DNA from: Dokdonia pacifica
GTDB taxonomy: Bacteria; Bacteroidota; Bacteroidia; Flavobacteriales; Flavobacteriaceae
Reading direction: 5' to 3'
Assembly: GCF_900188275.1 (NCBI RefSeq)
Contig: NZ_FZNY01000007.1
Coordinates: forward strand, 186,001-250,000
Length of the DNA stretch: 64,000 nucleotides
The notes under the pieces were generated by a model. That model ran no database searches, was not told the DNA's origin, and worked only from the letters and a program-made list of their open reading frames with translations. Shown piece by piece: positions 1 to 64,000 of the stretch (position 1 is its first letter; each line of letters starts with the position of its first letter). A program made the translations under genes and the position numbers.

Positions 1-145
1 CAATGATGGAAATAAACACTGCAAATAACGCACCTGGCCATACCGATTTCCATTTTGTTTTAAAATTATAAACTCTCCATAGTTGCCATAAAATAAAAAT
101 AACGGAGAGTAATGGTACTATTATCTGAAATGTTCTAATGTTCAT
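1..145 (-). CDS. Small membrane protein, partial (C-terminus outside window)
   Basis: The ATG at 145-143 overlaps the end of the upstream glycosyltransferase gene, and the frame stays open to the window edge, giving 48 residues. It begins MNIRTFQIIVPLLSV, a hydrophobic segment, followed by a short basic stretch (KTKWK) and a second hydrophobic segment. Small DUF2304-type membrane proteins often sit directly beside DPM-like GT2 genes in glycan loci, so this is a plausible identity, but the visible part has no diagnostic motif. Translational coupling to the GT2 is likely from the overlap. Confidence 0.5.
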   Translation of the reverse strand, partial: MNIRTFQIIVPLLSVIFILWQLWRVYNFKTKWKSVWPGALFAVFISII

Positions 146-827
146 ATAGTCTATTTTTAATTAAACGGTATGCAGTTTGTACTCCTCTCATTAAATTTTG
201 TCCTTTACTTTGAGAGTATTTAGTGTATAGAACTTTAATAGGTGTTTCTACTAAATTTAGTTTCTTAGTATTGGCTTTCCAGACCATCTCCGTACAAATA
301 CCGTAAGCATCTAGTTCAAGCTCTAAATTATCTATAGCTACTTTATTTAACAATCTGAATCCTGATTGGCTGTCAGTTACTGTTGATTTCCCAAAGTACG
401 TAAACATATTTGCTATCCTATTATAGATAATCCTAGAGAATGGCATTTTAGACTTCTGCTCCAAAAAACGACTGCCAATTACAATATCGGCTTTCTGTTT
501 TTGTAATTCATTTATTAGTTTTTCAATTTCACTTGGGTAATGCTGTCCGTCTGCATCCATCAAAACCATAAACTTAACACCTTTCCTTTTAGCAAAAAGT
601 ATAGCAGCTCTTGTAGCTGCTCCAACGCCTCTATTTATACATAAGTGTAATACTCTAGCTCCTGCCTCCTCAGTAAATTTGCGAGTGTCATCCGTACTTC
701 CATCATCAACTACAACAATGTTTTTATAGCCGCAGGACTTTAAATCTTTGATGACATCTCTAACGACAGTAGCCTCATTATAAGCGGGTAAAAAAATCCA
801 TATGTTGTCTTTTACTAACATAGACAT
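135..827 (-). CDS. GT2 family glycosyltransferase (DPM/DPG synthase-like)
   Basis: A 230-residue single-domain GT-A glycosyltransferase. It opens with the family 2 signature (FLPAYNEATVV, residues 12-22), has the nucleotide-binding acidic pair in VVVDDGSTDDT (about 38-48) and the metal-binding MDADGQH. There is no C-terminal membrane anchor, as in short DPM1-like enzymes that move a sugar from NDP-sugar to polyprenyl phosphate at the cytoplasmic membrane face. The ATG overlaps the stop of the preceding large membrane protein by one base (TAATG), so the two are probably coupled. A lipid-linked sugar made here could be the donor used by that GT-C-like neighbour; this is inference. Sugar specificity is not visible. 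Confidence 0.85.
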   Translation of the reverse strand: MSMLVKDNIWIFLPAYNEATVVRDVIKDLKSCGYKNIVVVDDGSTDDTRKFTEEAGARVLHLCINRGVGAATRAAILFAKRKGVKFMVLMDADGQHYPSEIEKLINELQKQKADIVIGSRFLEQKSKMPFSRIIYNRIANMFTYFGKSTVTDSQSGFRLLNKVAIDNLELELDAYGICTEMVWKANTKKLNLVETPIKVLYTKYSQSKGQNLMRGVQTAYRLIKNRLYEH

Positions 828-3800
828 TATAATATTTCAAAAATAGCAAGGTTCCCTTGTTCTACAGTCTTACCAATCAGACCATAACTAATTTTTGTTT
901 TATTAGTTTTTGGATCTGTTCTACTCACTTTATTATTGGTCATCACCAATCGAATTCTATCCTTATTATTTAAAACTTTTACAAGCCTTGTTGCTTTATC
1001 AGTTAATGATTTTTCTGGTGTTTGATCTATTGTTGCTACTTTTAAACTAAAAACAATATACTTAATATCATTTAATTTAAGTACAGTTAAAAAATCATTT
1101 GGGTTTTGTAATTTATCACTTACCTGATCAAATAGATTTAGTTGGTTGTCTTCATAAACTCTAGTAGAATTTTCTTTTATATGGTAATTCATAAATGTTC
1201 CAACGCGATAGATTTTTGTTGAAACATCCTTATTAAGTACCTCAGCCGCTGGAGCAATAATAGAACGTGGATTATCAAAATTTTGATTGGTAATAAAATT
1301 ATTGGAATAGTGGCTTATAAATGGCTCGAAGAAAACGTTACTTATTTGGTTTAAGTCATTGTTGGCATTAGAGAAGTGTACCAATAAATTCAATGTTACA
1401 AAAACTGAAAATAATATCTGAATTGATCTTTTAGTAAAAGAATCTAGCCCTTTAGAAATAAAGAGCGAGATATTTTCATAATAATAGGCAATCAACAACG
1501 AAGATAAAGACCAAATAATTAAGGCATAATGTGGTATTCCATTTCCGAAAATCCACCACAAAAATCCATAGGTCATTATAAATGTCAAAATTAATTTAAC
1601 TGACTGATTAAACTTTCGCCAGTTATCTTTTGCAATCCAAGCAAAAAGTATACAAAACAATATAAGGACACATAACGTTACAGGAAATGTCATTTTTGAA
1701 AATACTCTAAATAATGGTTGGATCAACTCACTAACACTCGTTTGCAACTCCAGAAATGGCAAGTAAATATCTTTGCTTAAATCAAGAAAACTATTACTTG
1801 AATTTGGATAAAAATTACTTAGATAATCTGCAATACTTAATGTAGAACCTTTAGAGATCATTGCAGCTTTCCAACTCAGTAAAAGAACGATCCCAAAAAC
1901 AAAAAGACCTATACTATTTTTTAAATCAAATATTTTTTCTTTTTTAAGGGATAATACTAATAATGGGAGAAAAAGCAGAAATAAAAATCCAATATTCACC
2001 CCTCTTTTATTTGGAATATTTATCCCCATACTCACATCGTAGGGTAACGATAAATAATCATTTAATCCTTTTTCATACCCTAAATACCTAAGTATCTCTT
2101 CTCGTTTACCAGTATTAGTTCTATTTTTTTTAATCTTCTTTTTAGCACTCTTTTTTTGATTTTTCAACCTTTCAAATTGATCTATAAAATCCTCATTATC
2201 AAAACCCAAAACTTGTTCTTCACCAAGATATCTAGTGATCCCTTCTTTATGTTGTTCTGATATTTTGTTTGGAATATTATTTTCGGTTAAAAAAGAATAT
2301 TCATGATTTAGTGGTTCTTGAGCCGTTTTTCCGTACAATATGGTTTTTGTAGAAATATTGTCTGTTTCAATAGTATTTTTAATTATCCAAGGCATAAAGC
2401 TCAAGGTTATGACAACTAACATAATGCCTATATTTTGTGCTAACCGAAAACCGCGTACCCAATCAAATTTTTTGAAATAAAACAACAGCGAGCCAATACC
2501 TAAAAGACTGAAAATACCAACAATAGTAAAACGTTGTGTCGAAGAAATATCTAAATAACCAAAAGTATTTATTTTTAATAAAAATAGAATTGCTACCATA
2601 GTAAGCATCATCCCAAGATAGGCTTTGATTCCTCCCCATTGATATACAATCATTAATATGATTGCAATTATAATTAATACACCGAGATATTTAATCCCTA
2701 AAGCGAAGCCCATTAAAAAACCTAAAAGACTAAAAAACGTAATTGAAGTTTTGTTTTTTATTGAAAAATCATACTGAAAAGATTTAGCATAGTTTAAAAA
2801 GAAAATAACAATAGCGATACAAATAAAAAGAAAGCCAAGATCCACTTTTTCGTCAATAAAATTATGAAAACTAATAGCAGGAAGTGTGTAAAAAATTGCT
2901 ATTCCTATCAAAGCTCCAGTTATGCTTAAAAAAATACGTCCTAGATGAAACATAGCCCACATAGAAAGTACGCCCATGATATGTGAAAGAAAAATAGAAA
3001 ATGTCATGCTACCGAAAAGCAAAGGACCTAAACTTGTAAATAGTGACCAATTATAAGCTTGTCCTCCTTGCTCTAATGATTGAGAGTCAACTATGTTTTT
3101 TGTTATATTTTGATATAATACAGCTCCATCGTAACCTAGTGGGAAAATTTTCAACATTCCCACTAAATTAAAAGCTGTGAAAATTAAAATTATCGCAACA
3201 ACAGCAAACGTCCAAAAGGATACATCTTTAGTATTGATAGGGTTCCAAAAAACATATTTTATAAAGGGCCAGCAAACCTTTCGTTGCCATATTAATAACA
3301 CTACTAATATGGGAATGATTGTCCAAGTTTGTAAGAAACCTATAGCGGCCAATCCCATTAATAATAAAGTAAGTATTCCCATTCCTAAGGCAACTCCTAG
3401 TATGAATTTATGATGAACATTTAATATCCCTTTAAATTGTTTTAGAAATTTGTTTCCTGCCGCATAACAACATAAAAAGATTAAAAATGTACCAAGGTGA
3501 AGAGAAATACTATTAATCAAGAAGAATCCTTGATTTTTAAATGAAAAACCATCAGATATTGATGCCTCTTTAGAAAAACTGTTATAAACAATCATTAATG
3601 CTATGAGAAGAAAAGTATATATCATCCATCCCCTCCATTTAAAATGTCCCTTAGAAAATAAAAAGAAAATCCCTATCGAAATAAAAATCAGAATAAAAAT
3701 TGTTTTAATATAAGGGGGGTGGGTAGCTGCATAAATATAGGAAGAGTGGTGTATCAGATAATTAATAAAAACCCATAGCGTCCATAAGATTAATCCTAAC

Positions 3801-3835
3801 TTTAAAAAAAGTATTTTCTTTCTAGCGCTTAACAT
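827..3835 (-). CDS. Large polytopic membrane protein, putative GT-C-type glycosyltransferase
   Basis: A 1002-residue protein with many hydrophobic segments, a charged and very basic soluble loop (roughly residues 520-600, rich in KKSAKKKIKK) and a C-terminal soluble part after about residue 850. An early extracytoplasmic loop carries GYDGAVLYQ, an acidic residue placed as in GT-C enzymes that use polyprenyl-phosphate sugars (ArnT/PMT-like). That resemblance, and the coupled DPM-like GT2 downstream, are the only reasons for the call. It overlaps the upstream lipoprotein gene by 14 bases. No known family was recognised with confidence. It could instead be a polymer-processing or flippase-like membrane protein. 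Confidence 0.55.
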   Translation of the reverse strand: MLSARKKILFLKLGLILWTLWVFINYLIHHSSYIYAATHPPYIKTIFILIFISIGIFFLFSKGHFKWRGWMIYTFLLIALMIVYNSFSKEASISDGFSFKNQGFFLINSISLHLGTFLIFLCCYAAGNKFLKQFKGILNVHHKFILGVALGMGILTLLLMGLAAIGFLQTWTIIPILVVLLIWQRKVCWPFIKYVFWNPINTKDVSFWTFAVVAIILIFTAFNLVGMLKIFPLGYDGAVLYQNITKNIVDSQSLEQGGQAYNWSLFTSLGPLLFGSMTFSIFLSHIMGVLSMWAMFHLGRIFLSITGALIGIAIFYTLPAISFHNFIDEKVDLGFLFICIAIVIFFLNYAKSFQYDFSIKNKTSITFFSLLGFLMGFALGIKYLGVLIIIAIILMIVYQWGGIKAYLGMMLTMVAILFLLKINTFGYLDISSTQRFTIVGIFSLLGIGSLLFYFKKFDWVRGFRLAQNIGIMLVVITLSFMPWIIKNTIETDNISTKTILYGKTAQEPLNHEYSFLTENNIPNKISEQHKEGITRYLGEEQVLGFDNEDFIDQFERLKNQKKSAKKKIKKNRTNTGKREEILRYLGYEKGLNDYLSLPYDVSMGINIPNKRGVNIGFLFLLFLPLLVLSLKKEKIFDLKNSIGLFVFGIVLLLSWKAAMISKGSTLSIADYLSNFYPNSSNSFLDLSKDIYLPFLELQTSVSELIQPLFRVFSKMTFPVTLCVLILFCILFAWIAKDNWRKFNQSVKLILTFIMTYGFLWWIFGNGIPHYALIIWSLSSLLIAYYYENISLFISKGLDSFTKRSIQILFSVFVTLNLLVHFSNANNDLNQISNVFFEPFISHYSNNFITNQNFDNPRSIIAPAAEVLNKDVSTKIYRVGTFMNYHIKENSTRVYEDNQLNLFDQVSDKLQNPNDFLTVLKLNDIKYIVFSLKVATIDQTPEKSLTDKATRLVKVLNNKDRIRLVMTNNKVSRTDPKTNKTKISYGLIGKTVEQGNLAIFEIL

Positions 3836-4265
3836 TATTTTTTCTTTTAGATTTTCTTCTTGGGTATAATGATAATTGTTCTGGAGTAAGAACTTTTGAT
3901 TTTATATACTGTGCCATTCTTCTTTGAAACATACTACAACTATGCTGGTTTTTAAAAGTAGTTACTTTCATACCGTTTGCTCGTTCATTAATTTGATTAA
4001 TTTGTTCCTCAGTAAGTGGTGCCTTAGGATTATTACACTTCGCAATCAACATCTCTACAACAATGGCTTTGTTTGCATATTTTGGAGGAGCATTTGGATC
4101 GATAATTTCTCTTGATTTTTCTTGAAATTTGACTGATTTCACAGTATCAGTTTGAAAAGAGGTGTTGCTTTCATGAGCATCATTGGTCGAAGCTGAATTT
4201 TTATTACAGCTTATAATGAACAAGACTAAAGATACAATTAAACTAAAACGAAGTATTTTTTTCAT
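3822..4265 (-). CDS. Small lipoprotein of unknown function
   Basis: A 147-residue protein with a lipoprotein signal (MKKILRF, hydrophobic core, lipobox IISC with Cys near residue 20). The mature part starts with a Ser/Thr/Asn-rich linker. It continues with a helical, charged domain containing two cysteines (AKCNN and HSCSM) and ends in a basic tail (RRKSKRKNNVKR). No family was recognised. It overlaps the start of the large membrane protein, so the pair probably works together at the envelope. The cysteine spacing could allow a disulfide in the periplasm. Confidence 0.6.
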   Translation of the reverse strand: MKKILRFSLIVSLVLFIISCNKNSASTNDAHESNTSFQTDTVKSVKFQEKSREIIDPNAPPKYANKAIVVEMLIAKCNNPKAPLTEEQINQINERANGMKVTTFKNQHSCSMFQRRMAQYIKSKVLTPEQLSLYPRRKSKRKNNVKR

Positions 4266-4294
4266 AAAAACGAATTCTTATTTAAAGAAGTAAA

Positions 4295-5170
4295 TTATTC
4301 ATAATTATACCGATTTAGAAAGTCATATTGTCTAATATCTTTTAAAAAATTTTCAACTCTTTCTGTTGTCCAATAGGATAAGTCAAATCTACTATGATTT
4401 GTTTTTTTCCAAACAATTGATGCGCAATCATCAATATATTTTTGGGATACTTCTATTTCTAAAAATTGAAATATTCTTGTGAGCTCTTTTTTTGGAGCTG
4501 CAATAAAATCTTCTAAATGAACATCACAAATATCATTTGGAATTTGTGCTTTTAGCTTTGCATTTGTTTTTACTTTTGACAAGTAAAGTTTTTTTCTTTC
4601 CTGAAATAAAGTTTCTGTCAATGGGTATCCTATTTTTACTTGTCTAGAAACCATAGCGCTTACATTATCAAAGGGATTTCGTATAACGTGAATAATTTTT
4701 AGTTTAGCTTGACTGATCTTTTGTATATCATCAAGTAATTTCACATAATTCTCATCTCCCAATATAGCTGTGCTTTTCCCCCCTTTTTTATCTCCTATTC
4801 CAATTAGTTTGGTATACCTACCTTGCCATTGATTAGGGACTACATAGTTATAATTCGAGTTGGATCTCCCTAGTTTAGAGTGTTCTTGAGAGTTTCTTAG
4901 TATGTAATAGAATATTTGATGGCGAAAATATTTTTTTTTAAAAAAATGAAGAGCATTCATCTCATTTGAGATGATAAGATTAGGATGAGCATCCAGTAAT
5001 GAACCTATTAAACTATGCCCACTTCGAGGATAACCAATAAAAAAAATGTATTTGTCAATTTGAGAAAAACATTCTTTTAGTTTTTTACCCTTATAATATG
5101 ATACTACATAATAATAGAACCAAAAAAAACCAGAAACAAGCTTAAATCTTTTTGCTTTCTCACTTTCCAT
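4295..5170 (-). CDS. Sulfotransferase family protein
   Basis: A 291-residue PAPS-dependent sulfotransferase fold. The 5'-phosphosulfate loop is FFIGYPRSGHSLIGSLLDAHPN (about residues 43-64, P48-R49-S50-G51) and the 3'-phosphate block is HVIRNPFDNVSAMVSR (about 161-176). Enzymes of this family move sulfate from PAPS to hydroxyls or amines of glycans, lipids or small molecules. It follows the biosynthetic unit on the same strand after a 230-bp gap and precedes the lipoprotein and glycosyltransferase genes, so a surface glycan or the product of the adjacent unit are both possible acceptors. The acceptor cannot be told from sequence. Confidence 0.8.
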   Translation of the reverse strand: MESEKAKRFKLVSGFFWFYYYVVSYYKGKKLKECFSQIDKYIFFIGYPRSGHSLIGSLLDAHPNLIISNEMNALHFFKKKYFRHQIFYYILRNSQEHSKLGRSNSNYNYVVPNQWQGRYTKLIGIGDKKGGKSTAILGDENYVKLLDDIQKISQAKLKIIHVIRNPFDNVSAMVSRQVKIGYPLTETLFQERKKLYLSKVKTNAKLKAQIPNDICDVHLEDFIAAPKKELTRIFQFLEIEVSQKYIDDCASIVWKKTNHSRFDLSYWTTERVENFLKDIRQYDFLNRYNYE

Positions 5171-5400
5171 TATGTAAATAAACTAAATAAACATCATTAT
5201 CTGAAATTATTTAATGGTCTATTTTAAAATAGAAGTGCATTAATCATTAATCATATAATCGAGAGTGTCTTTTATTTATAATCTGATTTGGCATGTATCT
5301 TTTCCTATATCCAGAGATGTTTTTTGAAAAATTCTTTTTGAAGTCTATGAGATTTCATCAAGTTATTATCATTAAAAAAAAAGTAAAATATTAATTTTTC

Positions 5401-6135
5401 TTATACACTCTTAGAGTGTATAGATTTAGTAAGAAGATACATTGCTGGTAATTCAACAAAATCACCAGAACTCAATATTATATTTGTTTTTAGAGATGTT
5501 TCCTGTATAACAAGCGTCTGATATTCTTCTTTTGGAAACCAAGAAAGTAGTTCTTTTTTTGATACTCCTAATGGAGGGAAATTACTAGATAAAGTGTTCT
5601 CTAATGCCTGAGGTACTTCAGGATGATTTTGCACAAGCTCAGATATGTACTCCCTGATATTTGGTGCGGTCTCAATCATAAATATAGCTCCATGTTGGCC
5701 CAATAGAATTTTTAAATTTTGAACAAAGGATGTTCGATATTTATATGGAATTTGATGTAGTACTCCACGCATATAAACATTTGAATCACCTACTTTTTTA
5801 TGAATTTTTATGGAAGTCTCAGTATCTAGCATATCCATTACTTCAAATCTAAGTCCTTTATGATTTGTTAAATGTTTTGCAGAAAAGATAGCTTTTTTAG
5901 AAGCATCAATGCCTGTTACATTAGAGTAGTGTTTGCTCAAATAAAGAGTTTGTAGCCCTGTGCCACATCCTATATCAATAAGATGGAGAGAAGAATTAAA
6001 ATGTGGTTCAAATATGTGGAAATCTTTTTCAATAGCGCGTGAAGGCTTCACATCCCATAGTGCAGGTTCATTGCTTTCATTTAATTGCCTATATAATTGA
6101 TCCCAGTATAATCCACTCTTTAGTTGTTTTGACAT
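5401..6135 (-). CDS. Class I SAM-dependent methyltransferase
   Basis: A 244-residue Rossmann-fold methyltransferase. Motif I is LIDIGCGTGLQTLYL (D54-G56-G58), followed by the ribose-binding acidic residue in VTGIDASKKA (D77). The N-terminal YWDQLY/EPALWD segment resembles thiopurine/TehB-like small-molecule methyltransferases. It lies 48 bases downstream of the halogenase-like gene at the end of the minus-strand biosynthetic unit, so it probably tailors the same compound (O-, N- or C-methylation). The target atom is not deducible. A 230-bp AT-rich gap separates it from the sulfotransferase gene downstream. Confidence 0.75.
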   Translation of the reverse strand: MSKQLKSGLYWDQLYRQLNESNEPALWDVKPSRAIEKDFHIFEPHFNSSLHLIDIGCGTGLQTLYLSKHYSNVTGIDASKKAIFSAKHLTNHKGLRFEVMDMLDTETSIKIHKKVGDSNVYMRGVLHQIPYKYRTSFVQNLKILLGQHGAIFMIETAPNIREYISELVQNHPEVPQALENTLSSNFPPLGVSKKELLSWFPKEEYQTLVIQETSLKTNIILSSGDFVELPAMYLLTKSIHSKSV

Positions 6136-6183
6136 GCTTTTGATATTAGGATTTCATGATAATTAAGAAATCTCAAGGTAAAA

Positions 6184-7491
6184 CTATAATAGCGTTGGTG
6201 CTACTAAGTCTACTTCTTTCACTTCTCTACTTACACTATTACTTCCCAACAGTTTATTGAGTGTTTCGAATCTACCTGTCATATTAGATTGAGCCAGAAT
6301 AAGTAATAATTCTTGTTCACTAAAGGAGTGGATAATCTTTTGTCCCAATTTGAATAAATGATCAGGGATTTGCTTCGAAGGATATGCCAATATTTTGAAT
6401 ATTTTTAGCCGCTTATCATATTCTTGTGCAAATGTATTTTTATAGAATTCCTTCCTATGTGGTTTTCTCAAACTGTTACTGACTGCCCATGCAGCTAAAT
6501 AGCCACCATACATGGATACAGGTACGCCTTCAGAACTGATAGGATCTACAAAAGCTGCGGCATCTCCAGCAAGAAAACAATTTTCATAGACTAAGTCCGT
6601 TGACTTATATGCATAGTCCCGAATTGATTTTACAGAACCAGATATAAGACTACTCTCTAGCAACATATTTCCGATAAGAGGAATTTCTTTACTAAACGAA
6701 TCAAACCTTTCCTCCAATGTTGTTCCTCCACCTTTAAAACTTGATTGATGTTTCTTAGATAAAATGATACCAACACTCACTTTCTCCCTCAACATTATTT
6801 TCCAACTCCATCCCCAATTTCCTATATCAGATACTACAGTCATTCCTCCGTGATCATATCGTTCTTTAAAGGTTCTTATGTTTAAATTTTTATCATAGAA
6901 ATTGCTTTTGTCAAAATATCCCCATACCGCTTGAAAACCAAAATCCTTATCAAATTCTCGTGATCGCTTTTGCTTAGAAAATAGCGCTCTTTGTCCAGAT
7001 GCATCAATCACATATTTGGCTCTTATTACATGTGATTCATCGGTGATGGTGTTTTGATAGCTAACGATTGCCACATTAGGATTAGAGATATCTACATGTT
7101 CCACTTTCATCTGCTCAAATACAGATCCACCTTTTTCCTTAACCTTATTAAGCAATATCTGATCAAAACGATCTCTTTCTACATGTAGTGCATTTCTGTT
7201 TATACCAAAAGATTTGAATGAGAGTGTTTTTGCCTGACCTTCCCATGCTACTATTCCTCCTGTTTTTTGTAAAAAACCTTCATTTTCGATATCCTCTGAT
7301 GCATCTATAAGATCAGTGAATTTCCAAAAAGTAGGTATGATGCTTTCCCCTACCGTATTTCTTGGGAATTTTTCCTTTTCTAATACTACTACTTCAAATC
7401 CTTTTTTTGCCAATATTCCCGAAGCAATAGACCCTGCAGGACCTCCTCCTATTACCACTACATCACATTTATCTGGGATATTACTATTCAT
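6184..7491 (-). CDS. FAD-dependent oxidoreductase, probable flavin-dependent halogenase
   Basis: A 435-residue flavoprotein of the halogenase/geranylgeranyl-reductase superfamily. It shows an N-terminal dinucleotide fold GGGPAG (residues 15-20), the FPRNTVGES motif (42-50) shared by PltA/CmlS-type halogenases, and the second FAD motif FLAGDAAAFVDP (306-317). The halogenase WxWxIP signature is nearly kept: W228-S-W230-K-I232 followed by Met instead of Pro. In pyrrole pathways (PltA) such enzymes halogenate the pyrrolyl carrier-protein thioester. The neighbouring prolyl-activation genes make the same role attractive here. An oxygenase or reductase role cannot be excluded, partly because of the Pro-to-Met change. 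It starts 16 bases after the dehydrogenase stop. Confidence 0.7.
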   Translation of the reverse strand: MNSNIPDKCDVVVIGGGPAGSIASGILAKKGFEVVVLEKEKFPRNTVGESIIPTFWKFTDLIDASEDIENEGFLQKTGGIVAWEGQAKTLSFKSFGINRNALHVERDRFDQILLNKVKEKGGSVFEQMKVEHVDISNPNVAIVSYQNTITDESHVIRAKYVIDASGQRALFSKQKRSREFDKDFGFQAVWGYFDKSNFYDKNLNIRTFKERYDHGGMTVVSDIGNWGWSWKIMLREKVSVGIILSKKHQSSFKGGGTTLEERFDSFSKEIPLIGNMLLESSLISGSVKSIRDYAYKSTDLVYENCFLAGDAAAFVDPISSEGVPVSMYGGYLAAWAVSNSLRKPHRKEFYKNTFAQEYDKRLKIFKILAYPSKQIPDHLFKLGQKIIHSFSEQELLLILAQSNMTGRFETLNKLLGSNSVSREVKEVDLVAPTLL

Positions 7492-7507
7492 ATTGTTGGT
7501 TTTGAAA

Positions 7508-8644
7508 TTATAGACTTCTCAAAATTAAGTTTTTTTGAATTTCAGAGGTACCCGAATACATGGTAGAAGACATGGCATCTCTCACAGACCTTGCAATATC
7601 TGTATTTTCCACATAACCACTTGCACCATATATCTGCAATATATTTGATGATGCATTTTTATATAACTCACTAACATACAATTTTGCCATTGATGCCGCG
7701 GTATTCGCTTTTACATTATTTTCTATAAGAAAAGCAGCTTTAGCTATTAGTAGCTTTGCCGCTTCTATTCTTGTTTTTATATCGGCTAGTTTATGACCTA
7801 TGGATTGGTGATTTATAATGCTTTGATTTGCAATCTTTCTTTTTTTTACGAATACAACCACTTCATCCAAAAGCCGTTGCAAGGTACCAATATGAATTGC
7901 ACTCAATCCAACACGTTCCCACATCATTGATTTTGTGAATTGTACTGTTCCTCCACCTTGTTCGCCCATTAATGTGGAGTTTGGCACTTCTGAGCTCTTG
8001 AAAGTGACACCACCCATCAATGCAGTACGAAGACCCATTTTTTCAATTTTTTCGCTTACTTCAAAGTATTTTTTTTCTAACACAAAACCACTTACACCTC
8101 CCAGTGCACCTTTTTCCTCATTTGTCATTGCATAAACGATAGTTAAGTCTGCTAAGGGTGCATTTGTGCAATAATATTTTTCTCCATTAAGGATATATCC
8201 GTTTTTTGTTTTACTTGCAATGGTGCTCATCTTAAAAACGTCAGAACCACTTTTTCGTTCTGTGATCGCATTTGCAGCTATCCAAGAACCATCACATAAC
8301 ATAGGTAAATATTCTCCTTTCTGCATTTCAGAACCATATTTCCAGATCGGAATAGTACACGCGAGTAGGTGAGCACCTATAGAGAAACTCAAACCATTAT
8401 CTGTACATCCATACCCCAAAGCCTCTAATGCTATGATCATATTTTCAAAATTCAATCCTCTTCCTCCATACTCTTTTGGTATGCAAAGACCTTGTAATTT
8501 TAGATCACCACATTTTTTCCAAAGAGCTCTTTCAAATCTCTCATTTCTATCTCTGTCTTCTACTCCTTCATTGAGTTCAGATTGAGAAAAATCTATGATC
8601 TCATTTCTCAAAACCTTTTGCTGTTTATTCAATATATAGGTCAT
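7508..8644 (-). CDS. Acyl-CoA dehydrogenase family flavoprotein, likely prolyl-carrier-protein oxidase
   Basis: A 378-residue acyl-CoA dehydrogenase fold with FAD-contact segments AITERKSGSDVF (126-137) and the C-terminal MYSGTSEIQKN (362-372). The usual medium-chain catalytic Glu (YEG) is Ser364 here. Glu243 in WERVGL instead aligns with the base of isovaleryl-CoA dehydrogenase. PltE, RedW, PigA and CloN3, which oxidise prolyl-S-carrier to pyrrolyl-2-carboxyl-S-carrier, are known to be related to isovaleryl-CoA dehydrogenase. The start ATG overlaps the stop of the adenylation gene by four bases, so enzyme and activator are coupled. Carrier-bound proline is the inferred substrate. Confidence 0.75.
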   Translation of the reverse strand: MTYILNKQQKVLRNEIIDFSQSELNEGVEDRDRNERFERALWKKCGDLKLQGLCIPKEYGGRGLNFENMIIALEALGYGCTDNGLSFSIGAHLLACTIPIWKYGSEMQKGEYLPMLCDGSWIAANAITERKSGSDVFKMSTIASKTKNGYILNGEKYYCTNAPLADLTIVYAMTNEEKGALGGVSGFVLEKKYFEVSEKIEKMGLRTALMGGVTFKSSEVPNSTLMGEQGGGTVQFTKSMMWERVGLSAIHIGTLQRLLDEVVVFVKKRKIANQSIINHQSIGHKLADIKTRIEAAKLLIAKAAFLIENNVKANTAASMAKLYVSELYKNASSNILQIYGASGYVENTDIARSVRDAMSSTMYSGTSEIQKNLILRSL

Positions 8645-10152
8645 AGTTTTAATAAGCTCTGATAATCTACTTTATGTGTACTCGTTCTTGGAATTGAAGA
8701 TAAACAAACAAATTTATCTGGAAGCATATACTTTGGAATAAATTTGAAGCAATGTTCATTCAGTTCTAGTATCTGCAATGCTTTATTATATGTTTCTTTA
8801 AGCTGATAAAAAGCACTTATTTCAATTTTCCCTTCATGCTCTTTTGCTATGACTGCCGCTTCAAATATGTTGGCATGCTTTTGAAGTGCAGATTCTATTT
8901 CTGCCAATTCTATTCTGTAGCCATTCTTTTTCACCATTCTATCATTTCGACCAATAAACACATAGTTGCCCGATTCATCTAACCTTACCCAATCACCTGT
9001 TTTATACCATATTTCACCTTCATCATCTTTTATGAAAACATCTGCATTTTTAGCACTATTGTTCCAATATCCTGGTGATACAGATGAACCCTTGATGAAT
9101 AGTTCGCCTTCTTTTATTAATGAGGCAGTATTTTTCTCATCATACAATTTCGATTTTGCATAAGGACAAGGTAGACCTATAGGAAATGTAGATTGTCTTC
9201 CGTCGATCACATTCGGGATCTTATAATATGTTACAACATTCGTTTCAGTAGGACCGTACAAATTATAAAAATCTCCAGTTGACCACTTTTCTTTTATCTC
9301 TGTAAAAGACTCTATATTAAATACTTCTCCTGCAAATAACACATGCTTTATTGAAGTATGATCAAATCGTTCAATTTTACCAAATCTTAGCATCAATTTT
9401 AAAAGACTAGGTGTTGCGTATAGAACAGAAATTTTTCTTTGTGCTATCAATGAAGATATCATCCTTGGGTTTCGAGAAGTAGCTGCATCTATTAGGATTA
9501 GATGCGCACCATTCATCATGCTTACATAGAGATCAAATGTCGATAGATCAAAGTGATAAGGAGCAATCGATGAAAAAACATCTTCATGACTTACATCTAG
9601 TAATTCATTTGACCAATTTACAAAGCTTATTATATTTTTATGAGTGATCATTACTCCTTTTGGTATCCCTGTAGATCCTGAAGTATATAGAATAATAGCC
9701 AGATCATTAGGTTGTTCAATAAGATTTTTATCTGATGATCCGTTTATGACTAAGACCAGCCCATCCAAAGGTACATCTATTTGGATAGCATATGTTTTTA
9801 GATAAGGTTTTAAAACATCAACTAAAGCTTCTTCAATAATTATCGCTTTTGGTTGAGCATTATCAATTATAAAAGACATACGTTCTACAGGAGATTCTGC
9901 ATCTATTGGCACATATGCGGCACCAGATTTTAATATGCTAAATATTGAAATGGTAGCATTAATAGTTTTTTGAGATATGATACCAACTCTAACACCATCT
10001 CCTATTCCGTTAGAATTAAGAACATCTTTTACAATAGAAGTTTTGTGATGTAACTCATCGTAAGTAATGAGATTATTAGAAGCGTCAGATAACGCAGTAT
10101 TATTAGGATTTATATTGAAACCGTTATGCAATATGTCTTGTATCCTATTCAT
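8641..10152 (-). CDS. Stand-alone adenylation enzyme, predicted L-prolyl-AMP ligase
   Basis: A 503-residue AMP-forming ligase with all core adenylation motifs: ILYTSGSTGIPKG (154-166), YGPTE (299-303), KTGDW (384-388), GRNDRMVKKNGYRIEL (401-416) and the catalytic Lys494. No condensation or carrier domain is attached. Aligning by hand to GrsA gives pocket residues D202, L203, F206, Y245, L272, A274, L298, V306, V307, K494. From memory, free-standing prolyl ligases (PltF/CloN4 type) read DLFYLALVCK, so nine of ten agree. It abuts the radical SAM gene and overlaps the dehydrogenase gene, and should load the carrier protein at 12217. A DltA-like alanine ligase is less likely from this code. Confidence 0.82.
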   Translation of the reverse strand: MNRIQDILHNGFNINPNNTALSDASNNLITYDELHHKTSIVKDVLNSNGIGDGVRVGIISQKTINATISIFSILKSGAAYVPIDAESPVERMSFIIDNAQPKAIIIEEALVDVLKPYLKTYAIQIDVPLDGLVLVINGSSDKNLIEQPNDLAIILYTSGSTGIPKGVMITHKNIISFVNWSNELLDVSHEDVFSSIAPYHFDLSTFDLYVSMMNGAHLILIDAATSRNPRMISSLIAQRKISVLYATPSLLKLMLRFGKIERFDHTSIKHVLFAGEVFNIESFTEIKEKWSTGDFYNLYGPTETNVVTYYKIPNVIDGRQSTFPIGLPCPYAKSKLYDEKNTASLIKEGELFIKGSSVSPGYWNNSAKNADVFIKDDEGEIWYKTGDWVRLDESGNYVFIGRNDRMVKKNGYRIELAEIESALQKHANIFEAAVIAKEHEGKIEISAFYQLKETYNKALQILELNEHCFKFIPKYMLPDKFVCLSSIPRTSTHKVDYQSLLKL

Positions 10153-12204
10153 TCAGGTAATTTTAGAAACTAAGGGATGTACTACACAATGTTTACTTTT
10201 ACTATTTAGAAGCCAATCAATATTTTCCTTGGATGGTGGTATTCCCCAAGGATTTTTGACAACATATGAAATAGTATAATGTTTTGATTCTAAGTAGCTA
10301 TTTGACATTAATTTTTTAGTTTCTTTAGCTATGATTTTTGGCAAATCTACCCAAGGAGTAATATTTCCCGATTTTGTATTTTTCTTACCTTCAAGAAGAT
10401 CTGTGGTGTTCAAAACTGTGTTTTTTAGATCACTACAAATTTCATGTACATTGTATTGAAATTCATAAGAATCTTTTGGCTTCCAACTAGGTTTTGGAGC
10501 AATCAATAAGTTGTATTCAATAATTTCGTGTAAGAGAAGTTTCTCTTCTTGGGATCGACAACAATCATATTTTTCACATAATGCAGTATAAAAATCATGA
10601 ATGAATGCTTTTAGGATAGGAGTATTATTTTCTTTTAACCCTGTTTTTTGGTTGGTTTTAAACCAAATAGAATGACTAATTGTCATCATATACTGGTTAT
10701 CATCTACACCAAATTTATCAATGAAGTATTTAAATATCTTTTTTAGTTCAAAAAGGAAATCTTGATAATTCTCATTAGATGAAAGTAATTCATCGTTCTG
10801 AAGGACATCATTCATGAAGAGGAATACTTCCTTATTAGTAATATCATACTTGGATAAAAAGTGATTAGTCATCTGACCTAAATTATGATTATGAAGAAAG
10901 TGAACGATACCCATAAAGTATCTCCCACTTTTCATATCCTCTACCTTCAATAGAGGATTGCTCATTACAGTACAATCATAATAATCAGATTTTTCAGCAT
11001 CAGGTACTGGTTCTGTAACCACATCAGCCGTAGTCAAAAGACCTAATTGTTCTTTTTTGTCATAAAATTCCGTCCCTGGTATTAAGACTAATTGATGTAT
11101 CTTTAATGATGGTACTAGGCTACTTGTGACAATGTAAATTCCATTTAAGAAGTCTTCTAATGATTCCCCAGGTAGACCAATAATGATATCCGTATAGGTG
11201 TCGATATTTCTCTTGTCTGCACTTCTTAAAAGATTCATAAATTTATAGGGAGACATGGAGTATCGTTTAGAAAATTCTTCAGCCTTTGTAGTTACAGTTT
11301 GAAGTGCAATAGTGGTTGCACAAGAGATACCTCCTTTTTGGAAAATTGAAGCTATTTCTAGGATTCGATCACTACTGTTTTTAGCCCAATTTACACCTAC
11401 AGATTTAAATGGCAGTCCATTTTGTTTATTGACATCTACAATGATCTCTGCAATTTCTGCATCACTCGGAAAAATCCCAAAATTGGCATCTGCCAACCAA
11501 AATGCTCTGACTCTATTTTTAGCAAAAAATTCCATTTCTTCTCGTACTCTTTCAAGTGACATTCGATACACTTTGGAATTTCCATTTCCCCAATAACAAA
11601 AGGAACACCTATAGGGACAACCTCTATTTGTTTCATAAAATACTGGTGAGGGCCTAGGCTTAATAATACCCGAGATATAGGGAGACGGGACGTCATCTAA
11701 CAATTCAATTCTATGACCAATATTGGGTCGTACTATTTGTCCGTTTATATCTTTAAATACGCAATTTCTTGAATTAATAAATAACTCCTTATCTTGAACT
11801 AGTGCAAGACATATATCTGCAAATGCAGGCTCACCTTCACCCTCTACTAGGCAAGATACAATAGGATACTTTTCAAGTATTTCTTCACCTTGTTTGCCTG
11901 AACAGTTTGGTCCACCTATGAGTATTTTTGGCAATTTTCCCTCCACTGAAAGTATGTTGAGGGTATCACATATTTTCTTATGATTCCATGAATAATCTGA
12001 AATGGCAATTAAGTCAGCATCTACCTCTAATATGTCATTTACTATTTTTGAAACGTCCGTTTTTCTTGGATATTCAAGAAAGAGAAATTCCACATTTTCT
12101 TTTACTTCTTGCATTTTGTTAGCGTACGCCACTAGCAAACCCAACTGGTAAGGTGGTGAAGAGTAGTATGACTTGAAGTCTAGTAAAATGATCTTTTTTC
12201 TCAC
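10153..12204 (-). CDS. Cobalamin-binding-type radical SAM enzyme
   Basis: A 683-residue protein. The N-terminal 150 residues form a B12-binding-like Rossmann domain (ADLIAISDYSWN, KILIGGPNCSG, VEGEGEPAF). The radical SAM core has the cluster motif C196-PYR-C200-SF-C203 and extends to about residue 400. The remaining 280 residues are a helical C-terminal domain of unknown role. This layout is typical of class B radical SAM methyltransferases. CloN6/CouN6 of that class C-methylate the pyrrole in clorobiocin/coumermycin, a direct parallel to the gene context here. A ring-forming or rearranging reaction is also possible. The start is GTG (12204), needed to keep the first strand of the B12 domain. 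It lies 12 bases after the carrier-protein stop. Confidence 0.8.
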   Translation of the reverse strand: MRKKIILLDFKSYYSSPPYQLGLLVAYANKMQEVKENVEFLFLEYPRKTDVSKIVNDILEVDADLIAISDYSWNHKKICDTLNILSVEGKLPKILIGGPNCSGKQGEEILEKYPIVSCLVEGEGEPAFADICLALVQDKELFINSRNCVFKDINGQIVRPNIGHRIELLDDVPSPYISGIIKPRPSPVFYETNRGCPYRCSFCYWGNGNSKVYRMSLERVREEMEFFAKNRVRAFWLADANFGIFPSDAEIAEIIVDVNKQNGLPFKSVGVNWAKNSSDRILEIASIFQKGGISCATTIALQTVTTKAEEFSKRYSMSPYKFMNLLRSADKRNIDTYTDIIIGLPGESLEDFLNGIYIVTSSLVPSLKIHQLVLIPGTEFYDKKEQLGLLTTADVVTEPVPDAEKSDYYDCTVMSNPLLKVEDMKSGRYFMGIVHFLHNHNLGQMTNHFLSKYDITNKEVFLFMNDVLQNDELLSSNENYQDFLFELKKIFKYFIDKFGVDDNQYMMTISHSIWFKTNQKTGLKENNTPILKAFIHDFYTALCEKYDCCRSQEEKLLLHEIIEYNLLIAPKPSWKPKDSYEFQYNVHEICSDLKNTVLNTTDLLEGKKNTKSGNITPWVDLPKIIAKETKKLMSNSYLESKHYTISYVVKNPWGIPPSKENIDWLLNSKSKHCVVHPLVSKIT

Positions 12205-12216
12205 TAAAGTTGATTA

Positions 12217-12465
12217 CTATGTTTGTTTTTGTATAATAAAATCCGATAATGTAGAGATCGAATTCAAATTTTCTTTATCTACTTCGTGTGCTTCAAATTC
12301 CACATTGAAATTTTCTTCAATGAAGTCTACTATTTCTAATGCTGAAATAGAATCAATGATACCACTAGTTAATAATTCGGTGTCAGTGGTCAATGAATTG
12401 GGATCACCACTAAAAAAATTACTTACAATGTATTCTTTTAATTTGCTTTCAATTTCAGTTTTCAT
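12217..12465 (-). CDS. Acyl/peptidyl carrier protein
   Basis: An 82-residue stand-alone carrier protein. The phosphopantetheine site is GIIDSISALEI with Ser39 in the D-S-I context. The remainder is a typical acidic four-helix bundle (VDFIEENFNVEFEAHEVDKENLNSI). It overlaps the end of the membrane acyltransferase gene by 11 bases and sits before the radical SAM and adenylation genes. It is therefore the probable thioester carrier for the amino acid activated by the ligase, comparable to PltL/CloN5 or to DltC. Length and the single domain match both. No phosphopantetheinyl transferase is visible in the window. Confidence 0.88.
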   Translation of the reverse strand: MKTEIESKLKEYIVSNFFSGDPNSLTTDTELLTSGIIDSISALEIVDFIEENFNVEFEAHEVDKENLNSISTLSDFIIQKQT

Positions 12466-15025
12466 TCAAATTTATTTTTTTATTGATTTTCAAATAGAGT
12501 GCATCAGCTATTAATTCATGACCCTTTACATTAGGGTGGTTGTCCCATTTTGCTATTCTTAAGAGGCTCTTATTATAGTTTGAATAAGCAGTGCTTATGT
12601 CATAGTACTTAATCTTATTCTTCTTAGACAACTGTTCTATCTCATTTAGATTTTGCGTTTTATTGTCTAAACTAGGAAATAAAATTAATGAAAAGTTTAT
12701 ACCCTCATCTATACACTTTTTATTGAGATGATTTAAACACCAATCTATTAATATATTTCCTTTCTTAATTTCTTCCTCTTCTTTCATATTAGGGTCAAAA
12801 CTTAAATTCTCCTTCTCTATAAAATCTACTAAATCACGTAGCCAGGGACTATTTTTAAATATGCTTTCTAGATTTTCTTTGCTTTCAGATTGTTCTTCAA
12901 TCCATCTCAATGTTTTTTGAAAATGAAAAACTTCTTTTTCGTGCATACTTAATAACACATGGGTAGGTTCAAAATCTTTTACTTGTTTATCAAATTTTTC
13001 AATATTCTTAATTATTGAGGAACCCGATATAGAAAAATTTAAAACCTCATAATTAGGATCACTAGCGTTTCTATTATTATTAAGTTTATCTTCAACCAAA
13101 TTTTCAAATACTTCATTGTTGTCTACTCCAGTACCCATTTCTAAAGACCCGCCTAGAATAGCAATTCGCACTGTATTTTCTGGCCTTTTTTTGGTATATT
13201 CTTTGTCTCTCATGCCCCAACTATTAGTTGTCAAATACCCATCTTTAAATATGATGTCAATATTTGGCTTTAAGCTAACAAACAGGTCTTTCTTAATCAT
13301 AGCTCCTGTTTTATTCAGTCGAATCCATCGTGCTGGTCTCTTTGATTCATTTTGCCAAGATTGAGAATTAAATTGATCACCAGTTAATATCTCTTCATAA
13401 TATCCTTTAGATTGAAACTCAGTGTCAGTTTTATTTAACCGATGCGAAATATAGCTTTGCAATGTTCTTTGATTCTTTCTGGATAACAAATTGCTTGCAA
13501 ATGAACTAGTAATGAATAATATTCCTGTCAAAAAAACAAACTTGTAGATATCTTGACTTCTATAAAAAAAACGAAAGAGGGTTCTAAATTTTTCATTTTC
13601 GTACATCCAGACACCTAAAGCAAGTATAAATAATGCTAAAAGAAAAATGAGAAGCACATATCCTATTTCAACCATCGATGAACTTTTCATTTTTATTAAG
13701 AGGTTCATCCAATCAGAAAAAGAAGGGCTGTTATAAAGACTATAAATAATAGCAATGACTAGATTTGTAAAGATAATTTGAAGCGCTCTAGTAAATGCAA
13801 ATTTCCAGGTTTTATTATTTAAGTGAGATGACTTTGATTTTCCTCTATTTTTAGTTTGATAAATTACAGCAACTAATACAAGGATACATAGTATGGACCA
13901 AAACACTATTTCAGGTCCTCTTAAAGAGAATTTCCCCAAAACCCAAAACCACTGATATGAGTGTAAAAACCAATTAAAAAAAAATGTAAGTATTGTACCA
14001 ATTACGAGTGCTATAATTGTACTTTTCTTACGAAACTTAAAATAGATAGGATAGTAAAATATTTTCACCATAAAATCTTTCCAATAAATATTTACCCTTC
14101 TCCAATAATCATCAAAACCATGTGCTAAAAACATATAGTTAAAAATATCAGGTAAGTTAAAGCCAAATAATCGTAGTATCCCTATTGCAATATTTAATAG
14201 TCCATTTAACCTAATTAGAAATAAATATGAAACAATTATGTAATAAAAAAACATAAGAACTCCATCTACTTCATTTATTAGAGGTAAGAGATAATAAACC
14301 ACACGATAGAGTAATAGCTGTAATAAACCAAGTATGATAAGGTTAACTCCTCTTTCATATATTTCTGTATCTCGTTGATTATAGTATGTGCTATTAAATA
14401 ATTTGAAATCAATAATTGGGAAGATCGGAAAACTAAAATTTGGCAAAGTAAAAAAATATGAAAGTGATTGCCAGATCGAAAGCTTTTCCTTTTGATACTT
14501 TAGTTCATGTAAGTATAGAATAATTCTAAACATAAACATGACCCCAAGCAAACTCACAAAATTTGAAGTTAAAGCAAGACCTCCTACAAAACCCGTCTTT
14601 TTAATAGCATACTGACAATAAGCTAAACCAATTCCAAAAAGGACGACGAGTAATTTTCTTATTGTTATTGAAAAAGGCAAATGACAAACACCTATCAATG
14701 CTAATGCTATTCCTATAAATATAAAAGCTTGAACAAGGGGGAAAAAATAAAAAATAGGGACTAACGAGACTATAAAAAAAAAGAAAAGTCTATATGAGAT
14801 TGGTAAAAAAGCGTTTAAAACAAATGCCACACATACTATTGTCATAATAGCGGGCAAATTTAAATCATCCTCTATATCAAATGCATAAATCACCCAAGTG
14901 GATAAAAAGATCAAACTAAGATTCTTGAGAAGCGAAATTATTTTTCCCTTCTCAAAAGAATTTTCATTCATTTTTATGATTTGTTCATTTAAATTATACT
15001 TGAATAAATTTATAATTTGATTCAT
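12455..15025 (-). CDS. MBOAT acyltransferase fused to SGNH-like domain
   Basis: An 856-residue protein. Residues 30-510 hold many membrane segments and MBOAT features: HGFDDYWRRVNIYWKDFM (302-319), and the invariant-type His355 in NWFLHSYQWFWVLG. Residues 600-856 form an extracytoplasmic SGNH-like domain with GGSLEMGTGV (Ser627) and WDNHPNVKGH (Asp828, His830). MBOATs such as DltB and AlgI pass acyl groups across the membrane, often with an SGNH partner (DltD, AlgX/J-like). Here both are in one chain and are coupled to a carrier protein. This suggests export of the carrier-bound acyl group onto an envelope acceptor. A second in-frame ATG lies 18 codons in (14971), so the start is not certain. 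Confidence 0.8.
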   Translation of the reverse strand: MNQIINLFKYNLNEQIIKMNENSFEKGKIISLLKNLSLIFLSTWVIYAFDIEDDLNLPAIMTIVCVAFVLNAFLPISYRLFFFFIVSLVPIFYFFPLVQAFIFIGIALALIGVCHLPFSITIRKLLVVLFGIGLAYCQYAIKKTGFVGGLALTSNFVSLLGVMFMFRIILYLHELKYQKEKLSIWQSLSYFFTLPNFSFPIFPIIDFKLFNSTYYNQRDTEIYERGVNLIILGLLQLLLYRVVYYLLPLINEVDGVLMFFYYIIVSYLFLIRLNGLLNIAIGILRLFGFNLPDIFNYMFLAHGFDDYWRRVNIYWKDFMVKIFYYPIYFKFRKKSTIIALVIGTILTFFFNWFLHSYQWFWVLGKFSLRGPEIVFWSILCILVLVAVIYQTKNRGKSKSSHLNNKTWKFAFTRALQIIFTNLVIAIIYSLYNSPSFSDWMNLLIKMKSSSMVEIGYVLLIFLLALFILALGVWMYENEKFRTLFRFFYRSQDIYKFVFLTGILFITSSFASNLLSRKNQRTLQSYISHRLNKTDTEFQSKGYYEEILTGDQFNSQSWQNESKRPARWIRLNKTGAMIKKDLFVSLKPNIDIIFKDGYLTTNSWGMRDKEYTKKRPENTVRIAILGGSLEMGTGVDNNEVFENLVEDKLNNNRNASDPNYEVLNFSISGSSIIKNIEKFDKQVKDFEPTHVLLSMHEKEVFHFQKTLRWIEEQSESKENLESIFKNSPWLRDLVDFIEKENLSFDPNMKEEEEIKKGNILIDWCLNHLNKKCIDEGINFSLILFPSLDNKTQNLNEIEQLSKKNKIKYYDISTAYSNYNKSLLRIAKWDNHPNVKGHELIADALYLKINKKINLNEN

Positions 15026-15131
15026 AAAAAATAATGGTTACTAACGTAGTTTCTACTTAATAACAAATGTTTTTGGGTAAGTACATAAAAGCAATAAGCT
15101 CTTATAAAATAAGGCTAAACAAAGTATACAT

Positions 15132-15159
15132 TTGCTCCTCTTTTAATAAGGTATATTTG
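15132..15159 (+). promoter_or_regulatory. Bacteroidota-type promoter for the sulfotransferase-GT4 pair
   Basis: TTG at 15132-15134 and TATATTTG at 15152-15159 are 17 bases apart. This matches the -33 TTG / -7 TAnnTTTG pattern of Bacteroidota primary-sigma promoters. The predicted start of transcription lies about 20 bases before the ATG at 15187. Confidence 0.65.
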
Positions 15160-15186
15160 CATATCGGATAAATATAAAACTTTTAA

Positions 15187-15867
15187 ATGATTTGGTTAGC
15201 ATCTTTTCCTAGGTCAGGAAATACTTTTTTTAGAAATATTCTTTTTGATGTATATGGCATAGCATCTAGTGAGTTTCATATGGAAACAGACAAAAAAGTG
15301 CTCGAGAATTTTTCTTCATTCCCTATAGTTAAAACGCATTTATTACCTCATCAACTTCCAAAAGACCTTCAATCTATGAAATCTGTATATATAATTAGAG
15401 ATGGTCGAGATGCTTTAGTATCTATTGCTCATCACAGAAAAGACATCATCGCTCCTGGCTCTAATTATTACAAAAATCTGACGGAAGCAATCCTAGCAAG
15501 AGGAGGTAGTTTTTTTGGAGGTTGGTCTATAAATGTAGAGAAATGGGTAGACAAAGCAGATCTTGTAATTCGCTATGAAGATTTAATTAATGACCCCATT
15601 GGTCAAGTAGAACGTCTCAGAGAAATAATGGAACTTCCAGCGCCTAATTTAAAAAAACTACCAACGTTTCAATCCTTAAAAAAAGGTACGCCACAATACG
15701 GAAGTGGAGGAAAAAAGATAAAGCATACAGAACAAAAAGTAGAACGCGCTAATAAATTTTTTAGAAGAGGAATCGTTGGATCTTATAAAGATGAAATGCC
15801 TAAAATATTTCAGCTATTGTTTTGGTTAAAAAACAAAAAGCAAATGAAAGCAAATAATTATTATTGA
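15187..15867 (+). CDS. Sulfotransferase domain protein
   Basis: A 226-residue compact sulfotransferase. The PAPS 5'-phosphosulfate loop is at the very N-terminus (WLASFPRSGNTFFRN, P8-R9-S10-G11-N12-T13), and the 3'-phosphate site is YIIRDGRDALVSIAHH (68-83, with R71 and S79). This resembles Sulfotransfer_1 proteins seen in polysaccharide loci. It has its own promoter, diverges from the biosynthetic operon and is followed after 14 bases by a GT4 gene, so a glycan acceptor is likely. It is only distantly similar to the sulfotransferase at 4295-5170. Confidence 0.8.
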   Translation: MIWLASFPRSGNTFFRNILFDVYGIASSEFHMETDKKVLENFSSFPIVKTHLLPHQLPKDLQSMKSVYIIRDGRDALVSIAHHRKDIIAPGSNYYKNLTEAILARGGSFFGGWSINVEKWVDKADLVIRYEDLINDPIGQVERLREIMELPAPNLKKLPTFQSLKKGTPQYGSGGKKIKHTEQKVERANKFFRRGIVGSYKDEMPKIFQLLFWLKNKKQMKANNYY

Positions 15868-15881
15868 TTCACAATTCGTTT

Positions 15882-16994
15882 ATGAAAATTGCCATACTTG
15901 CCGACACTTTAGATAATCAAAATGCAGGTATTCATGTATATACTAAATCCTTGATTAAGGAGTTGTTAAAAAGAAATGATGAACATGAATACATTCTAGT
16001 TCGTCAAAAAAAAGACAACAAATTACAACATATAAAGCAGATTGCGATTCCAAATATCAACCTACCTATTGGCTTTGCATCGTTTAGATTGTTTTTTATA
16101 ATTCCTTATATACTAAGAAAGCATAAAGTAGATGCTGTTTTTGAACCTGCACATTTTGGACCTTTCAATTTACCAAAAAAAATAAAACGTATTACATTTA
16201 TACACGATCTTACACCTATTATACTTCCTGAATATCATCGTTGGCATAGCCAAGTACTGCAGCGGATATTTTTGAAAAGAATATTAAAAAACACACATTT
16301 AGTTTTTACAAACTCTAAAAATACTAGCAAAGACCTAGAGCAGTATTATCCCTTCACCAAAGGTAAAAGCAAAGTGCTTTTACTAGGAAAAGATAGTAGA
16401 TTTCAACCCAGTCAAAACAAGGATTTAATTCATAGTTTTGGTATAGAATTACCCTACTTTTTATCTGTTGGAACAATAGAACCCCGAAAAAACTTAGTTC
16501 GTTTACTTAAAGCCTACACCATTTTTATGAACGAGACAAGCATACCATACAACCTTGTATTTGCAGGTGGACTGGGATGGAAGACAGAAAACTTCAAAAA
16601 AGAACTAGCAATACATCCCTATAGAGAGCATATAAAAATATTAGGGTATATAAAAGAAGAAGAGTTACCAATAGTATATAGCCATGCGAGCGCTTTAATT
16701 TACCCTTCTTTATATGAAGGTTTTGGCCTTCCTATATTAGAAGCCTTAGCTTGTGGTACAGATGTAATTTGTTCAAATACTTCTAGCTTACCAGAAGTAG
16801 CTGGAGCAGTAGCACACTACTGCAATCCAGAATCTGTTGATGAAATAAAAGAGCAAATGATTAAAATCTCTCAATTTTCATTAACTGAACAGAAAATAAA
16901 TAGTCAAAAAAACATAGAACAAGCACAGCTATTTTCGTGGGAAAAACATGCTGATTCTTTTATAAATACTATTGAGAGATTGATTACAGATTAG
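15882..16994 (+). CDS. GT4 family glycosyltransferase
   Basis: A 370-residue GT-B glycosyltransferase. The N-terminal half begins MKIAILADTLDNQNAGIHVYTKSL, with the glycine-containing acceptor loop of the family. The C-terminal half has YFLSVGTIEPRKNLVRLL and the donor-binding YPSLYEGFGLPILEALACG (E-x7-E motif). I placed the start at the ATG at 15882, 14 bases after the sulfotransferase stop. An in-frame TTG at 15864 would add six residues and overlap that gene. It probably adds a hexose or similar sugar to a lipid-linked or polysaccharide acceptor at the cytoplasmic membrane. The donor is unknown. Confidence 0.85.
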   Translation: MKIAILADTLDNQNAGIHVYTKSLIKELLKRNDEHEYILVRQKKDNKLQHIKQIAIPNINLPIGFASFRLFFIIPYILRKHKVDAVFEPAHFGPFNLPKKIKRITFIHDLTPIILPEYHRWHSQVLQRIFLKRILKNTHLVFTNSKNTSKDLEQYYPFTKGKSKVLLLGKDSRFQPSQNKDLIHSFGIELPYFLSVGTIEPRKNLVRLLKAYTIFMNETSIPYNLVFAGGLGWKTENFKKELAIHPYREHIKILGYIKEEELPIVYSHASALIYPSLYEGFGLPILEALACGTDVICSNTSSLPEVAGAVAHYCNPESVDEIKEQMIKISQFSLTEQKINSQKNIEQAQLFSWEKHADSFINTIERLITD

Positions 16995-17465
16995 TTTCTA
17001 TGATATTTATTAGAACTACTCTTACACTTCTCAAATAATAGTTGTGGTAATAAACTCACCTACCTTCCTTCATAATAGAATACATTTGACAAATTGTGAT
17101 CTACCATAGTAATATCAAAAATTAAAGGATGTTATTGAGAGTACTAATTAGTTTTAATTTGGACTCAGGTTATAACATCAAGAATCATAGTAGTAAAAAA
17201 AATATAAGCCTATATAGCAATATGTTACGCTTTCGCGAAAGCGTATACACTAGAAATGAAAAAGTAGTTTCAAAAAGTAACACATTTAACATTTTTGTCT
17301 TTAAAAACATTTTTTGTTAAAAAATCCTAAAATTTTATTTTTATTTTTTTTACATTTGATTTTTTAAAGACTAATTATTTTGATATTATTTCAGCATTTA
17401 GTATATGATGCACAGAAAAATTAAAATAGTAAGCTTTAAAGTCATCCCAACAAACTCAACTAATT
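16995..17465. other. Non-coding interval with one palindromic repeat
   Basis: A 471-bp, very AT-rich stretch between the GT4 gene and the P-domain lipoprotein gene. It contains the first copy of the genome-wide palindrome (17226-17245). A TACATTTG at 17351-17358 matches the -7 element but has no well-spaced TTG. Only short chance open frames are present. Confidence 0.6.
17226..17245. repeat. Palindromic repeat, perfect 20-bp copy
   Basis: TACGCTTTCGCGAAAGCGTA, fully self-complementary and followed by TACAC. It is the leftmost copy seen in the window and lies at the border between the accessory region and core genes. Confidence 0.95.
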
Positions 17466-18914
17466 ATGAAACTATTCAAATTATTTACTTCCTTGCTTTT
17501 GGTGGGAGTATTATTTTCTTGTTCTGATGAAGAACCTATCGAAAACACAAGTGCTGTGGAAGCCCTTGATCTTGTAGCAGATTTAAGTACATATACAGAT
17601 TCATCTCTTGGGATGTATAAGGGTGTATTTACAACAGCTGATAGTCAAGATCGTGGTACTGTAGAAATTAAAGTAATCAATGAAGATGTTGCTAAAGCTA
17701 GCATTACTTACCTTAATGGAGTAGTTGAGTATTTTGAAGGAACTATACGTGAACAAGCTGGATTAGCAATTGGCAATGAAATGAGTATAGCATTTTACTC
17801 TAACACTAGATCATCTTCATTTGTTTTTAACGTAAATGATAATGGATCTAATCCAACGATTACTGATGCAAATTCAAATTCAAAAGCTTCTCTTATTACT
17901 GTAGTAAAAGAAAATACACGTGGGGCTGTTGTGCCACTTACTGGATCTTTCACTACTGATGATATGAGTGTAACAAATGCAAGTGGTACTTGGAGTATTA
18001 TCTTTAATACGGGTACTGGAGAAGGTAATGACACAGATATCACAACACAGACAATCTTTAATACATTAGATTTTGGATCTACAACTGGTAACGAGCAAAG
18101 TGGATGTACTGCATCTAGTGGTGGTGGATCAACATCATGTACTGTAGAAGGAATGTATACATCACAAGGAGTTGATATTACTTGGAGTGGAACACATTCT
18201 TATACAACAGTTTCAGATTGTTCTACATCTTCTGGTACTTGGAGCACTGCAAATGGTCTTTCAGGAACATTTAATACAGATTTATCATGTGTTTTCGGTT
18301 GTGAAGGAACTCTTAATACATTTGCTGGTGTTGTTGTAGATGCTGATATTTTTGATAACCAAACATTAACTTCTACTGCTACAAGCACATCAATGGGAAC
18401 TATTGGTGTAGATGCAGATATTGACAATGTAACTGTTGATCTCTTTCATACATTTACAGGAGACTTAGAAATGACATTAATATCTCCAGTTGGAACGATG
18501 CTCGATTTAACTTCCGATAACGGAGGTTCTGGTGAAAGCTTCACAAATACTGTGTTTAGAGATGGAGCCCCTAATATTACAACCGGATCTGCACCATTTA
18601 CAGGAGAGTTCCAACCAGAAGGAGGCACTTTTGCAGCTACTTATGATGGTGAAGCTATTGCTGGTAATTGGACACTAAGTATATTTGATGATGCAGGTGG
18701 TGATACAGGAACATTAAATAGCTGGTCTATTGGATTCTGTGATGAGACTATTGTAGATAATTTTGGATCTCCTGTGGATCAAGAGGATACTAATAGATCA
18801 AATGAGGAGTCAGGGCTTACCAAAATAGAATTAAAAAGACTTGAAAAAATGAAAAGTCTTACTCAAGAAGAAATTGAATTAAAAAGACTTAAACATAAAG
18901 GATTAAATAACTAA
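17466..18914 (+). CDS. Lipoprotein with C-terminal P-domain (proprotein convertase-type)
   Basis: A 482-residue secreted lipoprotein: signal with lipobox (LLLVGVLFSCSDEEP, Cys near residue 20), a Ser/Thr/Gly-rich beta region (about 50-290) with paired cysteines, then a P/Homo-B domain (about 295-430). The P-domain includes DADIDNVTVDLFHTFTGDLEM, LISPVGT and GNWTLSIFDDAGGDTGTLNSWSIGFC. P-domains usually flank secreted peptidase domains, but no peptidase is present here. The last 40 residues are a charged helical tail with a repeated ELKRL unit. It stands alone, followed by a strong terminator. It is probably an outer-membrane-anchored, adhesion- or binding-type protein. Confidence 0.75.
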   Translation: MKLFKLFTSLLLVGVLFSCSDEEPIENTSAVEALDLVADLSTYTDSSLGMYKGVFTTADSQDRGTVEIKVINEDVAKASITYLNGVVEYFEGTIREQAGLAIGNEMSIAFYSNTRSSSFVFNVNDNGSNPTITDANSNSKASLITVVKENTRGAVVPLTGSFTTDDMSVTNASGTWSIIFNTGTGEGNDTDITTQTIFNTLDFGSTTGNEQSGCTASSGGGSTSCTVEGMYTSQGVDITWSGTHSYTTVSDCSTSSGTWSTANGLSGTFNTDLSCVFGCEGTLNTFAGVVVDADIFDNQTLTSTATSTSMGTIGVDADIDNVTVDLFHTFTGDLEMTLISPVGTMLDLTSDNGGSGESFTNTVFRDGAPNITTGSAPFTGEFQPEGGTFAATYDGEAIAGNWTLSIFDDAGGDTGTLNSWSIGFCDETIVDNFGSPVDQEDTNRSNEESGLTKIELKRLEKMKSLTQEEIELKRLKHKGLNN

Positions 18915-18975
18915 AGCTTTATGTCTTTTTACCTAGTCTATAAATAACCGATATAGGTAATTAATAAACTTATTA

Positions 18976-19010
18976 AAACTGAACAATGGTATCATTGTTC
19001 AGTTTTTTTT
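18976..19010 (+). terminator. Rho-independent terminator
   Basis: AACTGAACAATG and CATTGTTCAGTT form a perfect 12-bp stem around a GTAT loop, followed by a run of T. It lies 60 bases after the P-domain lipoprotein stop. Confidence 0.93.
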
Positions 19011-19111
19011 ATTTGTACTGTTTTCTTTTAGGGCTTGGTGTTTGTGTATTTGTATTGGGGCACAACCTCTAAGACACTTTTAAAACACAAAATACACACT
19101 TACAAATGCAA

Positions 19112-19491
19112 GCAAGCTTGATTAGTTTAAATTAGGATTACCTCGCTACGCTCGGTGATCCCACAAAGCGCAGCTTTGAAAATAGTTTCAACAAAAAAAC
19201 GCTCAAGCAAGCTTGATTAGTTTTAGTTAGGATTACCTCGCTACGCTCAGTGATCCCACAAAGCGCAGCTTTGAAAATAGTTTCAACAAAAAAACGCTCA
19301 AGCAAGCTTGATTAGTTTTAGTTAGGATTACCTCGCTACGCTCAGTGATCCCACAAAGCGCAGCTTTGAAAATAGTTTCAACAAAAAAACGCTCAAGCAA
19401 GCTTGATTAGTTTTAGTTAGGATTACCTCGCTACGCTCAGTGATCCCACAAAGCGCAGCTTTGAAAATAGTTTCAACAAAAAAACGCTCAA
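19112..19491. repeat. Four tandem copies of a 95-bp repeat
   Basis: The string GCAAGCTTGATTAG recurs at 19112, 19207, 19302 and 19397, and GCAAGCTTG once more at 19492, so the period is exactly 95 bp. Copies 2 to 4 look identical. Copy 1 differs at a few bases (for example TTTAAATTAGG for TTTTAGTTAGG, and CTCGG for CTCAG). Each unit contains two small inverted repeats: GGATTAC/GTGATCC around a 13-base loop, and CAAAGC/GCTTTG around GCA. The unit has no open frame of note and no CRISPR-like spacers. Confidence 0.95.
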
Positions 19492-19524
19492 GCAAGCTTG
19501 GCGTTTTTTCTTTTGAAACTATTT
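19465..19524 (-). terminator. Long hairpin after tRNA-Arg, probable terminator
   Basis: The left arm AAATAGTTTCAACAAAAAAA-CGC (19465-19487) pairs with the right arm GCGTTTTTTC-TTTTGAAACTATTT (19501-19524) around a 13-base loop. Read on the minus strand it follows the tRNA and has a T run after GAGCG. The left arm is part of every 95-bp repeat unit, but the right arm is present only once, beside the tRNA. Confidence 0.65.
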
Positions 19525-19529
19525 ATTCG

Positions 19530-19603
19530 TGACCTCGAAGGGATTCGAACCCCCAACCCTCAGAGCCGAAATCTGATATTCTATCCAGTTGAACTACGAG
19601 GCC
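19530..19603 (-). tRNA. tRNA-Arg (anticodon TCG)
   Basis: Folded by hand on the minus strand. The acceptor arm GGCCTCG pairs with CGAGGTC, with one G-T pair. The anticodon stem TCAGA/TCTGA encloses loop TTTCGGC, giving anticodon TCG, which reads CGA (Arg). The T arm is GGGGG-TTCGAAT-CCCTT and the discriminator is A. The CCA end is not encoded. Confidence 0.93.
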
Positions 19604-19645
19604 ATTATATACATTCTTTAATCTAAATAAAGAATGTATAAAGTC

Positions 19646-20095
19646 TTATACTAGTTTTTCTTTTACAATTTTAGCAATAGTACTTCCATCTGCTTTTCCT
19701 GCAACTTTTGCATTTACTTGCCCCATTACTTTCCCCATATCTTTCATACCCGTAGCACCCGTTGCAGTGATTACTTCATCTACAATAGTAGCGATAGCAT
19801 CTTCACTCATTTGTTCTGGAAGAAATTTTGAAATAACTGCTGCTTGTGCAAGCTCTGGATCTGCTAGATCTGTACGGCCTTGCTCTGCAAATATTTTTGC
19901 GCTGTCCTTGCGTTGTTTTACAAGCTTCTGTAATAATTTAAGCTCTTGCTCTTCAGTTAATTCTTCTTTAGCTCCACTTTCTGTTTGTGCTAATAATATA
20001 GCAGATTTTACTGCACGTAAAGAAGTTAAGGCATTCTGATCCTTTGCCTTCATTGCTTCTTTCATGGCGGTCATTATCGCTGTTTGTAAACTCAT
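19646..20095 (-). CDS. GatB/YqeY domain-containing protein
   Basis: A 149-residue protein matching the YqeY family throughout: MSLQTAIMTAMKEAMKAKDQ, LRAVKSAILLAQTE, LLQKLVKQRKDSAKIFAEQGR, FLPEQMSEDAI and the C-terminal MGQVNAKVAGKADGSTIAKIVKEKL. It resembles the tail domain of the GatB amidotransferase subunit, and its own role is not settled. I placed the start at the ATG at 20095. A longer frame to 20128 would only translate the palindromic repeat (CIRFRESK). It lies just downstream of the dcw cluster and after that cluster's terminator. Confidence 0.9.
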   Translation of the reverse strand: MSLQTAIMTAMKEAMKAKDQNALTSLRAVKSAILLAQTESGAKEELTEEQELKLLQKLVKQRKDSAKIFAEQGRTDLADPELAQAAVISKFLPEQMSEDAIATIVDEVITATGATGMKDMGKVMGQVNAKVAGKADGSTIAKIVKEKLV

Positions 20096-20104
20096 ATTTA
20101 TTTT

Positions 20105-20121
20105 GCTTTCGCGAAAGCGTA
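20105..20121. repeat. Palindromic repeat copy upstream of yqeY-type gene
   Basis: GCTTTCGCGAAAGC with right flank GTATACAC, a near-complete copy whose left flank has TTT instead of TAC. It lies in the 5' leader of the GatB/YqeY gene. Confidence 0.9.
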
Positions 20122-20153
20122 TACACACGCCTTCGCATTAGGATTGCGAAGAT

Positions 20154-20194
20154 AAAAAAGAAACCTGAAAGCTACTCTATAACTTCCAGGTTTC
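20154..20194 (-). terminator. Terminator of the dcw cluster, after ftsZ
   Basis: On the minus strand GAAACCTG and CAGGTTTC form an 8-bp stem with a 19-base loop, followed by TTTTTT. It lies 27 bases beyond the ftsZ stop and should end the 15-kb division/cell-wall transcript. Confidence 0.8.
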
Positions 20195-20220
20195 AAATCT
20201 CAATTAAGTTGGCTCTTTCT

Positions 20221-22206
20221 CTAATCTACATTATCATGTAAAAAAGAATTATTACTTCGTAACTGGATATCTTCATTGTCATCAGTAGACAAGGTTGTGC
20301 GTGATAAATTCCCTTCTTTATCCGGAGTTTTATCATCAAGATCAATTCCCATACGTTTATACGCTGGTTGCTTCTCTATTTCTTCAATACGCGATTGGTT
20401 GTGATGAAACTTATAATTAAATTCTTTCATCTTACGCTTACGCTCTGCCGCACGATCAATTAAAAGCTTTGAGATAGGACTATTCATAGGATCTACCTCT
20501 TCTTCTTTTTGTTCTTCCGAAACTTCTTCAGGTGCTACCGTTTTTTTCTCAAAAACAATCGTTTCTTCTTCCACCTGTGTTCCTTCCGTCTCTGACACTT
20601 TTGCCGAAGCCAAATTTTCTTCTACTTCCATATAATCTTCTAGACTATATCGTTTTTCACCTTCTGTAGAAAGTTCTGTAACTGGAATAATTTCTATTGC
20701 ATCTTTTACTTCTATATCTACAATATCTTCATCGAGATCAAAAAGAACAGGAGCTTCTACTTCTTCTTTCTTTACAGGTTCTTCTTCTACATGCATTGGA
20801 AGGTCAAAAGACAACATTCCCGTTACTTCTTCTTGAACAGATTCCTTTTCTTCAAAAGTTGTTTCTTCTTGGCGTACGGTTGTATCTATGATTTCAAAAT
20901 CATCTTCAGAAGCAGCAAGTACTTCTTCATAAACCACATCAATATCTCTAATAATATCTGTAGTAGGAATCATTTTTAAATCTACCGCATCTTTATGTAC
21001 AGGTGCAGAAGGTTTTTCTTCAAAATCATCCAAATCTAAAGTGTGTACTATTTTTTCTGGCACTACAACTTCTTCTACTTCTGGAGTTTCTGGCACTACT
21101 TCTTCAAGTAGAGAAGAAGCTTCTTGCACAGTTGCTTCAGGCATCAAATCATGTTGCGCTTTTTGCTCTTCTTCTAGTGTATGTATGATTTTCTTTGATT
21201 CTACATTTACAATATCATCTTGTTGCTCTACATTAAATCCAGTAGCAATAATAGTTACCGAAATAGCATCCCCAAGAGCTTCATCTTCACCTACACCCAT
21301 AATGATATTTGCACTATTTCCTGCTTCTGCCTGAATGTGGTCATTAATCTCCCCTATCTCATCTATCGTAATTTCATCACTTCCAGATACAATAAGTAAT
21401 AGTACATTTTTAGCACCCGTAATCTTGTTATCATTCAATAATGGAGAGTCTAATGCTTTTGTAATAGCTTCAAAAGCACGATTAGAACCACTTGCTGTAG
21501 AACTTCCCATAATGGCAGTTCCACTATTACTCAATACTGTTTTTGCATCACGAAGGTCAATATTTTGCGTATAGTGATGTGTAATTACTTCTGCTATCCC
21601 TCTAGATGCAGTAGCAAGTACCTCATCTGCTTTGCTAAATCCTGCTTTAAACCCTAGATTTCCATAAACTTCTCTTAGTTTATTATTATTTATAACAATA
21701 AGAGAATCTACTTGGGATCTTAATCGATCTACTCCTCGTTGTGCTTGTTCATTACGCATTTTACCTTCAAACTGGAAAGGAATGGTCACAATCCCTACGA
21801 CAAGGATTTCCATTTCTCTAGCCATTTTTGCAATGATAGGTGCTGCACCCGTTCCGGTACCACCTCCCATACCAGCAGTGATAAAAATCATTTTGGTATT
21901 GGCTCCTAGCATCTCTTTGATGTCTAGTTCACTCTCTATAGCTGCTTGCTCCCCTACTTCAGGGTTTGCTCCTGCTCCTAGGCCTTCTGTAAGCCCAACG
22001 CCGAGTTGTATTTTAATAGGTACCGTACTGTTTTCTAATGCTTGTGCATCTGTATTACATATCACAAAATCCACCCCTTTTATACCTTGGTGAAACATGT
22101 GATTTATTGCATTACTTCCTCCTCCTCCTACGCCAATAACCTTAATAACGTTACTTTGGTTTTTAGGTAGATCAAATGTAATTCCATCAAATTCTGTCGT
22201 ACTCAT
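20221..22206 (-). CDS. ftsZ: Cell division protein FtsZ
   Basis: A 661-residue tubulin-like GTPase that forms the division ring. The N-terminal GTPase has VGVGGGGSNAINHM (about 24-37), the tubulin signature GGGTGTG (114-120), and the T7 region NNNKLREVYGNLGFKAGFSKADE. The globular part ends near residue 330. A roughly 320-residue acidic, Glu/Val/Thr-rich linker follows, then a basic segment (DRAAERKRKMKEFNYKFHH), KQPAYKRMGIDLDD and a terminal peptide IQLRSNNSFLHDNVD. The tail is far longer than in E. coli FtsZ (383 residues total) but is a known trait of Bacteroidota. It is the last gene of the cluster, 148 bases after ftsA. Confidence 0.97.
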   Translation of the reverse strand: MSTTEFDGITFDLPKNQSNVIKVIGVGGGGSNAINHMFHQGIKGVDFVICNTDAQALENSTVPIKIQLGVGLTEGLGAGANPEVGEQAAIESELDIKEMLGANTKMIFITAGMGGGTGTGAAPIIAKMAREMEILVVGIVTIPFQFEGKMRNEQAQRGVDRLRSQVDSLIVINNNKLREVYGNLGFKAGFSKADEVLATASRGIAEVITHHYTQNIDLRDAKTVLSNSGTAIMGSSTASGSNRAFEAITKALDSPLLNDNKITGAKNVLLLIVSGSDEITIDEIGEINDHIQAEAGNSANIIMGVGEDEALGDAISVTIIATGFNVEQQDDIVNVESKKIIHTLEEEQKAQHDLMPEATVQEASSLLEEVVPETPEVEEVVVPEKIVHTLDLDDFEEKPSAPVHKDAVDLKMIPTTDIIRDIDVVYEEVLAASEDDFEIIDTTVRQEETTFEEKESVQEEVTGMLSFDLPMHVEEEPVKKEEVEAPVLFDLDEDIVDIEVKDAIEIIPVTELSTEGEKRYSLEDYMEVEENLASAKVSETEGTQVEEETIVFEKKTVAPEEVSEEQKEEEVDPMNSPISKLLIDRAAERKRKMKEFNYKFHHNQSRIEEIEKQPAYKRMGIDLDDKTPDKEGNLSRTTLSTDDNEDIQLRSNNSFLHDNVD

Positions 22207-22289
22207 ATTTTTGATTTTAGCCCCTTTATTACTTTTCTGTTTCCGCTTCCGTACTTCGACCTTGCTCAGTATAAACTTCTGCTCTACTT

Positions 22290-22305
22290 CGTTTCGCGAA
22301 AGCGT
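22290..22305. repeat. Palindromic repeat, one-base-deleted copy
   Basis: CGTTTCGCGAAAGCG followed by TATA. The left arm lacks one C compared with the full palindrome. It lies between ftsA and ftsZ. Confidence 0.8.
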
Positions 22306-22354
22306 ATATCTCTTTATTTCTTATTAATTAACCTTCATTCTTTTGTAGCAAACG

Positions 22355-23683
22355 CTACTCTGCATTATCCAAAAAGTCTTTAAACTTCTCTGCCCATCGA
22401 TCAAAAATGCTCTTTTTGGGTCCGGTTGGTGTTTTAACAGACTCTTTAAGAGGTGTATTTACCTCTCCATCTGTGATTATATCTTCCTGAATATCCTCAA
22501 CCTCTTCTATACTATTATACAATCCTTGCTCAAGGCTATTCATCACAAGTCCTACTGCTGTTGCAAACAACGGACTCGTAGTTTCTGAATCACTATCTCC
22601 AGCAAGATGTTCATTAGGATACCCTATACGAGTATCCATTCCTGTGATATATTCTACTAATTGTTTAAGGTGTTTTAACTGAGAGCCTCCTCCCGTTAAT
22701 ACAATCCCAGCGATTAATTTTTTCTTCTGCTCTTCGTGACCATAGTTTTTTATTTCCAAGTATACTTGCTCTATAATCTCCACGACTCTAGCATGTATAA
22801 TCTTAGATAGATTTTTTAACGTAATCTCCTTAGGATCACGTCCTCTAAGCCCAGGAATAGAAACAATCTCATTGTCTTTATTTTCTCCTGGCCAAGCAGA
22901 TCCGAATTTTATTTTAAGCAATTCTGCTTGCTTTTCAATAATAGAACAGCCTTCTTTAATATCTTCAGTAATTACATTCCCTCCAAAAGGAATCACTGCC
23001 GTATGTCGTATAATTCCATCTTTAAAAATGGCAAGATCTGTAGTACCTCCTCCTATATCAATAAGTGCTACTCCTGCTTCTTTTTCTTCTTGACTCAATA
23101 CGGCATCTGCAGATGCTAATGGTTCTAATGTAATTCTATCTAAATTCAATCCTGCACTTTTCACGCAGCGTCCTATATTTCTAATAGAGGCGACCTGCCC
23201 AACGACAACATGAAAATTAGCCTCAACACGTCCGCCATACATTCCTATAGGCTCTTTAATCTCACTCTGTCCATCTACTTTATATTCCTGTGGTAATACA
23301 TGAATAATTTCTTCTCCTGGCAGCATTACTAGTTTATGAACCTGATTACATAAGGCGTCTATATCTTTACTATCTATAACGGCATCTGCATTTGATCTTG
23401 TGATATAATCACTATGCTGAAGACTACGTATATGTTGTCCTGCAATACCCACAACAACATCTTTGATCTTAATTCCAGACACATTTTCTGCTTCTTGGAC
23501 AGCCTGTTGTACAGATTGTATGGTCTGAGTAATATTATTTACAACACCACGATGCACTCCTAGACTTTTAGATTTTCCAATCCCTAGAATCTCAACTTTA
23601 TTATATTCATTGTAACGACCTATCATAGCCACAATCTTTGTTGTACCTATATCTAGTCCTACTGCGATATTTTGTTGTTCCAT
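22355..23683 (-). CDS. ftsA: Cell division protein FtsA
   Basis: An actin-like ATPase of 442 residues that tethers FtsZ to the membrane. It shows the phosphate-1 motif VGLDIGTTKIVAMIG near the N-terminus, phosphate-2 ALIDIGGGTTDLAIF, the adenosine motif IVLTGGGSQLKHL, and an amphipathic C-terminus (KSIFDRWAEKFKDFLDN) of the membrane-targeting type. I chose the ATG at 23683 (MEQQNIAVGLD). An in-frame GTG at 23707 would add eight residues. It follows ftsQ and precedes ftsZ, the usual order. Confidence 0.96.
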   Translation of the reverse strand: MEQQNIAVGLDIGTTKIVAMIGRYNEYNKVEILGIGKSKSLGVHRGVVNNITQTIQSVQQAVQEAENVSGIKIKDVVVGIAGQHIRSLQHSDYITRSNADAVIDSKDIDALCNQVHKLVMLPGEEIIHVLPQEYKVDGQSEIKEPIGMYGGRVEANFHVVVGQVASIRNIGRCVKSAGLNLDRITLEPLASADAVLSQEEKEAGVALIDIGGGTTDLAIFKDGIIRHTAVIPFGGNVITEDIKEGCSIIEKQAELLKIKFGSAWPGENKDNEIVSIPGLRGRDPKEITLKNLSKIIHARVVEIIEQVYLEIKNYGHEEQKKKLIAGIVLTGGGSQLKHLKQLVEYITGMDTRIGYPNEHLAGDSDSETTSPLFATAVGLVMNSLEQGLYNSIEEVEDIQEDIITDGEVNTPLKESVKTPTGPKKSIFDRWAEKFKDFLDNAE

Positions 23684-23739
23684 ATTGCTATCGTTTAGAA
23701 TACTCACTATCTGTTATTTTTATGAATATTCATGACCCC

Positions 23740-24456
23740 TTATCTTTTTTTACAAACCACTTGATTGGCATATTTAAGATTAATATATCTATACGTATCT
23801 AGTGTTTTGTCTTTTTGTGCTTTTTGGTAAAAGGCTTTATAATTTGTAAGCTTATGTGCTAAGCTTGTTACTTCACCTAATACAATTTCATAATTCAATT
23901 TTCTTGGAATAAGTATATATTGATTGTCTTTTTGTTTGTTGACACCAATAATATGTTTATTCAGAAAATCATCATTTTTTATATATAAAATCAATTGTGT
24001 TATTGTTGGGATATCTTGTTTTCCAATCCCATTTACAATAGGCACTCTTGCTGAAAAATTCTCAGAGAGCGGCATTTCCTTACCATCTTGATCTATATAA
24101 AATGACGTATTACCATATACACGAGCAATGGGCATTCGTTGCTCAATAGCGACTCCCACTGTTCCTGCTACGGTAACATAAACATCTGCATTTTTGACAA
24201 TAGGATGCGACTTTACTCGCAACTCCATCTCATTCAAAGCTAATTTTTCTTTAGGCATACCCGTAACATTGCCTTCACTTTGTATTAACAATTTATCAAC
24301 GGTATTTCTAGTAACAAAAGGCTTGCTTTCATCCTTAAATTGAATCGCAACATTTTCTACTAATCGCGCACTATTTCGATGTGATGCAAATGCATACAAT
24401 AGCACTGTCACTAACAGTAATCCAGAAAACCGTATGTAATTCCAGTTAAGACGCAT
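23740..24456 (-). CDS. ftsQ: Cell division protein FtsQ/DivIB
   Basis: A 238-residue bitopic membrane protein: short cytoplasmic N-terminus, one membrane helix (FSGLLLVTVLLYAFAS, about 10-26), a POTRA-like domain (ENVAIQFKDESKPFVT to AGTVGVAIEQRMPIARVYG) and a periplasmic beta domain to the basic C-terminus. Primary sequence is weakly conserved in this family. The position between murC (11-base overlap) and ftsA and the domain layout support the call. It scaffolds FtsL/FtsB and later divisome proteins. Confidence 0.88.
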   Translation of the reverse strand: MRLNWNYIRFSGLLLVTVLLYAFASHRNSARLVENVAIQFKDESKPFVTRNTVDKLLIQSEGNVTGMPKEKLALNEMELRVKSHPIVKNADVYVTVAGTVGVAIEQRMPIARVYGNTSFYIDQDGKEMPLSENFSARVPIVNGIGKQDIPTITQLILYIKNDDFLNKHIIGVNKQKDNQYILIPRKLNYEIVLGEVTSLAHKLTNYKAFYQKAQKDKTLDTYRYINLKYANQVVCKKR

Positions 24457-25795
24457 TTTTTAATAATTGAGTTACTTTCATGATCTCTACCCCTATATCT
24501 CCAGCCCCCATCATAACAACGACTTTTTGAGAAGCTTGCTGTATTTTTTCTAATAAATTATCTTTAGTTACTAATCGTTTTTTTTCAAGTTTTATTTTTT
24601 CTAATAAAACACTACTTGTTACCCCATCAATAGGTAATTCTCTTGCCGGGTATATATCTAATAAAAAGACTTCATTAAATTGCGAAAGTTGCATCGCAAA
24701 GTCATCCATAAAATCTTGGGTTCTGCTAAATAAATGTGGCTGAAAAACAGCTAGTACGGGCACATCTGGATACATCTCTTTGACACTTTGATATACCGCA
24801 GCTATTTCTGTGGGATGATGTGCATAATCATCAATAAGCACTTGATTTTCTGTTTGTATTCTATACGTAAATCTTCTATTAACACCAGAAAAACTCAATA
24901 AAGCTTTGGGAAGCAATTCGGTCGGGGAACCATAGAGCATTGCCATACCCAAAGCTGTTATCGCATTAGACAGATTGTGTCTGCCAGGTAGGTTAAATTG
25001 CATTTGAGATATCACCCCATCAGGGTGTTTAAAATCAAAGTGATAACATCCATTTTTTACAACTACATTCTGAGCACTATACATAGCATCATCTTCTATT
25101 CCTACAGTAAGTCCATCTATGGGTAGTCCATTTTGCACAAATAGTTTCTCTTTTGAAACCAAACTACCAAACTCTTTAAATGTATTTTCTAATGTCGTAG
25201 CATCACCATATATATCAAGATGATCTGCATCCATAGACGTAATGCAAGCAATATCAGGAGTTAATTGTAAGAAAGAACGATCAAATTCGTCTGCCTCTAC
25301 CACAATAACATCATTTCCTTTCTGAATTAAATTTCCTTTATAATTATTAGTTATTCCTCCTATAAAAGCTGTTACTGGCGCACCTGTTTCGGCAAGTAAA
25401 TGCCCTAATATACTTGAGGTGGTTGTTTTTCCATGTGTTCCCGCTACAGCTAGGCTATAATGTGCATTTGCAATCATTCCTAGCACTTCTGCTCTTTTTT
25501 TGATGGTGTATCCGCTTTCGCGAAAGCGTACCAATTCTCCAAAATTACTAGGCACCGCTGGAGTATATATCACCAATGTATTATCGATCTGATATGGCGC
25601 ATCTACTTCAGGGCCTTTATCATTAAAATGAACAGGAATTCCTTTTTCTTCTAAAGAACGCGTCACATCACTAGGCGTTTTATCATACCCAGCAACATGT
25701 TTTCCTATTTCATGGAAATAGAATGCTAAGGCACTCATACCTATTCCACCTATACCGATGAAATAAAAATGTTGTATGTCTTTTAATGCATTCAT
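24446..25795 (-). CDS. murC: UDP-N-acetylmuramate--L-alanine ligase MurC
   Basis: A 449-residue Mur ligase that adds L-Ala to UDP-MurNAc in the cytoplasm. It has the N-terminal UDP-binding fold FYFIGIGGIGMSALA (10-24), the ATP loop AGTHGKTTTSS (118-128), EADEFDRSFL and the C-terminal DDYAHHPTEI segment. Residues 89-95 (VRFRESG) are encoded by a copy of the palindromic repeat inside the gene, with the frame kept. It abuts murG upstream and overlaps ftsQ by 11 bases. Confidence 0.97.
   Translation of the reverse strand: MNALKDIQHFYFIGIGGIGMSALAFYFHEIGKHVAGYDKTPSDVTRSLEEKGIPVHFNDKGPEVDAPYQIDNTLVIYTPAVPSNFGELVRFRESGYTIKKRAEVLGMIANAHYSLAVAGTHGKTTTSSILGHLLAETGAPVTAFIGGITNNYKGNLIQKGNDVIVVEADEFDRSFLQLTPDIACITSMDADHLDIYGDATTLENTFKEFGSLVSKEKLFVQNGLPIDGLTVGIEDDAMYSAQNVVVKNGCYHFDFKHPDGVISQMQFNLPGRHNLSNAITALGMAMLYGSPTELLPKALLSFSGVNRRFTYRIQTENQVLIDDYAHHPTEIAAVYQSVKEMYPDVPVLAVFQPHLFSRTQDFMDDFAMQLSQFNEVFLLDIYPARELPIDGVTSSVLLEKIKLEKKRLVTKDNLLEKIQQASQKVVVMMGAGDIGVEIMKVTQLLKNAS
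25513..25528. repeat. Palindromic repeat copy inside murC
   Basis: CGCTTTCGCGAAAGCG with right flank TA, a perfect 16-bp core within the murC reading frame. It encodes RFRES in a loop between the UDP-binding domain and the ATP loop. Confidence 0.95.
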
Positions 25796-26893
25796 TTACG
25801 CGTTATTCTTTAATAGTTTTTCAACTTCATCTACAATATCTTGAGTAGCATCTGGTAGTGCCAGTTTTTTAATAGCAGTCCCTAAAGCTTCTCTTCGTTC
25901 TTTATCTTGAATCAAGTTTTTTAATTCGGTTTGAAACTTGGCATCTAATTCCGTCTGACGTAACAGTATTGCTGCATTTTTTTCAGTGATCGCCAATGCA
26001 TTTTTAGTTTGATGATCTTCAGCCACGTTAGGCGACGGAATAAACACGGTTGCTTTTCCTACAATACATAATTCAGATACAGAGCTTGCTCCTGCTCTAG
26101 ATATAATGATATCTGCTGCCGCATATGCCATATCCATCTGATCTATATATGCCATAATTTTAACATGCTTAGAAGCAAGATGTTTGTATTGTTCGTAATA
26201 CAACTTTCCAGTTTGCCAAAGTATTTGCACCTCGTGACTCGTAAAGAAATCAAGTTGTTTACTGATCAATTCATTAACGGCTCTGGCTCCAAGACTTCCC
26301 CCAATAACTAACAGTGTTTTCTTATCTGGAGAGAGTTCATATATAGACAGAGCTTCTGCTCGTTTATTTGTAATGGTTAACAAATCATTCCGAACAGGAT
26401 TTCCTGTTTTTATAATTTTATCTTTTGGAAAAAAGCGATGCATCTCATCATAGGCAACGCATATTTTCTGAACATTTTTTGAGAGTAATTTATTTGTAAT
26501 TCCCGCATACGAATTCTGTTCTTGAATGAGTGCAGGTATTTTTTTACTAGTTGCCCGTTTAAGCAAAGGACCACTTGCGAATCCTCCTGTTCCTATGACG
26601 ACATCTGGTTGGAAACGCTTTAGGATTTTATTGGACTTCCAGAGGCTGCTTATTAACTTGAAAGGGAATTTTAAATTCTCCAGAGAGATCTTACGTTGAA
26701 TTCCTGAAATCCAAAGGCCTTCAATATTATACCCTGCTTTTGGCACTTTTTCCATCTCCATACGATCTTTGGCACCCACAAAAAGGAACTCCGTATTCGG
26801 ATATCGCTTTTCTATTTCGCGTGCAATAGCAATAGCAGGATAAATATGTCCTCCTGTACCACCTCCTGATAATATGACTTTATAAGGTTTCAC
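25796..26893 (-). CDS. murG: UDP-GlcNAc:lipid I GlcNAc transferase MurG
   Basis: A 365-residue GT28 enzyme that makes lipid II on the inner membrane face. It shows the glycine-rich loop [18 protein letters not shown] (8-25), GTGGFASGP, the second loop [13 protein letters not shown] and the donor-binding [13 protein letters not shown]...[10 protein letters not shown]. The start is GTG (26893), giving [11 protein letters not shown] directly before the first loop, and there is no later ATG that would keep it. It overlaps ftsW by 14 bases and abuts murC. Confidence 0.97.
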
Positions 26894-28097
26894 TTAATAT
26901 ATCTAATGGATTAAGTTCTTTTTCGTTAGTTGTTTCTTTACTTACTTCTTTTGGATCACGTTTGGCACTCACACTTAACACAATTCCTATCGCCAGACAT
27001 GTCATCCATATAGAAGTACCTCCACTACTCACCAGCGGAAGTGTTTGTCCTGTTACTGGAAATAACTCGACAGCAACAGCCATATTAATTAGTGCCTGGA
27101 ATACAATAGGCATCCCTACACCTATGACTAATAATTTTGCAAATATGGTTCCTGCTTTATGTGCAATCACTGTAATTCGGAAAAGCAACAAGAGATACAA
27201 TAGCATTAAAAATAATGCCCCCAAAAGACCAAATTCTTCTACAATAATGGCATAAATAAAATCTGATGATGATTGAGGCAAAAAGTTTTTCTGTACACTT
27301 TTACCCGGTCCTAATCCAAAAGGACCTCCAGATGCTATCGCAATTTTTGCCTTTTCTATTTGATAATCGGCATCGGCATCTACTTCTTCACTTGCAAAAT
27401 TCTCTACCCTACTAATCCATGTATCTACCCTATTTGGAAACATACCAGGAAAGGCTTTAGCCATTAATACGAAAAACAATAGTGCAACAATACCTGAAGC
27501 TATAATAATTCCTAAATATTTTAGAGGATATCCCCCTAGAAATACTAATGTAATTACCATGAAAAAAATAATCGCTGTTGTCGAAAAGTTTGCTGGTAAA
27601 ATCAATGCTAAAACCACTCCAACGGGCAACCACAAAGGGATTAATGTCTCCTTAAAAGTTACTTGCTTGTCTTTTATTCTTGAGAGATACCTTGCTACAT
27701 ATACCATAAGCACCACCGCAGCAAGTGTTGAGGTTTGAAAACCAACTCCCATAAAAGGAATCTTAATCCAGCGTGCAGCATTAGCTCCTGAGACTGTTGT
27801 TCCTTGTGCAAGGGTTACGATTAACAATAAAATAACTAAGGGTAAAAAGATAACAGACAACCCCTTAAAATAATGATATGGTATTTTATGTACGCCATAC
27901 AGCATCGCAAAACCTAACACAAGATGCATTCCATGCTTAATGAGAAAACGCAACGTATTTCCATCACCACGTATATAAGCAAGATTACTTGCAGCACTAT
28001 ATACTGGCAAAAAGGAAAACAAGGCTAATAGTGCTACAATAGCCCATATAGCTTTGTCGCCTTTTAATCCTGCAAATATTTTTTTTGCGTTAAACAT
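26880..28097 (-). CDS. ftsW: Lipid II polymerase / division SEDS protein FtsW
   Basis: A 405-residue SEDS protein with about ten membrane segments. Family features include [20 protein letters not shown], the large periplasmic loop with [36 protein letters not shown], and the C-terminal [19 protein letters not shown]. Together with FtsI it polymerises septal peptidoglycan. The position between murD and murG and the partner ftsI in the same operon favour FtsW over RodA. Confidence 0.95.
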
Positions 28098-28114
28098 TTT
28101 CTCTTTTATCTAGA

Positions 28115-29452
28115 TTATAGGTTACGTACTGCGTTTTTAAACTGACGCCCTCTATCTTCATAATTATCAAATAAATCAAAACTTGCACATGCAGGTGACA
28201 ATAACACATTATCTCCTTTTTCAGTAACCTTATAAGCAATCTTAACCGCTTCTGTCATAGACTGTGTTTCTATGATAATATCTACCATATTTCCAAAATG
28301 ACTCATCAACTTTGCATTGTCTACACCTAAACAAATAATAGCCTTTACTTTTTCATTAATTAACGGATATAAATCACGATAATCATTCCCCTTATCTACA
28401 CCCCCAACAATCCAAACAGTGGGTGCAGACATACTATCCAATGCATAAAATGTAGCATTTACATTAGTTGCTTTACTATCATTGATATATTGTACATTCC
28501 CTATTTTCAGGACTTGTTCTAAACGATGCTCAACACCTTGAAATCCTTCCAGACTTTCACGTATTGTTGTTTTTCTTATACTTAAAAGGTTGGCTACAGT
28601 AGATGCTGCCATGGCATTTTTTGTATTGTGCTGTCCTTTTAAGGCTAAATCTTGGATTGTCATACTAAAATGGTTGTTATCTGTATTTATATATATTTTA
28701 TTATCTTCTTTATAGGCTCCATAATCAAGCTTTTGATGCATTGAAAATGGAACTAGTTTTGATCTGACTGGATGTTTTTTTAACCAATCTGTAATCACAG
28801 GATCATCTGCATCATAGATGAGGTAATCCTCAGGAGTTTGGTTCATAGCGATTCTAAACTTAGCTGCGATATAGTTATCAAACTCATACTCATATCGATC
28901 TAAGTGATCTGGTGTTATATTGGTAATCACAGCAATATGTGGTGCAAAATCTACCACGCCATCTAACTGAAAACTACTAATCTCTAACACATAGGTATCA
29001 ATAGACTGCTCTGCAACCATCTTTGCAAAACTATCCCCTATATTTCCTGCAATACCCACATTGAGTTTTGCTTGTGTTAAGAGATGACCAATCAGTGATG
29101 TTGTTGTGGTTTTCCCATTACTTCCCGTAATACCAATAAGCATTGCATCTGTATATCGCGCTGCAAATTCTATTTCAGAAATCACAGGAATTCCATGCGC
29201 CAAAATGGCTTTTACAATGGGTGCTTTATCTGGTATCCCAGGGCTTTTCATAACTATTGCTGCTTTCAATATTTCAGCTTCCGTATGACCGCCTTCCTCC
29301 CAAACTATGTCAAAATCTGTCAGAACTTTTTTATAGGTTTCTTTTAATTTTCCGAAGTCAGAAACCAAGACTTCGTATCCTTTCTGCTTGGCAAGTATCG
29401 CCGTACCAACACCACTCTCTCCTCCTCCTAGTATTGCGATTTTCTTACTCAT
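28115..29452 (-). CDS. murD: UDP-MurNAc-L-Ala--D-glutamate ligase MurD
   Basis: A 445-residue Mur ligase adding D-Glu. It has the N-terminal IAILGGGESGVGTAILAKQKG, the ATP loop ITGSNGKTTTTSLIGH, ISSFQLDGV, NITPDHLDRYEY and YINDSKATNVNATFYAL, all typical of MurD. It lies 17 bases before ftsW and 44 bases after mraY. That gap holds a copy of the palindromic repeat. Confidence 0.97.
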   Translation of the reverse strand: MSKKIAILGGGESGVGTAILAKQKGYEVLVSDFGKLKETYKKVLTDFDIVWEEGGHTEAEILKAAIVMKSPGIPDKAPIVKAILAHGIPVISEIEFAARYTDAMLIGITGSNGKTTTTSLIGHLLTQAKLNVGIAGNIGDSFAKMVAEQSIDTYVLEISSFQLDGVVDFAPHIAVITNITPDHLDRYEYEFDNYIAAKFRIAMNQTPEDYLIYDADDPVITDWLKKHPVRSKLVPFSMHQKLDYGAYKEDNKIYINTDNNHFSMTIQDLALKGQHNTKNAMAASTVANLLSIRKTTIRESLEGFQGVEHRLEQVLKIGNVQYINDSKATNVNATFYALDSMSAPTVWIVGGVDKGNDYRDLYPLINEKVKAIICLGVDNAKLMSHFGNMVDIIIETQSMTEAVKIAYKVTEKGDNVLLSPACASFDLFDNYEDRGRQFKNAVRNL

Positions 29453-29466
29453 ATTTTAGGTTGCTT

Positions 29467-29490
29467 TATACGCTTTCGCAAAAGCGTATA
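29467..29490. repeat. Palindromic repeat, single-mismatch copy between mraY and murD
   Basis: TATACGCTTTCGCAAAAGCGTATA, a 24-base inverted repeat with one base changed at the centre (CGCA for CGCG). It fills most of the 44-base gap. Confidence 0.9.
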
Positions 29491-29496
29491 CCACAT

Positions 29497-30735
29497 TTAT
29501 CTAATTTTTAATGTTACAATAGTGAGGATTGCTAGTAAAATACCGACAATCCAAAACCTCGCTACAATTTTACTTTCGTGTATGCCCTTTTTCTGATAGT
29601 GATGATGTAATGGCGACATTAGAAAAATACGTTTCCCTTCTCCTGTTTTCTTCTTTGTGTACTTGAAATACCCTACTTGCATGATGACCGAAAGGTTTTC
29701 CATTACGAAAATACCTCCGAGTATAGGGATGAGCCATTCTTTACGAGTTGCAATAGCTATCACTGCAATGATCCCACCTATTGTAAGGCTTCCTGTATCT
29801 CCCATAAACACTTGCGCTGGATAGGCGTTATACCATAAAAATCCAATAAGAGCCCCTACAAAAGCAGTTATAAAAACGACCATCTCACCACTACGAGGGA
29901 TATACATTACATTGAGGTAATCACTAAAAATGATATTACCAGAAACAAAAGCAAACAGTCCTAGCGTAAGAACAGCTATAGCAGATGTTCCTGCCGCGAG
30001 TCCATCGATACCATCTGTTAAATTAGCAGCATTAGAAACGGCTGTGACAATAAGAATCACAATCGGAATAAAAATAATCCATGCATATTTTGCCCAATCA
30101 GGATTGATCCAAGTAACTAATTTTGCATAATCCAACTCATTGTTTTTAACAAAAGGGATCGTTGTTTTTAAACTTTTTTCTTCTTCAGTAAATCTTGGAT
30201 TATCTTGATTTGCTATAACTTCAGTTTGAACAGATACAGGTACATCCACACGCTCTTCTTTAATAGTGATATCTGAGTGAAAAAACATGGTTGTTCCTAC
30301 AATAATTCCTAACCCTACTTGACCAATTACTTTATATCTACCAGCAAGACCATCTTTATTCTTCTCCATCTTCTTCTTATAATCATCCAGAAAACCAATA
30401 ACCCCCATCCAAAGTGTTGTGACTATTAAGAGAATGATATATATATTATCCAGCTTCGCAAATAAGAGCACGGGTACTAAAGTTGCTAGGATAATAATAA
30501 GACCACCCATGGTAGGAGTTCCTGCTTTTTCAGATTGACCTGCAAGACCTAAATCTCGGATAGTCTCCCCCATTTGTTTACGTTGCAAAAAGCGAATAAT
30601 ACGTTTTCCATAAATTGTAGAAATAGCTAGGGATAATATGATCGCCATCGCCGCTCTAAACGTACTGAACTGAAATAGCCCTGCTCCAGGAAGGTTGTAA
30701 GCTTCGTCCAAGTATTTAAATAGATAGTACAACAT
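29497..30735 (-). CDS. mraY: Phospho-MurNAc-pentapeptide transferase MraY
   Basis: A 412-residue polytopic enzyme that transfers phospho-MurNAc-pentapeptide to undecaprenyl phosphate (lipid I). Catalytic and substrate motifs are GFLDDYKKK (D117-D118), [15 protein letters not shown] (235-249), [11 protein letters not shown] and [11 protein letters not shown]. About 55 extra, mostly polar residues (roughly 155-212) lie between membrane segments, which explains the length over about 360 in E. coli. It overlaps murE by one base. Confidence 0.97.
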
Positions 30736-32198
30736 TATTTTTCTAGTTGTTTTAGGGTTTCTTCTACAATTTTATAATCATCAAAATCAAAGCGCTCTCC
30801 TTTAATCTCTTGATATGTCTCATGACCTTTACCTGCAATAAGAATAATGTCATGTGGATTTGCTAGTTGGCATGCTGTTTTGATAGCCTGCTTTCTATCA
30901 GCAATGGATACTACTTTTTTAAAATTTTGAGGCGCTACACCTGCCTCTATTTCTTCTATAATTAAATTAGGGTCTTCACTACGAGGATTATCACTAGTAA
31001 AAATAGTTTTGGAACTAAGCGCTGAAGCTATATGCCCCATTTTAGGTCGCTTTGTAGTGTCTCGATCTCCCCCAGCGCCCACGACAGTGATCAATTGTTC
31101 GTTTTTGGTCCTTATGTCATTAATGGTTTCCAACACATTTTTTAGAGCGTCAGGGGTATGAGCGTAATCTACAATTGCAGTGATATTGCCTTCAGAAATT
31201 AAATACTGAAAACGCCCGCTTACACTTTCTAATTGACTAAGCAACTGTAGTGTTTCCATTTGTTCTAAACCGAGTAATTCAGCAGTAGCATAGATTGCTA
31301 ATAAATTATACGCATTAAAGGAACCAATTAAACGTACCCATACTTCTTGATCATTTATTTTCAACAACAAACCAGAAAGCTGGTTTTCAAGAATCTGAGC
31401 CTTAAAATCGGCTACTGTTTTTAAAGCATAGGTTACTTTTCTTGCCTTTGTATTTTGAACCATGACAGGACCGTTCTTATCATCAATATTTACAAGAGCA
31501 AAAGCTTCTTTTGGCAATTCGTCAAAAAACTTCTTTTTTACATCTCTATACTCTGCAAATGAGTTGTGATAATCTAAATGATCATGACTTAAATTGGTAA
31601 AAATCCCTCCAGCAAACTGTAATCCTTCTGTGCGTTTTTGATGAATTCCATGAGAGCTTACTTCCATAAAGCAATACTCAACACCCGCGGCATTCATTTC
31701 TGCTAGATATTTATTAATAGTCAATGAATCTGGCGTAGTATGCGTGGCCTTAAATTCTTGATCGGCGACCATAATCTTTACAGTAGAAAGTAAGCCAACA
31801 GTATAGCCTGCTTTTTCAAAAAGTTGATATAACAAAGACGCAATGGTCGTTTTACCATTGGTCCCTGTTACACCTATTAATTTCAAATTATGAGATGGGT
31901 TTTCGTAATAATTTGCTGACATTACCGCTAGTGCCGAAGCACTATCTACTACTTTCACATAAGAAACTCCGTGTATGATTTGCGCTGGTAATTCTTCACA
32001 AACAACAGCAATTGCTCCTTTTTCTACAGCTTTTATAATGTAATCATGACCGTCACTTTGAGTTCCTCTTATAGCCACAAAAACATCATTTAATGTTACA
32101 AGACGCGAATCAAAATGCAGATTAGTTATTGCCACACTTGTATTACCTACTACACTTTCTAGCGGTACTTTGTATAATATGTCTTTAAGTAAAATCAC
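30735..32198 (-). CDS. murE: UDP-MurNAc-tripeptide synthetase MurE
   Basis: A 487-residue Mur ligase adding the third stem-peptide residue. It has the ATP loop [41 protein letters not shown] and the C-terminal DNPRSEDP. The DNPR motif is the hallmark of meso-diaminopimelate-specific MurE, which predicts A1-gamma peptidoglycan. The start is GTG (32198), which overlaps the ftsI stop by four bases. It is followed by mraY with a one-base overlap. Confidence 0.97.
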
Positions 32199-34186
32199 AA
32201 TAACTCTAGTGTAATCGTTTGGTTTTTTATTAGTTTCTCTCCTGCTTGCACAGATTGTGTAGTTACTTTTCCGCTTCCGCGAAAACGTACTTTCATTCCT
32301 AAGTTTTCTAAAAGTGCAATGGCATCCATACCACTCATTCCTTTTACATTAGGCACTGTTTTATGATCTTTATTTACTTTACCGTAATAAGTTTCATAAT
32401 CACTTTCTGTATTCTTATAATTTTCTTGTAATAGATCTACCTCATCTACCACAGGAGTATCTGTATAAATTTTCTGAGCAATTTGTTTAAATACAGGAGC
32501 AGCAACAATATTCCCGTAATACCCTAATGATTTTTCAGGTTTATGAATCACTACAATACAAGAGTACTTTGGATTATCTGCTGGGAAATATCCTGCAAAC
32601 GATGAGATGTATCGATTAGGCTCTATCCAATACTCCGTTTGACAGGTTCCTGTTTTTCCTGCCATAGAAAAGTCTGGACTATATATATTTTTTGCAGTAC
32701 CACGACGCACTGTATTTTCCATCATTTGTCTTACTGCGTTTATAGTAGACTCTGATGCTATACGAGGATTGATAACTTCTTTTTCAAAAGTTTCTACAAT
32801 CACATCCCACTCTTTTACTTGTTTAATAAATCGTGGTTTTACCATTTCCCCATCATTTGCAATGGCGTTATAAAAAGTAAGTGTCTGTAACGGAGTAAGC
32901 TCTATCCCATATCCAAATGCCATCCAAGGTAATGTGGTCCCATACCAATCTTTATCTCCCGGATACGGGAAATCTGGCTCTCCTTCACCTATTATCTCGA
33001 GGCCTAGCTTTTCATTAAGCCCCATATTAAATAGTCGCTTCACAAAACGTTTAGGATCTTTTGAATAAGGTTCATTAATCATTTTGGCGAAAGCCGTATT
33101 ACTACTCAACTCAAAAGCTCTGGCTGCACTTATTTTACCATACCCCCCTCTTTTTGAATCAATAGCGGTACGATCATAGAATTTAACGCGCCCATTCTCT
33201 GTATCGATTACCTTACTTGTATCAATCACTTTATCTTCTAAAGCCGCAACCATTGCCATCAATTTAAATGTACTTCCAGGCTCATGCGACTCACCCACTG
33301 CATAATTAAGACGCTCGTAATATTTACCTTCTGAGGTACGACCCAAATTAGAAATTGCTTTAATCTCACCAGTAGCTGTTTCCATCACTACAACGCAACC
33401 ATGATCTGCTTTGAATTTCTCCAAACTAGTTAACAATGCATTATGCGCTATATCTTGAATATTTACATCTATTGTTGAGATGACATCATAACCATCACGA
33501 GGCTCTACAATATTCCCAACCCCTATAGGTTTCCATTCACCTTTAGCAATTTTTTGTTTAAGACGACGTCCTTCTTTCCCTCTTAAGTAATGTCCGTACG
33601 CTCCTTCAAGACCTACTCGTGTATAATAACCGCTATCATCTTTACGCTCATAACCCACTGTACGTTCGGCCATTTTATCTAATGGATGCTCTCTTTCTGT
33701 ATGCTCCTCTATAATTATCCCTCCTTTAAACTGTCCTTTATTAAAGAGCGGTAATGATTTCATTTTTATGTAATCACTATAACTGAGGTTACGAGCTACA
33801 AATAAGTATCTATTTTTAGTAGCACGTGCTTTACGAAGACGTTCTTGATAATACGAAGGTGATTTCCCTAAAAGATCTGAAAGCCCTTTACTAAGGGGCA
33901 CAACATTTTCATTAAAGTTTTCTTCAGAAGGAGAAACAGCATCCCAACGCACATCATATTTAATTACCGATGTTGCCAGCAAGCTCCCATCACCTGCATA
34001 CAGATTTCCGCGAGTAGCAGGAATAGTGACCATTTTTTCTGTGGCAGTAATAGCCATTTCTCTGTACTTGGCACCTTGAAAGAATTGAATACTGATCAGT
34101 TTATACGTCACAAGAAGGGCGAAGATGAACATACATCCTGCCACAAAATACAATCGGTTTAATATGTTCTTTTCGCTGGTTGCCAT
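32195..34186 (-). CDS. ftsI: Division transpeptidase FtsI/PBP3 with PASTA domain
   Basis: A 663-residue class B penicillin-binding protein: N-terminal membrane anchor (YFVAGCMFIFALLVTYKLI, 13-31), dimerisation domain starting at PATRGNLYAGDG, and transpeptidase domain with S305-TFK, S361-S-N363 and K511-TG. A single PASTA domain occupies the last 60 residues (VPNVKGMSGMDAIALLENLG...). It crosslinks septal peptidoglycan with FtsW. A degenerate palindromic repeat encodes VRFRGSGK in the PASTA domain. It sits between ftsL (6-base gap) and murE. Confidence 0.96.
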   Translation of the reverse strand: MATSEKNILNRLYFVAGCMFIFALLVTYKLISIQFFQGAKYREMAITATEKMVTIPATRGNLYAGDGSLLATSVIKYDVRWDAVSPSEENFNENVVPLSKGLSDLLGKSPSYYQERLRKARATKNRYLFVARNLSYSDYIKMKSLPLFNKGQFKGGIIIEEHTEREHPLDKMAERTVGYERKDDSGYYTRVGLEGAYGHYLRGKEGRRLKQKIAKGEWKPIGVGNIVEPRDGYDVISTIDVNIQDIAHNALLTSLEKFKADHGCVVVMETATGEIKAISNLGRTSEGKYYERLNYAVGESHEPGSTFKLMAMVAALEDKVIDTSKVIDTENGRVKFYDRTAIDSKRGGYGKISAARAFELSSNTAFAKMINEPYSKDPKRFVKRLFNMGLNEKLGLEIIGEGEPDFPYPGDKDWYGTTLPWMAFGYGIELTPLQTLTFYNAIANDGEMVKPRFIKQVKEWDVIVETFEKEVINPRIASESTINAVRQMMENTVRRGTAKNIYSPDFSMAGKTGTCQTEYWIEPNRYISSFAGYFPADNPKYSCIVVIHKPEKSLGYYGNIVAAPVFKQIAQKIYTDTPVVDEVDLLQENYKNTESDYETYYGKVNKDHKTVPNVKGMSGMDAIALLENLGMKVRFRGSGKVTTQSVQAGEKLIKNQTITLELL
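32271..32290. repeat. Degenerate palindromic repeat inside ftsI
   Basis: CCGCTTCCGCGAAAACGTAC, the palindrome with changes in both arms, in the PASTA-coding part. The changes keep the reading frame open. Confidence 0.65.
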
Positions 34187-34192
34187 TAAGAA

Positions 34193-34513
34193 CTACTCTT
34201 GCTTTGTTTTAACTTTGATTTTCTTTGGAGGTGTGTTAGATGGTAGAACACCTCGCGACTCCATCTTACGCGCCACATTACTTTCTATTTTCAACTTCCA
34301 GAGTTTCAGACGCGCATCTACAGACTCGCTTCGCAACTCTTGAACTTTTTCTTTTAATCTTGCTATTTCGTGTACTTTTTCATCTGCACGATGCGAACTA
34401 GCAATCATAATTAATGCGAGTACAGAAAGAAAAATAATCATACGCCAATTCTTAAAGGCTTCTTCATCTACAAGAAACTTCCCTTTTAGTATGTTATTAA
34501 TCTTCTTCTTCAT
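34193..34513 (-). CDS. ftsL: FtsL-like division protein
   Basis: A 106-residue bitopic protein: basic cytoplasmic N-terminus, one membrane helix (MIIFLSVLALIMIASS, about 25-40), then a charged coiled coil (HEIARLKEKVQELRSESVDARLKLWKLKIES). Flavobacterial members are annotated FtsL in the same position. Assignment rests on topology and on the place between rsmH and ftsI. It is expected to form a complex with FtsQ and a FtsB/DivIC-like partner. Confidence 0.85.
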   Translation of the reverse strand: MKKKINNILKGKFLVDEEAFKNWRMIIFLSVLALIMIASSHRADEKVHEIARLKEKVQELRSESVDARLKLWKLKIESNVARKMESRGVLPSNTPPKKIKVKTKQE

Positions 34514-34514
34514 A

Positions 34515-35423
34515 TTACAGACGTTCTGCTATACGCAATTTTGCACTTCGTGCTCTATTATTTTGTTTTATCTCTTTATGATCTGGGACAATCAGTTTTC
34601 CTACTTTTTTAAATGGCACTTCAAAATTGCCATACATATCTTTCTCTGGCTCACCTTCAAACAATCCGTTTCGTATATATCGTTTTACAAGCCTATCTTC
34701 CAATGAGTGGTAGGATATCAAACTCAAACGACCTCCTACATCTAATAACTGCTCTGTTTGCAATAAAAATTCTTTCAACACTTCAATTTCTTGATTTACC
34801 TCAATCCGTATGGCTTGATAAATCTGAGCTAAAATTTTATGCTCTCGATGCTTTGGCAAAAACGGACGCAATACTTCTTTAAGTTGCTCACTTGTTTTAA
34901 TAGGAGTTTCTTTTCTATCTCCCACAATTGTTCTTGCGATCTTAGGTGCATTACGCAACTCTCCATATTGCCAAAAAACTTGTCGTAATGCTTCTTCTTC
35001 ATATTCATTAACGACGTGATATGCAGAAAGTGAATCATTTTGATTCATACGCATATCGAGGTCACTTTCAAATCGTGTAGAAAAACCTCTTTCTGCAACA
35101 TCAAATTGATGAGATGAAACTCCAAAATCCCCTAGAATGCCATCTACCTTCTTCACCCCATGAAAACGCAAGAAACGTTTGACATATCTGAAATTTTCAG
35201 GAATAAGTGTAAACCTATCATCTTCAATACTATTTTGCTGAGCATCTTGGTCTTGATCAAAAGCATACAGCTTTCCTCCATCACCAAGTCTTTTTATAAT
35301 TTCTCTAGAATGCCCTCCTCCTCCAAAGGTCACATCCACATAGACACCATCAGGTTTTATATCGAGACCATCTATTGTCTCATGAAGTAGTACAGGGTTA
35401 TGATACTCCATCTGGTTCATCAT
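34515..35423 (-). CDS. rsmH: 16S rRNA (cytosine1402-N4)-methyltransferase RsmH
   Basis: A 302-residue SAM methyltransferase (MraW) acting on 16S rRNA. Motifs are HNPVLLHETIDGL, VDVTFGGGGHSREI, AFDQDQDA, DFGVSSHQFDVAERGFS and SYHSLEDRLVKRYI. Several ATGs lie close together at the N-terminus (35423, 35420, 35411), so the start is uncertain by a few residues. It overlaps the end of mraZ by up to 26 bases. Confidence 0.96.
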   Translation of the reverse strand: MMNQMEYHNPVLLHETIDGLDIKPDGVYVDVTFGGGGHSREIIKRLGDGGKLYAFDQDQDAQQNSIEDDRFTLIPENFRYVKRFLRFHGVKKVDGILGDFGVSSHQFDVAERGFSTRFESDLDMRMNQNDSLSAYHVVNEYEEEALRQVFWQYGELRNAPKIARTIVGDRKETPIKTSEQLKEVLRPFLPKHREHKILAQIYQAIRIEVNQEIEVLKEFLLQTEQLLDVGGRLSLISYHSLEDRLVKRYIRNGLFEGEPEKDMYGNFEVPFKKVGKLIVPDHKEIKQNNRARSAKLRIAERL

Positions 35424-35871
35424 TTTGATCTCCCATTACTTCTTCGGCTAAATCTGCAAAATCAAGCGCAGCTTCATCAATAGCTTTTTCATACAGCTCC
35501 TTATCCCATATCTCCAGAACGTTAATTGCTGCATTCACCACAATTTCTTTTTTAGTTTTTGCAAACGCATGTAAATCCTTAGAAATAAGGATACGACCCG
35601 AACCATCTATATCTACAAGTTTTACTCCTGCATTAAAACGACGAATAAACTCATCATTCTTTTTATTGAATCTATTGAGCTTGTTTACCTTCTGAGACAA
35701 TGCATTCCATTCTGCCATCGGATACAACTCCAAGCATTTTTGAAACACAGCACGCTTAAGCACAAACCCGTCCTGAAGGACAGAAGCCAGTTGCTTTTTA
35801 AATGCTTGAGGCAACATCAATCTGCCTTTTGCATCTATTTTACACTCGTATGTTCCAATAAGGTTGAGCAC
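35398..35871 (-). CDS. mraZ: Transcriptional regulator MraZ
   Basis: A 157-residue protein with two AbrB-like halves, each with the MraZ signature: IGTYECKIDAKGRLMLPQAFK and VKLVDIDGSGRILISKDLHAFAK. MraZ binds repeats upstream of its own operon and controls the dcw genes. No ATG fits. The GTG at 35871 gives LNLIGTYECK, the usual N-terminus. A longer frame from a GTG at 35925 would add 18 non-conserved residues. It is the first gene of the division cluster. Confidence 0.92.
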   Translation of the reverse strand: MLNLIGTYECKIDAKGRLMLPQAFKKQLASVLQDGFVLKRAVFQKCLELYPMAEWNALSQKVNKLNRFNKKNDEFIRRFNAGVKLVDIDGSGRILISKDLHAFAKTKKEIVVNAAINVLEIWDKELYEKAIDEAALDFADLAEEVMGDQNDEPDGVS

Positions 35872-35926
35872 TACTTTTTCTAGAAAATTAGATTTATTGA
35901 TCAAATATATAAGAAAAAACTGCACA

Positions 35927-35984
35927 TTTTACCACTTTATTGCACTTTGTTGATAAGTTTTACCACTAGGGCTACTTTACCAAC
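35927..35984 (-). promoter_or_regulatory. Repeated TGGTAAA boxes upstream of mraZ, candidate operator
   Basis: On the minus strand AGTGGTAAAA occurs at 35936-35927 and 35967-35958, and a related GTTGGTAAAG at 35984-35975. MraZ is known to bind closely spaced direct repeats upstream of its own gene, with a TGGG-type core in other phyla. These boxes could be the flavobacterial counterpart. The spacings of 17 and 31 bases are not uniform. Confidence 0.35.
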
Positions 35985-36015
35985 AAACTGTTCACAACTA
36001 TTTTGAGGTTATTTC

Positions 36016-36037
36016 ATTCGCTTTCGCGAAAGCGAAT
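36016..36037. repeat. Palindromic repeat, perfect copy with extended arms
   Basis: ATTCGCTTTCGCG-AAAGCGAAT, a 22-bp perfect inverted repeat. The outer flanks differ from the usual TAC...GTA yet remain self-complementary, so the hairpin is preserved by paired changes. Confidence 0.95.
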
Positions 36038-36123
36038 AGAGAAAAAATTAACGTTTATAAGATGATAGTTTTACTAAAAAATCTCGACAACTTTATACTT
36101 TCAAAGCATTTACAAAATAAAGA

Positions 36124-36152
36124 TTGCAATACGAGGGAAATACCTATATTTG
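36124..36152 (+). promoter_or_regulatory. Bacteroidota-type promoter of hydrolase-engB pair
   Basis: TTG at 36124-36126 and TATATTTG at 36145-36152, 18 bases apart, match the -33/-7 consensus. The predicted transcript starts about 20 bases before the ATG at 36180, which rules out an earlier TTG start at 36150. Confidence 0.7.
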
Positions 36153-36179
36153 CCATTGAGCTTAGGCTTAACCACAACT

Positions 36180-36944
36180 ATGAAGCACGAACTAAAAACC
36201 GAAGGCAAATTCACTTATTTAGAAGAAGGTGAAGGCACTCCAATCATCATTTTACATGGATTGATGGGAGGGCTAAGTAATTTTGACTCTGTTACTGATT
36301 TCTTCTCTAAAAATGGATACAAAGTGGTGATTCCAGAACTCCCTGTATACTCTATGCCTCTTATTAAAACTGGCGTAAAGAGTTTTGCAAAGTTTCTAAA
36401 GGAGTTTATTGACCACAAAAACTATGATCAGGTTATTTTACTAGGAAACTCTATGGGAGGCCATGTTGGTTTATACCACACCAAGGTATATCCTCAAAAA
36501 GTAAAAGGTCTTGTGATTACTGGAAGCTCTGGCTTGTATGAAAGTGCTATGGGAGAAAGCTATCCAAAACGTGGTGATTATGAATATATCAAGAAAAAAG
36601 CACAAGGTGTTTTTTACAACCCTGATATTGCCACTAAAGAGATTGTAGATGAGGTATATGATACTGTAAATGACAGAAACAAGCTCATAAAAACGCTAGC
36701 TATCGCAAAAAGTGCGATACGTCACAATATGGCACAGGATCTTCCTGATATGAACACTCCTACTTGTATTATCTGGGGGAAACAAGACAGCGTAACACCT
36801 CCTGAAGTAGCTGAAGATTTTAATAAGTTACTTCCGGATTCTGATTTGTTTTGGATTGACAAATGTGGCCATGCAGCTATGATGGAACAACCAGCTATTT
36901 TTAATGATATATTATTAGACTGGTTAAAGAAACGTAGTTTCTAA
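36180..36944 (+). CDS. Alpha/beta hydrolase
   Basis: A 254-residue alpha/beta-hydrolase-fold protein. It shows the oxyanion strand IIILHGLMGG, the nucleophile elbow GNSMGGH (Ser91), the acid in WGKQDSVTPP and the catalytic His in KCGHAAMMEQP. No signal peptide is present, so it is cytoplasmic. The substrate is unknown (ester, lactone or C-C bond). The promoter at 36124-36152 fixes the start at 36180. It is followed after 11 bases by engB, a pairing often seen in Flavobacteriaceae. Confidence 0.85.
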   Translation: MKHELKTEGKFTYLEEGEGTPIIILHGLMGGLSNFDSVTDFFSKNGYKVVIPELPVYSMPLIKTGVKSFAKFLKEFIDHKNYDQVILLGNSMGGHVGLYHTKVYPQKVKGLVITGSSGLYESAMGESYPKRGDYEYIKKKAQGVFYNPDIATKEIVDEVYDTVNDRNKLIKTLAIAKSAIRHNMAQDLPDMNTPTCIIWGKQDSVTPPEVAEDFNKLLPDSDLFWIDKCGHAAMMEQPAIFNDILLDWLKKRSF

Positions 36945-36955
36945 AATATTTTACC

Positions 36956-37561
36956 ATGCAAATTAAATCGGCAGAATTTATAGTAAGTAATTCTGATGCT
37001 TCTAAGTGTCCTAACACGATGATTCCAGAGTATGCATTTATAGGGAGATCCAATGTTGGTAAATCTTCGTTAATCAATATGATTACTAGCCGAAAAAACC
37101 TTGCTAAAACTTCTGGAAGGCCAGGAAAAACACAGCTTATCAATCATTTTTTGATTAATAAAAACTGGCACCTTGTTGATTTACCTGGTTATGGATATGC
37201 GCGTGTTTCCAAAAAAGAAAAAAAATATTTTCAGAAGTTTATTACTGATTATTTCGAACAACGTAGACAACTCATCTCTGCATTTGTATTAGTAGATTGT
37301 CGTCATGAACCTCAACCCATTGATGTTGATTTCATGGAGTATCTAGGGGAACGAGAAATTCCGTTTTCGATTATTTTTACCAAAGCAGACAAGCTAAAAC
37401 CCAATGCTCTAGAACGTAACATAGAGCATTACAAAAAAACATTATTAGAAGGTGCTTGGTATGAATTTCCAAATTACTTTGTAAGTAGCTCTTCTAAAAG
37501 CATAGGAAAAGAAGATATTCTCGACTACATTACACAAATAAATGCTAATCTTGAACAGTAG
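36956..37561 (+). CDS. engB: Ribosome biogenesis GTPase EngB (YihA/YsxC)
   Basis: A 201-residue TRAFAC GTPase needed for 50S subunit assembly. G motifs: G1 GRSNVGKSSLIN, G2 region SGRPGKTQLINHF, G3 VDLPGYGYA, G4 FTKADK, and a G5-like SSSSKSIGK near the end. It is cotranscribed with the hydrolase and overlaps the convergent gene at its 3' end by 17 bases. Confidence 0.96.
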   Translation: MQIKSAEFIVSNSDASKCPNTMIPEYAFIGRSNVGKSSLINMITSRKNLAKTSGRPGKTQLINHFLINKNWHLVDLPGYGYARVSKKEKKYFQKFITDYFEQRRQLISAFVLVDCRHEPQPIDVDFMEYLGEREIPFSIIFTKADKLKPNALERNIEHYKKTLLEGAWYEFPNYFVSSSSKSIGKEDILDYITQINANLEQ

Positions 37562-37931
37562 TATCTAACTGCACTATAAAATCTTTAATTTTTTCAATTA
37601 ACTGTTCTACAGATGCCATTTTTTTGAAATCTGTTGCGGTCATAAAAGATTGCAATCCTTGTTCATCAGAATAAAGAATTACTGGAAATGTATATTTAGG
37701 CAGCCACTTGGATTTAAATTTTTTAAGGAATTCATCTTTATGATAAAATTCCATAGGAATAAGGTCTGTATCTCTAAATTTCTTCCAGCGTCTTTTTTCT
37801 GAAAAGCTTCCATGCGTCAAACCACACAAATCACATGCATAGGTTGTTGGACTCACTATTTTGTGAGCCATATCCAGCCATGTATTTACGACTCCTGAAT
37901 TTGCGTTATACACAAAGATTAACTTTCTCAT
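37545..37931 (-). CDS. Conserved hypothetical protein with CxxC motif
   Basis: A 128-residue cytoplasmic protein starting MRKLIFVYNANSGVVNTWLDM, followed by TTYACDLCGLTHGSF, whose CxxC pair could bind a metal or form a disulfide. The C-terminal half has alternating hydrophobic strands (KYTFPVILYSDEQGL) and a final helix. The fold pattern suggests a small alpha/beta protein, and no catalytic family was recognised. It converges on engB (17-base overlap) and lies upstream of nothing on its strand before mraZ. Confidence 0.7.
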   Translation of the reverse strand: MRKLIFVYNANSGVVNTWLDMAHKIVSPTTYACDLCGLTHGSFSEKRRWKKFRDTDLIPMEFYHKDEFLKKFKSKWLPKYTFPVILYSDEQGLQSFMTATDFKKMASVEQLIEKIKDFIVQLDTTVQD

Positions 37932-37976
37932 ACTTTAAAATCGACAAGGTGTACAATCTTTGTCGTATGTTTTAAG

Positions 37977-38315
37977 TTATTCCTTCTTCAAATTAAGATG
38001 TTCTGCAAAATAATCGCAAAAATCTTTCATCGTATCACTCATCTTATCATTACCTGTTGCTCTTCTAAAGGTGTTAGTCATTCCTACCAGTGTTTGATGA
38101 AAGAAAACCTGCATTTCATCTACAGGCATATCTTTTGTCCATAAATCTATGCTTACAGCTTCTTGATTTTCATGATCCCACAATGAAAGTAACATTGATT
38201 TTGCAGGCTCATCAGCTACACCTCCATCTCTTGCTGTCCATGCCATTTTTTCTGGCACTCTATTTTCATCAAGTTCTATAGCTATTTTTATATCAGTTTT
38301 ATGCTTAATTGCCAT
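37977..38315 (-). CDS. gldC: Gliding motility protein GldC
   Basis: A 112-residue cytoplasmic protein that matches GldC over its full length as I recall it: MAIKHKTDIKIAIELDENRVPEKMAW, ADEPAKSMLLSLWDHENQEAVSIDLWTKDMPVDEMQVFFHQTLVGM, TMKDFCDYFAEHL. GldC is accessory to gliding in Flavobacterium and lies beside gldB. Here the gap to gldB is two bases. Many non-gliding relatives keep both genes, so presence does not prove motility. Confidence 0.93.
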   Translation of the reverse strand: MAIKHKTDIKIAIELDENRVPEKMAWTARDGGVADEPAKSMLLSLWDHENQEAVSIDLWTKDMPVDEMQVFFHQTLVGMTNTFRRATGNDKMSDTMKDFCDYFAEHLNLKKE

Positions 38316-38317
38316 TA

Positions 38318-39265
38318 TTAAGGTTTGTATTTTGCATTATTAAAAATTGTCTCTGCATCTTGCAGCAACATTGTCTTAAGCGCCACATCATTTGTATTCA
38401 TATACGATGCAACAATCTTATACCCAATATATCTTCCTAATCTTCCCGGGGTTTCATTATCAAAAGCGAGATAAAACTTAGAAAAAGGAGCTGGGTCTAT
38501 AAATCTTGAAAGTAATTTTCTATCAGTACTATATAAGCTTTTACTAGAAACAAAATATTCCCACATGTTTACTTCATTTTCTTCTGCAAATGCATACTCA
38601 GCGGCTGTATAGGAAAAAATTTCATGAATAGGTTTCTGACTCAATAAGGTTTCCATTAAGTACAATTGCTTTCCTTCATAAATTATTTGATCTAAAAATG
38701 TAGACGTTAGTGGTCGAGATACTTTTGCTTTCGCGAAAGCAGACGCCACATCTACATCAATCTGTTCTTTTCTAAAGTTTTTAGATTTATACTTTTGAAT
38801 TCCTTCATAGAAGTAATGATCTTCTCCCAAATAATTATCTAACCCTATAAGCAATAAACTATCTGTTAGCACCACCTTATTCCTCACTTCTGTTATAATA
38901 CTGATTGTTTTAGGCACTGATGTACTAGGGTAATAATACAAAATATGCTTATACAGAAGCTCTAAGTCTCCTTCTATCTGCGCTGTACTTTTGAAAGCAA
39001 TATCTACCTCTCTCTCTAATTCCTTTTGTAAGGTATCCGAAAGTTTTGCTTCCCAAAATTCATCACTATACTTTTGAGAAAATAAATAAGGGTATTTACT
39101 TTTTAAAACTGGCAAATCCTTTGGAGTTGCACTTGCAAATAACCTATCAAAACGCTCTATAGGTATATCTACAGTGATATTAGCAATATCAGACTTTAAC
39201 TCTTTATCATTTTTGCATGCAACAAAAGCAATTAAAATCAATATAACACCAAGTATTTTCTTCAT
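38318..39265 (-). CDS. gldB: Gliding motility lipoprotein GldB
   Basis: A 315-residue lipoprotein: signal MKKILGVILILIAFVAC with Cys17, then the GldB domain (VDIPIERFDRLFASA, LLYKHILYYYPS, LLIGLDNYLGEDHYFYEGI, PGRLGRYIGYKIVASYM). It is required for gliding in model Flavobacteria. I placed the start at the ATG at 39265. A longer frame to 39340 would add a non-signal extension. An internal palindromic repeat encodes AFAKAK. Confidence 0.93.
   Translation of the reverse strand: MKKILGVILILIAFVACKNDKELKSDIANITVDIPIERFDRLFASATPKDLPVLKSKYPYLFSQKYSDEFWEAKLSDTLQKELEREVDIAFKSTAQIEGDLELLYKHILYYYPSTSVPKTISIITEVRNKVVLTDSLLLIGLDNYLGEDHYFYEGIQKYKSKNFRKEQIDVDVASAFAKAKVSRPLTSTFLDQIIYEGKQLYLMETLLSQKPIHEIFSYTAAEYAFAEENEVNMWEYFVSSKSLYSTDRKLLSRFIDPAPFSKFYLAFDNETPGRLGRYIGYKIVASYMNTNDVALKTMLLQDAETIFNNAKYKP
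38727..38740. repeat. Palindromic repeat core inside gldB
   Basis: GCTTTCGCGAAAGC, a perfect 14-bp core whose flanks differ from the consensus. It lies in the gldB frame and is translated as part of ASAFAKAKVS. Confidence 0.85.
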
Positions 39266-39371
39266 GTGAATTTGTATCTTTAGACTTCTTAAACGCAAGA
39301 AAATAAAATTCATTTTTTTACCTGTCATTTTAAAATGCAAAAATACGGGTTACAAACTTAAAGACACATAT

Positions 39372-40163
39372 ATGCAAGCCGATAAAGTAGTAGATCATAT
39401 CGTAAATTGGTTAAAAGAATATGCCACTAACGCAAGAATGAGTGGATTTGTAGTAGGAATAAGCGGAGGAATAGATAGTGCACTTACCTCTACTCTTTGC
39501 GCAAAAACAGGATTTCCAACACTTTGTGTAGAAATGCCTATTCATCAAGCGCCAAGTCAAGTTTCTAGAGGAAGAGAACATATTGCGCAACTCAAAGAAC
39601 GTTTTTCAAATGTATCTAGTGTTGAGGTGGAGCTCACTCCGTTTTTTGAAACTTTTAAAACAGCAGTTCCCGATGCATCTGATAATGAGAACTTATTTTT
39701 AAGTCTTGCAAATACTCGCGCAAGAATGCGTATGACGACGCTGTATTATTTTGCAGGATTACATAAATACCTCGTTGCAGGTACTGGAAACAAAGTAGAA
39801 GATTTTGGTGTAGGTTTTTACACAAAATATGGAGATGGAGGCGTAGATCTTAGTCCTATTGCAGATTTAATGAAATCTGAAGTTTACACGCTTGCCGCTG
39901 CTGTAGCGGTACCAGAAAGTATTCAACAAGCAAAACCTACTGATGGATTATGGGGAGATGATCGTACAGATGAAGATCAAATAGGCGCTTCATATGATCA
40001 GCTAGAATGGGCTATGAGACAAGATGAAATAGGAAAGAAAGAAACCGATTTTGAGGGTGAAGAAAAACGTGTTTTTACACTCTACAAAAGGCTAAATAAT
40101 GCAAACAAACACAAAATGAACCCAATTCCAGTATGCGAAATACCCGTTCATCTATTTAAATAA
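39372..40163 (+). CDS. nadE: NH3-dependent NAD(+) synthetase
   Basis: A 263-residue enzyme that amidates nicotinic-acid adenine dinucleotide to NAD. It shows the PP-loop FVVGISGGIDSALTSTLC (26-43), VAGTGNKVEDFGVGFYTKYGDGGVDLSPIADLMKSEVY and KPTDGLWGDDRTDEDQIGASYDQLEW. It lacks the glutaminase domain, so ammonia is supplied directly or by another protein. It diverges from gldB. Confidence 0.95.
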   Translation: MQADKVVDHIVNWLKEYATNARMSGFVVGISGGIDSALTSTLCAKTGFPTLCVEMPIHQAPSQVSRGREHIAQLKERFSNVSSVEVELTPFFETFKTAVPDASDNENLFLSLANTRARMRMTTLYYFAGLHKYLVAGTGNKVEDFGVGFYTKYGDGGVDLSPIADLMKSEVYTLAAAVAVPESIQQAKPTDGLWGDDRTDEDQIGASYDQLEWAMRQDEIGKKETDFEGEEKRVFTLYKRLNNANKHKMNPIPVCEIPVHLFK

Positions 40164-40286
40164 ACGTTTTATCGATTTGTAATTAAAAATTGCAACTTCC
40201 CATTCTTTTCTTTGTAAGTTTGAGAACCCTAAACAAGTTCCCCCCTTAAATGACTTGTTCTGTAACATATTGAAACACATATTACC

Positions 40287-40928
40287 ATGGACAAAGTTCT
40301 AATTGCGGATCATCACCCTATCACTAGAAAAGGGATTGCCTCAATTTTAAACACAGAAGGAAATTACGAAATCATAAGCACTTTAAGTGATGGAAATGAT
40401 TTATTAAAAGTACTTACAAAAACAGAAGTGGATATTCTAATACTTGAAATAGATATCCCTAATCTTAATAGTATTACAGCTATAAAAGCTATAAAGAGAG
40501 AGTTCCCTCATGTGAAAATTCTTGTTCTAAGCTGTCATCCTGAAGAAATGTATGCCCTCAGTGCTATTAAATATGGGGCTGCTGGTTATGTTTCAAAAAC
40601 AGCATCCATACAGCGTGTGTTAGATGCTATAAACCAAATTCAACGAGGCGGAATTTACCTAAATGAGTCATTAAGCAAACGACTTATTAGTGACGGTAAT
40701 ACAACACAAGGACTTGCTTATAAATACATGAAATTATCCAGCAGAGAGATTGAAGTACTTAATCTTTTATCAAATGGAAAACGCAATAAAGAGATTGCTG
40801 CTAATTTAAATATTAATGAAAAGACAGTAAGCACTTACAAAATGCGTTTACTTAAAAAATTAGAAGCTCAAAATGTTGCTGAATTAATTAAACATGCTCG
40901 TTTATTACAAAATACAACGACTATTTAA
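40287..40928 (+). CDS. NarL/FixJ-type response regulator with altered phosphorylation site
   Basis: A 213-residue receiver plus LuxR-type HTH protein. The receiver starts KVLIADHHPITRKGI (D8 and H9 in place of the acidic pair). The phospho-acceptor position in LILEIDIP is Glu54 instead of Asp, while Lys in YVSKTA is kept. The HTH (about 148-205) reads LSSREIEVLNLLSNGKRNKEIAANLNINEKTVSTYKMRLLKKL. Glu at this site can mimic phosphorylation in other regulators, so it may be active without a kinase. No histidine kinase is nearby. A TAAGTTTG at 40215-40222 may be its -7 element. It converges on dnaG with a 4-base overlap. Confidence 0.88.
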   Translation: MDKVLIADHHPITRKGIASILNTEGNYEIISTLSDGNDLLKVLTKTEVDILILEIDIPNLNSITAIKAIKREFPHVKILVLSCHPEEMYALSAIKYGAAGYVSKTASIQRVLDAINQIQRGGIYLNESLSKRLISDGNTTQGLAYKYMKLSSREIEVLNLLSNGKRNKEIAANLNINEKTVSTYKMRLLKKLEAQNVAELIKHARLLQNTTTI

Positions 40929-42904
40929 CCCATTTTAGCAGAGAACACGCGGCCTAGTTTTTCATGAATTAATTTCTTAAGGTTGATATAATCTCTTATA
41001 TCACTTAATAACTCACTATTGCTTGCTGTACTTGATACTTCTGTAGATAAATCATGAATCTTCTTTGAGATAAGATACCCTCTTAAACTAAGTACAATTT
41101 CTGAAACAAATTGTGCAATAGATTTATCCCTTGTCTTTACATACACTTCCCTATCTACCCAACGATGTAAATCGTATTTTTCATAACTAAGGATAATATT
41201 AGATATTTCAGAAGCCTCTTCGGGTGCTAAATCATTAATAAATGTTTCTATTCTAAATTGATCGTCTTGGTGTAGTTTTTCAATGATTTTAGCATACAAT
41301 GATCTAAACAGATCATTTGTAAACGCCACCTCATCATCTTGTAAGTCTAAATATATTTTTTCAAATACTCTTGCTTTACTTACAACAGGTTCTAACTCTA
41401 AATTTCCATCTTCAGTTTCTTTTAATACTAGATCTTCAAAGTCTTCTTCTTCCTGGCCGTATACTAACAATGCCTCAATAAGTTTACGCTCTAATTCATA
41501 AAGCATATCTACTTTCTCTATTTGATCAGGCATCTGATCTGGCACTTTAGAAAGAGGTTCTGAAGCAGTCGCTGTTTTTTCTTTTTTTACAGCTTCTTTT
41601 TTATTTTTTTTAAAAATTTGCGCGAGTGTATCATACAATACCGACTCCGACACTTCCATAATCCGAGAACACTCTTGCACATAAATTTCTCGTTTTATTG
41701 TATCGGGTATTTTAGAAATACTCTCTACCATATCACGTACAGTACTTGCCTTTTTGATAGGATCTCCTGCCGCTTCTTCCACCAAAAGATTTGCTTTATA
41801 CTGTATAAAGTCTTTTGCGTTTTCATTAAAATAAGCAAGAATCTCTTCTTGACTATGCTTTCGCGAAAAACTATCCGGATCTTCTCCCTCCGGAAATGAA
41901 CATACTTTTACATTCATTCCTTGTTCTAGAATCAAATCGATTCCTCGTATGGCTGCTCTTTGGCCAGCTGCATCACCATCAAACAGTACCGTAATATTAT
42001 TGGTAAGTCTATTAATTAAACGTATTTGCTCTGGAGTGAGTGCTGTTCCTGAAGAGGAAACCACATTCTCTATACCTGATTGATGCATTTGAATTACATC
42101 CGTATATCCTTCTACTAAATAACAATTATCTTCTTTCGCTATAGATTGTTTTGCATAATAAATACCATAGAGTACTTTACTTTTATGATAGATATCACTC
42201 TCTGGAGAGTTGAGGTATTTTGCTGCTTTTTTATCACTTGTTAAAATACGACCTCCAAATCCCAATACGCGACCACTCATAGAATGAATAGGAAACATAA
42301 CACGTCCTTTAAAACGGTCAAATTGTTTTTCTTCTTTTACAATGGTAAGGCCTGTTTTTTCTAAAAACTCAAGTTTATATCCTTTACGTATCGCTTCACT
42401 TGTAAAAGCATCCCATTGATCTGGATTGTATCCTAATTGGAATTTTTTTATGGTATCTGGCGTAAACCCACGTTCTTTAAAATAGGTTCCTCCTATCGCT
42501 TTTCCTTGCTCGGCATTTAGCAACGTATTATGATAATAGTCACGTGCATACTCACTTACGACATATAGATTTTCTCTAATGGTAGCTTGTTCTTTCTGCT
42601 CATCACTTTGCTCCGTTTCCTCTACCTCTATATTATACTTTTTGGCAAGGTATTTAATAGCTTCTGGGTAGGTAAAATGCTCATGCTCCATTAAAAAAGC
42701 TACTGAGTTACCTCCTTTCCCGCTTGAAAAATCTTTCCAAATCTGTTTTACAGGAGATACCATAAAACTAGGAGTACGTTCGTCTGAAAAAGGGCTCAAC
42801 CCTTTAAAATTACTCCCTGATTTTTTTAACACTACAAAGTCTCCTATCACCTCTTCTACACGAGCTGTTTCAAATACTTTGTCTATGGTTTCTTTTGAGA
42901 TCAA
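40925..42904 (-). CDS. dnaG: DNA primase DnaG
   Basis: A 659-residue primase with an N-terminal CHC2-like domain (KGLSPFSDERTPSFMVSP, GKGGNSVAFLMEHE), a TOPRIM core (YLVEGYTDVIQMHQSG, LFDGDAAGQRAAIRGIDL) and a C-terminal helicase-binding-like region after a Lys-rich linker at about 435. The zinc ligands of the CHC2 finger are missing: Ser37, Ser40, Asp58 and Ser61 stand where Cys or His are expected. The start is TTG (42904), giving ISKETIDKVFETARVEEVIGDFV, the usual first helix. It makes replication primers with DnaB. Confidence 0.95.
   Translation of the reverse strand: MISKETIDKVFETARVEEVIGDFVVLKKSGSNFKGLSPFSDERTPSFMVSPVKQIWKDFSSGKGGNSVAFLMEHEHFTYPEAIKYLAKKYNIEVEETEQSDEQKEQATIRENLYVVSEYARDYYHNTLLNAEQGKAIGGTYFKERGFTPDTIKKFQLGYNPDQWDAFTSEAIRKGYKLEFLEKTGLTIVKEEKQFDRFKGRVMFPIHSMSGRVLGFGGRILTSDKKAAKYLNSPESDIYHKSKVLYGIYYAKQSIAKEDNCYLVEGYTDVIQMHQSGIENVVSSSGTALTPEQIRLINRLTNNITVLFDGDAAGQRAAIRGIDLILEQGMNVKVCSFPEGEDPDSFSRKHSQEEILAYFNENAKDFIQYKANLLVEEAAGDPIKKASTVRDMVESISKIPDTIKREIYVQECSRIMEVSESVLYDTLAQIFKKNKKEAVKKEKTATASEPLSKVPDQMPDQIEKVDMLYELERKLIEALLVYGQEEEDFEDLVLKETEDGNLELEPVVSKARVFEKIYLDLQDDEVAFTNDLFRSLYAKIIEKLHQDDQFRIETFINDLAPEEASEISNIILSYEKYDLHRWVDREVYVKTRDKSIAQFVSEIVLSLRGYLISKKIHDLSTEVSSTASNSELLSDIRDYINLKKLIHEKLGRVFSAKMG
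41857..41868. repeat. Partial palindromic repeat inside dnaG
   Basis: GCTTTCGCGAAA, the core with the right arm eroded (AAAAC instead of AAGCG). It lies in the dnaG frame (SFSRKHS). Confidence 0.6.
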
Positions 42905-42982
42905 GTTAAAAAAGAGTTAGTGTGTAAAAATAGGAAAAAGCTAGATGATACATTAAAAAAACTACAAGTAAAGAAAAATCTG

Positions 42983-42996
42983 TTTTCGCGAAAGCG
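42983..42996. repeat. Palindromic repeat copy upstream of dnaG
   Basis: TTTTCGCGAAAGCG, with one mismatch in the left arm (TGTTTTCG for CGCTTTCG). It lies in the 124-bp gap between the decarboxylase and dnaG genes. Confidence 0.8.
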
Positions 42997-43027
42997 CACC
43001 TATTTATATTAAGTTTTCAAGAGTAAA

Positions 43028-44473
43028 TCAAATTCCAAAATGCGATTTTGCAGCAGACAAACAAGTCTTAATCATCACAATAGCACTATCTATAGTTGTT
43101 ATTTTTGTTCTAAAAGACAAAATCGCCATTCGGATAACAAATTTGCCATCAATTTTTGTAGAACTTAAAAATATCCTCCCATCCTGATGTATCAATTCCA
43201 TTAGCTTTTCATTAAAAGCATTTTCATCTCCTTCTAGTACTGGATACCAAAAATAACTTACTGATAAATCAGGCGTTGGACCTAGCTCAAAACCTATCAT
43301 TTCTAATTGACTCCTAAAATACGTAGTTAGCAATAGTTTTTCTTTTAAACAGGCAACAAAAGGTTGGACACCATGAAGCTTAAGAGGTAACCATAATCGT
43401 AATCCTCTAAAATGTTTTGTCAGCTCTGGTGATACATCAGCTGGGTTAATTTGCATATTTGTGACAGCATCCTGCATATAATTTGCGGTGTAATGATGCG
43501 ATTGAAAAACGGCTTCTTTATCTTTTATTAGAACCGCACCTAAACCATATGGAATAAACAAACTTTTATGGGGGTCTACAACAAGAGAATCTGCCATTTC
43601 TATTCCTTTAAATAGTTCTTTTTTCTCCTCATCAAGTATAAAAAACCCGCCATAAGCTCCGTCTATATGATACCAAAGATGATGTTGTTTTGCAATAGCT
43701 CCTATTTCTTCTAGAGGATCTACTGCACCAGTATCGGTCGTTCCCGCTGAAGCAATAATCATAAATGGGCGGAGTCCATTCTCAAGGTCATGCGCAATCG
43801 TTTCTTTTAGTTTTTCTGAATCAATTTTTGATAAGGCATCTAGTGTTAGTAAACGGATTTGCACATCTTCCATTCCTATAATTCGGATGGCTTTATGAAT
43901 GCAATGATGCACTTGAGGACTCATATAGATAACACTTTTGGTTATCTTCTCATTTTTAACCCCATATGCATCTCTAGCAGCTGTTAATGCAATTAAATTG
44001 GCAATTGACCCTCCTGATGTTAAATTCCCTATAGCATTCTTAGGAAAACCAAACACACCTTTCATCCAATCGAGCAATTCATTTTCTATGGTTACTGCTC
44101 CTGGAGATCCATAATACATTCCCGCATATTCATTTGTAAAAGCTGCCAAAAAGTCTCCTAGAGCTGCTGTATAAATACCGCCTCCTGGAATATAGCCAAG
44201 ATGTCCTCCAGAGGCTGGTTTTATTCCTTGATCTGCCACTTCACTTGAATAGTGCTCCAATAATGTAGTTAATGAATGTTGATGAGAATCAATTTTTAAA
44301 GCATCGCTATTCACCTCTCCTTTGGTATAGGCTGGCTTTGTTTTTAAAGCTTTTATAAAGGTATTTGCATAGGCCTGAACTTCTTGATTAAGACGATCTC
44401 TTTCTTTTTCAGTAGGCTCTAATTCTTTTGATATACTCTCTAATGCTATGATCCTATCAATTAAATCTTTCAT
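43028..44473 (-). CDS. Pyridoxal-phosphate-dependent decarboxylase (group II)
   Basis: A 481-residue PLP enzyme of the aromatic amino acid/glutamate/diaminobutyrate decarboxylase group. Features: GHLGYIPGGGIYTAALGDFLAAF, NLTSGGSIANLIAL, HIDGAYGGFF, and the Schiff-base Lys in VDPHKSLFIPYG. The substrate cannot be assigned; aromatic amino acids or 2,4-diaminobutyrate are options. I used the ATG at 44473 (MKDLIDRI). An upstream frame to 44530 adds 19 residues that do not look conserved. It appears monocistronic. Confidence 0.88.
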   Translation of the reverse strand: MKDLIDRIIALESISKELEPTEKERDRLNQEVQAYANTFIKALKTKPAYTKGEVNSDALKIDSHQHSLTTLLEHYSSEVADQGIKPASGGHLGYIPGGGIYTAALGDFLAAFTNEYAGMYYGSPGAVTIENELLDWMKGVFGFPKNAIGNLTSGGSIANLIALTAARDAYGVKNEKITKSVIYMSPQVHHCIHKAIRIIGMEDVQIRLLTLDALSKIDSEKLKETIAHDLENGLRPFMIIASAGTTDTGAVDPLEEIGAIAKQHHLWYHIDGAYGGFFILDEEKKELFKGIEMADSLVVDPHKSLFIPYGLGAVLIKDKEAVFQSHHYTANYMQDAVTNMQINPADVSPELTKHFRGLRLWLPLKLHGVQPFVACLKEKLLLTTYFRSQLEMIGFELGPTPDLSVSYFWYPVLEGDENAFNEKLMELIHQDGRIFLSSTKIDGKFVIRMAILSFRTKITTIDSAIVMIKTCLSAAKSHFGI

Positions 44474-44624
44474 GAGTTTTTGGTTGTTACCCAAAGATAC
44501 TCCATATCCGGTTAATGAATAGTGTCTCAAAAACCGTACGTCTTATTTAAGATAATACCTCAAGAGTCTATTTTCACGAAAGTAAAAGTATATGCCTGAT
44601 TGTAATGGTATGAATTAAAAAATT

Positions 44625-44643
44625 CCGCTTTCGCGAAAGCGTA
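44625..44643. repeat. Palindromic repeat copy upstream of the decarboxylase gene
   Basis: CCGCTTTCGCGAAAGCGTA, a perfect 16-bp core at 44626-44641, followed by TACC. Confidence 0.92.
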
Positions 44644-44683
44644 TACCAAACCTATCTAAATAACCCACAAAACATATCTAAAA

Positions 44684-44711
44684 AAAAGACCCCGCTATTC
44701 AGCGGGGTTAG
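44684..44711 (-). terminator. Rho-independent terminator of the outer-membrane protein gene
   Basis: On the minus strand ACCCCGCT and AGCGGGGT form a GC-rich 8-bp stem with a short loop, followed by eight T. It lies about 80 bases past the stop at 44792. Confidence 0.9.
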
Positions 44712-44720
44712 TTCAACTTA

Positions 44721-44756
44721 CAATCTTGTGAACGTCATCCTGACTTCACAAGATTG
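44721..44756. repeat. Perfect 12-bp inverted repeat
   Basis: CAATCTTGTGAA (44721-44732) and TTCACAAGATTG (44745-44756) are exact reverse complements around a 12-base loop. The stem lies between the outer-membrane gene stop and its terminator, so it would form a second hairpin at the 3' end of that mRNA. Confidence 0.9.
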
Positions 44757-44791
44757 AGTTTCACTAATAAAACAAAGTAGCTTCTTAGTGC

Positions 44792-45835
44792 TTAATCCAA
44801 ATCAAATCGAAGACCTAACGATATATTTCGCTCATCTACCAAATTATCTTTAAAGACCGGATTAAGGTCATATTTCACATATATTCCTATATTATCATAT
44901 CCTAAATAACCGCTCAAACCATATACAAGATTATTTGTATTCAGACCTCCACGGCTTTTCTGCTTCACTTTATCGCCCTCATCATTATCAAATTTTAATT
45001 TTTGTACGGTTCCAATATTAAAACCTGCATATCCTCCTAACCCAATTTTAAATTTGTTATGCGTTGAAAAACTTACATCATCCCCTTTTTCTTTTCGTCT
45101 TGAAGGGCCAAATTCAAAATGAACTGGGAATACTAGGTTATCAATTCTTAATTTACTCTTATCTAAACTTCTATCAAATTCTTGCAGTACAGTCATATCT
45201 CCATCTCTTACAAAAAATTGATCATTTTCAAGTTTTAACCCATTAAATTGGAATGAAAATCCATATTTAACGCGTAGCCAGCCACTATCTTCAAAAACAC
45301 GAGTAGTCCAAGCCCATCCTAATTCTGCAAAACGACTCCCTCCTATTCTATATGGAGAATCATCTAAAGATCTTCCGTCTGCAAGCGTATTGTTTAATCC
45401 AAACGCAAAAACAAAATCAGAACGTGTGCGTCTATAGTGCTCTGGTTTTCTATTTTTCCTTCTATTAATTATTTTATTTACAACTTTACTGTCACTAGCA
45501 ACATCAGCAACCCATACACCATTACGTTCTAAAAGAGCAATTTGATTATCTAAAACAGCTATTCGGTTTTCTATATTTAAAGCGCGTTTTTCTGCAACTT
45601 CTTTTTTAAGTTCTTCAGCTTTCTCCTCAGTAATCTCTCCTTTATCCAGACGATTCATGATTGCTCTCACTTCGCGTTTCAGCGCTTTCTTCTCAAGCTC
45701 GACAACCTCATCTTTTCTAGCTTTTAAGACTTCTATTTTCTCCTCAGAAGTTTCCATTTCCACCTTCTGGGCTTGTACATTTTGGGCAAAGAAACCCATG
45801 GTCGTCACTAGGACGAATACTATTATTTTTTTCAT
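44792..45835 (-). CDS. Outer-membrane beta-barrel protein with N-terminal coiled coil
   Basis: A 347-residue secreted protein. A signal peptide (MKKIIVFVLVTTMGFFAQNVQAQ, cleavage near 22) is followed by a highly charged coiled coil (about 27-110, Lys/Glu-rich). After that comes a basic hinge (NRRKNRKPEHYRRTRS) and a barrel-like region (140-347) with repeated amphipathic strands (FVFAFGLNNTLADGRS, WAWTTRVFEDSGWLRVKYGFSFQFN, ISLGLRFDLD). It resembles PorT/OmpA-barrel-type Bacteroidota proteins, with an unusual periplasmic coiled coil in front. It is the third gene of a sigma/anti-sigma-like series. Confidence 0.75.
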   Translation of the reverse strand: MKKIIVFVLVTTMGFFAQNVQAQKVEMETSEEKIEVLKARKDEVVELEKKALKREVRAIMNRLDKGEITEEKAEELKKEVAEKRALNIENRIAVLDNQIALLERNGVWVADVASDSKVVNKIINRRKNRKPEHYRRTRSDFVFAFGLNNTLADGRSLDDSPYRIGGSRFAELGWAWTTRVFEDSGWLRVKYGFSFQFNGLKLENDQFFVRDGDMTVLQEFDRSLDKSKLRIDNLVFPVHFEFGPSRRKEKGDDVSFSTHNKFKIGLGGYAGFNIGTVQKLKFDNDEGDKVKQKSRGGLNTNNLVYGLSGYLGYDNIGIYVKYDLNPVFKDNLVDERNISLGLRFDLD

Positions 45836-45911
45836 AATGGTAGTGAATTATGTTTTTTAAAATTATGCGTGATTAAGGCTTTTTAAAAAACTTGTTGATG
45901 AATTAATTATT

Positions 45912-46760
45912 CTAATTGTTTCTATTAACGACTGCATCTTTTGCTTTTTCATATCCTTCGGCTATCACTTCGAATATTTTATTCCTAAAAGATGTTGGTG
46001 CCACCTCTGCTTCTACGTCTAGAAGTAAGGCATTTGCATCTACTGTGTTCGTATTTTGATTGAATATTTGTTTACTTATAATGTCTCTTTGTGCATTCTT
46101 AAGGAGTGTTTCAATTTCTGCATCTGTAGCAGATTCTTTATTTTCTACTTGAGCAACTGTTTCTTCTGTATTTTGAATTATTATTTTCTCAAGATCTTTT
46201 GGGTCTTTTAAAGCGACAGCATTTTGAGATTTCTGTTTTTGAACAGATACAATTGCAGTCTCTTGATTTACACTAGTGGTCTCTTTATCATTTTGGGCAA
46301 TAGCAGTTCTCTCATTTATTCCTGAGGAAGCAGTTTTTATATTTTGCTTACTTACACTCTTCGTTTTATCTTTTTGTTTTTCAGCTTCTAATTCTTGAGT
46401 TGAAGTGCTTGTTTCTTGTACAACTGCCTCTTCTAGTTGCTGCAAATTTTGATTTTTAATCTCCTGATCTTTTACAGTTTCTTCTGTTGGATCTAAGAAT
46501 AATGACTCATTATCAGTATCAGTATTTACTATTTCTGGTGATGTATCCATCGTATCCATATTTTGAAAGACAAACAATGCAATCAAAGCTCCTCCAACAA
46601 AACTTGCTGCTATAGACATCCATAATAGGCGTCTATTTTTTTTCGTCCCTTGTTCTACATCAAGTTTTGAAGAGATTTTATCCCAAGCAGCCATTGTAGG
46701 CTCTATAGTACGCTCTTCTAAACGCTCCTTCATATTATCTTCTAGCTTAATCGGTGCCAT
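45912..46760 (-). CDS. Single-pass membrane protein, candidate anti-sigma factor
   Basis: A 282-residue protein: cytoplasmic N-terminus of about 50 residues (EDNMKERLEERTIEPTMAAWDKISSKLD), one membrane helix (LLWMSIAASFVGGALIALFVF, about 45-65) and a long polar, Gln/Glu/Thr-rich extracytoplasmic part of low complexity. Its start overlaps the ECF sigma gene by 14 bases. Small N-terminal domains joined to one helix right after a sigma gene usually are anti-sigma factors. It lacks the classical zinc HxxxCxxC motif, so the role is inferred from place and topology. Confidence 0.6.
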   Translation of the reverse strand: MAPIKLEDNMKERLEERTIEPTMAAWDKISSKLDVEQGTKKNRRLLWMSIAASFVGGALIALFVFQNMDTMDTSPEIVNTDTDNESLFLDPTEETVKDQEIKNQNLQQLEEAVVQETSTSTQELEAEKQKDKTKSVSKQNIKTASSGINERTAIAQNDKETTSVNQETAIVSVQKQKSQNAVALKDPKDLEKIIIQNTEETVAQVENKESATDAEIETLLKNAQRDIISKQIFNQNTNTVDANALLLDVEAEVAPTSFRNKIFEVIAEGYEKAKDAVVNRNN

Positions 46761-47307
46761 AACTTAATTTATTTTGTGCGTTTAACTTAGATTGTAATAG
46801 CTTACGTGCTTTAAATAATTGTGATTTTGAAGTGCTTTCCGAGATCCCCAATGATTTTGCAATTTCCTGATGTTTATATCCTTCTATTGCATACATTACA
46901 AAAACAACACGGTATCCTTCCGGCAATTCATCTATGAGTTGCTGTATATGCGACACATCCAACTCACTTTTTATATTATTTACACTATCTCCTGTTTCAA
47001 AATCTCCATCTTCAGAGAAATACAGTTTTTTGACAGTGCGCAAATAAGAAATACTCTCCCTCACCATAATTCTTCGAATCCACCCTTCAAAACTCCCTTC
47101 ATGTTTATAACTCTGTAAATGCGTAAATACTTTTAAAAATCCATTACACATTGCTTCTTCCGCTTGATGAATATCCTTTATATAATACCTACAAACGCTT
47201 AGCATTTTTGGCGAATGCAATTCATATAAACGACGTTGCGCAGATCGATCTTGCTTCATCGCTTTTTTAATGAGTTGTTTCTCGTTTGTAAATTGTATGA
47301 CTTTCAT
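46747..47307 (-). CDS. ECF-type RNA polymerase sigma factor
   Basis: A 186-residue sigma-70 family protein. Region 2 spans residues 20-90 (RRLYELHSPKMLSVCRYYIKD, AEEAMCNGFLKVFTHLQSYK, FEGWIRRIMVRESISYLR). Region 4 spans about 120-175 (LPEGYRVVFVMYAIEGYKHQEIAKSLGISESTSKSQLFKARKLLQ). The ATG at 47307 is preferred to a TTG one codon upstream. It likely controls its own operon, with the membrane protein as antagonist and the outer-membrane protein as a target or signal-related partner. Confidence 0.92.
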   Translation of the reverse strand: MKVIQFTNEKQLIKKAMKQDRSAQRRLYELHSPKMLSVCRYYIKDIHQAEEAMCNGFLKVFTHLQSYKHEGSFEGWIRRIMVRESISYLRTVKKLYFSEDGDFETGDSVNNIKSELDVSHIQQLIDELPEGYRVVFVMYAIEGYKHQEIAKSLGISESTSKSQLFKARKLLQSKLNAQNKLSYGTD

Positions 47308-47469
47308 CAATTCTAAAAGATGGTTTCTATTTACATAGACGCAACGTTTTTTAAAAAGGTTGCCTGATTAGTAAAAAAAAGTAGTTTTATTTTTAATAAA
47401 TCACTTAACTATCTGATTTTCAATAATATTATTCAACAAAAAAAAGAAATAAAAAAAGAAATAAAAAAA

Positions 47470-48099
47470 TCAACCTTTATACTTCATGGGTAGATATACT
47501 ACCTTTTTTGTTTCAAAAAAGTCTTCTTCATAATAATCTGTAAGATTATAAATTTGAGCACTTGAAAATTTTGCAAGCTCTTCGGTTAAGTCTCCTCCTT
47601 TTAAATAAAGAATCCCATTTTTAAGTTCGTGGGTATTTTTCTTTTTAATATGACCTCGCACCCAACGAACAAAAGTTTCCATCTGAGCGACAGCTCTACT
47701 CACAATAAAATCATATTGTCCAGGGACATTTTCAACACGATCATTTGTAGTTTTAATATTTGTAATTCCTAACCCAGCAACTACCTCATCTACTACTTTA
47801 ATTTTTTTACCAATACTATCTACAAGATGAAATTGAGTTTCAGGGAATAATATTGCCAAAGGAACGCCTGGAAAACCTCCACCAGTTCCTACATCCAACA
47901 CATGAGCTCCCTTCTGAAACTTCATCACTTTTGCAATCCCTAGAGAGTGAAGCACATGACGTAAATAAATCTCATCAATATCTTTTCTACTTACTACATT
48001 TATTTTCAGATTCCAGTCTTTATACAAATCTTTAAGCTTTGTAAACTGCTCTATTTGCTCTTCAGTAAGATCTGGAAAGTATTTTTTAATGATATCCAT
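47470..48099 (-). CDS. rsmG: 16S rRNA (guanine527-N7)-methyltransferase RsmG
   Basis: A 209-residue SAM methyltransferase (GidB). Features: YKDWNLKINVVSRKDIDEIYLRHVLHSLGIA, motif I HVLDVGTGGGFPGVPLAILFP, FIVSRAVAQMETFVRWV and a C-terminal YLKGGDL. I used the ATG at 48099. A GTG six codons upstream (48117) is possible. It is monocistronic and divergent from the desaturase gene. Confidence 0.95.
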   Translation of the reverse strand: MDIIKKYFPDLTEEQIEQFTKLKDLYKDWNLKINVVSRKDIDEIYLRHVLHSLGIAKVMKFQKGAHVLDVGTGGGFPGVPLAILFPETQFHLVDSIGKKIKVVDEVVAGLGITNIKTTNDRVENVPGQYDFIVSRAVAQMETFVRWVRGHIKKKNTHELKNGILYLKGGDLTEELAKFSSAQIYNLTDYYEEDFFETKKVVYLPMKYKG

Positions 48100-48291
48100 A
48101 AGGTAAAATTCTTTCACAAAAGTACCTAAATTACACGTTAATTTTTATAGAAGACAGGTATGATTCTGGAATATATCGTTATTTTTGTAGGATACGTTTT
48201 GAGTTTCCGCTTTTCATAAAGCTACCCCCTTAAAACTATTATAATTTACCTTAAAAAAGTATAAAACTAAAAAGGTACTATTTATTATTAT

Positions 48292-49392
48292 ATGGAAACC
48301 ACTATTAAATTTTCACGCGTAGATTCTGCTAAATTCTTTAGAACACTAAACAAACGCGTCAATACTTACTTTAAAGACAATAATATAAAGCGAACAGGAA
48401 ACTGGAAATTATACGGTAAAGCAATTGTCATGTTTGCTATGTATCTCACTCCTTATTTCTTATTCCTAACACTTGATATGCCTGGATGGGTCCAGTTACT
48501 CTTAACTGTTGTTATGGGTATTGGAATGGCAGGTGTAGGAATGAATGTCATGCATGATGGAAACCACGGCTCTTTCTCAAGTAAGAAATGGGTTAATAAA
48601 CTTATGGGAAGTAGTATATATATTCTTGCTGGTAATGTATATAACTGGCAAGTACAACATAATGTACTACATCACACATACACAAATATACATGGGCATG
48701 ATGAAGATATGGAAGCTGGACGAGTTTTAAGATTCTCAAAACACGGAGAATGGCACAAACATCATAAATTCCAACATTACTATTCATTTATTCTATATGG
48801 ACTTCTTACTATAAATTGGGTCATTACTGCAGATATCATGCAAATGAAGAGGTATCTTAAACGCAAACTATCATATGGTAAATTACAGAGCCCTACGAAA
48901 CAATGGAGCACATTAGTGATTACAAAGCTTATTTATATAGGTATGTGGATTGTAATCCCGCTAGCTGTTTCTGACATCGTATGGTGGAAAGTATTATTAG
49001 GGTTTTTCATTATGCATTATACAGCTGGAGTGATTTTAAGTTTGATATTCCAATTAGCGCATATGGTAGAAGAAGCACATATGCCATTACCAGACGAAAC
49101 TGGTACTATGAAAAATACTTGGGCTATACATCAGTTATTTACTACGGTAAATTTCTCTACTAAAAACCGTATTATGAATTGGTTTTCTGGTGGTTTAAAT
49201 CATCAAGTTGAGCATCATATATTCCCACATGTAAGTCATGTACATTATACTAAAATTAGTAAGATTGTAAAAGAGACTGCTAAGGAATTCAATTTACCAT
49301 ATTTTGAGTACGAAACGACACGTAAAGCTATTATGGCACATTTCCGCCACTTACGTGAAATGGGAATGCAACCTGTAAAAGTGACTGCTTAA
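48292..49392 (+). CDS. Membrane fatty-acid (acyl-lipid/acyl-CoA) desaturase
   Basis: A 366-residue di-iron desaturase with the three histidine boxes: MHDGNHGSF, HNVLHHTYTNIHGHDEDM and HQVEHHIFPHVSHVHY. The QxxHH third box marks the front-end/linoleoyl-CoA-type group. Four or more membrane segments surround the boxes (MYLTPYFLFLTLDMPGW, ILYGLLTINWVITADI, MWIVIPLAVSDIVWW). It probably introduces a cis double bond into membrane lipid acyl chains for cold adaptation. The position of the bond cannot be told. Confidence 0.9.
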   Translation: METTIKFSRVDSAKFFRTLNKRVNTYFKDNNIKRTGNWKLYGKAIVMFAMYLTPYFLFLTLDMPGWVQLLLTVVMGIGMAGVGMNVMHDGNHGSFSSKKWVNKLMGSSIYILAGNVYNWQVQHNVLHHTYTNIHGHDEDMEAGRVLRFSKHGEWHKHHKFQHYYSFILYGLLTINWVITADIMQMKRYLKRKLSYGKLQSPTKQWSTLVITKLIYIGMWIVIPLAVSDIVWWKVLLGFFIMHYTAGVILSLIFQLAHMVEEAHMPLPDETGTMKNTWAIHQLFTTVNFSTKNRIMNWFSGGLNHQVEHHIFPHVSHVHYTKISKIVKETAKEFNLPYFEYETTRKAIMAHFRHLREMGMQPVKVTA

Positions 49393-49435
49393 ATAAAAGC
49401 AAATAACTATTATCCAATCCATCATATTATTATAA

Positions 49436-50620
49436 ATGAGCACACTTTCTAATCGCGTTATGAGCATGGCAACATCTGCCACGCTTGCCATGGCTGCAAA
49501 AGCAAGAGAGCTTCGTAGCGAAGGAAAAGACATCATAGGCTTAAGCCTTGGAGAACCTGATTTTAACACTCCAGACTTTATTAAAGACGCTGCCATACAA
49601 GCTATCAATGACAATTACAATTCATATACCCCTGTTGATGGTTATGGAGAGCTAAAAAGTGCGATTATCACAAAATTCAAACGTGATAATAACCTTATAT
49701 ATGATCCAGCTCAAATAGTAGTTTCAACAGGTGCAAAACAATCTTTAGCAAATGTTGCTTTAGTTGTATTAAACCCAGGTGATGAGGTAATTTTACCGTG
49801 CCCTTACTGGGTAAGTTATAGCGATATTGTAAAAATAGCCGAAGGCGTTCCTGTAGAAGTTAAAACTTCTATAGAAACTGATTTTAAAATGACTCCAGAA
49901 CAACTGGAAGCTGCTATTACTCCAAAAACAAAAATGTTATGGTACAGCTCTCCATGTAATCCTTCTGGATCTGTATATAGCAAAGAAGAGTTACGCGCAC
50001 TTGCAGATGTACTCGTAAAGCACCCGCAAATAACGGTGGTTAGTGATGAAATTTACGAACACATTAATTATGTAGGAGGTCATGCAAGCATGGCTCAATT
50101 TCCTGACATGTATGACCGTACAGTTACCGTAAATGGTGTCTCTAAAGCTTTTGCTATGACGGGATGGCGTATCGGATATATTGGAGCTCCTAAAGAAATC
50201 GCTAGAGCTTGTAATAAAATGCAAGGACAAATCACAAGTGGTGCTAATTGTATTGCACAACGTGCTGTAATTACTGCATTAGAAGCAGATCCAAGCAAGG
50301 TTCAATACATGATAGATGAGTTTAAAAATAGACGCACACTTATCCTTGGACTTCTTAATGATATAGAAGGCTTTACGTGCAATGAACCCGATGGTGCATT
50401 TTATGTGTTTCCAGATGTTACTGCATTTTTTGGAAAAACATTCAATGGTGTTACTATTCAAAATGCTTCAGACTTTGCGATGTACTTATTAGAATATGCA
50501 AATGTCGCTACGGTAACTGGTGATGCATTTGGAAATCCAAACTCCATTAGAATATCCTATGCCGCGAGTTCAGATCAAATAAAAGAAGCCATCAAACGAA
50601 TTAAGGATGCTGTTTCTTAA
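49436..50620 (+). CDS. aspC: Pyridoxal-phosphate-dependent aspartate aminotransferase (class I)
   Basis: A 394-residue fold-type I aminotransferase. It shows LSLGEPDFNTPDFIKDAA, SYTPVDGYGELKSAI, STGAKQSLANVALV, SSPCNPSGSVYS, VVSDEIYEHINYVGG and the PLP Lys in VNGVSKAFAMTGWRIGY. The match to the aspartate/prephenate aminotransferase subgroup is good, so it may serve aspartate, or prephenate in some relatives. It follows the desaturase gene by 43 bases, and a terminator follows. Confidence 0.9.
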   Translation: MSTLSNRVMSMATSATLAMAAKARELRSEGKDIIGLSLGEPDFNTPDFIKDAAIQAINDNYNSYTPVDGYGELKSAIITKFKRDNNLIYDPAQIVVSTGAKQSLANVALVVLNPGDEVILPCPYWVSYSDIVKIAEGVPVEVKTSIETDFKMTPEQLEAAITPKTKMLWYSSPCNPSGSVYSKEELRALADVLVKHPQITVVSDEIYEHINYVGGHASMAQFPDMYDRTVTVNGVSKAFAMTGWRIGYIGAPKEIARACNKMQGQITSGANCIAQRAVITALEADPSKVQYMIDEFKNRRTLILGLLNDIEGFTCNEPDGAFYVFPDVTAFFGKTFNGVTIQNASDFAMYLLEYANVATVTGDAFGNPNSIRISYAASSDQIKEAIKRIKDAVS

Positions 50621-50626
50621 GCTAAA

Positions 50627-50646
50627 TACGCTTTCGCGAAAGCGTA
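50627..50646. repeat. Palindromic repeat, perfect 20-bp copy
   Basis: TACGCTTTCGCGAAAGCGTA seven bases after the aminotransferase stop, upstream of the terminator hairpin. Confidence 0.96.
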
Positions 50647-50664
50647 TATAACATATAAAAATGA

Positions 50665-50696
50665 AAACCTTCTTTTAGTAATAAGAAGGTTTTTTT
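50665..50696 (+). terminator. Rho-independent terminator after the aminotransferase gene
   Basis: AAACCTTCTT and AAGAAGGTTT pair around an 8-base loop, followed by a T run. Confidence 0.92.
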
Positions 50697-50785
50697 ATTC
50701 TCTAATCTGTATCTTTAAAGACTCTTAATATAAATATACAATCATCGTAAATTCATATGTATTTACAGATGACACCCTAGAAATT

Positions 50786-52570
50786 ATGAAAAATTTATTC
50801 TTAGCAAGCTGCATCCTATTACTATGCATTAGTTGTAAAAATGATACAACAGCAGAAACTTCAAAAGAAGAAACAACAACAATTGCCTTTGGAGATTTTC
50901 TTGACAATTATTATGAAGAAGGCCTTAAATTAAACCCTCTAAGCGCTACAATGGCTGGAGACAATAGATATAACGATCAGTTTCCAGACGTATTATCGGC
51001 AGCATATAAAACAAAGTTTAAAGACTACTACACTTCTTATAAAGCACAACTTTCTAATTATCCAGACGAAGCATTAACACCTAGCGAACAGTTAAGTAAA
51101 GCTGTATTACAATGGGACTGTGATGTAAATCTTGAATTATTGAGTTATAAAAAAGACTTAATGCCTATTGATCAAATGTGGTCTCCACATTTAATGTTTG
51201 GCCAATTAGCAAGTGGTGCAAGTGCTCAACCATTTAAAACTGCAGAAGACTATAGAAACTGGCAAAAAAGAGTAGATCAATACTTGGTTTGGCTAGAAAG
51301 TGCTGAAAAAAATATGCGTCAAGGAATGGAAGAAGGATATGTTCTTCCAAAATCGTTGATCAAAAAAGTAATTCCACAAATGGAATCGCTTGCAAAACCA
51401 GATGTAACGACACATTTATTTTATAAGCCTGTTACTAATTTTCCTGAAAGCATTTCTGAAGAAGATCAAAAAGCGATCACATCAGAATATACTACTATGA
51501 TTCAAGATAAAATCATTCCTGCATATACAAAAATGGCTAACTTCATGAAAAATGAATACATGGATGCAGGGCGTGAATCCTCTGGATTTAGCGATCTTCC
51601 AAACGGATCTAATTATTACGACTTTGCCATCAAATATTTCACAACCACTACCATGAGTGCTGATGAGATACATAATTTAGGATTAAGTGAAGTTGCTCGT
51701 ATTCGATCAGAAATGGAAAAAATTAAAAAGCAAGTAGGTTTTAAAGGAGATCTTAAAGCCTTTTTTGACTATGTACGTAACAGTAAGGAACTAATGCCTT
51801 TCACTACACCTGAAGAGGTAATTGCAAACTTTAATAAAATGCACGCTACAATGAAACCAAAAGTAGATGAGCTCTTTAGTCTTCAACCTAAAACGCCTTT
51901 TGAGGTACGTCGCACAGAAGCTTTTAGAGAAAAATCTGCGAGTGCAGAGTACAATCCAGGGTCATTAGATGGTACACGTCCAGGTATATTTTACACACCT
52001 ATTCCTGATGCCTCTAAGTACAATGTATATTCAGATGAGTCTTTATTTTTACACGAAGCAATTCCTGGTCATCATTTCCAGATTTCGCTTACCCAAGAAA
52101 GCACAGAACTTCCTCAATTTAGAAAAACACTTTGGTACAGTGCTTACGGAGAAGGATGGGCATTATACACAGAGTCTTTAGGGTCTGAATTAGGGCTATA
52201 TACAGATCCTTATCAACTTTTTGGAATGTTAGGAGCAGAAATGCATCGTGCAGTAAGACTTGTCGTAGATACTGGAATTCATACTAAAGGATGGAGTAGA
52301 GAAAAGGCAATCGCCTACTGCTTAGATAATGAAGCAGAAAGCGAAGCAGGTATCACTTCAGAAATTGAACGTTATATGGCAAACCCAGGCCAAGCATTAT
52401 CTTATAAAATTGGTCAGTTAAAAATACGCGAACTCAGAGCCAAAGCTACAGAAGCCCTTGGTGATGCATTTGATATTAGAGAATTCCACAAAGAAGTATT
52501 AGAAACGGGATGTATCCCTCTTGCGCTTTTGGAAGCTAAAATTGACAAATGGATTGCGAGTAAAAAATAA
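50786..52570 (+). CDS. DUF885 family lipoprotein, putative metallopeptidase
   Basis: A 594-residue protein with a lipoprotein signal (LFLASCILLLCISCKND, Cys near 17). The DUF885 domain spans nearly the whole mature protein. The metal-binding motif HEAIPGHHFQ (HExxPGHH form) lies near residue 425, and the usual second ligand segment EGWALYTESLGSELG follows. DUF885 proteins are zinc-dependent peptidase-like enzymes of the gluzincin type. The substrate is unknown. It is envelope-anchored and transcribed alone. Confidence 0.88.
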   Translation: MKNLFLASCILLLCISCKNDTTAETSKEETTTIAFGDFLDNYYEEGLKLNPLSATMAGDNRYNDQFPDVLSAAYKTKFKDYYTSYKAQLSNYPDEALTPSEQLSKAVLQWDCDVNLELLSYKKDLMPIDQMWSPHLMFGQLASGASAQPFKTAEDYRNWQKRVDQYLVWLESAEKNMRQGMEEGYVLPKSLIKKVIPQMESLAKPDVTTHLFYKPVTNFPESISEEDQKAITSEYTTMIQDKIIPAYTKMANFMKNEYMDAGRESSGFSDLPNGSNYYDFAIKYFTTTTMSADEIHNLGLSEVARIRSEMEKIKKQVGFKGDLKAFFDYVRNSKELMPFTTPEEVIANFNKMHATMKPKVDELFSLQPKTPFEVRRTEAFREKSASAEYNPGSLDGTRPGIFYTPIPDASKYNVYSDESLFLHEAIPGHHFQISLTQESTELPQFRKTLWYSAYGEGWALYTESLGSELGLYTDPYQLFGMLGAEMHRAVRLVVDTGIHTKGWSREKAIAYCLDNEAESEAGITSEIERYMANPGQALSYKIGQLKIRELRAKATEALGDAFDIREFHKEVLETGCIPLALLEAKIDKWIASKK

Positions 52571-52573
52571 GGG

Positions 52574-52593
52574 TACGCTTTCGCGAAAGCGTA
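52574..52593. repeat. Palindromic repeat, perfect 20-bp copy
   Basis: TACGCTTTCGCGAAAGCGTA, three bases after the DUF885 stop, between two convergent genes. It could act as a 3'-end hairpin for both. Confidence 0.96.
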
Positions 52594-52607
52594 TACAACC
52601 TACATAA

Positions 52608-54371
52608 TTACTGTTTAATAATGCGTCTCACTGTAGACGCATTATTATTTTGATCTGTGAGTTTAAGAAAATAAATGCCCGACTCAAAAGCACTAACATT
52701 AATTACCGCTTCACGCTGAACTTCTATATTATCAATAACTACTCTTCCCAATACATCATATAAAACTCCCTTTGCATATGGAGAAGACGTTTGTATTGTG
52801 ATTAAATTTTGAGCTGGGTTGGGATATATAGATATAGCTTGCAAGGCAACATCATCTACACCTAGTGTAGCTGACCTAAACTCACCGCCCTCTGGAGTTA
52901 AGTAAAAAACATCAAAAGGTTGCCCATCATTATTTGCAACAGGATCTTCAAAACCAGAAAGCAGCATAAGGATTGCTTCATTTTCTAGTCCTAAATCTTC
53001 AGTAAAAAGAGGAAAATTAAAATCAAAACTAAACGCAGAGAGTAAATTACCTCCTATATTCCCGCCGTAATCACCAATTTCAATACTAATATCTGATTGA
53101 CTTTCCCACATAGAATAAGGATTCCCATCAACCTCATCAGAATAATCGGAAAACGAAAGTAATCTACCCATCTCTAATGGAAAGGCTAATACCTGGGTCC
53201 CTTGTACATCTAATGTATGATCAAAGCCAATGGCGCCGTTATGTACTAAAATATCTAAATCTAATCCAGAGTCTGGGTTAGAGGCTTCTAGTTGTGCCCC
53301 AGCATATAAATGCATCTCAAAAGGCTCTACATCTTCATAAGCATCTGTATCAAAAATACCGTCAATGACTAGGTAATAATTTTCTTCATCTACAAATCCA
53401 AAAAAATCATTAAACAGTAAGTCATTTGTATCGCTATCTCTTACTGTTATAAGAGCTACACCTTGATCTAACAATATGTTTAAAAAGGGTGTTCCTGTTT
53501 TAAAACTTAAATCATCTGCCACCAACATTCCATTTGCATATACATCAACCTCTTCTACAGAAGTATCTGGAGCGTTATGGATAAATTGAATATTTGCAGT
53601 TTCTTCTTCACTTAGTAACACAAAGTCTCCTCCTTCTACAGGAAGGTACCAAGCATTTAAAGGTTCCCCATCATTATTATTTTCGGGATATCTAAACCCT
53701 GTCAATAGCATAATAATTGCTTGCCCTTCTAATCCTAAATCATCTGTGACAAGAGGAAAATTATACGGAAAGTAAAAAAATTGCGGGATGGTGTAAGACT
53801 CGCGTACTACACAATAAATATCATCATTACTCACCCAAGGAGAATACCCAGAATATTCAGAAAAAGAGACTGAATTTCCAAACGAAATAGGTGCCGCTAA
53901 AATTTGACAACCTTCTACAATTAGTGTATTATCAAATCCTAAAGCACCATGTTGGACCATCACATCAAGATCTACCCCTTGATCAACTTCTTCTGCTTCC
54001 AATCTCGCCCCTTCATATATAGAAACATCAAAAGGTTCAGCATCTTCATATCCTTCAGGATTATATATTCCATTTAAAACCACATAATAATTCTCTTGAT
54101 CAACAAGTGTATACTCACTAGATAGTAATACATCGTTTACATCTGTAGGATTTGTGATCACAATCTGAGTCATGTCTCCATTAAATGGAATATCTAAAAA
54201 AGCAGATCCCGTTTTAAATGTAAGATTATCTACTACCAAATTATCATCAATATATACATCAACTTCTTCTATAGAAACATCAGGAGCATTATGGATAAAT
54301 TGTATTTTAGCAGTCTGACTATATCCCAATTGGATACAGCACATAAATAGCAAGAGTAGTTTTAATTTCAT
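52608..54371 (-). CDS. Secreted DUF4397 repeat protein with T9SS sorting domain
   Basis: A 587-residue exported protein: signal peptide ([19 protein letters not shown]), two long homologous repeats (about 20-265 and 265-500) and a C-terminal type A sorting domain. The repeats begin [31 protein letters not shown] and [31 protein letters not shown], as in DUF4397. The sorting domain shows [27 protein letters not shown] and GIYFLKLTD. The type IX system secretes such proteins and cleaves the tail. The binding target is unknown. I placed the start at the ATG at 54371. Confidence 0.88.
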
Positions 54372-54408
54372 AAGGCTTAATATCAATAAGTTAAATATAC
54401 ACAATAAT

Positions 54409-55572
54409 ATGGCTAAAATCCTCCTTTTAGGTTCTGGAGAACTTGGTAAAGAATTTGTAATTGCCGCACAACGTTTAGGACAAACTGTTATTGCGGTAGA
54501 TAGTTATGCAAATGCACCTGCAATGCAGGTTGCGCATAGTGCTGAAGTTATCAATATGCTAGATGGAGATGCTTTAGATGCTCTTGTTGCAAAACATCAA
54601 CCTGATTATATTGTTCCAGAAATTGAAGCCATACGTACAGAGCGTTTTTATAACTATGAAGAGCAAGGATATACAGTAATTCCAAGTGCAAAAGCTGCAA
54701 ATTACACCATGAATCGTAAATCTATTCGTGATCTTGCTGCAAAAGATTTAGGATTAAAAACAGCTAATTATAGATATGCCGCTTCCGCGAAAGAATTGTC
54801 AGATGCTGTTACAGAAATAGGAATGCCTTGTGTTGTAAAACCATTAATGTCTTCTAGCGGTAAAGGACAATCTACTATTAAAACGGAAGCTGATATTCAA
54901 AAAGCATGGGAGTATTCTCAAGAAGGATCCCGTGGTGATGTTGCAGAGGTTATCGTTGAAGGGTTTGTAAATTTCAATTATGAGATCACACTTCTTACTG
55001 TCACACAACGAGAGGGAGCAACATTATTTTGCCCTCCTATAGGACACAGGCAAGAAAGAGGAGATTATCAAGAAAGTTGGCAACCTGCCACTATGCAATC
55101 TGAACATCTACAAACAGCACAAGAAATGGCTAAAAAAGTAACCGATGCTTTAGGAGGTGCTGGTATCTGGGGTGTTGAATTTTTCATATCAGATGATGGC
55201 GTTTATTTTTCAGAACTCTCTCCAAGACCACACGACACAGGGATGGTCACCCTTGGAAATACTCAAAACTTCAATGAGTTTGAATTACATTTACGTGCTG
55301 TTTTAGGACTTCCTATAGCCGAAATCACACAAGAACGCATAGGAGCAAGTGCCGTAATTTTAGCAAGTGATCATTCTGACAATCCCACATTTGAAGGTAT
55401 CTCGACAATAGCCAATGCAAAAAAGTCTGATTTTAGATTATTTGGTAAGCCAACTTCAAGACCATATAGACGTATGGGAGTTGTAGTTACCTATGATTCA
55501 AAAGAAGGTGACATTACTAACGTCACTAAAAGAGCAAAAGAACTAGCTTCTAAAGTGCGTGTATTGAAATAA
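54409..55572 (+). CDS. purT: Formate-dependent GAR transformylase PurT
   Basis: A 387-residue ATP-grasp enzyme that formylates glycinamide ribonucleotide in purine synthesis. Features: [77 protein letters not shown] and [16 protein letters not shown]. It diverges from the DUF4397 gene with only 37 bases between starts. A degenerate repeat (GCTTCCGCGAAAG, 54781-54793) encodes ASAK within the enzyme. Confidence 0.96.
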
Positions 55573-55645
55573 ACGCAGTACACATAGGCATCCATAACTT
55601 ATAGAGATATAATTATTTTGTATCTTTAAGTAATTGCAGATTCCT

Positions 55646-56380
55646 ATGAAAGCACATATACGTTACATCAGCTACCTTATTATCCCATTATTATTATTTT
55701 CTTGCTCTAATGAAAAAGAAGAAGAAAACATCATTGAAACTGGCTCAATAACAGGTACCGTAAAACTATTTACATCAAGAGGTGGTTTTTATCCAAATGA
55801 AGATATGAGAGTAACCATAGAAGGAACCGATCCAGTTATTTCTGTACTTACTGACACTAATGGTAGTTATAGGTTTGATGATCTACCACACGGGCGTTAT
55901 GATTTACGTTTTGAAAAAGAGGGCTTTGGAACATTTAAAAGAGGAGACATTGTACATATTAATGAAGAAACCAATCTTGAAGCATTTGAAACATTAGGAA
56001 AAAAATCTACTACAGAAATTAGCTCATTACAACTCTTCGAAACAGACACTGGCATCACACTATCATTAAACACTTCACCTCCTTCTCATACAACAAACAT
56101 ACGCTATGTGCGAATATTTTTTAACATAGGCAGTGAAGCAAGCAATCAAACTTTTGAGTACTTCACACCTGTATTGCAATCTGAATTCACTCCGTTTTTT
56201 AGGCAATACACTTACGAAGAATTTGAAGAATTAGGATTTATTTCTGGGGCTACAATACATATAAAAGCATATGGTGAATCTTTGCTTAGCAATGAATATA
56301 ATGATCCTAATAATGGAGCCTTTATATTTCCCAATCTAAATCCAAATACAACAACTGGAATTTCTTTTGTTATGCCCTAA
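55646..56380 (+). CDS. Lipoprotein with carboxypeptidase-regulatory-like domain
   Basis: A 244-residue lipoprotein: signal ISYLIIPLLLFSCSNEKEE (Cys near 20), then a CarboxypepD_reg-like beta sandwich (about 35-110: GSITGTVKLFTSRGGFYPNEDMRVTIEG, TDTNGSYRFDDLPHGRYDLRFEKEGFGTF). A second, unassigned beta domain reaches to the C-terminus (SLQLFETDTGITLSL, TNIRYVRIFFNIG). It is probably an outer-membrane-anchored binding protein. I used the ATG at 55646 rather than an in-frame alternative four codons earlier. Its end overlaps the convergent gene by four bases. Confidence 0.75.
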   Translation: MKAHIRYISYLIIPLLLFSCSNEKEEENIIETGSITGTVKLFTSRGGFYPNEDMRVTIEGTDPVISVLTDTNGSYRFDDLPHGRYDLRFEKEGFGTFKRGDIVHINEETNLEAFETLGKKSTTEISSLQLFETDTGITLSLNTSPPSHTTNIRYVRIFFNIGSEASNQTFEYFTPVLQSEFTPFFRQYTYEEFEELGFISGATIHIKAYGESLLSNEYNDPNNGAFIFPNLNPNTTTGISFVMP

Positions 56381-57291
56381 TCTCTTACTAAAGGAAGAGT
56401 GCTACAACGCAATAAACCTTCTTGTTTTGCTATCTCTGCATAAGGCACTTCTTCTACAGTAATATTATGAGATCTTAACCAATTATTTAATCGGGTAAAA
56501 TTCTTTTCTGAAATTACAACGTCGGGAGCAATACTAAAAATATTACTATTCATATTATACATTTCATCTTTAGATATCTCAAAAACATTTTCTTTCCCAA
56601 ATAAGGCAACTAACCATTCATATTCTTCTTCTTTAAGAAAACCATTTTTATGAATAATTGCTTTATCAGTACCTACTGGTTGAAAACAACAATCTAAGTG
56701 AAGTGCATTTTCTTTTGGATCTGTATTGTGTTTTCTAAGCTCAAAAGAAACTACTTTTTTCTTAGGAAATAATTCAGCTAGATAATGTACTGCTTCTTTA
56801 TTAGTTCTTGCCGTTATAAAATCAGGATAATCTTCTCCAGTATAAGTTCCGACAAAAATAAAATCCCCCCATGGCATTACATCACCTCCTTCTACATGAG
56901 CATCTTCTGGCAACCGAAATACATGTGTTGCCGGCATTTGATCTATAACATACTGTATTGCATCTATCTCCCGCTCACGATCGGGAAGAATATTAGCCTT
57001 GATAAACTTATCATCAATAACAAAACCGATATCTCTAGAAAAAATCTGATTATAATCTTTTAATACTTCTGGTCTAAAAACTTGAACATCGTATTTTTCA
57101 AAAACAGCAGCAACAGCATCCATTTCTTTTACCATATCCTTTTCTAAAGGATACGTTCCATCTTTAATATGTTGTGCGCTTTTTGGATCGTAAGCATCCT
57201 CAATTTTTGGGGTAGGTCCACAGCTTTCTGCAGTTCCTAAAATAACTGCACGCAAACGTGAAGTTTCATCATTAACATGTAATTTAAGCAT
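56377..57291 (-). CDS. Guanidino-group-modifying enzyme (arginine deiminase / DDAH fold)
   Basis: A 304-residue amidinotransferase-superfamily protein. It shows RAVILGTAESCGPTP at the start, RDIGFVIDDKFIKAN, DAHVEGGDVMPWGDFIFVG, LHLDCCFQPVGTDKAI and the nucleophile Cys296 in LRCSTLPLVRD. The catalytic Cys close to the C-terminus, together with the His/Glu motifs, fits dimethylarginine dimethylaminohydrolase, arginine deiminase or citrulline-forming relatives. The exact substrate is open. It stands alone between a lipoprotein gene and gltA. Confidence 0.82.
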   Translation of the reverse strand: MLKLHVNDETSRLRAVILGTAESCGPTPKIEDAYDPKSAQHIKDGTYPLEKDMVKEMDAVAAVFEKYDVQVFRPEVLKDYNQIFSRDIGFVIDDKFIKANILPDREREIDAIQYVIDQMPATHVFRLPEDAHVEGGDVMPWGDFIFVGTYTGEDYPDFITARTNKEAVHYLAELFPKKKVVSFELRKHNTDPKENALHLDCCFQPVGTDKAIIHKNGFLKEEEYEWLVALFGKENVFEISKDEMYNMNSNIFSIAPDVVISEKNFTRLNNWLRSHNITVEEVPYAEIAKQEGLLRCSTLPLVRD

Positions 57292-57415
57292 AGGACTAAG
57301 ATACTAATCTCGATGTTTGAACACAAAAAATAAGAGCAAACACCTCGAGATAATTTACAGCATTATTATTTGATAGCGTCTAATTATAAAATAACTAAAA
57401 AGCTTTTTAAGTTAA

Positions 57416-57428
57416 TTTTCGCGAAAGC
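57416..57428. repeat. Partial palindromic repeat
   Basis: TTTTCGCGAAAGC, one eroded arm, in the 208-bp gap between gltA and the deiminase-type gene. Confidence 0.7.
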
Positions 57429-57446
57429 ATAATAAACAATCAAAAA

Positions 57447-57477
57447 AAAATAGCAAGCTATCTAGCTTACTATTTTT
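57447..57477 (-). terminator. Terminator after gltA
   Basis: AATAG-C-AAGCTA and TAGCTT-A-CTATT form a stem with one internal mismatch, with A/T runs on both sides. It could work in both directions and lies 23 bases beyond the gltA stop. Confidence 0.75.
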
Positions 57478-57499
57478 AATATTGTATAAAGAGTTATTA

Positions 57500-58786
57500 T
57501 TATCTTTCTGATACAGGTGCAAACTCTCTAAAATTTTCTCCTGTATAAATCTGACGCGGACGACCGATAGGTTCTTTACGCTCACGCATTTCTTTCCATT
57601 GTGCAATCCATCCAGGCAAACGTCCAAGTGCAAACATTACTGTAAACATCTCTACTGGAATTCCGAGAGCTCTATATATAATACCTGAGTAGAAATCTAC
57701 ATTAGGATATAATTTACGATCTACAAAATATTGATCTTCTAATGCTTCTTTTTCTAATCCTTTAGCTATATCTAATACTGGATCTTCTATTCCTAACATA
57801 TTTAAAACATCATCTGCTGCAACTTTTATGATTTTTGCTCGCGGATCAAAGTTTTTATATACTCTGTGACCAAAGCCCATTAAACGGAAAGGATCTTGTT
57901 TATCTTTTGCTTTTGCCATATACTTTTTAGTATCCCCTCCATCTTCTTTAATTGCCTCAAGCATTTCTATTACTGCTTGATTAGCTCCTCCGTGTAGTGG
58001 TCCCCATAATGCTGAAATACCCGCTGAGATAGATGCAAATAATCCCGCATGAGCAGATCCTACTATACGTACTGTTGAGGTAGAACAATTTTGCTCATGG
58101 TCTGCATGTAGAATTAATAATTTATCAAGTGCATCTATAACTGACTGATCAGCTTTATACTCTTCATTAGCTTTTGAGAACATCATCTTATGAAGGTTTG
58201 CAACATACCCTAAACTATTATCTCCATAATCTAATGGCTGACTCTTCTTCTTGCGTAAAGCCCAAGATGCTAGTACTGGGAATTTTGCCAATAACTTTAC
58301 AATAGTTGTATACATCTCTTCTTCTGAGTCTACATTTACAGAAGTAGGGTTAAAAGCAATAAGCGCTGATGTTAAAGCACTCAGCACACCCATAGGATGA
58401 GCCGACTTAGGAAAACCATCTAGGATTTTCTTCATATCCTCATCTACATGAGATTCTGCTTTTATATCATTATGAAATTTATCTAATTGTACTTTTGAAG
58501 GAAGTTCTCCAAAAATTAGTAAGTATGCTACTTCTAAAAAGTCTGCTTTTTCTGCTAAAGCTTCTATAGAGTATCCTCTGTAGCGCAAAATTCCTTTTTC
58601 TCCATCTAAAAAAGTAATACCACTTTCACAAGAACCCGTATTTTTATATCCAGGATCTATTGTAGTGACGCCGCCTGTTACTCCTCTAAGCGTTTTTATA
58701 TCAATTGCTTTTTCGTTTTCTGTGCCTGTTATAATAGGAAAATCATATGATTGATCGCCTATGGTTAGCGTTGCTTTATCTGCCAT
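57500..58786 (-). CDS. gltA: Citrate synthase
   Basis: A 428-residue type II (hexameric, Gram-negative-type) citrate synthase catalysing the first TCA-cycle step. Features: DPGYKNTGSCESGITFLDGEKGILRYRGY, HADHEQNCSTSTVRIVGSAHAG, WGPLHGGANQAV, MGFGHRVYKNFDPRA and the C-terminal WIAQWKEMRERKEPIGRPRQIYTG. Catalytic His and Asp residues are in place. It is monocistronic with its own terminator. Confidence 0.97.
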   Translation of the reverse strand: MADKATLTIGDQSYDFPIITGTENEKAIDIKTLRGVTGGVTTIDPGYKNTGSCESGITFLDGEKGILRYRGYSIEALAEKADFLEVAYLLIFGELPSKVQLDKFHNDIKAESHVDEDMKKILDGFPKSAHPMGVLSALTSALIAFNPTSVNVDSEEEMYTTIVKLLAKFPVLASWALRKKKSQPLDYGDNSLGYVANLHKMMFSKANEEYKADQSVIDALDKLLILHADHEQNCSTSTVRIVGSAHAGLFASISAGISALWGPLHGGANQAVIEMLEAIKEDGGDTKKYMAKAKDKQDPFRLMGFGHRVYKNFDPRAKIIKVAADDVLNMLGIEDPVLDIAKGLEKEALEDQYFVDRKLYPNVDFYSGIIYRALGIPVEMFTVMFALGRLPGWIAQWKEMRERKEPIGRPRQIYTGENFREFAPVSER

Positions 58787-59024
58787 TCTTTTTTTGAAAA
58801 ATTTAAGGTGATTATTCCTTTGTTTAGAAGGATTGCTAATTTACAAAAAAACAGTCGGTTTTTTTAATATTTCCCTACAGTAAAGCATATAAAAAAAACT
58901 TAAATTATCAATTAAAAGTATTTATAAGTCATTAATTAAAATAAAAAATACTCTGCAATCTATTAGTATGACTAGGATAAGAACAGCTTTTTTATAAGTA
59001 ACAAAAATAATTTATAATTTCTTA

Positions 59025-59044
59025 TACGCTTTCGCGAAAGCGTA
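59025..59044. repeat. Palindromic repeat, perfect 20-bp copy
   Basis: TACGCTTTCGCGAAAGCGTA upstream of gltA, about 240 bases before its start. Confidence 0.96.
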
Positions 59045-59134
59045 CCCAATCCTCATATTTGTTAAAAAACAGATAAATAGTTTCTAAAATTGACCACCAA
59101 TTTTTCCCTTTTATAGAAGAAATAGATAAAATAA

Positions 59135-59280
59135 AAAAGAGCTTATACCATAGCATAAGCTCTTTACCCAACTTCAAACCTAAATTTTGGTGTTTTTATA
59201 TACCAAAAAATAATTCTTAAAAAGAGCGAGTTACTCAGCGTTGAAGCATCATCTCCCGCTCTTTACCCAACTTAAAATCA
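59135..59280 (-). ncRNA. Candidate structured RNA: two related hairpins in tandem
   Basis: On the minus strand AAGTTGGGTAAAGAGC occurs twice, about 95 bases apart. Each copy opens a hairpin closed by GCTCTTTTT: a longer one with GGGAGATGATGCTTCAACGC inside (about 59223-59275), and a short one with a 9-bp stem (59135-59166). Both hairpins end in T runs like terminators. The shared leader suggests a duplicated small RNA or a tandem terminator unit. It may be related to structured RNAs known in Flavobacteria such as the Flavo-1 motif, but I could not verify that. Confidence 0.4.
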
Positions 59281-59640
59281 TTTTGCTTGTTTATTCACTA
59301 ACGTGCAATACAATCGTTGAGTTAAGAATTTAAAAGATGAAGTTAGTTTTGTTATAACTTTAAAATAATAGTAAACTATTATATCAAACTAAATAGGTGA
59401 TCTTTTAAGTTCTAATAGATTTGGATGATAAAAGTATATAAAAAGTACACAAGCAACAAAAATAAAAAGAAAGATAATTCTTACATATGTTAATATTTAA
59501 TATAAATATTTGAATATTAAATACTTATGTTTTAATTTATTTTATAATTGTTTTTGATAATGCTCAAAAAATAGTAATACAATTGCCAATAAATTTGTAT
59601 TTAATCTATTAAATATGTCTTTTAGCGATAATTTAACATA

Positions 59641-59666
59641 AAAAAGCCTCCCGATTGGGAGGCTTT
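59641..59666 (-). terminator. Terminator after eno
   Basis: AAAGCCTCCC and GGGAGGCTTT pair around a 4-base loop. On the minus strand the stem is followed by six T. It lies 21 bases past the enolase stop. Confidence 0.93.
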
Positions 59667-59686
59667 AAATTCTTCAGTTTTGACTA

Positions 59687-60982
<1,296 letters not shown>

Positions 60983-60995
60983 TTATTTGATGGTC

Positions 60996-61022
60996 GAAAG
61001 ATACAATTTGTCACCTTTACAA
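60996..61022 (-). promoter_or_regulatory. Candidate eno promoter
   Basis: On the minus strand TTG (61022-61020) and TATCTTTC (61003-60996) are separated by 16 bases. This is one mismatch from the TAnnTTTG -7 element, 20 bases before the enolase ATG. Confidence 0.45.
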
Positions 61023-61099
61023 CCTGAAAAATTGGTCAATAGTCGCGATAACGTTTTCGCAAAACTGTTATCTAAAAATTCAACTACGACAGTTACAAT

Positions 61100-62212
61100 T
61101 TATGCTTTTACTTTTTTGATATTTTCTATAAACTGATCAAAAAGATACGTAGCATCATTAGGTCCTGGACTAGCTTCTGGGTGATACTGTACAGAGAAAC
61201 AATTCTTATCTTTAATTCTAATTCCTGCAACAGTATGATCATTCAAATGCACATGCGTAATCTCTACATTCTGATTTGCCTCAGTTTCTTCACGATTAAT
61301 AGCAAATCCATGGTTTTGAGAAGTAATTTCTCCTTTACCCGTAATTAAGTTTTTTACAGGGTGATTTATTCCTCTATGTCCATTATGCATTTTATACGTA
61401 GAAATACCATTTGCTAATGCAATAACTTGATGCCCTAAACATATTCCAAATAATGGTTGATCATCTGCTATTATATCTTTGGCCACCTGAATTGCGCTAT
61501 CTAAAGGCTCTGGATCTCCTGGCCCATTAGATAAAAAATACCCATCTGCATTCCATTCTTGCATCTCTTTATAAGAAGTGTTATATGGGAATACTTTTAT
61601 ATATGCTCCTCTTTTTGAAAGATTACGTAAAATATTACGTTTAATTCCAATATCTAAAGCAGCAATTTTTATTTCAGAATTTTCTTCACCAAAATAATAA
61701 GGCTCTTTTGTAGATACCTTTGATGCAAGTTCCAAACCATTCATACTTGGAACTTCAGCAAGTTTTTCTTTAAGAGCATCTATATTATCCACATCTGTAG
61801 AGATAACTGCATTCATAGCACCGTTGTCTCTTATATAAGATACTAATGCTCTTGTATCGACTTCAGATATTGCAAATAAATTATTAGTAGCTAGAAACTC
61901 TTCTAAGGATTCTTGAGCATCCTTCCTAGAATAGGTGTAACTAAAATTTCTACAAATAAGACCTGATATTTTAACTCCTTCAGATTCTGTTTCTTCATCT
62001 GTAGCTCCATAGTTTCCTATATGTGCATTTGTAGTAACCATGAGTTGTCCAAAATAAGAAGGATCTGTGAAAATCTCTTGATACCCTGTCATTCCAGTAT
62101 TAAAGCAAACTTCCCCAAAAGATGTACCTTCTACATCACCAACAGATTTTCCATGGAAGATAGTTCCATCTGCTAGTAAAATAAGTGCTGGACGTCGAGA
62201 TTGATATTTCAT
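61100..62212 (-). CDS. carA: Carbamoyl-phosphate synthase small subunit
   Basis: A 370-residue glutaminase subunit supplying ammonia for carbamoyl phosphate (pyrimidine and arginine synthesis). Features: [43 protein letters not shown] in the N-terminal domain, and the class I amidotransferase site [16 protein letters not shown] with the nucleophile Cys and [13 protein letters not shown] with the His-Glu pair. The large subunit carB is not in the window. A TATATTTG -7 element lies at 62236-62229. Confidence 0.97.
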   Translation of the reverse strand: [370 protein letters not shown]

Positions 62213-62228
62213 ATGATTATAATTTGTG

Positions 62229-62236
62229 CAAATATA
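62229..62236 (-). promoter_or_regulatory. -7 promoter element of carA
   Basis: TATATTTG on the minus strand, 17 bases before the carA ATG. The nearest upstream TTG is 23 bases away, longer than usual. The transcript would have a very short leader. Confidence 0.4.
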
Positions 62237-62264
62237 TTATATAGCTTAAAATACTAAGGCAAAA

Positions 62265-62295
62265 AAAAAGAGCTTTTTATCAAAGCTCTTTTTTA
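62265..62295 (-). terminator. Terminator upstream of carA, after the secreted paralogue
   Basis: AAAAAGAGCTTT and AAAGCTCTTTTT pair around a short loop with T runs on both strands. It separates the paralogue pair from carA. Confidence 0.88.
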
Positions 62296-62310
62296 AAATG
62301 TTAATATCTA

Positions 62311-63012
62311 TTATAAATTATTGTAATGCAAAAATAATCTTTTCACATCTTTATCTTTCTTAAAAGACAGTTTGTTCTTTTTTGCAAAGGACTTAATCTC
62401 TTCTGACTTAGAGCCAAAGACCTTAAGCAACTCTGCTTTTTTTAATTTTATAGGAGTAATTGAACCATTTCTTTCTAAATAGTATTTATAGGATATCACA
62501 TACTCATCATTACCTTGACCTGTAGTAGGCGAAAAAACACCTCCTCTTACAGTTAGTTTATAATCTTTAAGTAACGACAACTCTTCACTCTCACCTACTA
62601 TCTCCATAAAAATGCTACCATTTTCATCATTCTTATGCACTACTTTAAAATTCTTGTTATTAATAACAATCTTTTTAAAGTTTACGGTATTAAATTCATG
62701 TACTGAATCTTTACTTATTTTAGAAACAAATACATCTTTTTGAACATCATAATTGAGGTTACCAATTCTGTATTTTTTATTTTTTGCGGTTTCTAAAACG
62801 CCTACATTTTTCCAATCATCGTATAAATACTTGGAACCTTCTATATTAGTAGGAGCAATATAAGATATCGCAAAAGTAGGGCTTGCAGGTTGATCATTAG
62901 TAACCTGACCTAAACTAAGCGTATTTCTAAAAGTATCTCCTCCAGCATCGTCTCCTTGTGAAAACGAAACAAAACCTGTCATAACTAGCACTAAAAAAAT
63001 TATCTTTTTCAT
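62311..63012 (-). CDS. Secreted protein of unknown function, paralogue A
   Basis: A 233-residue exported protein with a signal peptide (MKKIIFLVLVMTGFVSFSQG). The mature part has EGSKYLYDDWKNVGVLET, RIGNLNYDVQKDVFVSKIS, FKKIVINNKNFKVV, YKYYLERNGSITPIKLKKAELLKVFGSKSEEIKSFAKKNKLSFKKDKDVKRLFLHYNNL. The last 50 residues look like a small helical Lys-rich domain. It matches the next gene along its length and lies 28 bases after it. No family name was recognised. It is probably a periplasmic or surface protein. Confidence 0.75.
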   Translation of the reverse strand: MKKIIFLVLVMTGFVSFSQGDDAGGDTFRNTLSLGQVTNDQPASPTFAISYIAPTNIEGSKYLYDDWKNVGVLETAKNKKYRIGNLNYDVQKDVFVSKISKDSVHEFNTVNFKKIVINNKNFKVVHKNDENGSIFMEIVGESEELSLLKDYKLTVRGGVFSPTTGQGNDEYVISYKYYLERNGSITPIKLKKAELLKVFGSKSEEIKSFAKKNKLSFKKDKDVKRLFLHYNNL

Positions 63013-63040
63013 ATCAATTTATTTTTAGAGAGTGCTGTTA

Positions 63041-63745
63041 TTATAATGTTCTGTAATAGCTAACGATCTTTTGTAAATCTCTTTCGTTTTTGAAATTAAG
63101 GTTATTGTCTTTAGCATATTGCTCAACCACTGAAGATTTAGAACCTGCTGCCTTAAGGATTTCAGATTTTTTAAGCTTAAGTCTTTTGAAAGACTTTCCT
63201 TTCTTAACATAGTAGCTATCTCTCATGATATATTTATCATTTGCGCGAGCTAGTAAAGGGTTAGGATTACCTTCTCTGATATCTATAGTGTAATTCTTAT
63301 AAATTTCAAAGTCATCAGTTTCAGCTATAACTTCAAATACTCTATAACTACCATCTACAGGAGAGTAAATATTTTTGAAAACTCTATTGTTTATTACAAT
63401 TTTTTCAATGTTTGTAAAATTAAAAGTAAAAATAGTTTCCTTATCTATTTTTGATTCAAAAACATTACGTTTTGCATTAAAATTAATATTACTATTAAGT
63501 CTAATAGGTTTTTCTTGAGTAGTTGTTACAATAAGTGTATTATTATACCATGTATCAAATAAGTATACCGTCCCTTCTATAGGTCTTGGTGGATTACGCA
63601 CAATACTAGATGCTCCAATATTTGCGCCATCAGGTCCATATGTTGCAAGTGCGTTTAATGCATTATTATTTGCATCTACAGCTTGTGCATATCCGTATCC
63701 CATCGTAAACATTAAGGATACTAAAACAATCATTAATTTTTTCAT
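63041..63745 (-). CDS. Secreted protein of unknown function, paralogue B
   Basis: A 234-residue exported protein with a signal peptide (MKKLMIVLVSLMFTMGYGYAQA). Conserved blocks match paralogue A in the same order: EGTVYLFDTWYNNTLIV, RLNSNINFNAKRNVFESKIDKETI, IEKIVINNRVFKNI, FKRLKLKKSEILKAAGSKSSVVEQYAKDNNLNFKNERDLQKIVSYYRTL. The tandem arrangement suggests duplication. Function is unknown. It lies between the rplQ terminator and paralogue A, in the same orientation as both. Confidence 0.75.
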   Translation of the reverse strand: MKKLMIVLVSLMFTMGYGYAQAVDANNNALNALATYGPDGANIGASSIVRNPPRPIEGTVYLFDTWYNNTLIVTTTQEKPIRLNSNINFNAKRNVFESKIDKETIFTFNFTNIEKIVINNRVFKNIYSPVDGSYRVFEVIAETDDFEIYKNYTIDIREGNPNPLLARANDKYIMRDSYYVKKGKSFKRLKLKKSEILKAAGSKSSVVEQYAKDNNLNFKNERDLQKIVSYYRTL

Positions 63746-63814
63746 AGTTTATGTATTTCTAAATTATATTTCATCTCAGTCAAATAGTTTGCCAAATTCA
63801 ACTTAATAGTGTAA

Positions 63815-63849
63815 AAATAAAAAAAGGGACTCACCTTGCGGTAAATCCC
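63815..63849 (-). terminator. Terminator after rplQ with GNRA loop
   Basis: On the minus strand GGGATTTACC and GGTGAGTCCC form a 10-bp stem (two G-T pairs) around the tetraloop GCAA, followed by TTTTTTT. It lies 37 bases past the rplQ stop and ends the ribosomal protein/rpoA transcript. Confidence 0.93.
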
Positions 63850-63885
63850 GATACTATTTAACCTTTTTGTAACAGGTTTACCGAT

Positions 63886-64000
63886 CTATTCTTCCTCGTT
63901 AGAAGTTGTTTCTGTCACTGGAGCCACCTCAGTTTTCTTAGATCTACCACGACGAGTAGATTTCTTTTTAGCAGGTTTTCCAGCATTATAAATCTCATTA
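63886..64000 (-). CDS. rplQ: 50S ribosomal protein L17, C-terminal part (runs off window)
   Basis: The minus-strand frame from the window end encodes NEIYNAGKPAKKKSTRRGRS followed by KKTEV and an acidic tail ending NEEE and a stop. YNAGKPAKKKSTRR is the typical end of the conserved L17 core with the basic/acidic flavobacterial extension. Only 38 codons are visible. In Flavobacteriaceae rplQ normally closes the rpoA operon and is followed by carA and eno, as here, apart from the two secreted paralogues in between. Confidence 0.88.
   Translation of the reverse strand, partial: NEIYNAGKPAKKKSTRRGRSKKTEVAPVTETTSNEEE

Follow-up and report, generated by a model that had tools for sequence, protein, structure and literature searches.

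What does a flavobacterium make with genes for a predicted prolyl ligase, a carrier protein and a predicted prolyl-oxidizing dehydrogenase that sit beside a gene for a membrane acyltransferase? The question arises from seven adjacent open reading frames (ORFs), all on the minus strand, at 5401..15025 of the window, the 64,000-nucleotide stretch of the Dokdonia pacifica genome that was analyzed. The initial annotation described overlapping or near-abutting genes, and the ORF list and measured gaps bear this out. The MBOAT and carrier ORFs overlap by 11 bp, and a 12-bp gap separates the carrier from the radical SAM ORF, which abuts the ligase ORF (0 bp). The ligase and dehydrogenase ORFs overlap by 4 bp; the dehydrogenase and flavoenzyme ORFs are 16 bp apart, and the flavoenzyme and methyltransferase ORFs 48 bp. 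The seven-gene module is thus confirmed. Its proposed role, in which a proline-derived group is built on a carrier and exported to the envelope, is supported by sequence, by fold and, above all, by the co-occurrence of the parts. With a probability of roughly 0.72, we read the module as a Dlt-like system for carrier-fed acylation of the envelope with a proline-derived acyl group.

The gene at 8641..10152 (minus strand) encodes a predicted L-prolyl:carrier ligase. Its product matched the A-domain model TIGR01733 above the cut-off and, when aligned to PltF (6o6e; code DLLYLALVCK), gave the code DLFYLALVVK. (A-domain, halogenase and SGNH motifs are given their usual names.) The PltF-type code was kept in 37 of the 38 ligases of related loci, two of whose codes end before the last position, with variation mainly at positions 3 and 5; the sole exception, in locus L105, reads ALFYCAQVCK. 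Nine further ligases from related genomes kept the PltF-type code as well. Proline as the activated amino acid, proposed earlier, is borne out at the level of this code, and we predict that the ligase activates L-proline. The stand-alone carrier (12217..12465, minus strand), recognized by a PP-binding match and a carrier alignment, has its phosphopantetheine serine at Ser39 (IDSIS), a residue present in all 48 aligned carriers, window included. Together with the recurrence of the carrier in related loci, this upholds the idea of a tethered intermediate. The top NCBIfam model for the carrier, ACP_for_OlsHI, is named for ornithine-lipid synthesis and scored below its cut-off. We rejected that assignment: the cut-off was passed in none of eight genomes, and the OlsHI enzymes differ, being a GH3-like enzyme and an alpha/beta-hydrolase in the accessible part of the source (PMC12493201).

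The gene after that for the ligase (7508..8644, minus strand) encodes a predicted prolyl-carrier dehydrogenase/oxidase of the acyl-CoA-dehydrogenase fold, with catalytic Glu243 in SMMWE; the glutamate of the WE motif was found in all 31 aligned relatives. Its best NCBIfam models were PigA and RedW, both below cut-off (363.8 of 500 and 321.9 of 650 bits, respectively). These two models gave the best E-values in 20 of 20 scanned members (the 20 of 31 dehydrogenases longer than 340 aa, window included), and acryloyl-CoA reductase matched all 20 less well. The best PDB matches were 4irn, 6cxt and 5zw0/6af6, of which 4irn and 5zw0/6af6 are prolyl-carrier dehydrogenases by name; ordinary acyl-CoA dehydrogenases ranked behind. 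It is unlikely that the exported group is not aromatic, whether as a two-electron, pyrroline-type product or as a ring further changed by the FAD enzyme. The single best match, 4irn, is AnaB, whose chemistry is a two-electron oxidation to a pyrroline-type product. Against this, PigA and RedW are the top models, the operon flavoenzyme belongs to the PltA family, and next in the PDB list come 5zw0 and 6cxt, the latter being Bmp3, called pyrrole-forming in the accessible text of PMC10849742. Of the earlier claim that proline becomes pyrrole, prolyl-carrier oxidation therefore stands on the nearest relatives and the catalytic glutamate; a pyrrolyl-carrier is the likely product, and a partly oxidized prolyl group is possible.

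Three further genes could tailor the ring. The flavoenzyme (6184..7491, minus strand) is of the Trp_halogenase type, the same family as PltA, and retains GxGxxG and the catalytic lysine (Lys76 in FLQKTGG, numbered from a motif start of 72). Its WxWxIP motif reads WSWKIM; the proline is also missing in three related loci (L047, L097 and L109) and is kept in six Bacteroidota loci. The suggestion of halogenation thus holds for family, GxGxxG and lysine and fails at WxWxIP, leaving halogenation in this genome doubtful. The B12-binding radical SAM enzyme (10153..12204, minus strand, GTG start) carries CxxxCxxC and scored 246.8 bits against the KedN5 NCBIfam model (cut-off, 700), with TokK and CysS as its best PDB matches. 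By family match, the last gene (5401..6135, minus strand) encodes an SAM methyltransferase whose putative substrate is the ring or a sugar.

The largest gene (12455..15025, minus strand) encodes an 856-aa protein. Pfam returned no MBOAT match for it and only subthreshold GDSL matches, and the MBOAT model matched none of ten relatives either. An AlphaFold model (mean pLDDT, 89.6) placed DltB first when the MBOAT part was searched with Foldseek (8jem_A, then 6bug, presumably also DltB, then 8jem_B and other MBOATs), and the C-terminal domain retrieved SGNH esterases. Among 90 aligned sequences, H355, S627 and H830 were invariant (90/90) and D828 was present in 89; the tree used 89 of these 90 rows, and a further set comprised 80 of 89 MBOAT rows, those longer than 700 aa. 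Because of the model, the Foldseek matches and these residues, we read the protein as a DltB-like MBOAT joined to an SGNH domain, with His355 (MBOAT) and Ser627 plus Asp828/His830 (SGNH) as candidate catalytic residues. The export logic proposed earlier thus survives with one correction, namely that MBOAT and SGNH are a single fused protein. Between the domains lies GYYE (residues 541 to 544; codons at 13394..13405, minus strand, computed from the ORF start), where Y542 is present in 89 and Y543 in 90 of the 90 sequences. We regard this conserved GYY as a candidate acyl shuttle; the loop in which it lies (541 to 549) is modeled at pLDDT below 50. The FxYxxF hexapeptide of PatA/DltX was not found in the window protein; it occurs in 25 of the 90 aligned proteins, at 302 to 345 in 10 of 12 among the matches listed.

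To what extent do these parts belong together? In a scan, the fused protein had 246 relatives. We studied the loci nearest the window protein, namely those of the best 80 of the 246 (76 loci; 78 were read). Among the 78 loci from these best 80 relatives, 46 had a carrier, 38 a ligase and 31 a dehydrogenase; 30, from nine phyla, had both ligase and dehydrogenase, and all 30 had a carrier. Two loci (L071 and L090) had no MBOAT ORF of their own. Where all four core ORFs were called (29 loci), 24 had the order MBOAT-carrier-ligase-dehydrogenase on one strand, and the carrier gene immediately followed the MBOAT gene in 24 of the 29. All-against-all clustering of neighbors was swamped by antisense ORFs and was used for core counts only. 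At 1e-30, the radical SAM enzyme was found in none of the 78 loci from the best 80 of 246 relatives, so the full seven-gene set has been seen only here. The initial annotation knew of no described system with this gene set; the core, by contrast with the full set, is widespread rather than a single oddity.

The same association appeared across genomes. Among 395 Bacteroidota genomes, for each of which the best two or three candidates were scored, the fused MBOAT-SGNH protein and the PltF-type ligase were found in the same four, a result with a probability of 1e-9 if the two were independent. At the thresholds used, no PltF-type ligase without the MBOAT was seen in the 395 genomes; antibiotic pathways such as PltF's own are known to do without it. 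In one of the four, the single-contig genome G326, 2.9 Mb of contig separates MBOAT-SGNH from ligase, or 1.6 Mb should the contig be circular. A chance neighborhood is unlikely because the core recurs in the same order on the same strand in 24 of 29 loci, and with the co-occurrence across Bacteroidota genomes we rejected it.

Whole-genome checks covered sets of 12, 25 and 9 genomes, out of 76 loci. Ligase and dehydrogenase were both found in 10 of the 12 and adjoined in all ten. In G042 the pyrrole genes lie 12 kb further along the same contig as the fused protein; G685 has neither ligase nor dehydrogenase genome-wide; and G680, whose ligase code has an Asp-to-Ala change that removes the amino-acid-binding Asp, had no dehydrogenase match at 1e-70. 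For the 25 genomes whose locus has the MBOAT without the ligase, six had no ligase at 1e-95 and nine no dehydrogenase at 1e-78; by contig names, some of these genomes are shared with a ligase-bearing locus (e.g., L049 with L071). In the set of nine, two (L088 and L095) carry the dehydrogenase within the locus itself; of the other seven, whose locus has a ligase without a dehydrogenase, two had none genome-wide at 1e-70. Incompleteness may explain some of these absences because most such genomes are metagenome-assembled by title. Genomes with the fused protein and no ligase match would also fit an MBOAT-SGNH protein whose donor is an ordinary acyl-CoA (acetyl) and whose acceptor is a polysaccharide, with the pyrrole genes serving another end, and PatA/PatB do use acetyl-CoA in the accessible part of PMC12148441. 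We consider such a donor very improbable, given the exact co-occurrence over 395 genomes, unlinked pair included, and the 24 of 29 loci whose carrier gene comes directly after that for the MBOAT. A scan of viral contigs found no relative of the fused protein, and a plasmid search returned two records, one of which, in Microvirga, spans most of the query.

An alternative is that the pyrrole made on the carrier goes into a natural product that is secreted free, somewhat like the clorobiocin-type antibiotics, and that the MBOAT-SGNH protein only adds an acyl group to this small compound or to a glycoside. The operon does contain halogenase-family and B12 radical-SAM-family enzymes, and thiotemplated pyrroles are known in natural products (PMC10849742, accessible text). 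We judge this quite improbable, however. A scan of operon and flank genes turned up no nonribosomal peptide synthetase (NRPS), polyketide synthase or thioesterase, other ORFs being judged by eye. A separate carrier-ligase-dehydrogenase set (code DPQFLSIQCK) lies on another contig of the same genome beside further A-domain ORFs. Moreover, the core is present in 29 loci whose partly scanned neighbors include 2 AMP-binding members of 94 (25 commonest of 155 families).

Carrier-fed acylation of the envelope remains our preferred reading, and the flanking genes point to the acceptor. On the minus strand lie a family 2 glycosyltransferase (135..827, family scan), a 1002-aa polytopic protein (827..3835) that looks GT-C-like by eye, has no Pfam match and has relatives in related loci, a small lipoprotein-like protein (3822..4265) with similarly placed, weakly aligning small proteins in related loci, and a Sulfotransfer_3 sulfotransferase by Pfam (4295..5170) in the flank of the polysaccharide-type locus. 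On the plus strand follow a Sulfotransfer_1 sulfotransferase by Pfam (15187..15867) and a family 4 glycosyltransferase by family scan (15864..16994, TTG start as listed). Since genes for glycosyltransferases, for sulfotransferases and for an ABC exporter surround the module, a sulfated surface polysaccharide is the likeliest acceptor in this organism. Of the transfer to the envelope proposed earlier, export is supported by fold and co-occurrence, and gene setting suggests the polymer. By eye, a cell-division/murein cluster also lies near the module. It is somewhat unlikely that the acceptor is instead peptidoglycan, a lipid or a protein, a reading that this cluster would suit and that draws on the few glycan genes among scanned neighbors outside Bacteroidota. 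Of 94 neighbors scanned across 17 loci, all but one of these loci outside Bacteroidota, at least 8 were glycosyltransferases and at least 3 sulfotransferases (25 commonest of 155 families); this set took in 94 of 168 neighbors from 17 of 22 loci, without the FAD-enzyme ORFs, a number of short ORFs and those GC-rich loci where gene calling was doubtful. Several related modules have neighbors without a glycan-gene look by eye, and the ligase-dehydrogenase pairs of three loci (L134, L139 and L141) lie in a non-glycan-like setting when compared with the window's genes only. Against a nonpolysaccharide acceptor stand the window's own setting and six related loci, with glycosyltransferase relatives near all six, sulfotransferases near four and the exporter near two. 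Outside this genome, gene setting appears less telling as a pointer to the acceptor.

From gene content, predicted fold, conserved residues and co-occurrence we infer the following chemistry. The ligase, by its PltF-type code, would adenylate L-proline and load it onto the phosphopantetheine of the carrier. The dehydrogenase, by family and catalytic glutamate, would convert prolyl-S-carrier most likely to pyrrolyl-S-carrier, or possibly to a two-electron product. In D. pacifica, the ring would be tailored on the carrier by the FAD enzyme, the B12 radical SAM enzyme and perhaps the methyltransferase. The MBOAT would take the acyl group from the carrier at the cytoplasmic side and pass it, probably via a tyrosine of GYY, to the serine of the SGNH domain to which it is fused and which lies outside. 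That domain would form the ester on a hydroxyl group of some envelope polymer, the most likely one here being the sulfated polysaccharide to which the neighboring genes point.

The Dlt system (DltA-DltC-DltB-DltX-DltD) D-alanylates teichoic acids in Gram-positive cell walls. The module resembles it in having an amino-acid ligase, a separate carrier, a DltB-fold MBOAT and an SGNH domain, with a presumed carrier-fed acyl group. It differs in that a proline-type code and oxidation of the prolyl group replace D-alanine, in the fusion of MBOAT and SGNH in place of a separate DltD, in an operon whose gaps (at most 48 bp) leave no room for a DltX gene, and in scores far under cut-off for DltA (TIGR01734, 294.1 bits versus 559.85) and DltC (TIGR01688, 17.5 versus 52.35). 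Thiotemplated pyrrole pathways (PltF/L/E, AnaB/C/D, Bmp and ChmI/J/H) share the prolyl ligase, carrier and ACAD-fold oxidase with catalytic glutamate and generally feed assembly lines or coupling enzymes, whereas the neighbor here is a membrane acyltransferase. In the accessible text of PMC10849742, ChmF frees the Chm product by hydrolysis before it is loaded again, onto an NRPS. In PatA/PatB and AlgI-type O-acetylation, as proposed here, an MBOAT passes an acyl group to a glycan-esterifying SGNH enzyme, in PatA by a tyrosine shuttle; those systems use two proteins, acetyl-CoA and FxYxxF, and the window has one fused protein, a presumed carrier donor and a conserved GYY (PMC12148441, accessible part). 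AT3-SGNH fusions (OatA, OafA/B) likewise join a membrane acyltransferase to an outer SGNH domain in a single polypeptide, but with an AT3 fold and, in OatA, acetyl-CoA, versus an MBOAT fold and a presumed carrier (PMC9558356 and PMC12148441, accessible parts). The available portion of PMC12148441 has Dlt using a carrier and other MBOAT/SGNH pathways lacking it, the evident reason being that acyl-CoA is their donor. A literature search, a weak guide that covered titles and abstract starts and for the most part not subscription journals, found no description joining MBOAT, prolyl oxidation and polysaccharide.

We give even odds to the broader proposal of a widespread, undescribed envelope modification in many phyla, in which proline-derived pyrrole esters are placed on surface (often sulfated) polysaccharides via a carrier, a fused MBOAT-SGNH protein and an internal tyrosine shuttle, and in which this organism tailors the ring further, using a flavoenzyme as well as a B12 radical-SAM methylase. 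The four-gene core is short enough for tests in a laboratory host, and with the MBOAT-SGNH fusion the question of the acyl shuttle could be approached in a simple system. If our reading is true, this would be a second carrier-fed pathway, found in several phyla and using an oxidized amino acid, which would make the carrier logic more general, and an aromatic, possibly tailored group would be added to the known surface chemistry of bacteria.

Seven minus-strand genes were read as open reading frames (ORFs) at positions 5401 to 15025 of the window, as in the initial annotation, which had proposed that together they export a proline-derived pyrrole in a Dlt-like manner. Their spacing is operon-like: two neighboring pairs overlap, by 11 and 4 bp, and the others are 0 to 48 bp apart. 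Family scans recognized a methyltransferase (5401..6135), a halogenase-family FAD enzyme (6184..7491), an amino-acid adenylation enzyme, here called the ligase (8641..10152), and a carrier protein (12217..12465). Below the cut-offs, the dehydrogenase (7508..8644; acyl-CoA-dehydrogenase fold) was nearest to PigA and RedW, and the radical-SAM enzyme (10153..12204) was of the B12 type and the KedN5 kind. The carrier and its relatives matched the NCBIfam model ACP_for_OlsHI below its cut-off (at most 116.8 of 130 bits), and automatic names may therefore mislead.

Using an alignment to PltF (6o6e), we read the specificity code of the ligase as DLFYLALVVK versus DLLYLALVCK in PltF, whose last position, presumably K, lies beyond the end of the alignment. 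Of 38 ligases from related loci, 37 keep a PltF-type code, with L, F, or H at position 3 and L, F, N, or H at position 5; two of the 37 are truncated before the last code position. The single deviating ligase (ALFYCAQVCK; Roseivirga locus L105) has lost the Asp that we take to bind the substrate alpha-amino group, and its genome (G680) contains no dehydrogenase match at 1e-70; code and dehydrogenase thus change together, in this single case. L105 combines an MBOAT-SGNH protein, a carrier, and a ligase without that Asp, and is perhaps a related system for a different acyl group. The top PDB matches of the dehydrogenase were 4irn, 6cxt, and 5zw0/6af6. According to passages of PMC10849742, 6CXT is Bmp3, and a Glu is required for dehydrogenation. 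The window's Glu243, which aligned with a position at which 5zw0 and 6af6 differ, has an equivalent in all 31 aligned relatives. These matches and the Glu would be compatible with either a fully aromatic or a less oxidized product. The window's genome also encodes a second carrier-ligase-dehydrogenase set (G000:C19:603493-606457; L002), which adjoins further A-domain ORFs; its ligase reads DPQFLSIQCK, a code that differs from the PltF type.

The seventh gene (12455..15025) encodes an 856-residue membrane protein. Neither it nor ten of its relatives matched Pfam MBOAT, and its GDSL matches were weak. However, an AlphaFold model built from 80 related sequences (mean pLDDT, 89.6; pTM, 0.87) retrieved DltB as the top PDB match with Foldseek, followed by HHAT, with PORCN, LPCAT3, and DGAT1 lower, while the C-terminal domain resembled SGNH esterases, among them 3hp4 and TesA. 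Across 90 aligned sequences, His355, Ser627, and His830 never vary, and a single sequence lacks Asp828. A GYY motif (Y542 in 89/90, Y543 in 90/90) sits between the MBOAT-like and SGNH domains, within residues 541 to 549, which besides the N terminus form the only stretch listed with pLDDT below 50. In PatA and DltX, passages of PMC12148441 describe acyl groups shuttled on the Tyr of an FxYxxF motif. A motif scan found no FxYxxF in the window's protein; it occurs in 25 of the 90 aligned sequences. A Tyr of the GYY motif might fill this shuttle role. In passages of PMC9558356, AlgI/AlgX and PatA/PatB are given as MBOAT systems whose SGNH partner is a separate protein, and no fused MBOAT-SGNH protein is mentioned. 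Ten loci (L057, L064, L048, L049, L052, L054, L060, L073, L085, and L107) carry two to four MBOAT-SGNH genes each, perhaps one per acceptor position. In L140 (1099-2538), a 479-residue protein adjoining the ligase looks by eye like an AlgI-type MBOAT.

To characterize the distribution of the fused protein, we scanned 84,980 GTDB species (one genome each) with an alignment of three proteins. The best 80 of the 246 relatives found represent 76 loci, to which two from other searches were added. Among these 78 loci, we detected a carrier in 46 (E to 1e-6), a ligase in 38, and a dehydrogenase in 31 (both to 1e-60). Ligase and dehydrogenase occurred together in 30 loci, always with a carrier, and these loci are labeled Pseudomonadota, Acidobacteriota, Gemmatimonadota, Planctomycetota, Hydrogenedentota, Verrucomicrobiota, Bacteroidota, Rhodothermota, and Calditrichota. 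All four ORFs were called in 29 loci, and 24 of these are arranged MBOAT-carrier-ligase-dehydrogenase on a single strand; of the remaining five, two seemingly share this order apart from over-long ORF starts. The four-gene core is more widespread than the single locus first described, but the full seven-gene set was seen only in the window: the radical-SAM enzyme was absent from all 78 related loci at 1e-30. A halogenase-type enzyme was found at 1e-40 in 3 of the 78. In a tree of 89 sequences of the fused protein, the window's protein falls next to that of L047 (support 89, not starred), and the clade around them consists mainly of Bacteroidota. Loci with a ligase cluster on this tree, yet ligase presence requires 16 changes, part of which reflect contig ends and ligases encoded at other sites of the genome.

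In one draw of 395 Bacteroidota genomes, scoring only the best two or three candidates per genome, the fused protein (1e-60) and a PltF-type ligase (1e-95) occurred in the same four genomes, a coincidence with a chance of 1e-9 if independent, although two of the four come from one family. In one of them, G326 (one contig), the two genes lie 2.9 Mb apart, or 1.6 Mb if circular. We examined 12 genomes with the fused protein whole; in eight of them, the locus had shown no ligase. Ligase and dehydrogenase were both present in 10, and adjacent in all 10; G680 had the altered ligase only and G685 had neither. Among 25 more genomes with a ligase-less locus, a genome-wide search found the ligase in 19 (1e-95) and the dehydrogenase in 16 (1e-78). 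The dehydrogenase lay elsewhere in five of seven genomes with a ligase but no dehydrogenase in the locus. We count genomes without a ligase or dehydrogenase match against the hypothesis, although by title most are metagenome-assembled genomes.

Among the putative tailoring enzymes, the window's FAD enzyme retains the halogenase Lys but has WSWKIM in place of WxWxIP, so we do not claim halogenation for D. pacifica. L047, L097, and L109 share this change, while WxWxIP is intact in six Bacteroidota loci. The radical-SAM enzyme is nearest to TokK and CysS in the PDB, and at 1e-20 has matches in four others of the 395 Bacteroidota genomes (30 to 31% identity over ~370 residues). Relatives of the methyltransferase adjoin the FAD enzyme in L135 and L138 and lie apart from it in L132 and L136; its substrate may therefore be the ring or a sugar.

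Taken together, ligase codes, dehydrogenase, DltB fold, and co-occurrence make Dlt-like export of a proline-derived acyl group the best-supported mechanism, as initially predicted. The proposed system would operate in the manner of Dlt, yet it is distinct from Dlt, because DltA and DltC models score far below their cut-offs for the window's proteins, the SGNH domain is fused to the MBOAT, and the operon leaves no space for DltX. Among the papers listed by literature searches, judged by titles and abstract openings, none described such a system.

A dcw-type cell-division and murein cluster lies near the module (20221-35925; ORF starts, by eye). A tRNA-Arg(tcg) (19529-19603) is the window's sole tRNA and sole Rfam match at the gathering threshold. 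Four loci, which span three phyla, have a Na+/H+ exchanger gene (Pfam Na_H_Exchanger) next to that of the carrier or the MBOAT (L132:5679-6908, L136:6943-8163, L113:4300-5604, and L084:8068-9510).

Glycan genes suggest an acceptor. Outside window-like Bacteroidota loci the signal is weaker: of 94 neighbors in 17 loci, raw counts give at least eight that match glycosyltransferase families, three that match a sulfotransferase, three polysaccharide deacetylase, and two each sugar transferase and pyruvyl transferase. Isolated examples are genes resembling CysNC in L098 and heparinase II/III in L067 and, in L109, a sulfotransferase together with a glycosyltransferase. Glycosyltransferase-like genes also accompany the MBOAT of G326 (L133), while L134, L139, and L141 lack such neighbors when compared with the window's genes. 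The sequence left of the window encodes two sulfotransferases and a glycosyltransferase together with an ABC ATPase and an ABC-2 permease (below the Pfam cut-off); around the module, the window itself adds two glycosyltransferases, two sulfotransferases, and a 1,002-residue polytopic protein. Ligase, dehydrogenase, and FAD enzyme occur together in L132 (genome G042, of the window's family) and in the Bacteroidota loci L135, L136, L137, L138, and L140; a carrier was called in each of them except L140. All six have relatives of the window's glycosyltransferases close by, four also have sulfotransferases (L132, L135, L136, and L138), and two have genes of the ABC exporter (L132 and L138). These neighborhoods point to a sulfated polysaccharide as the predicted acceptor in these Bacteroidota.
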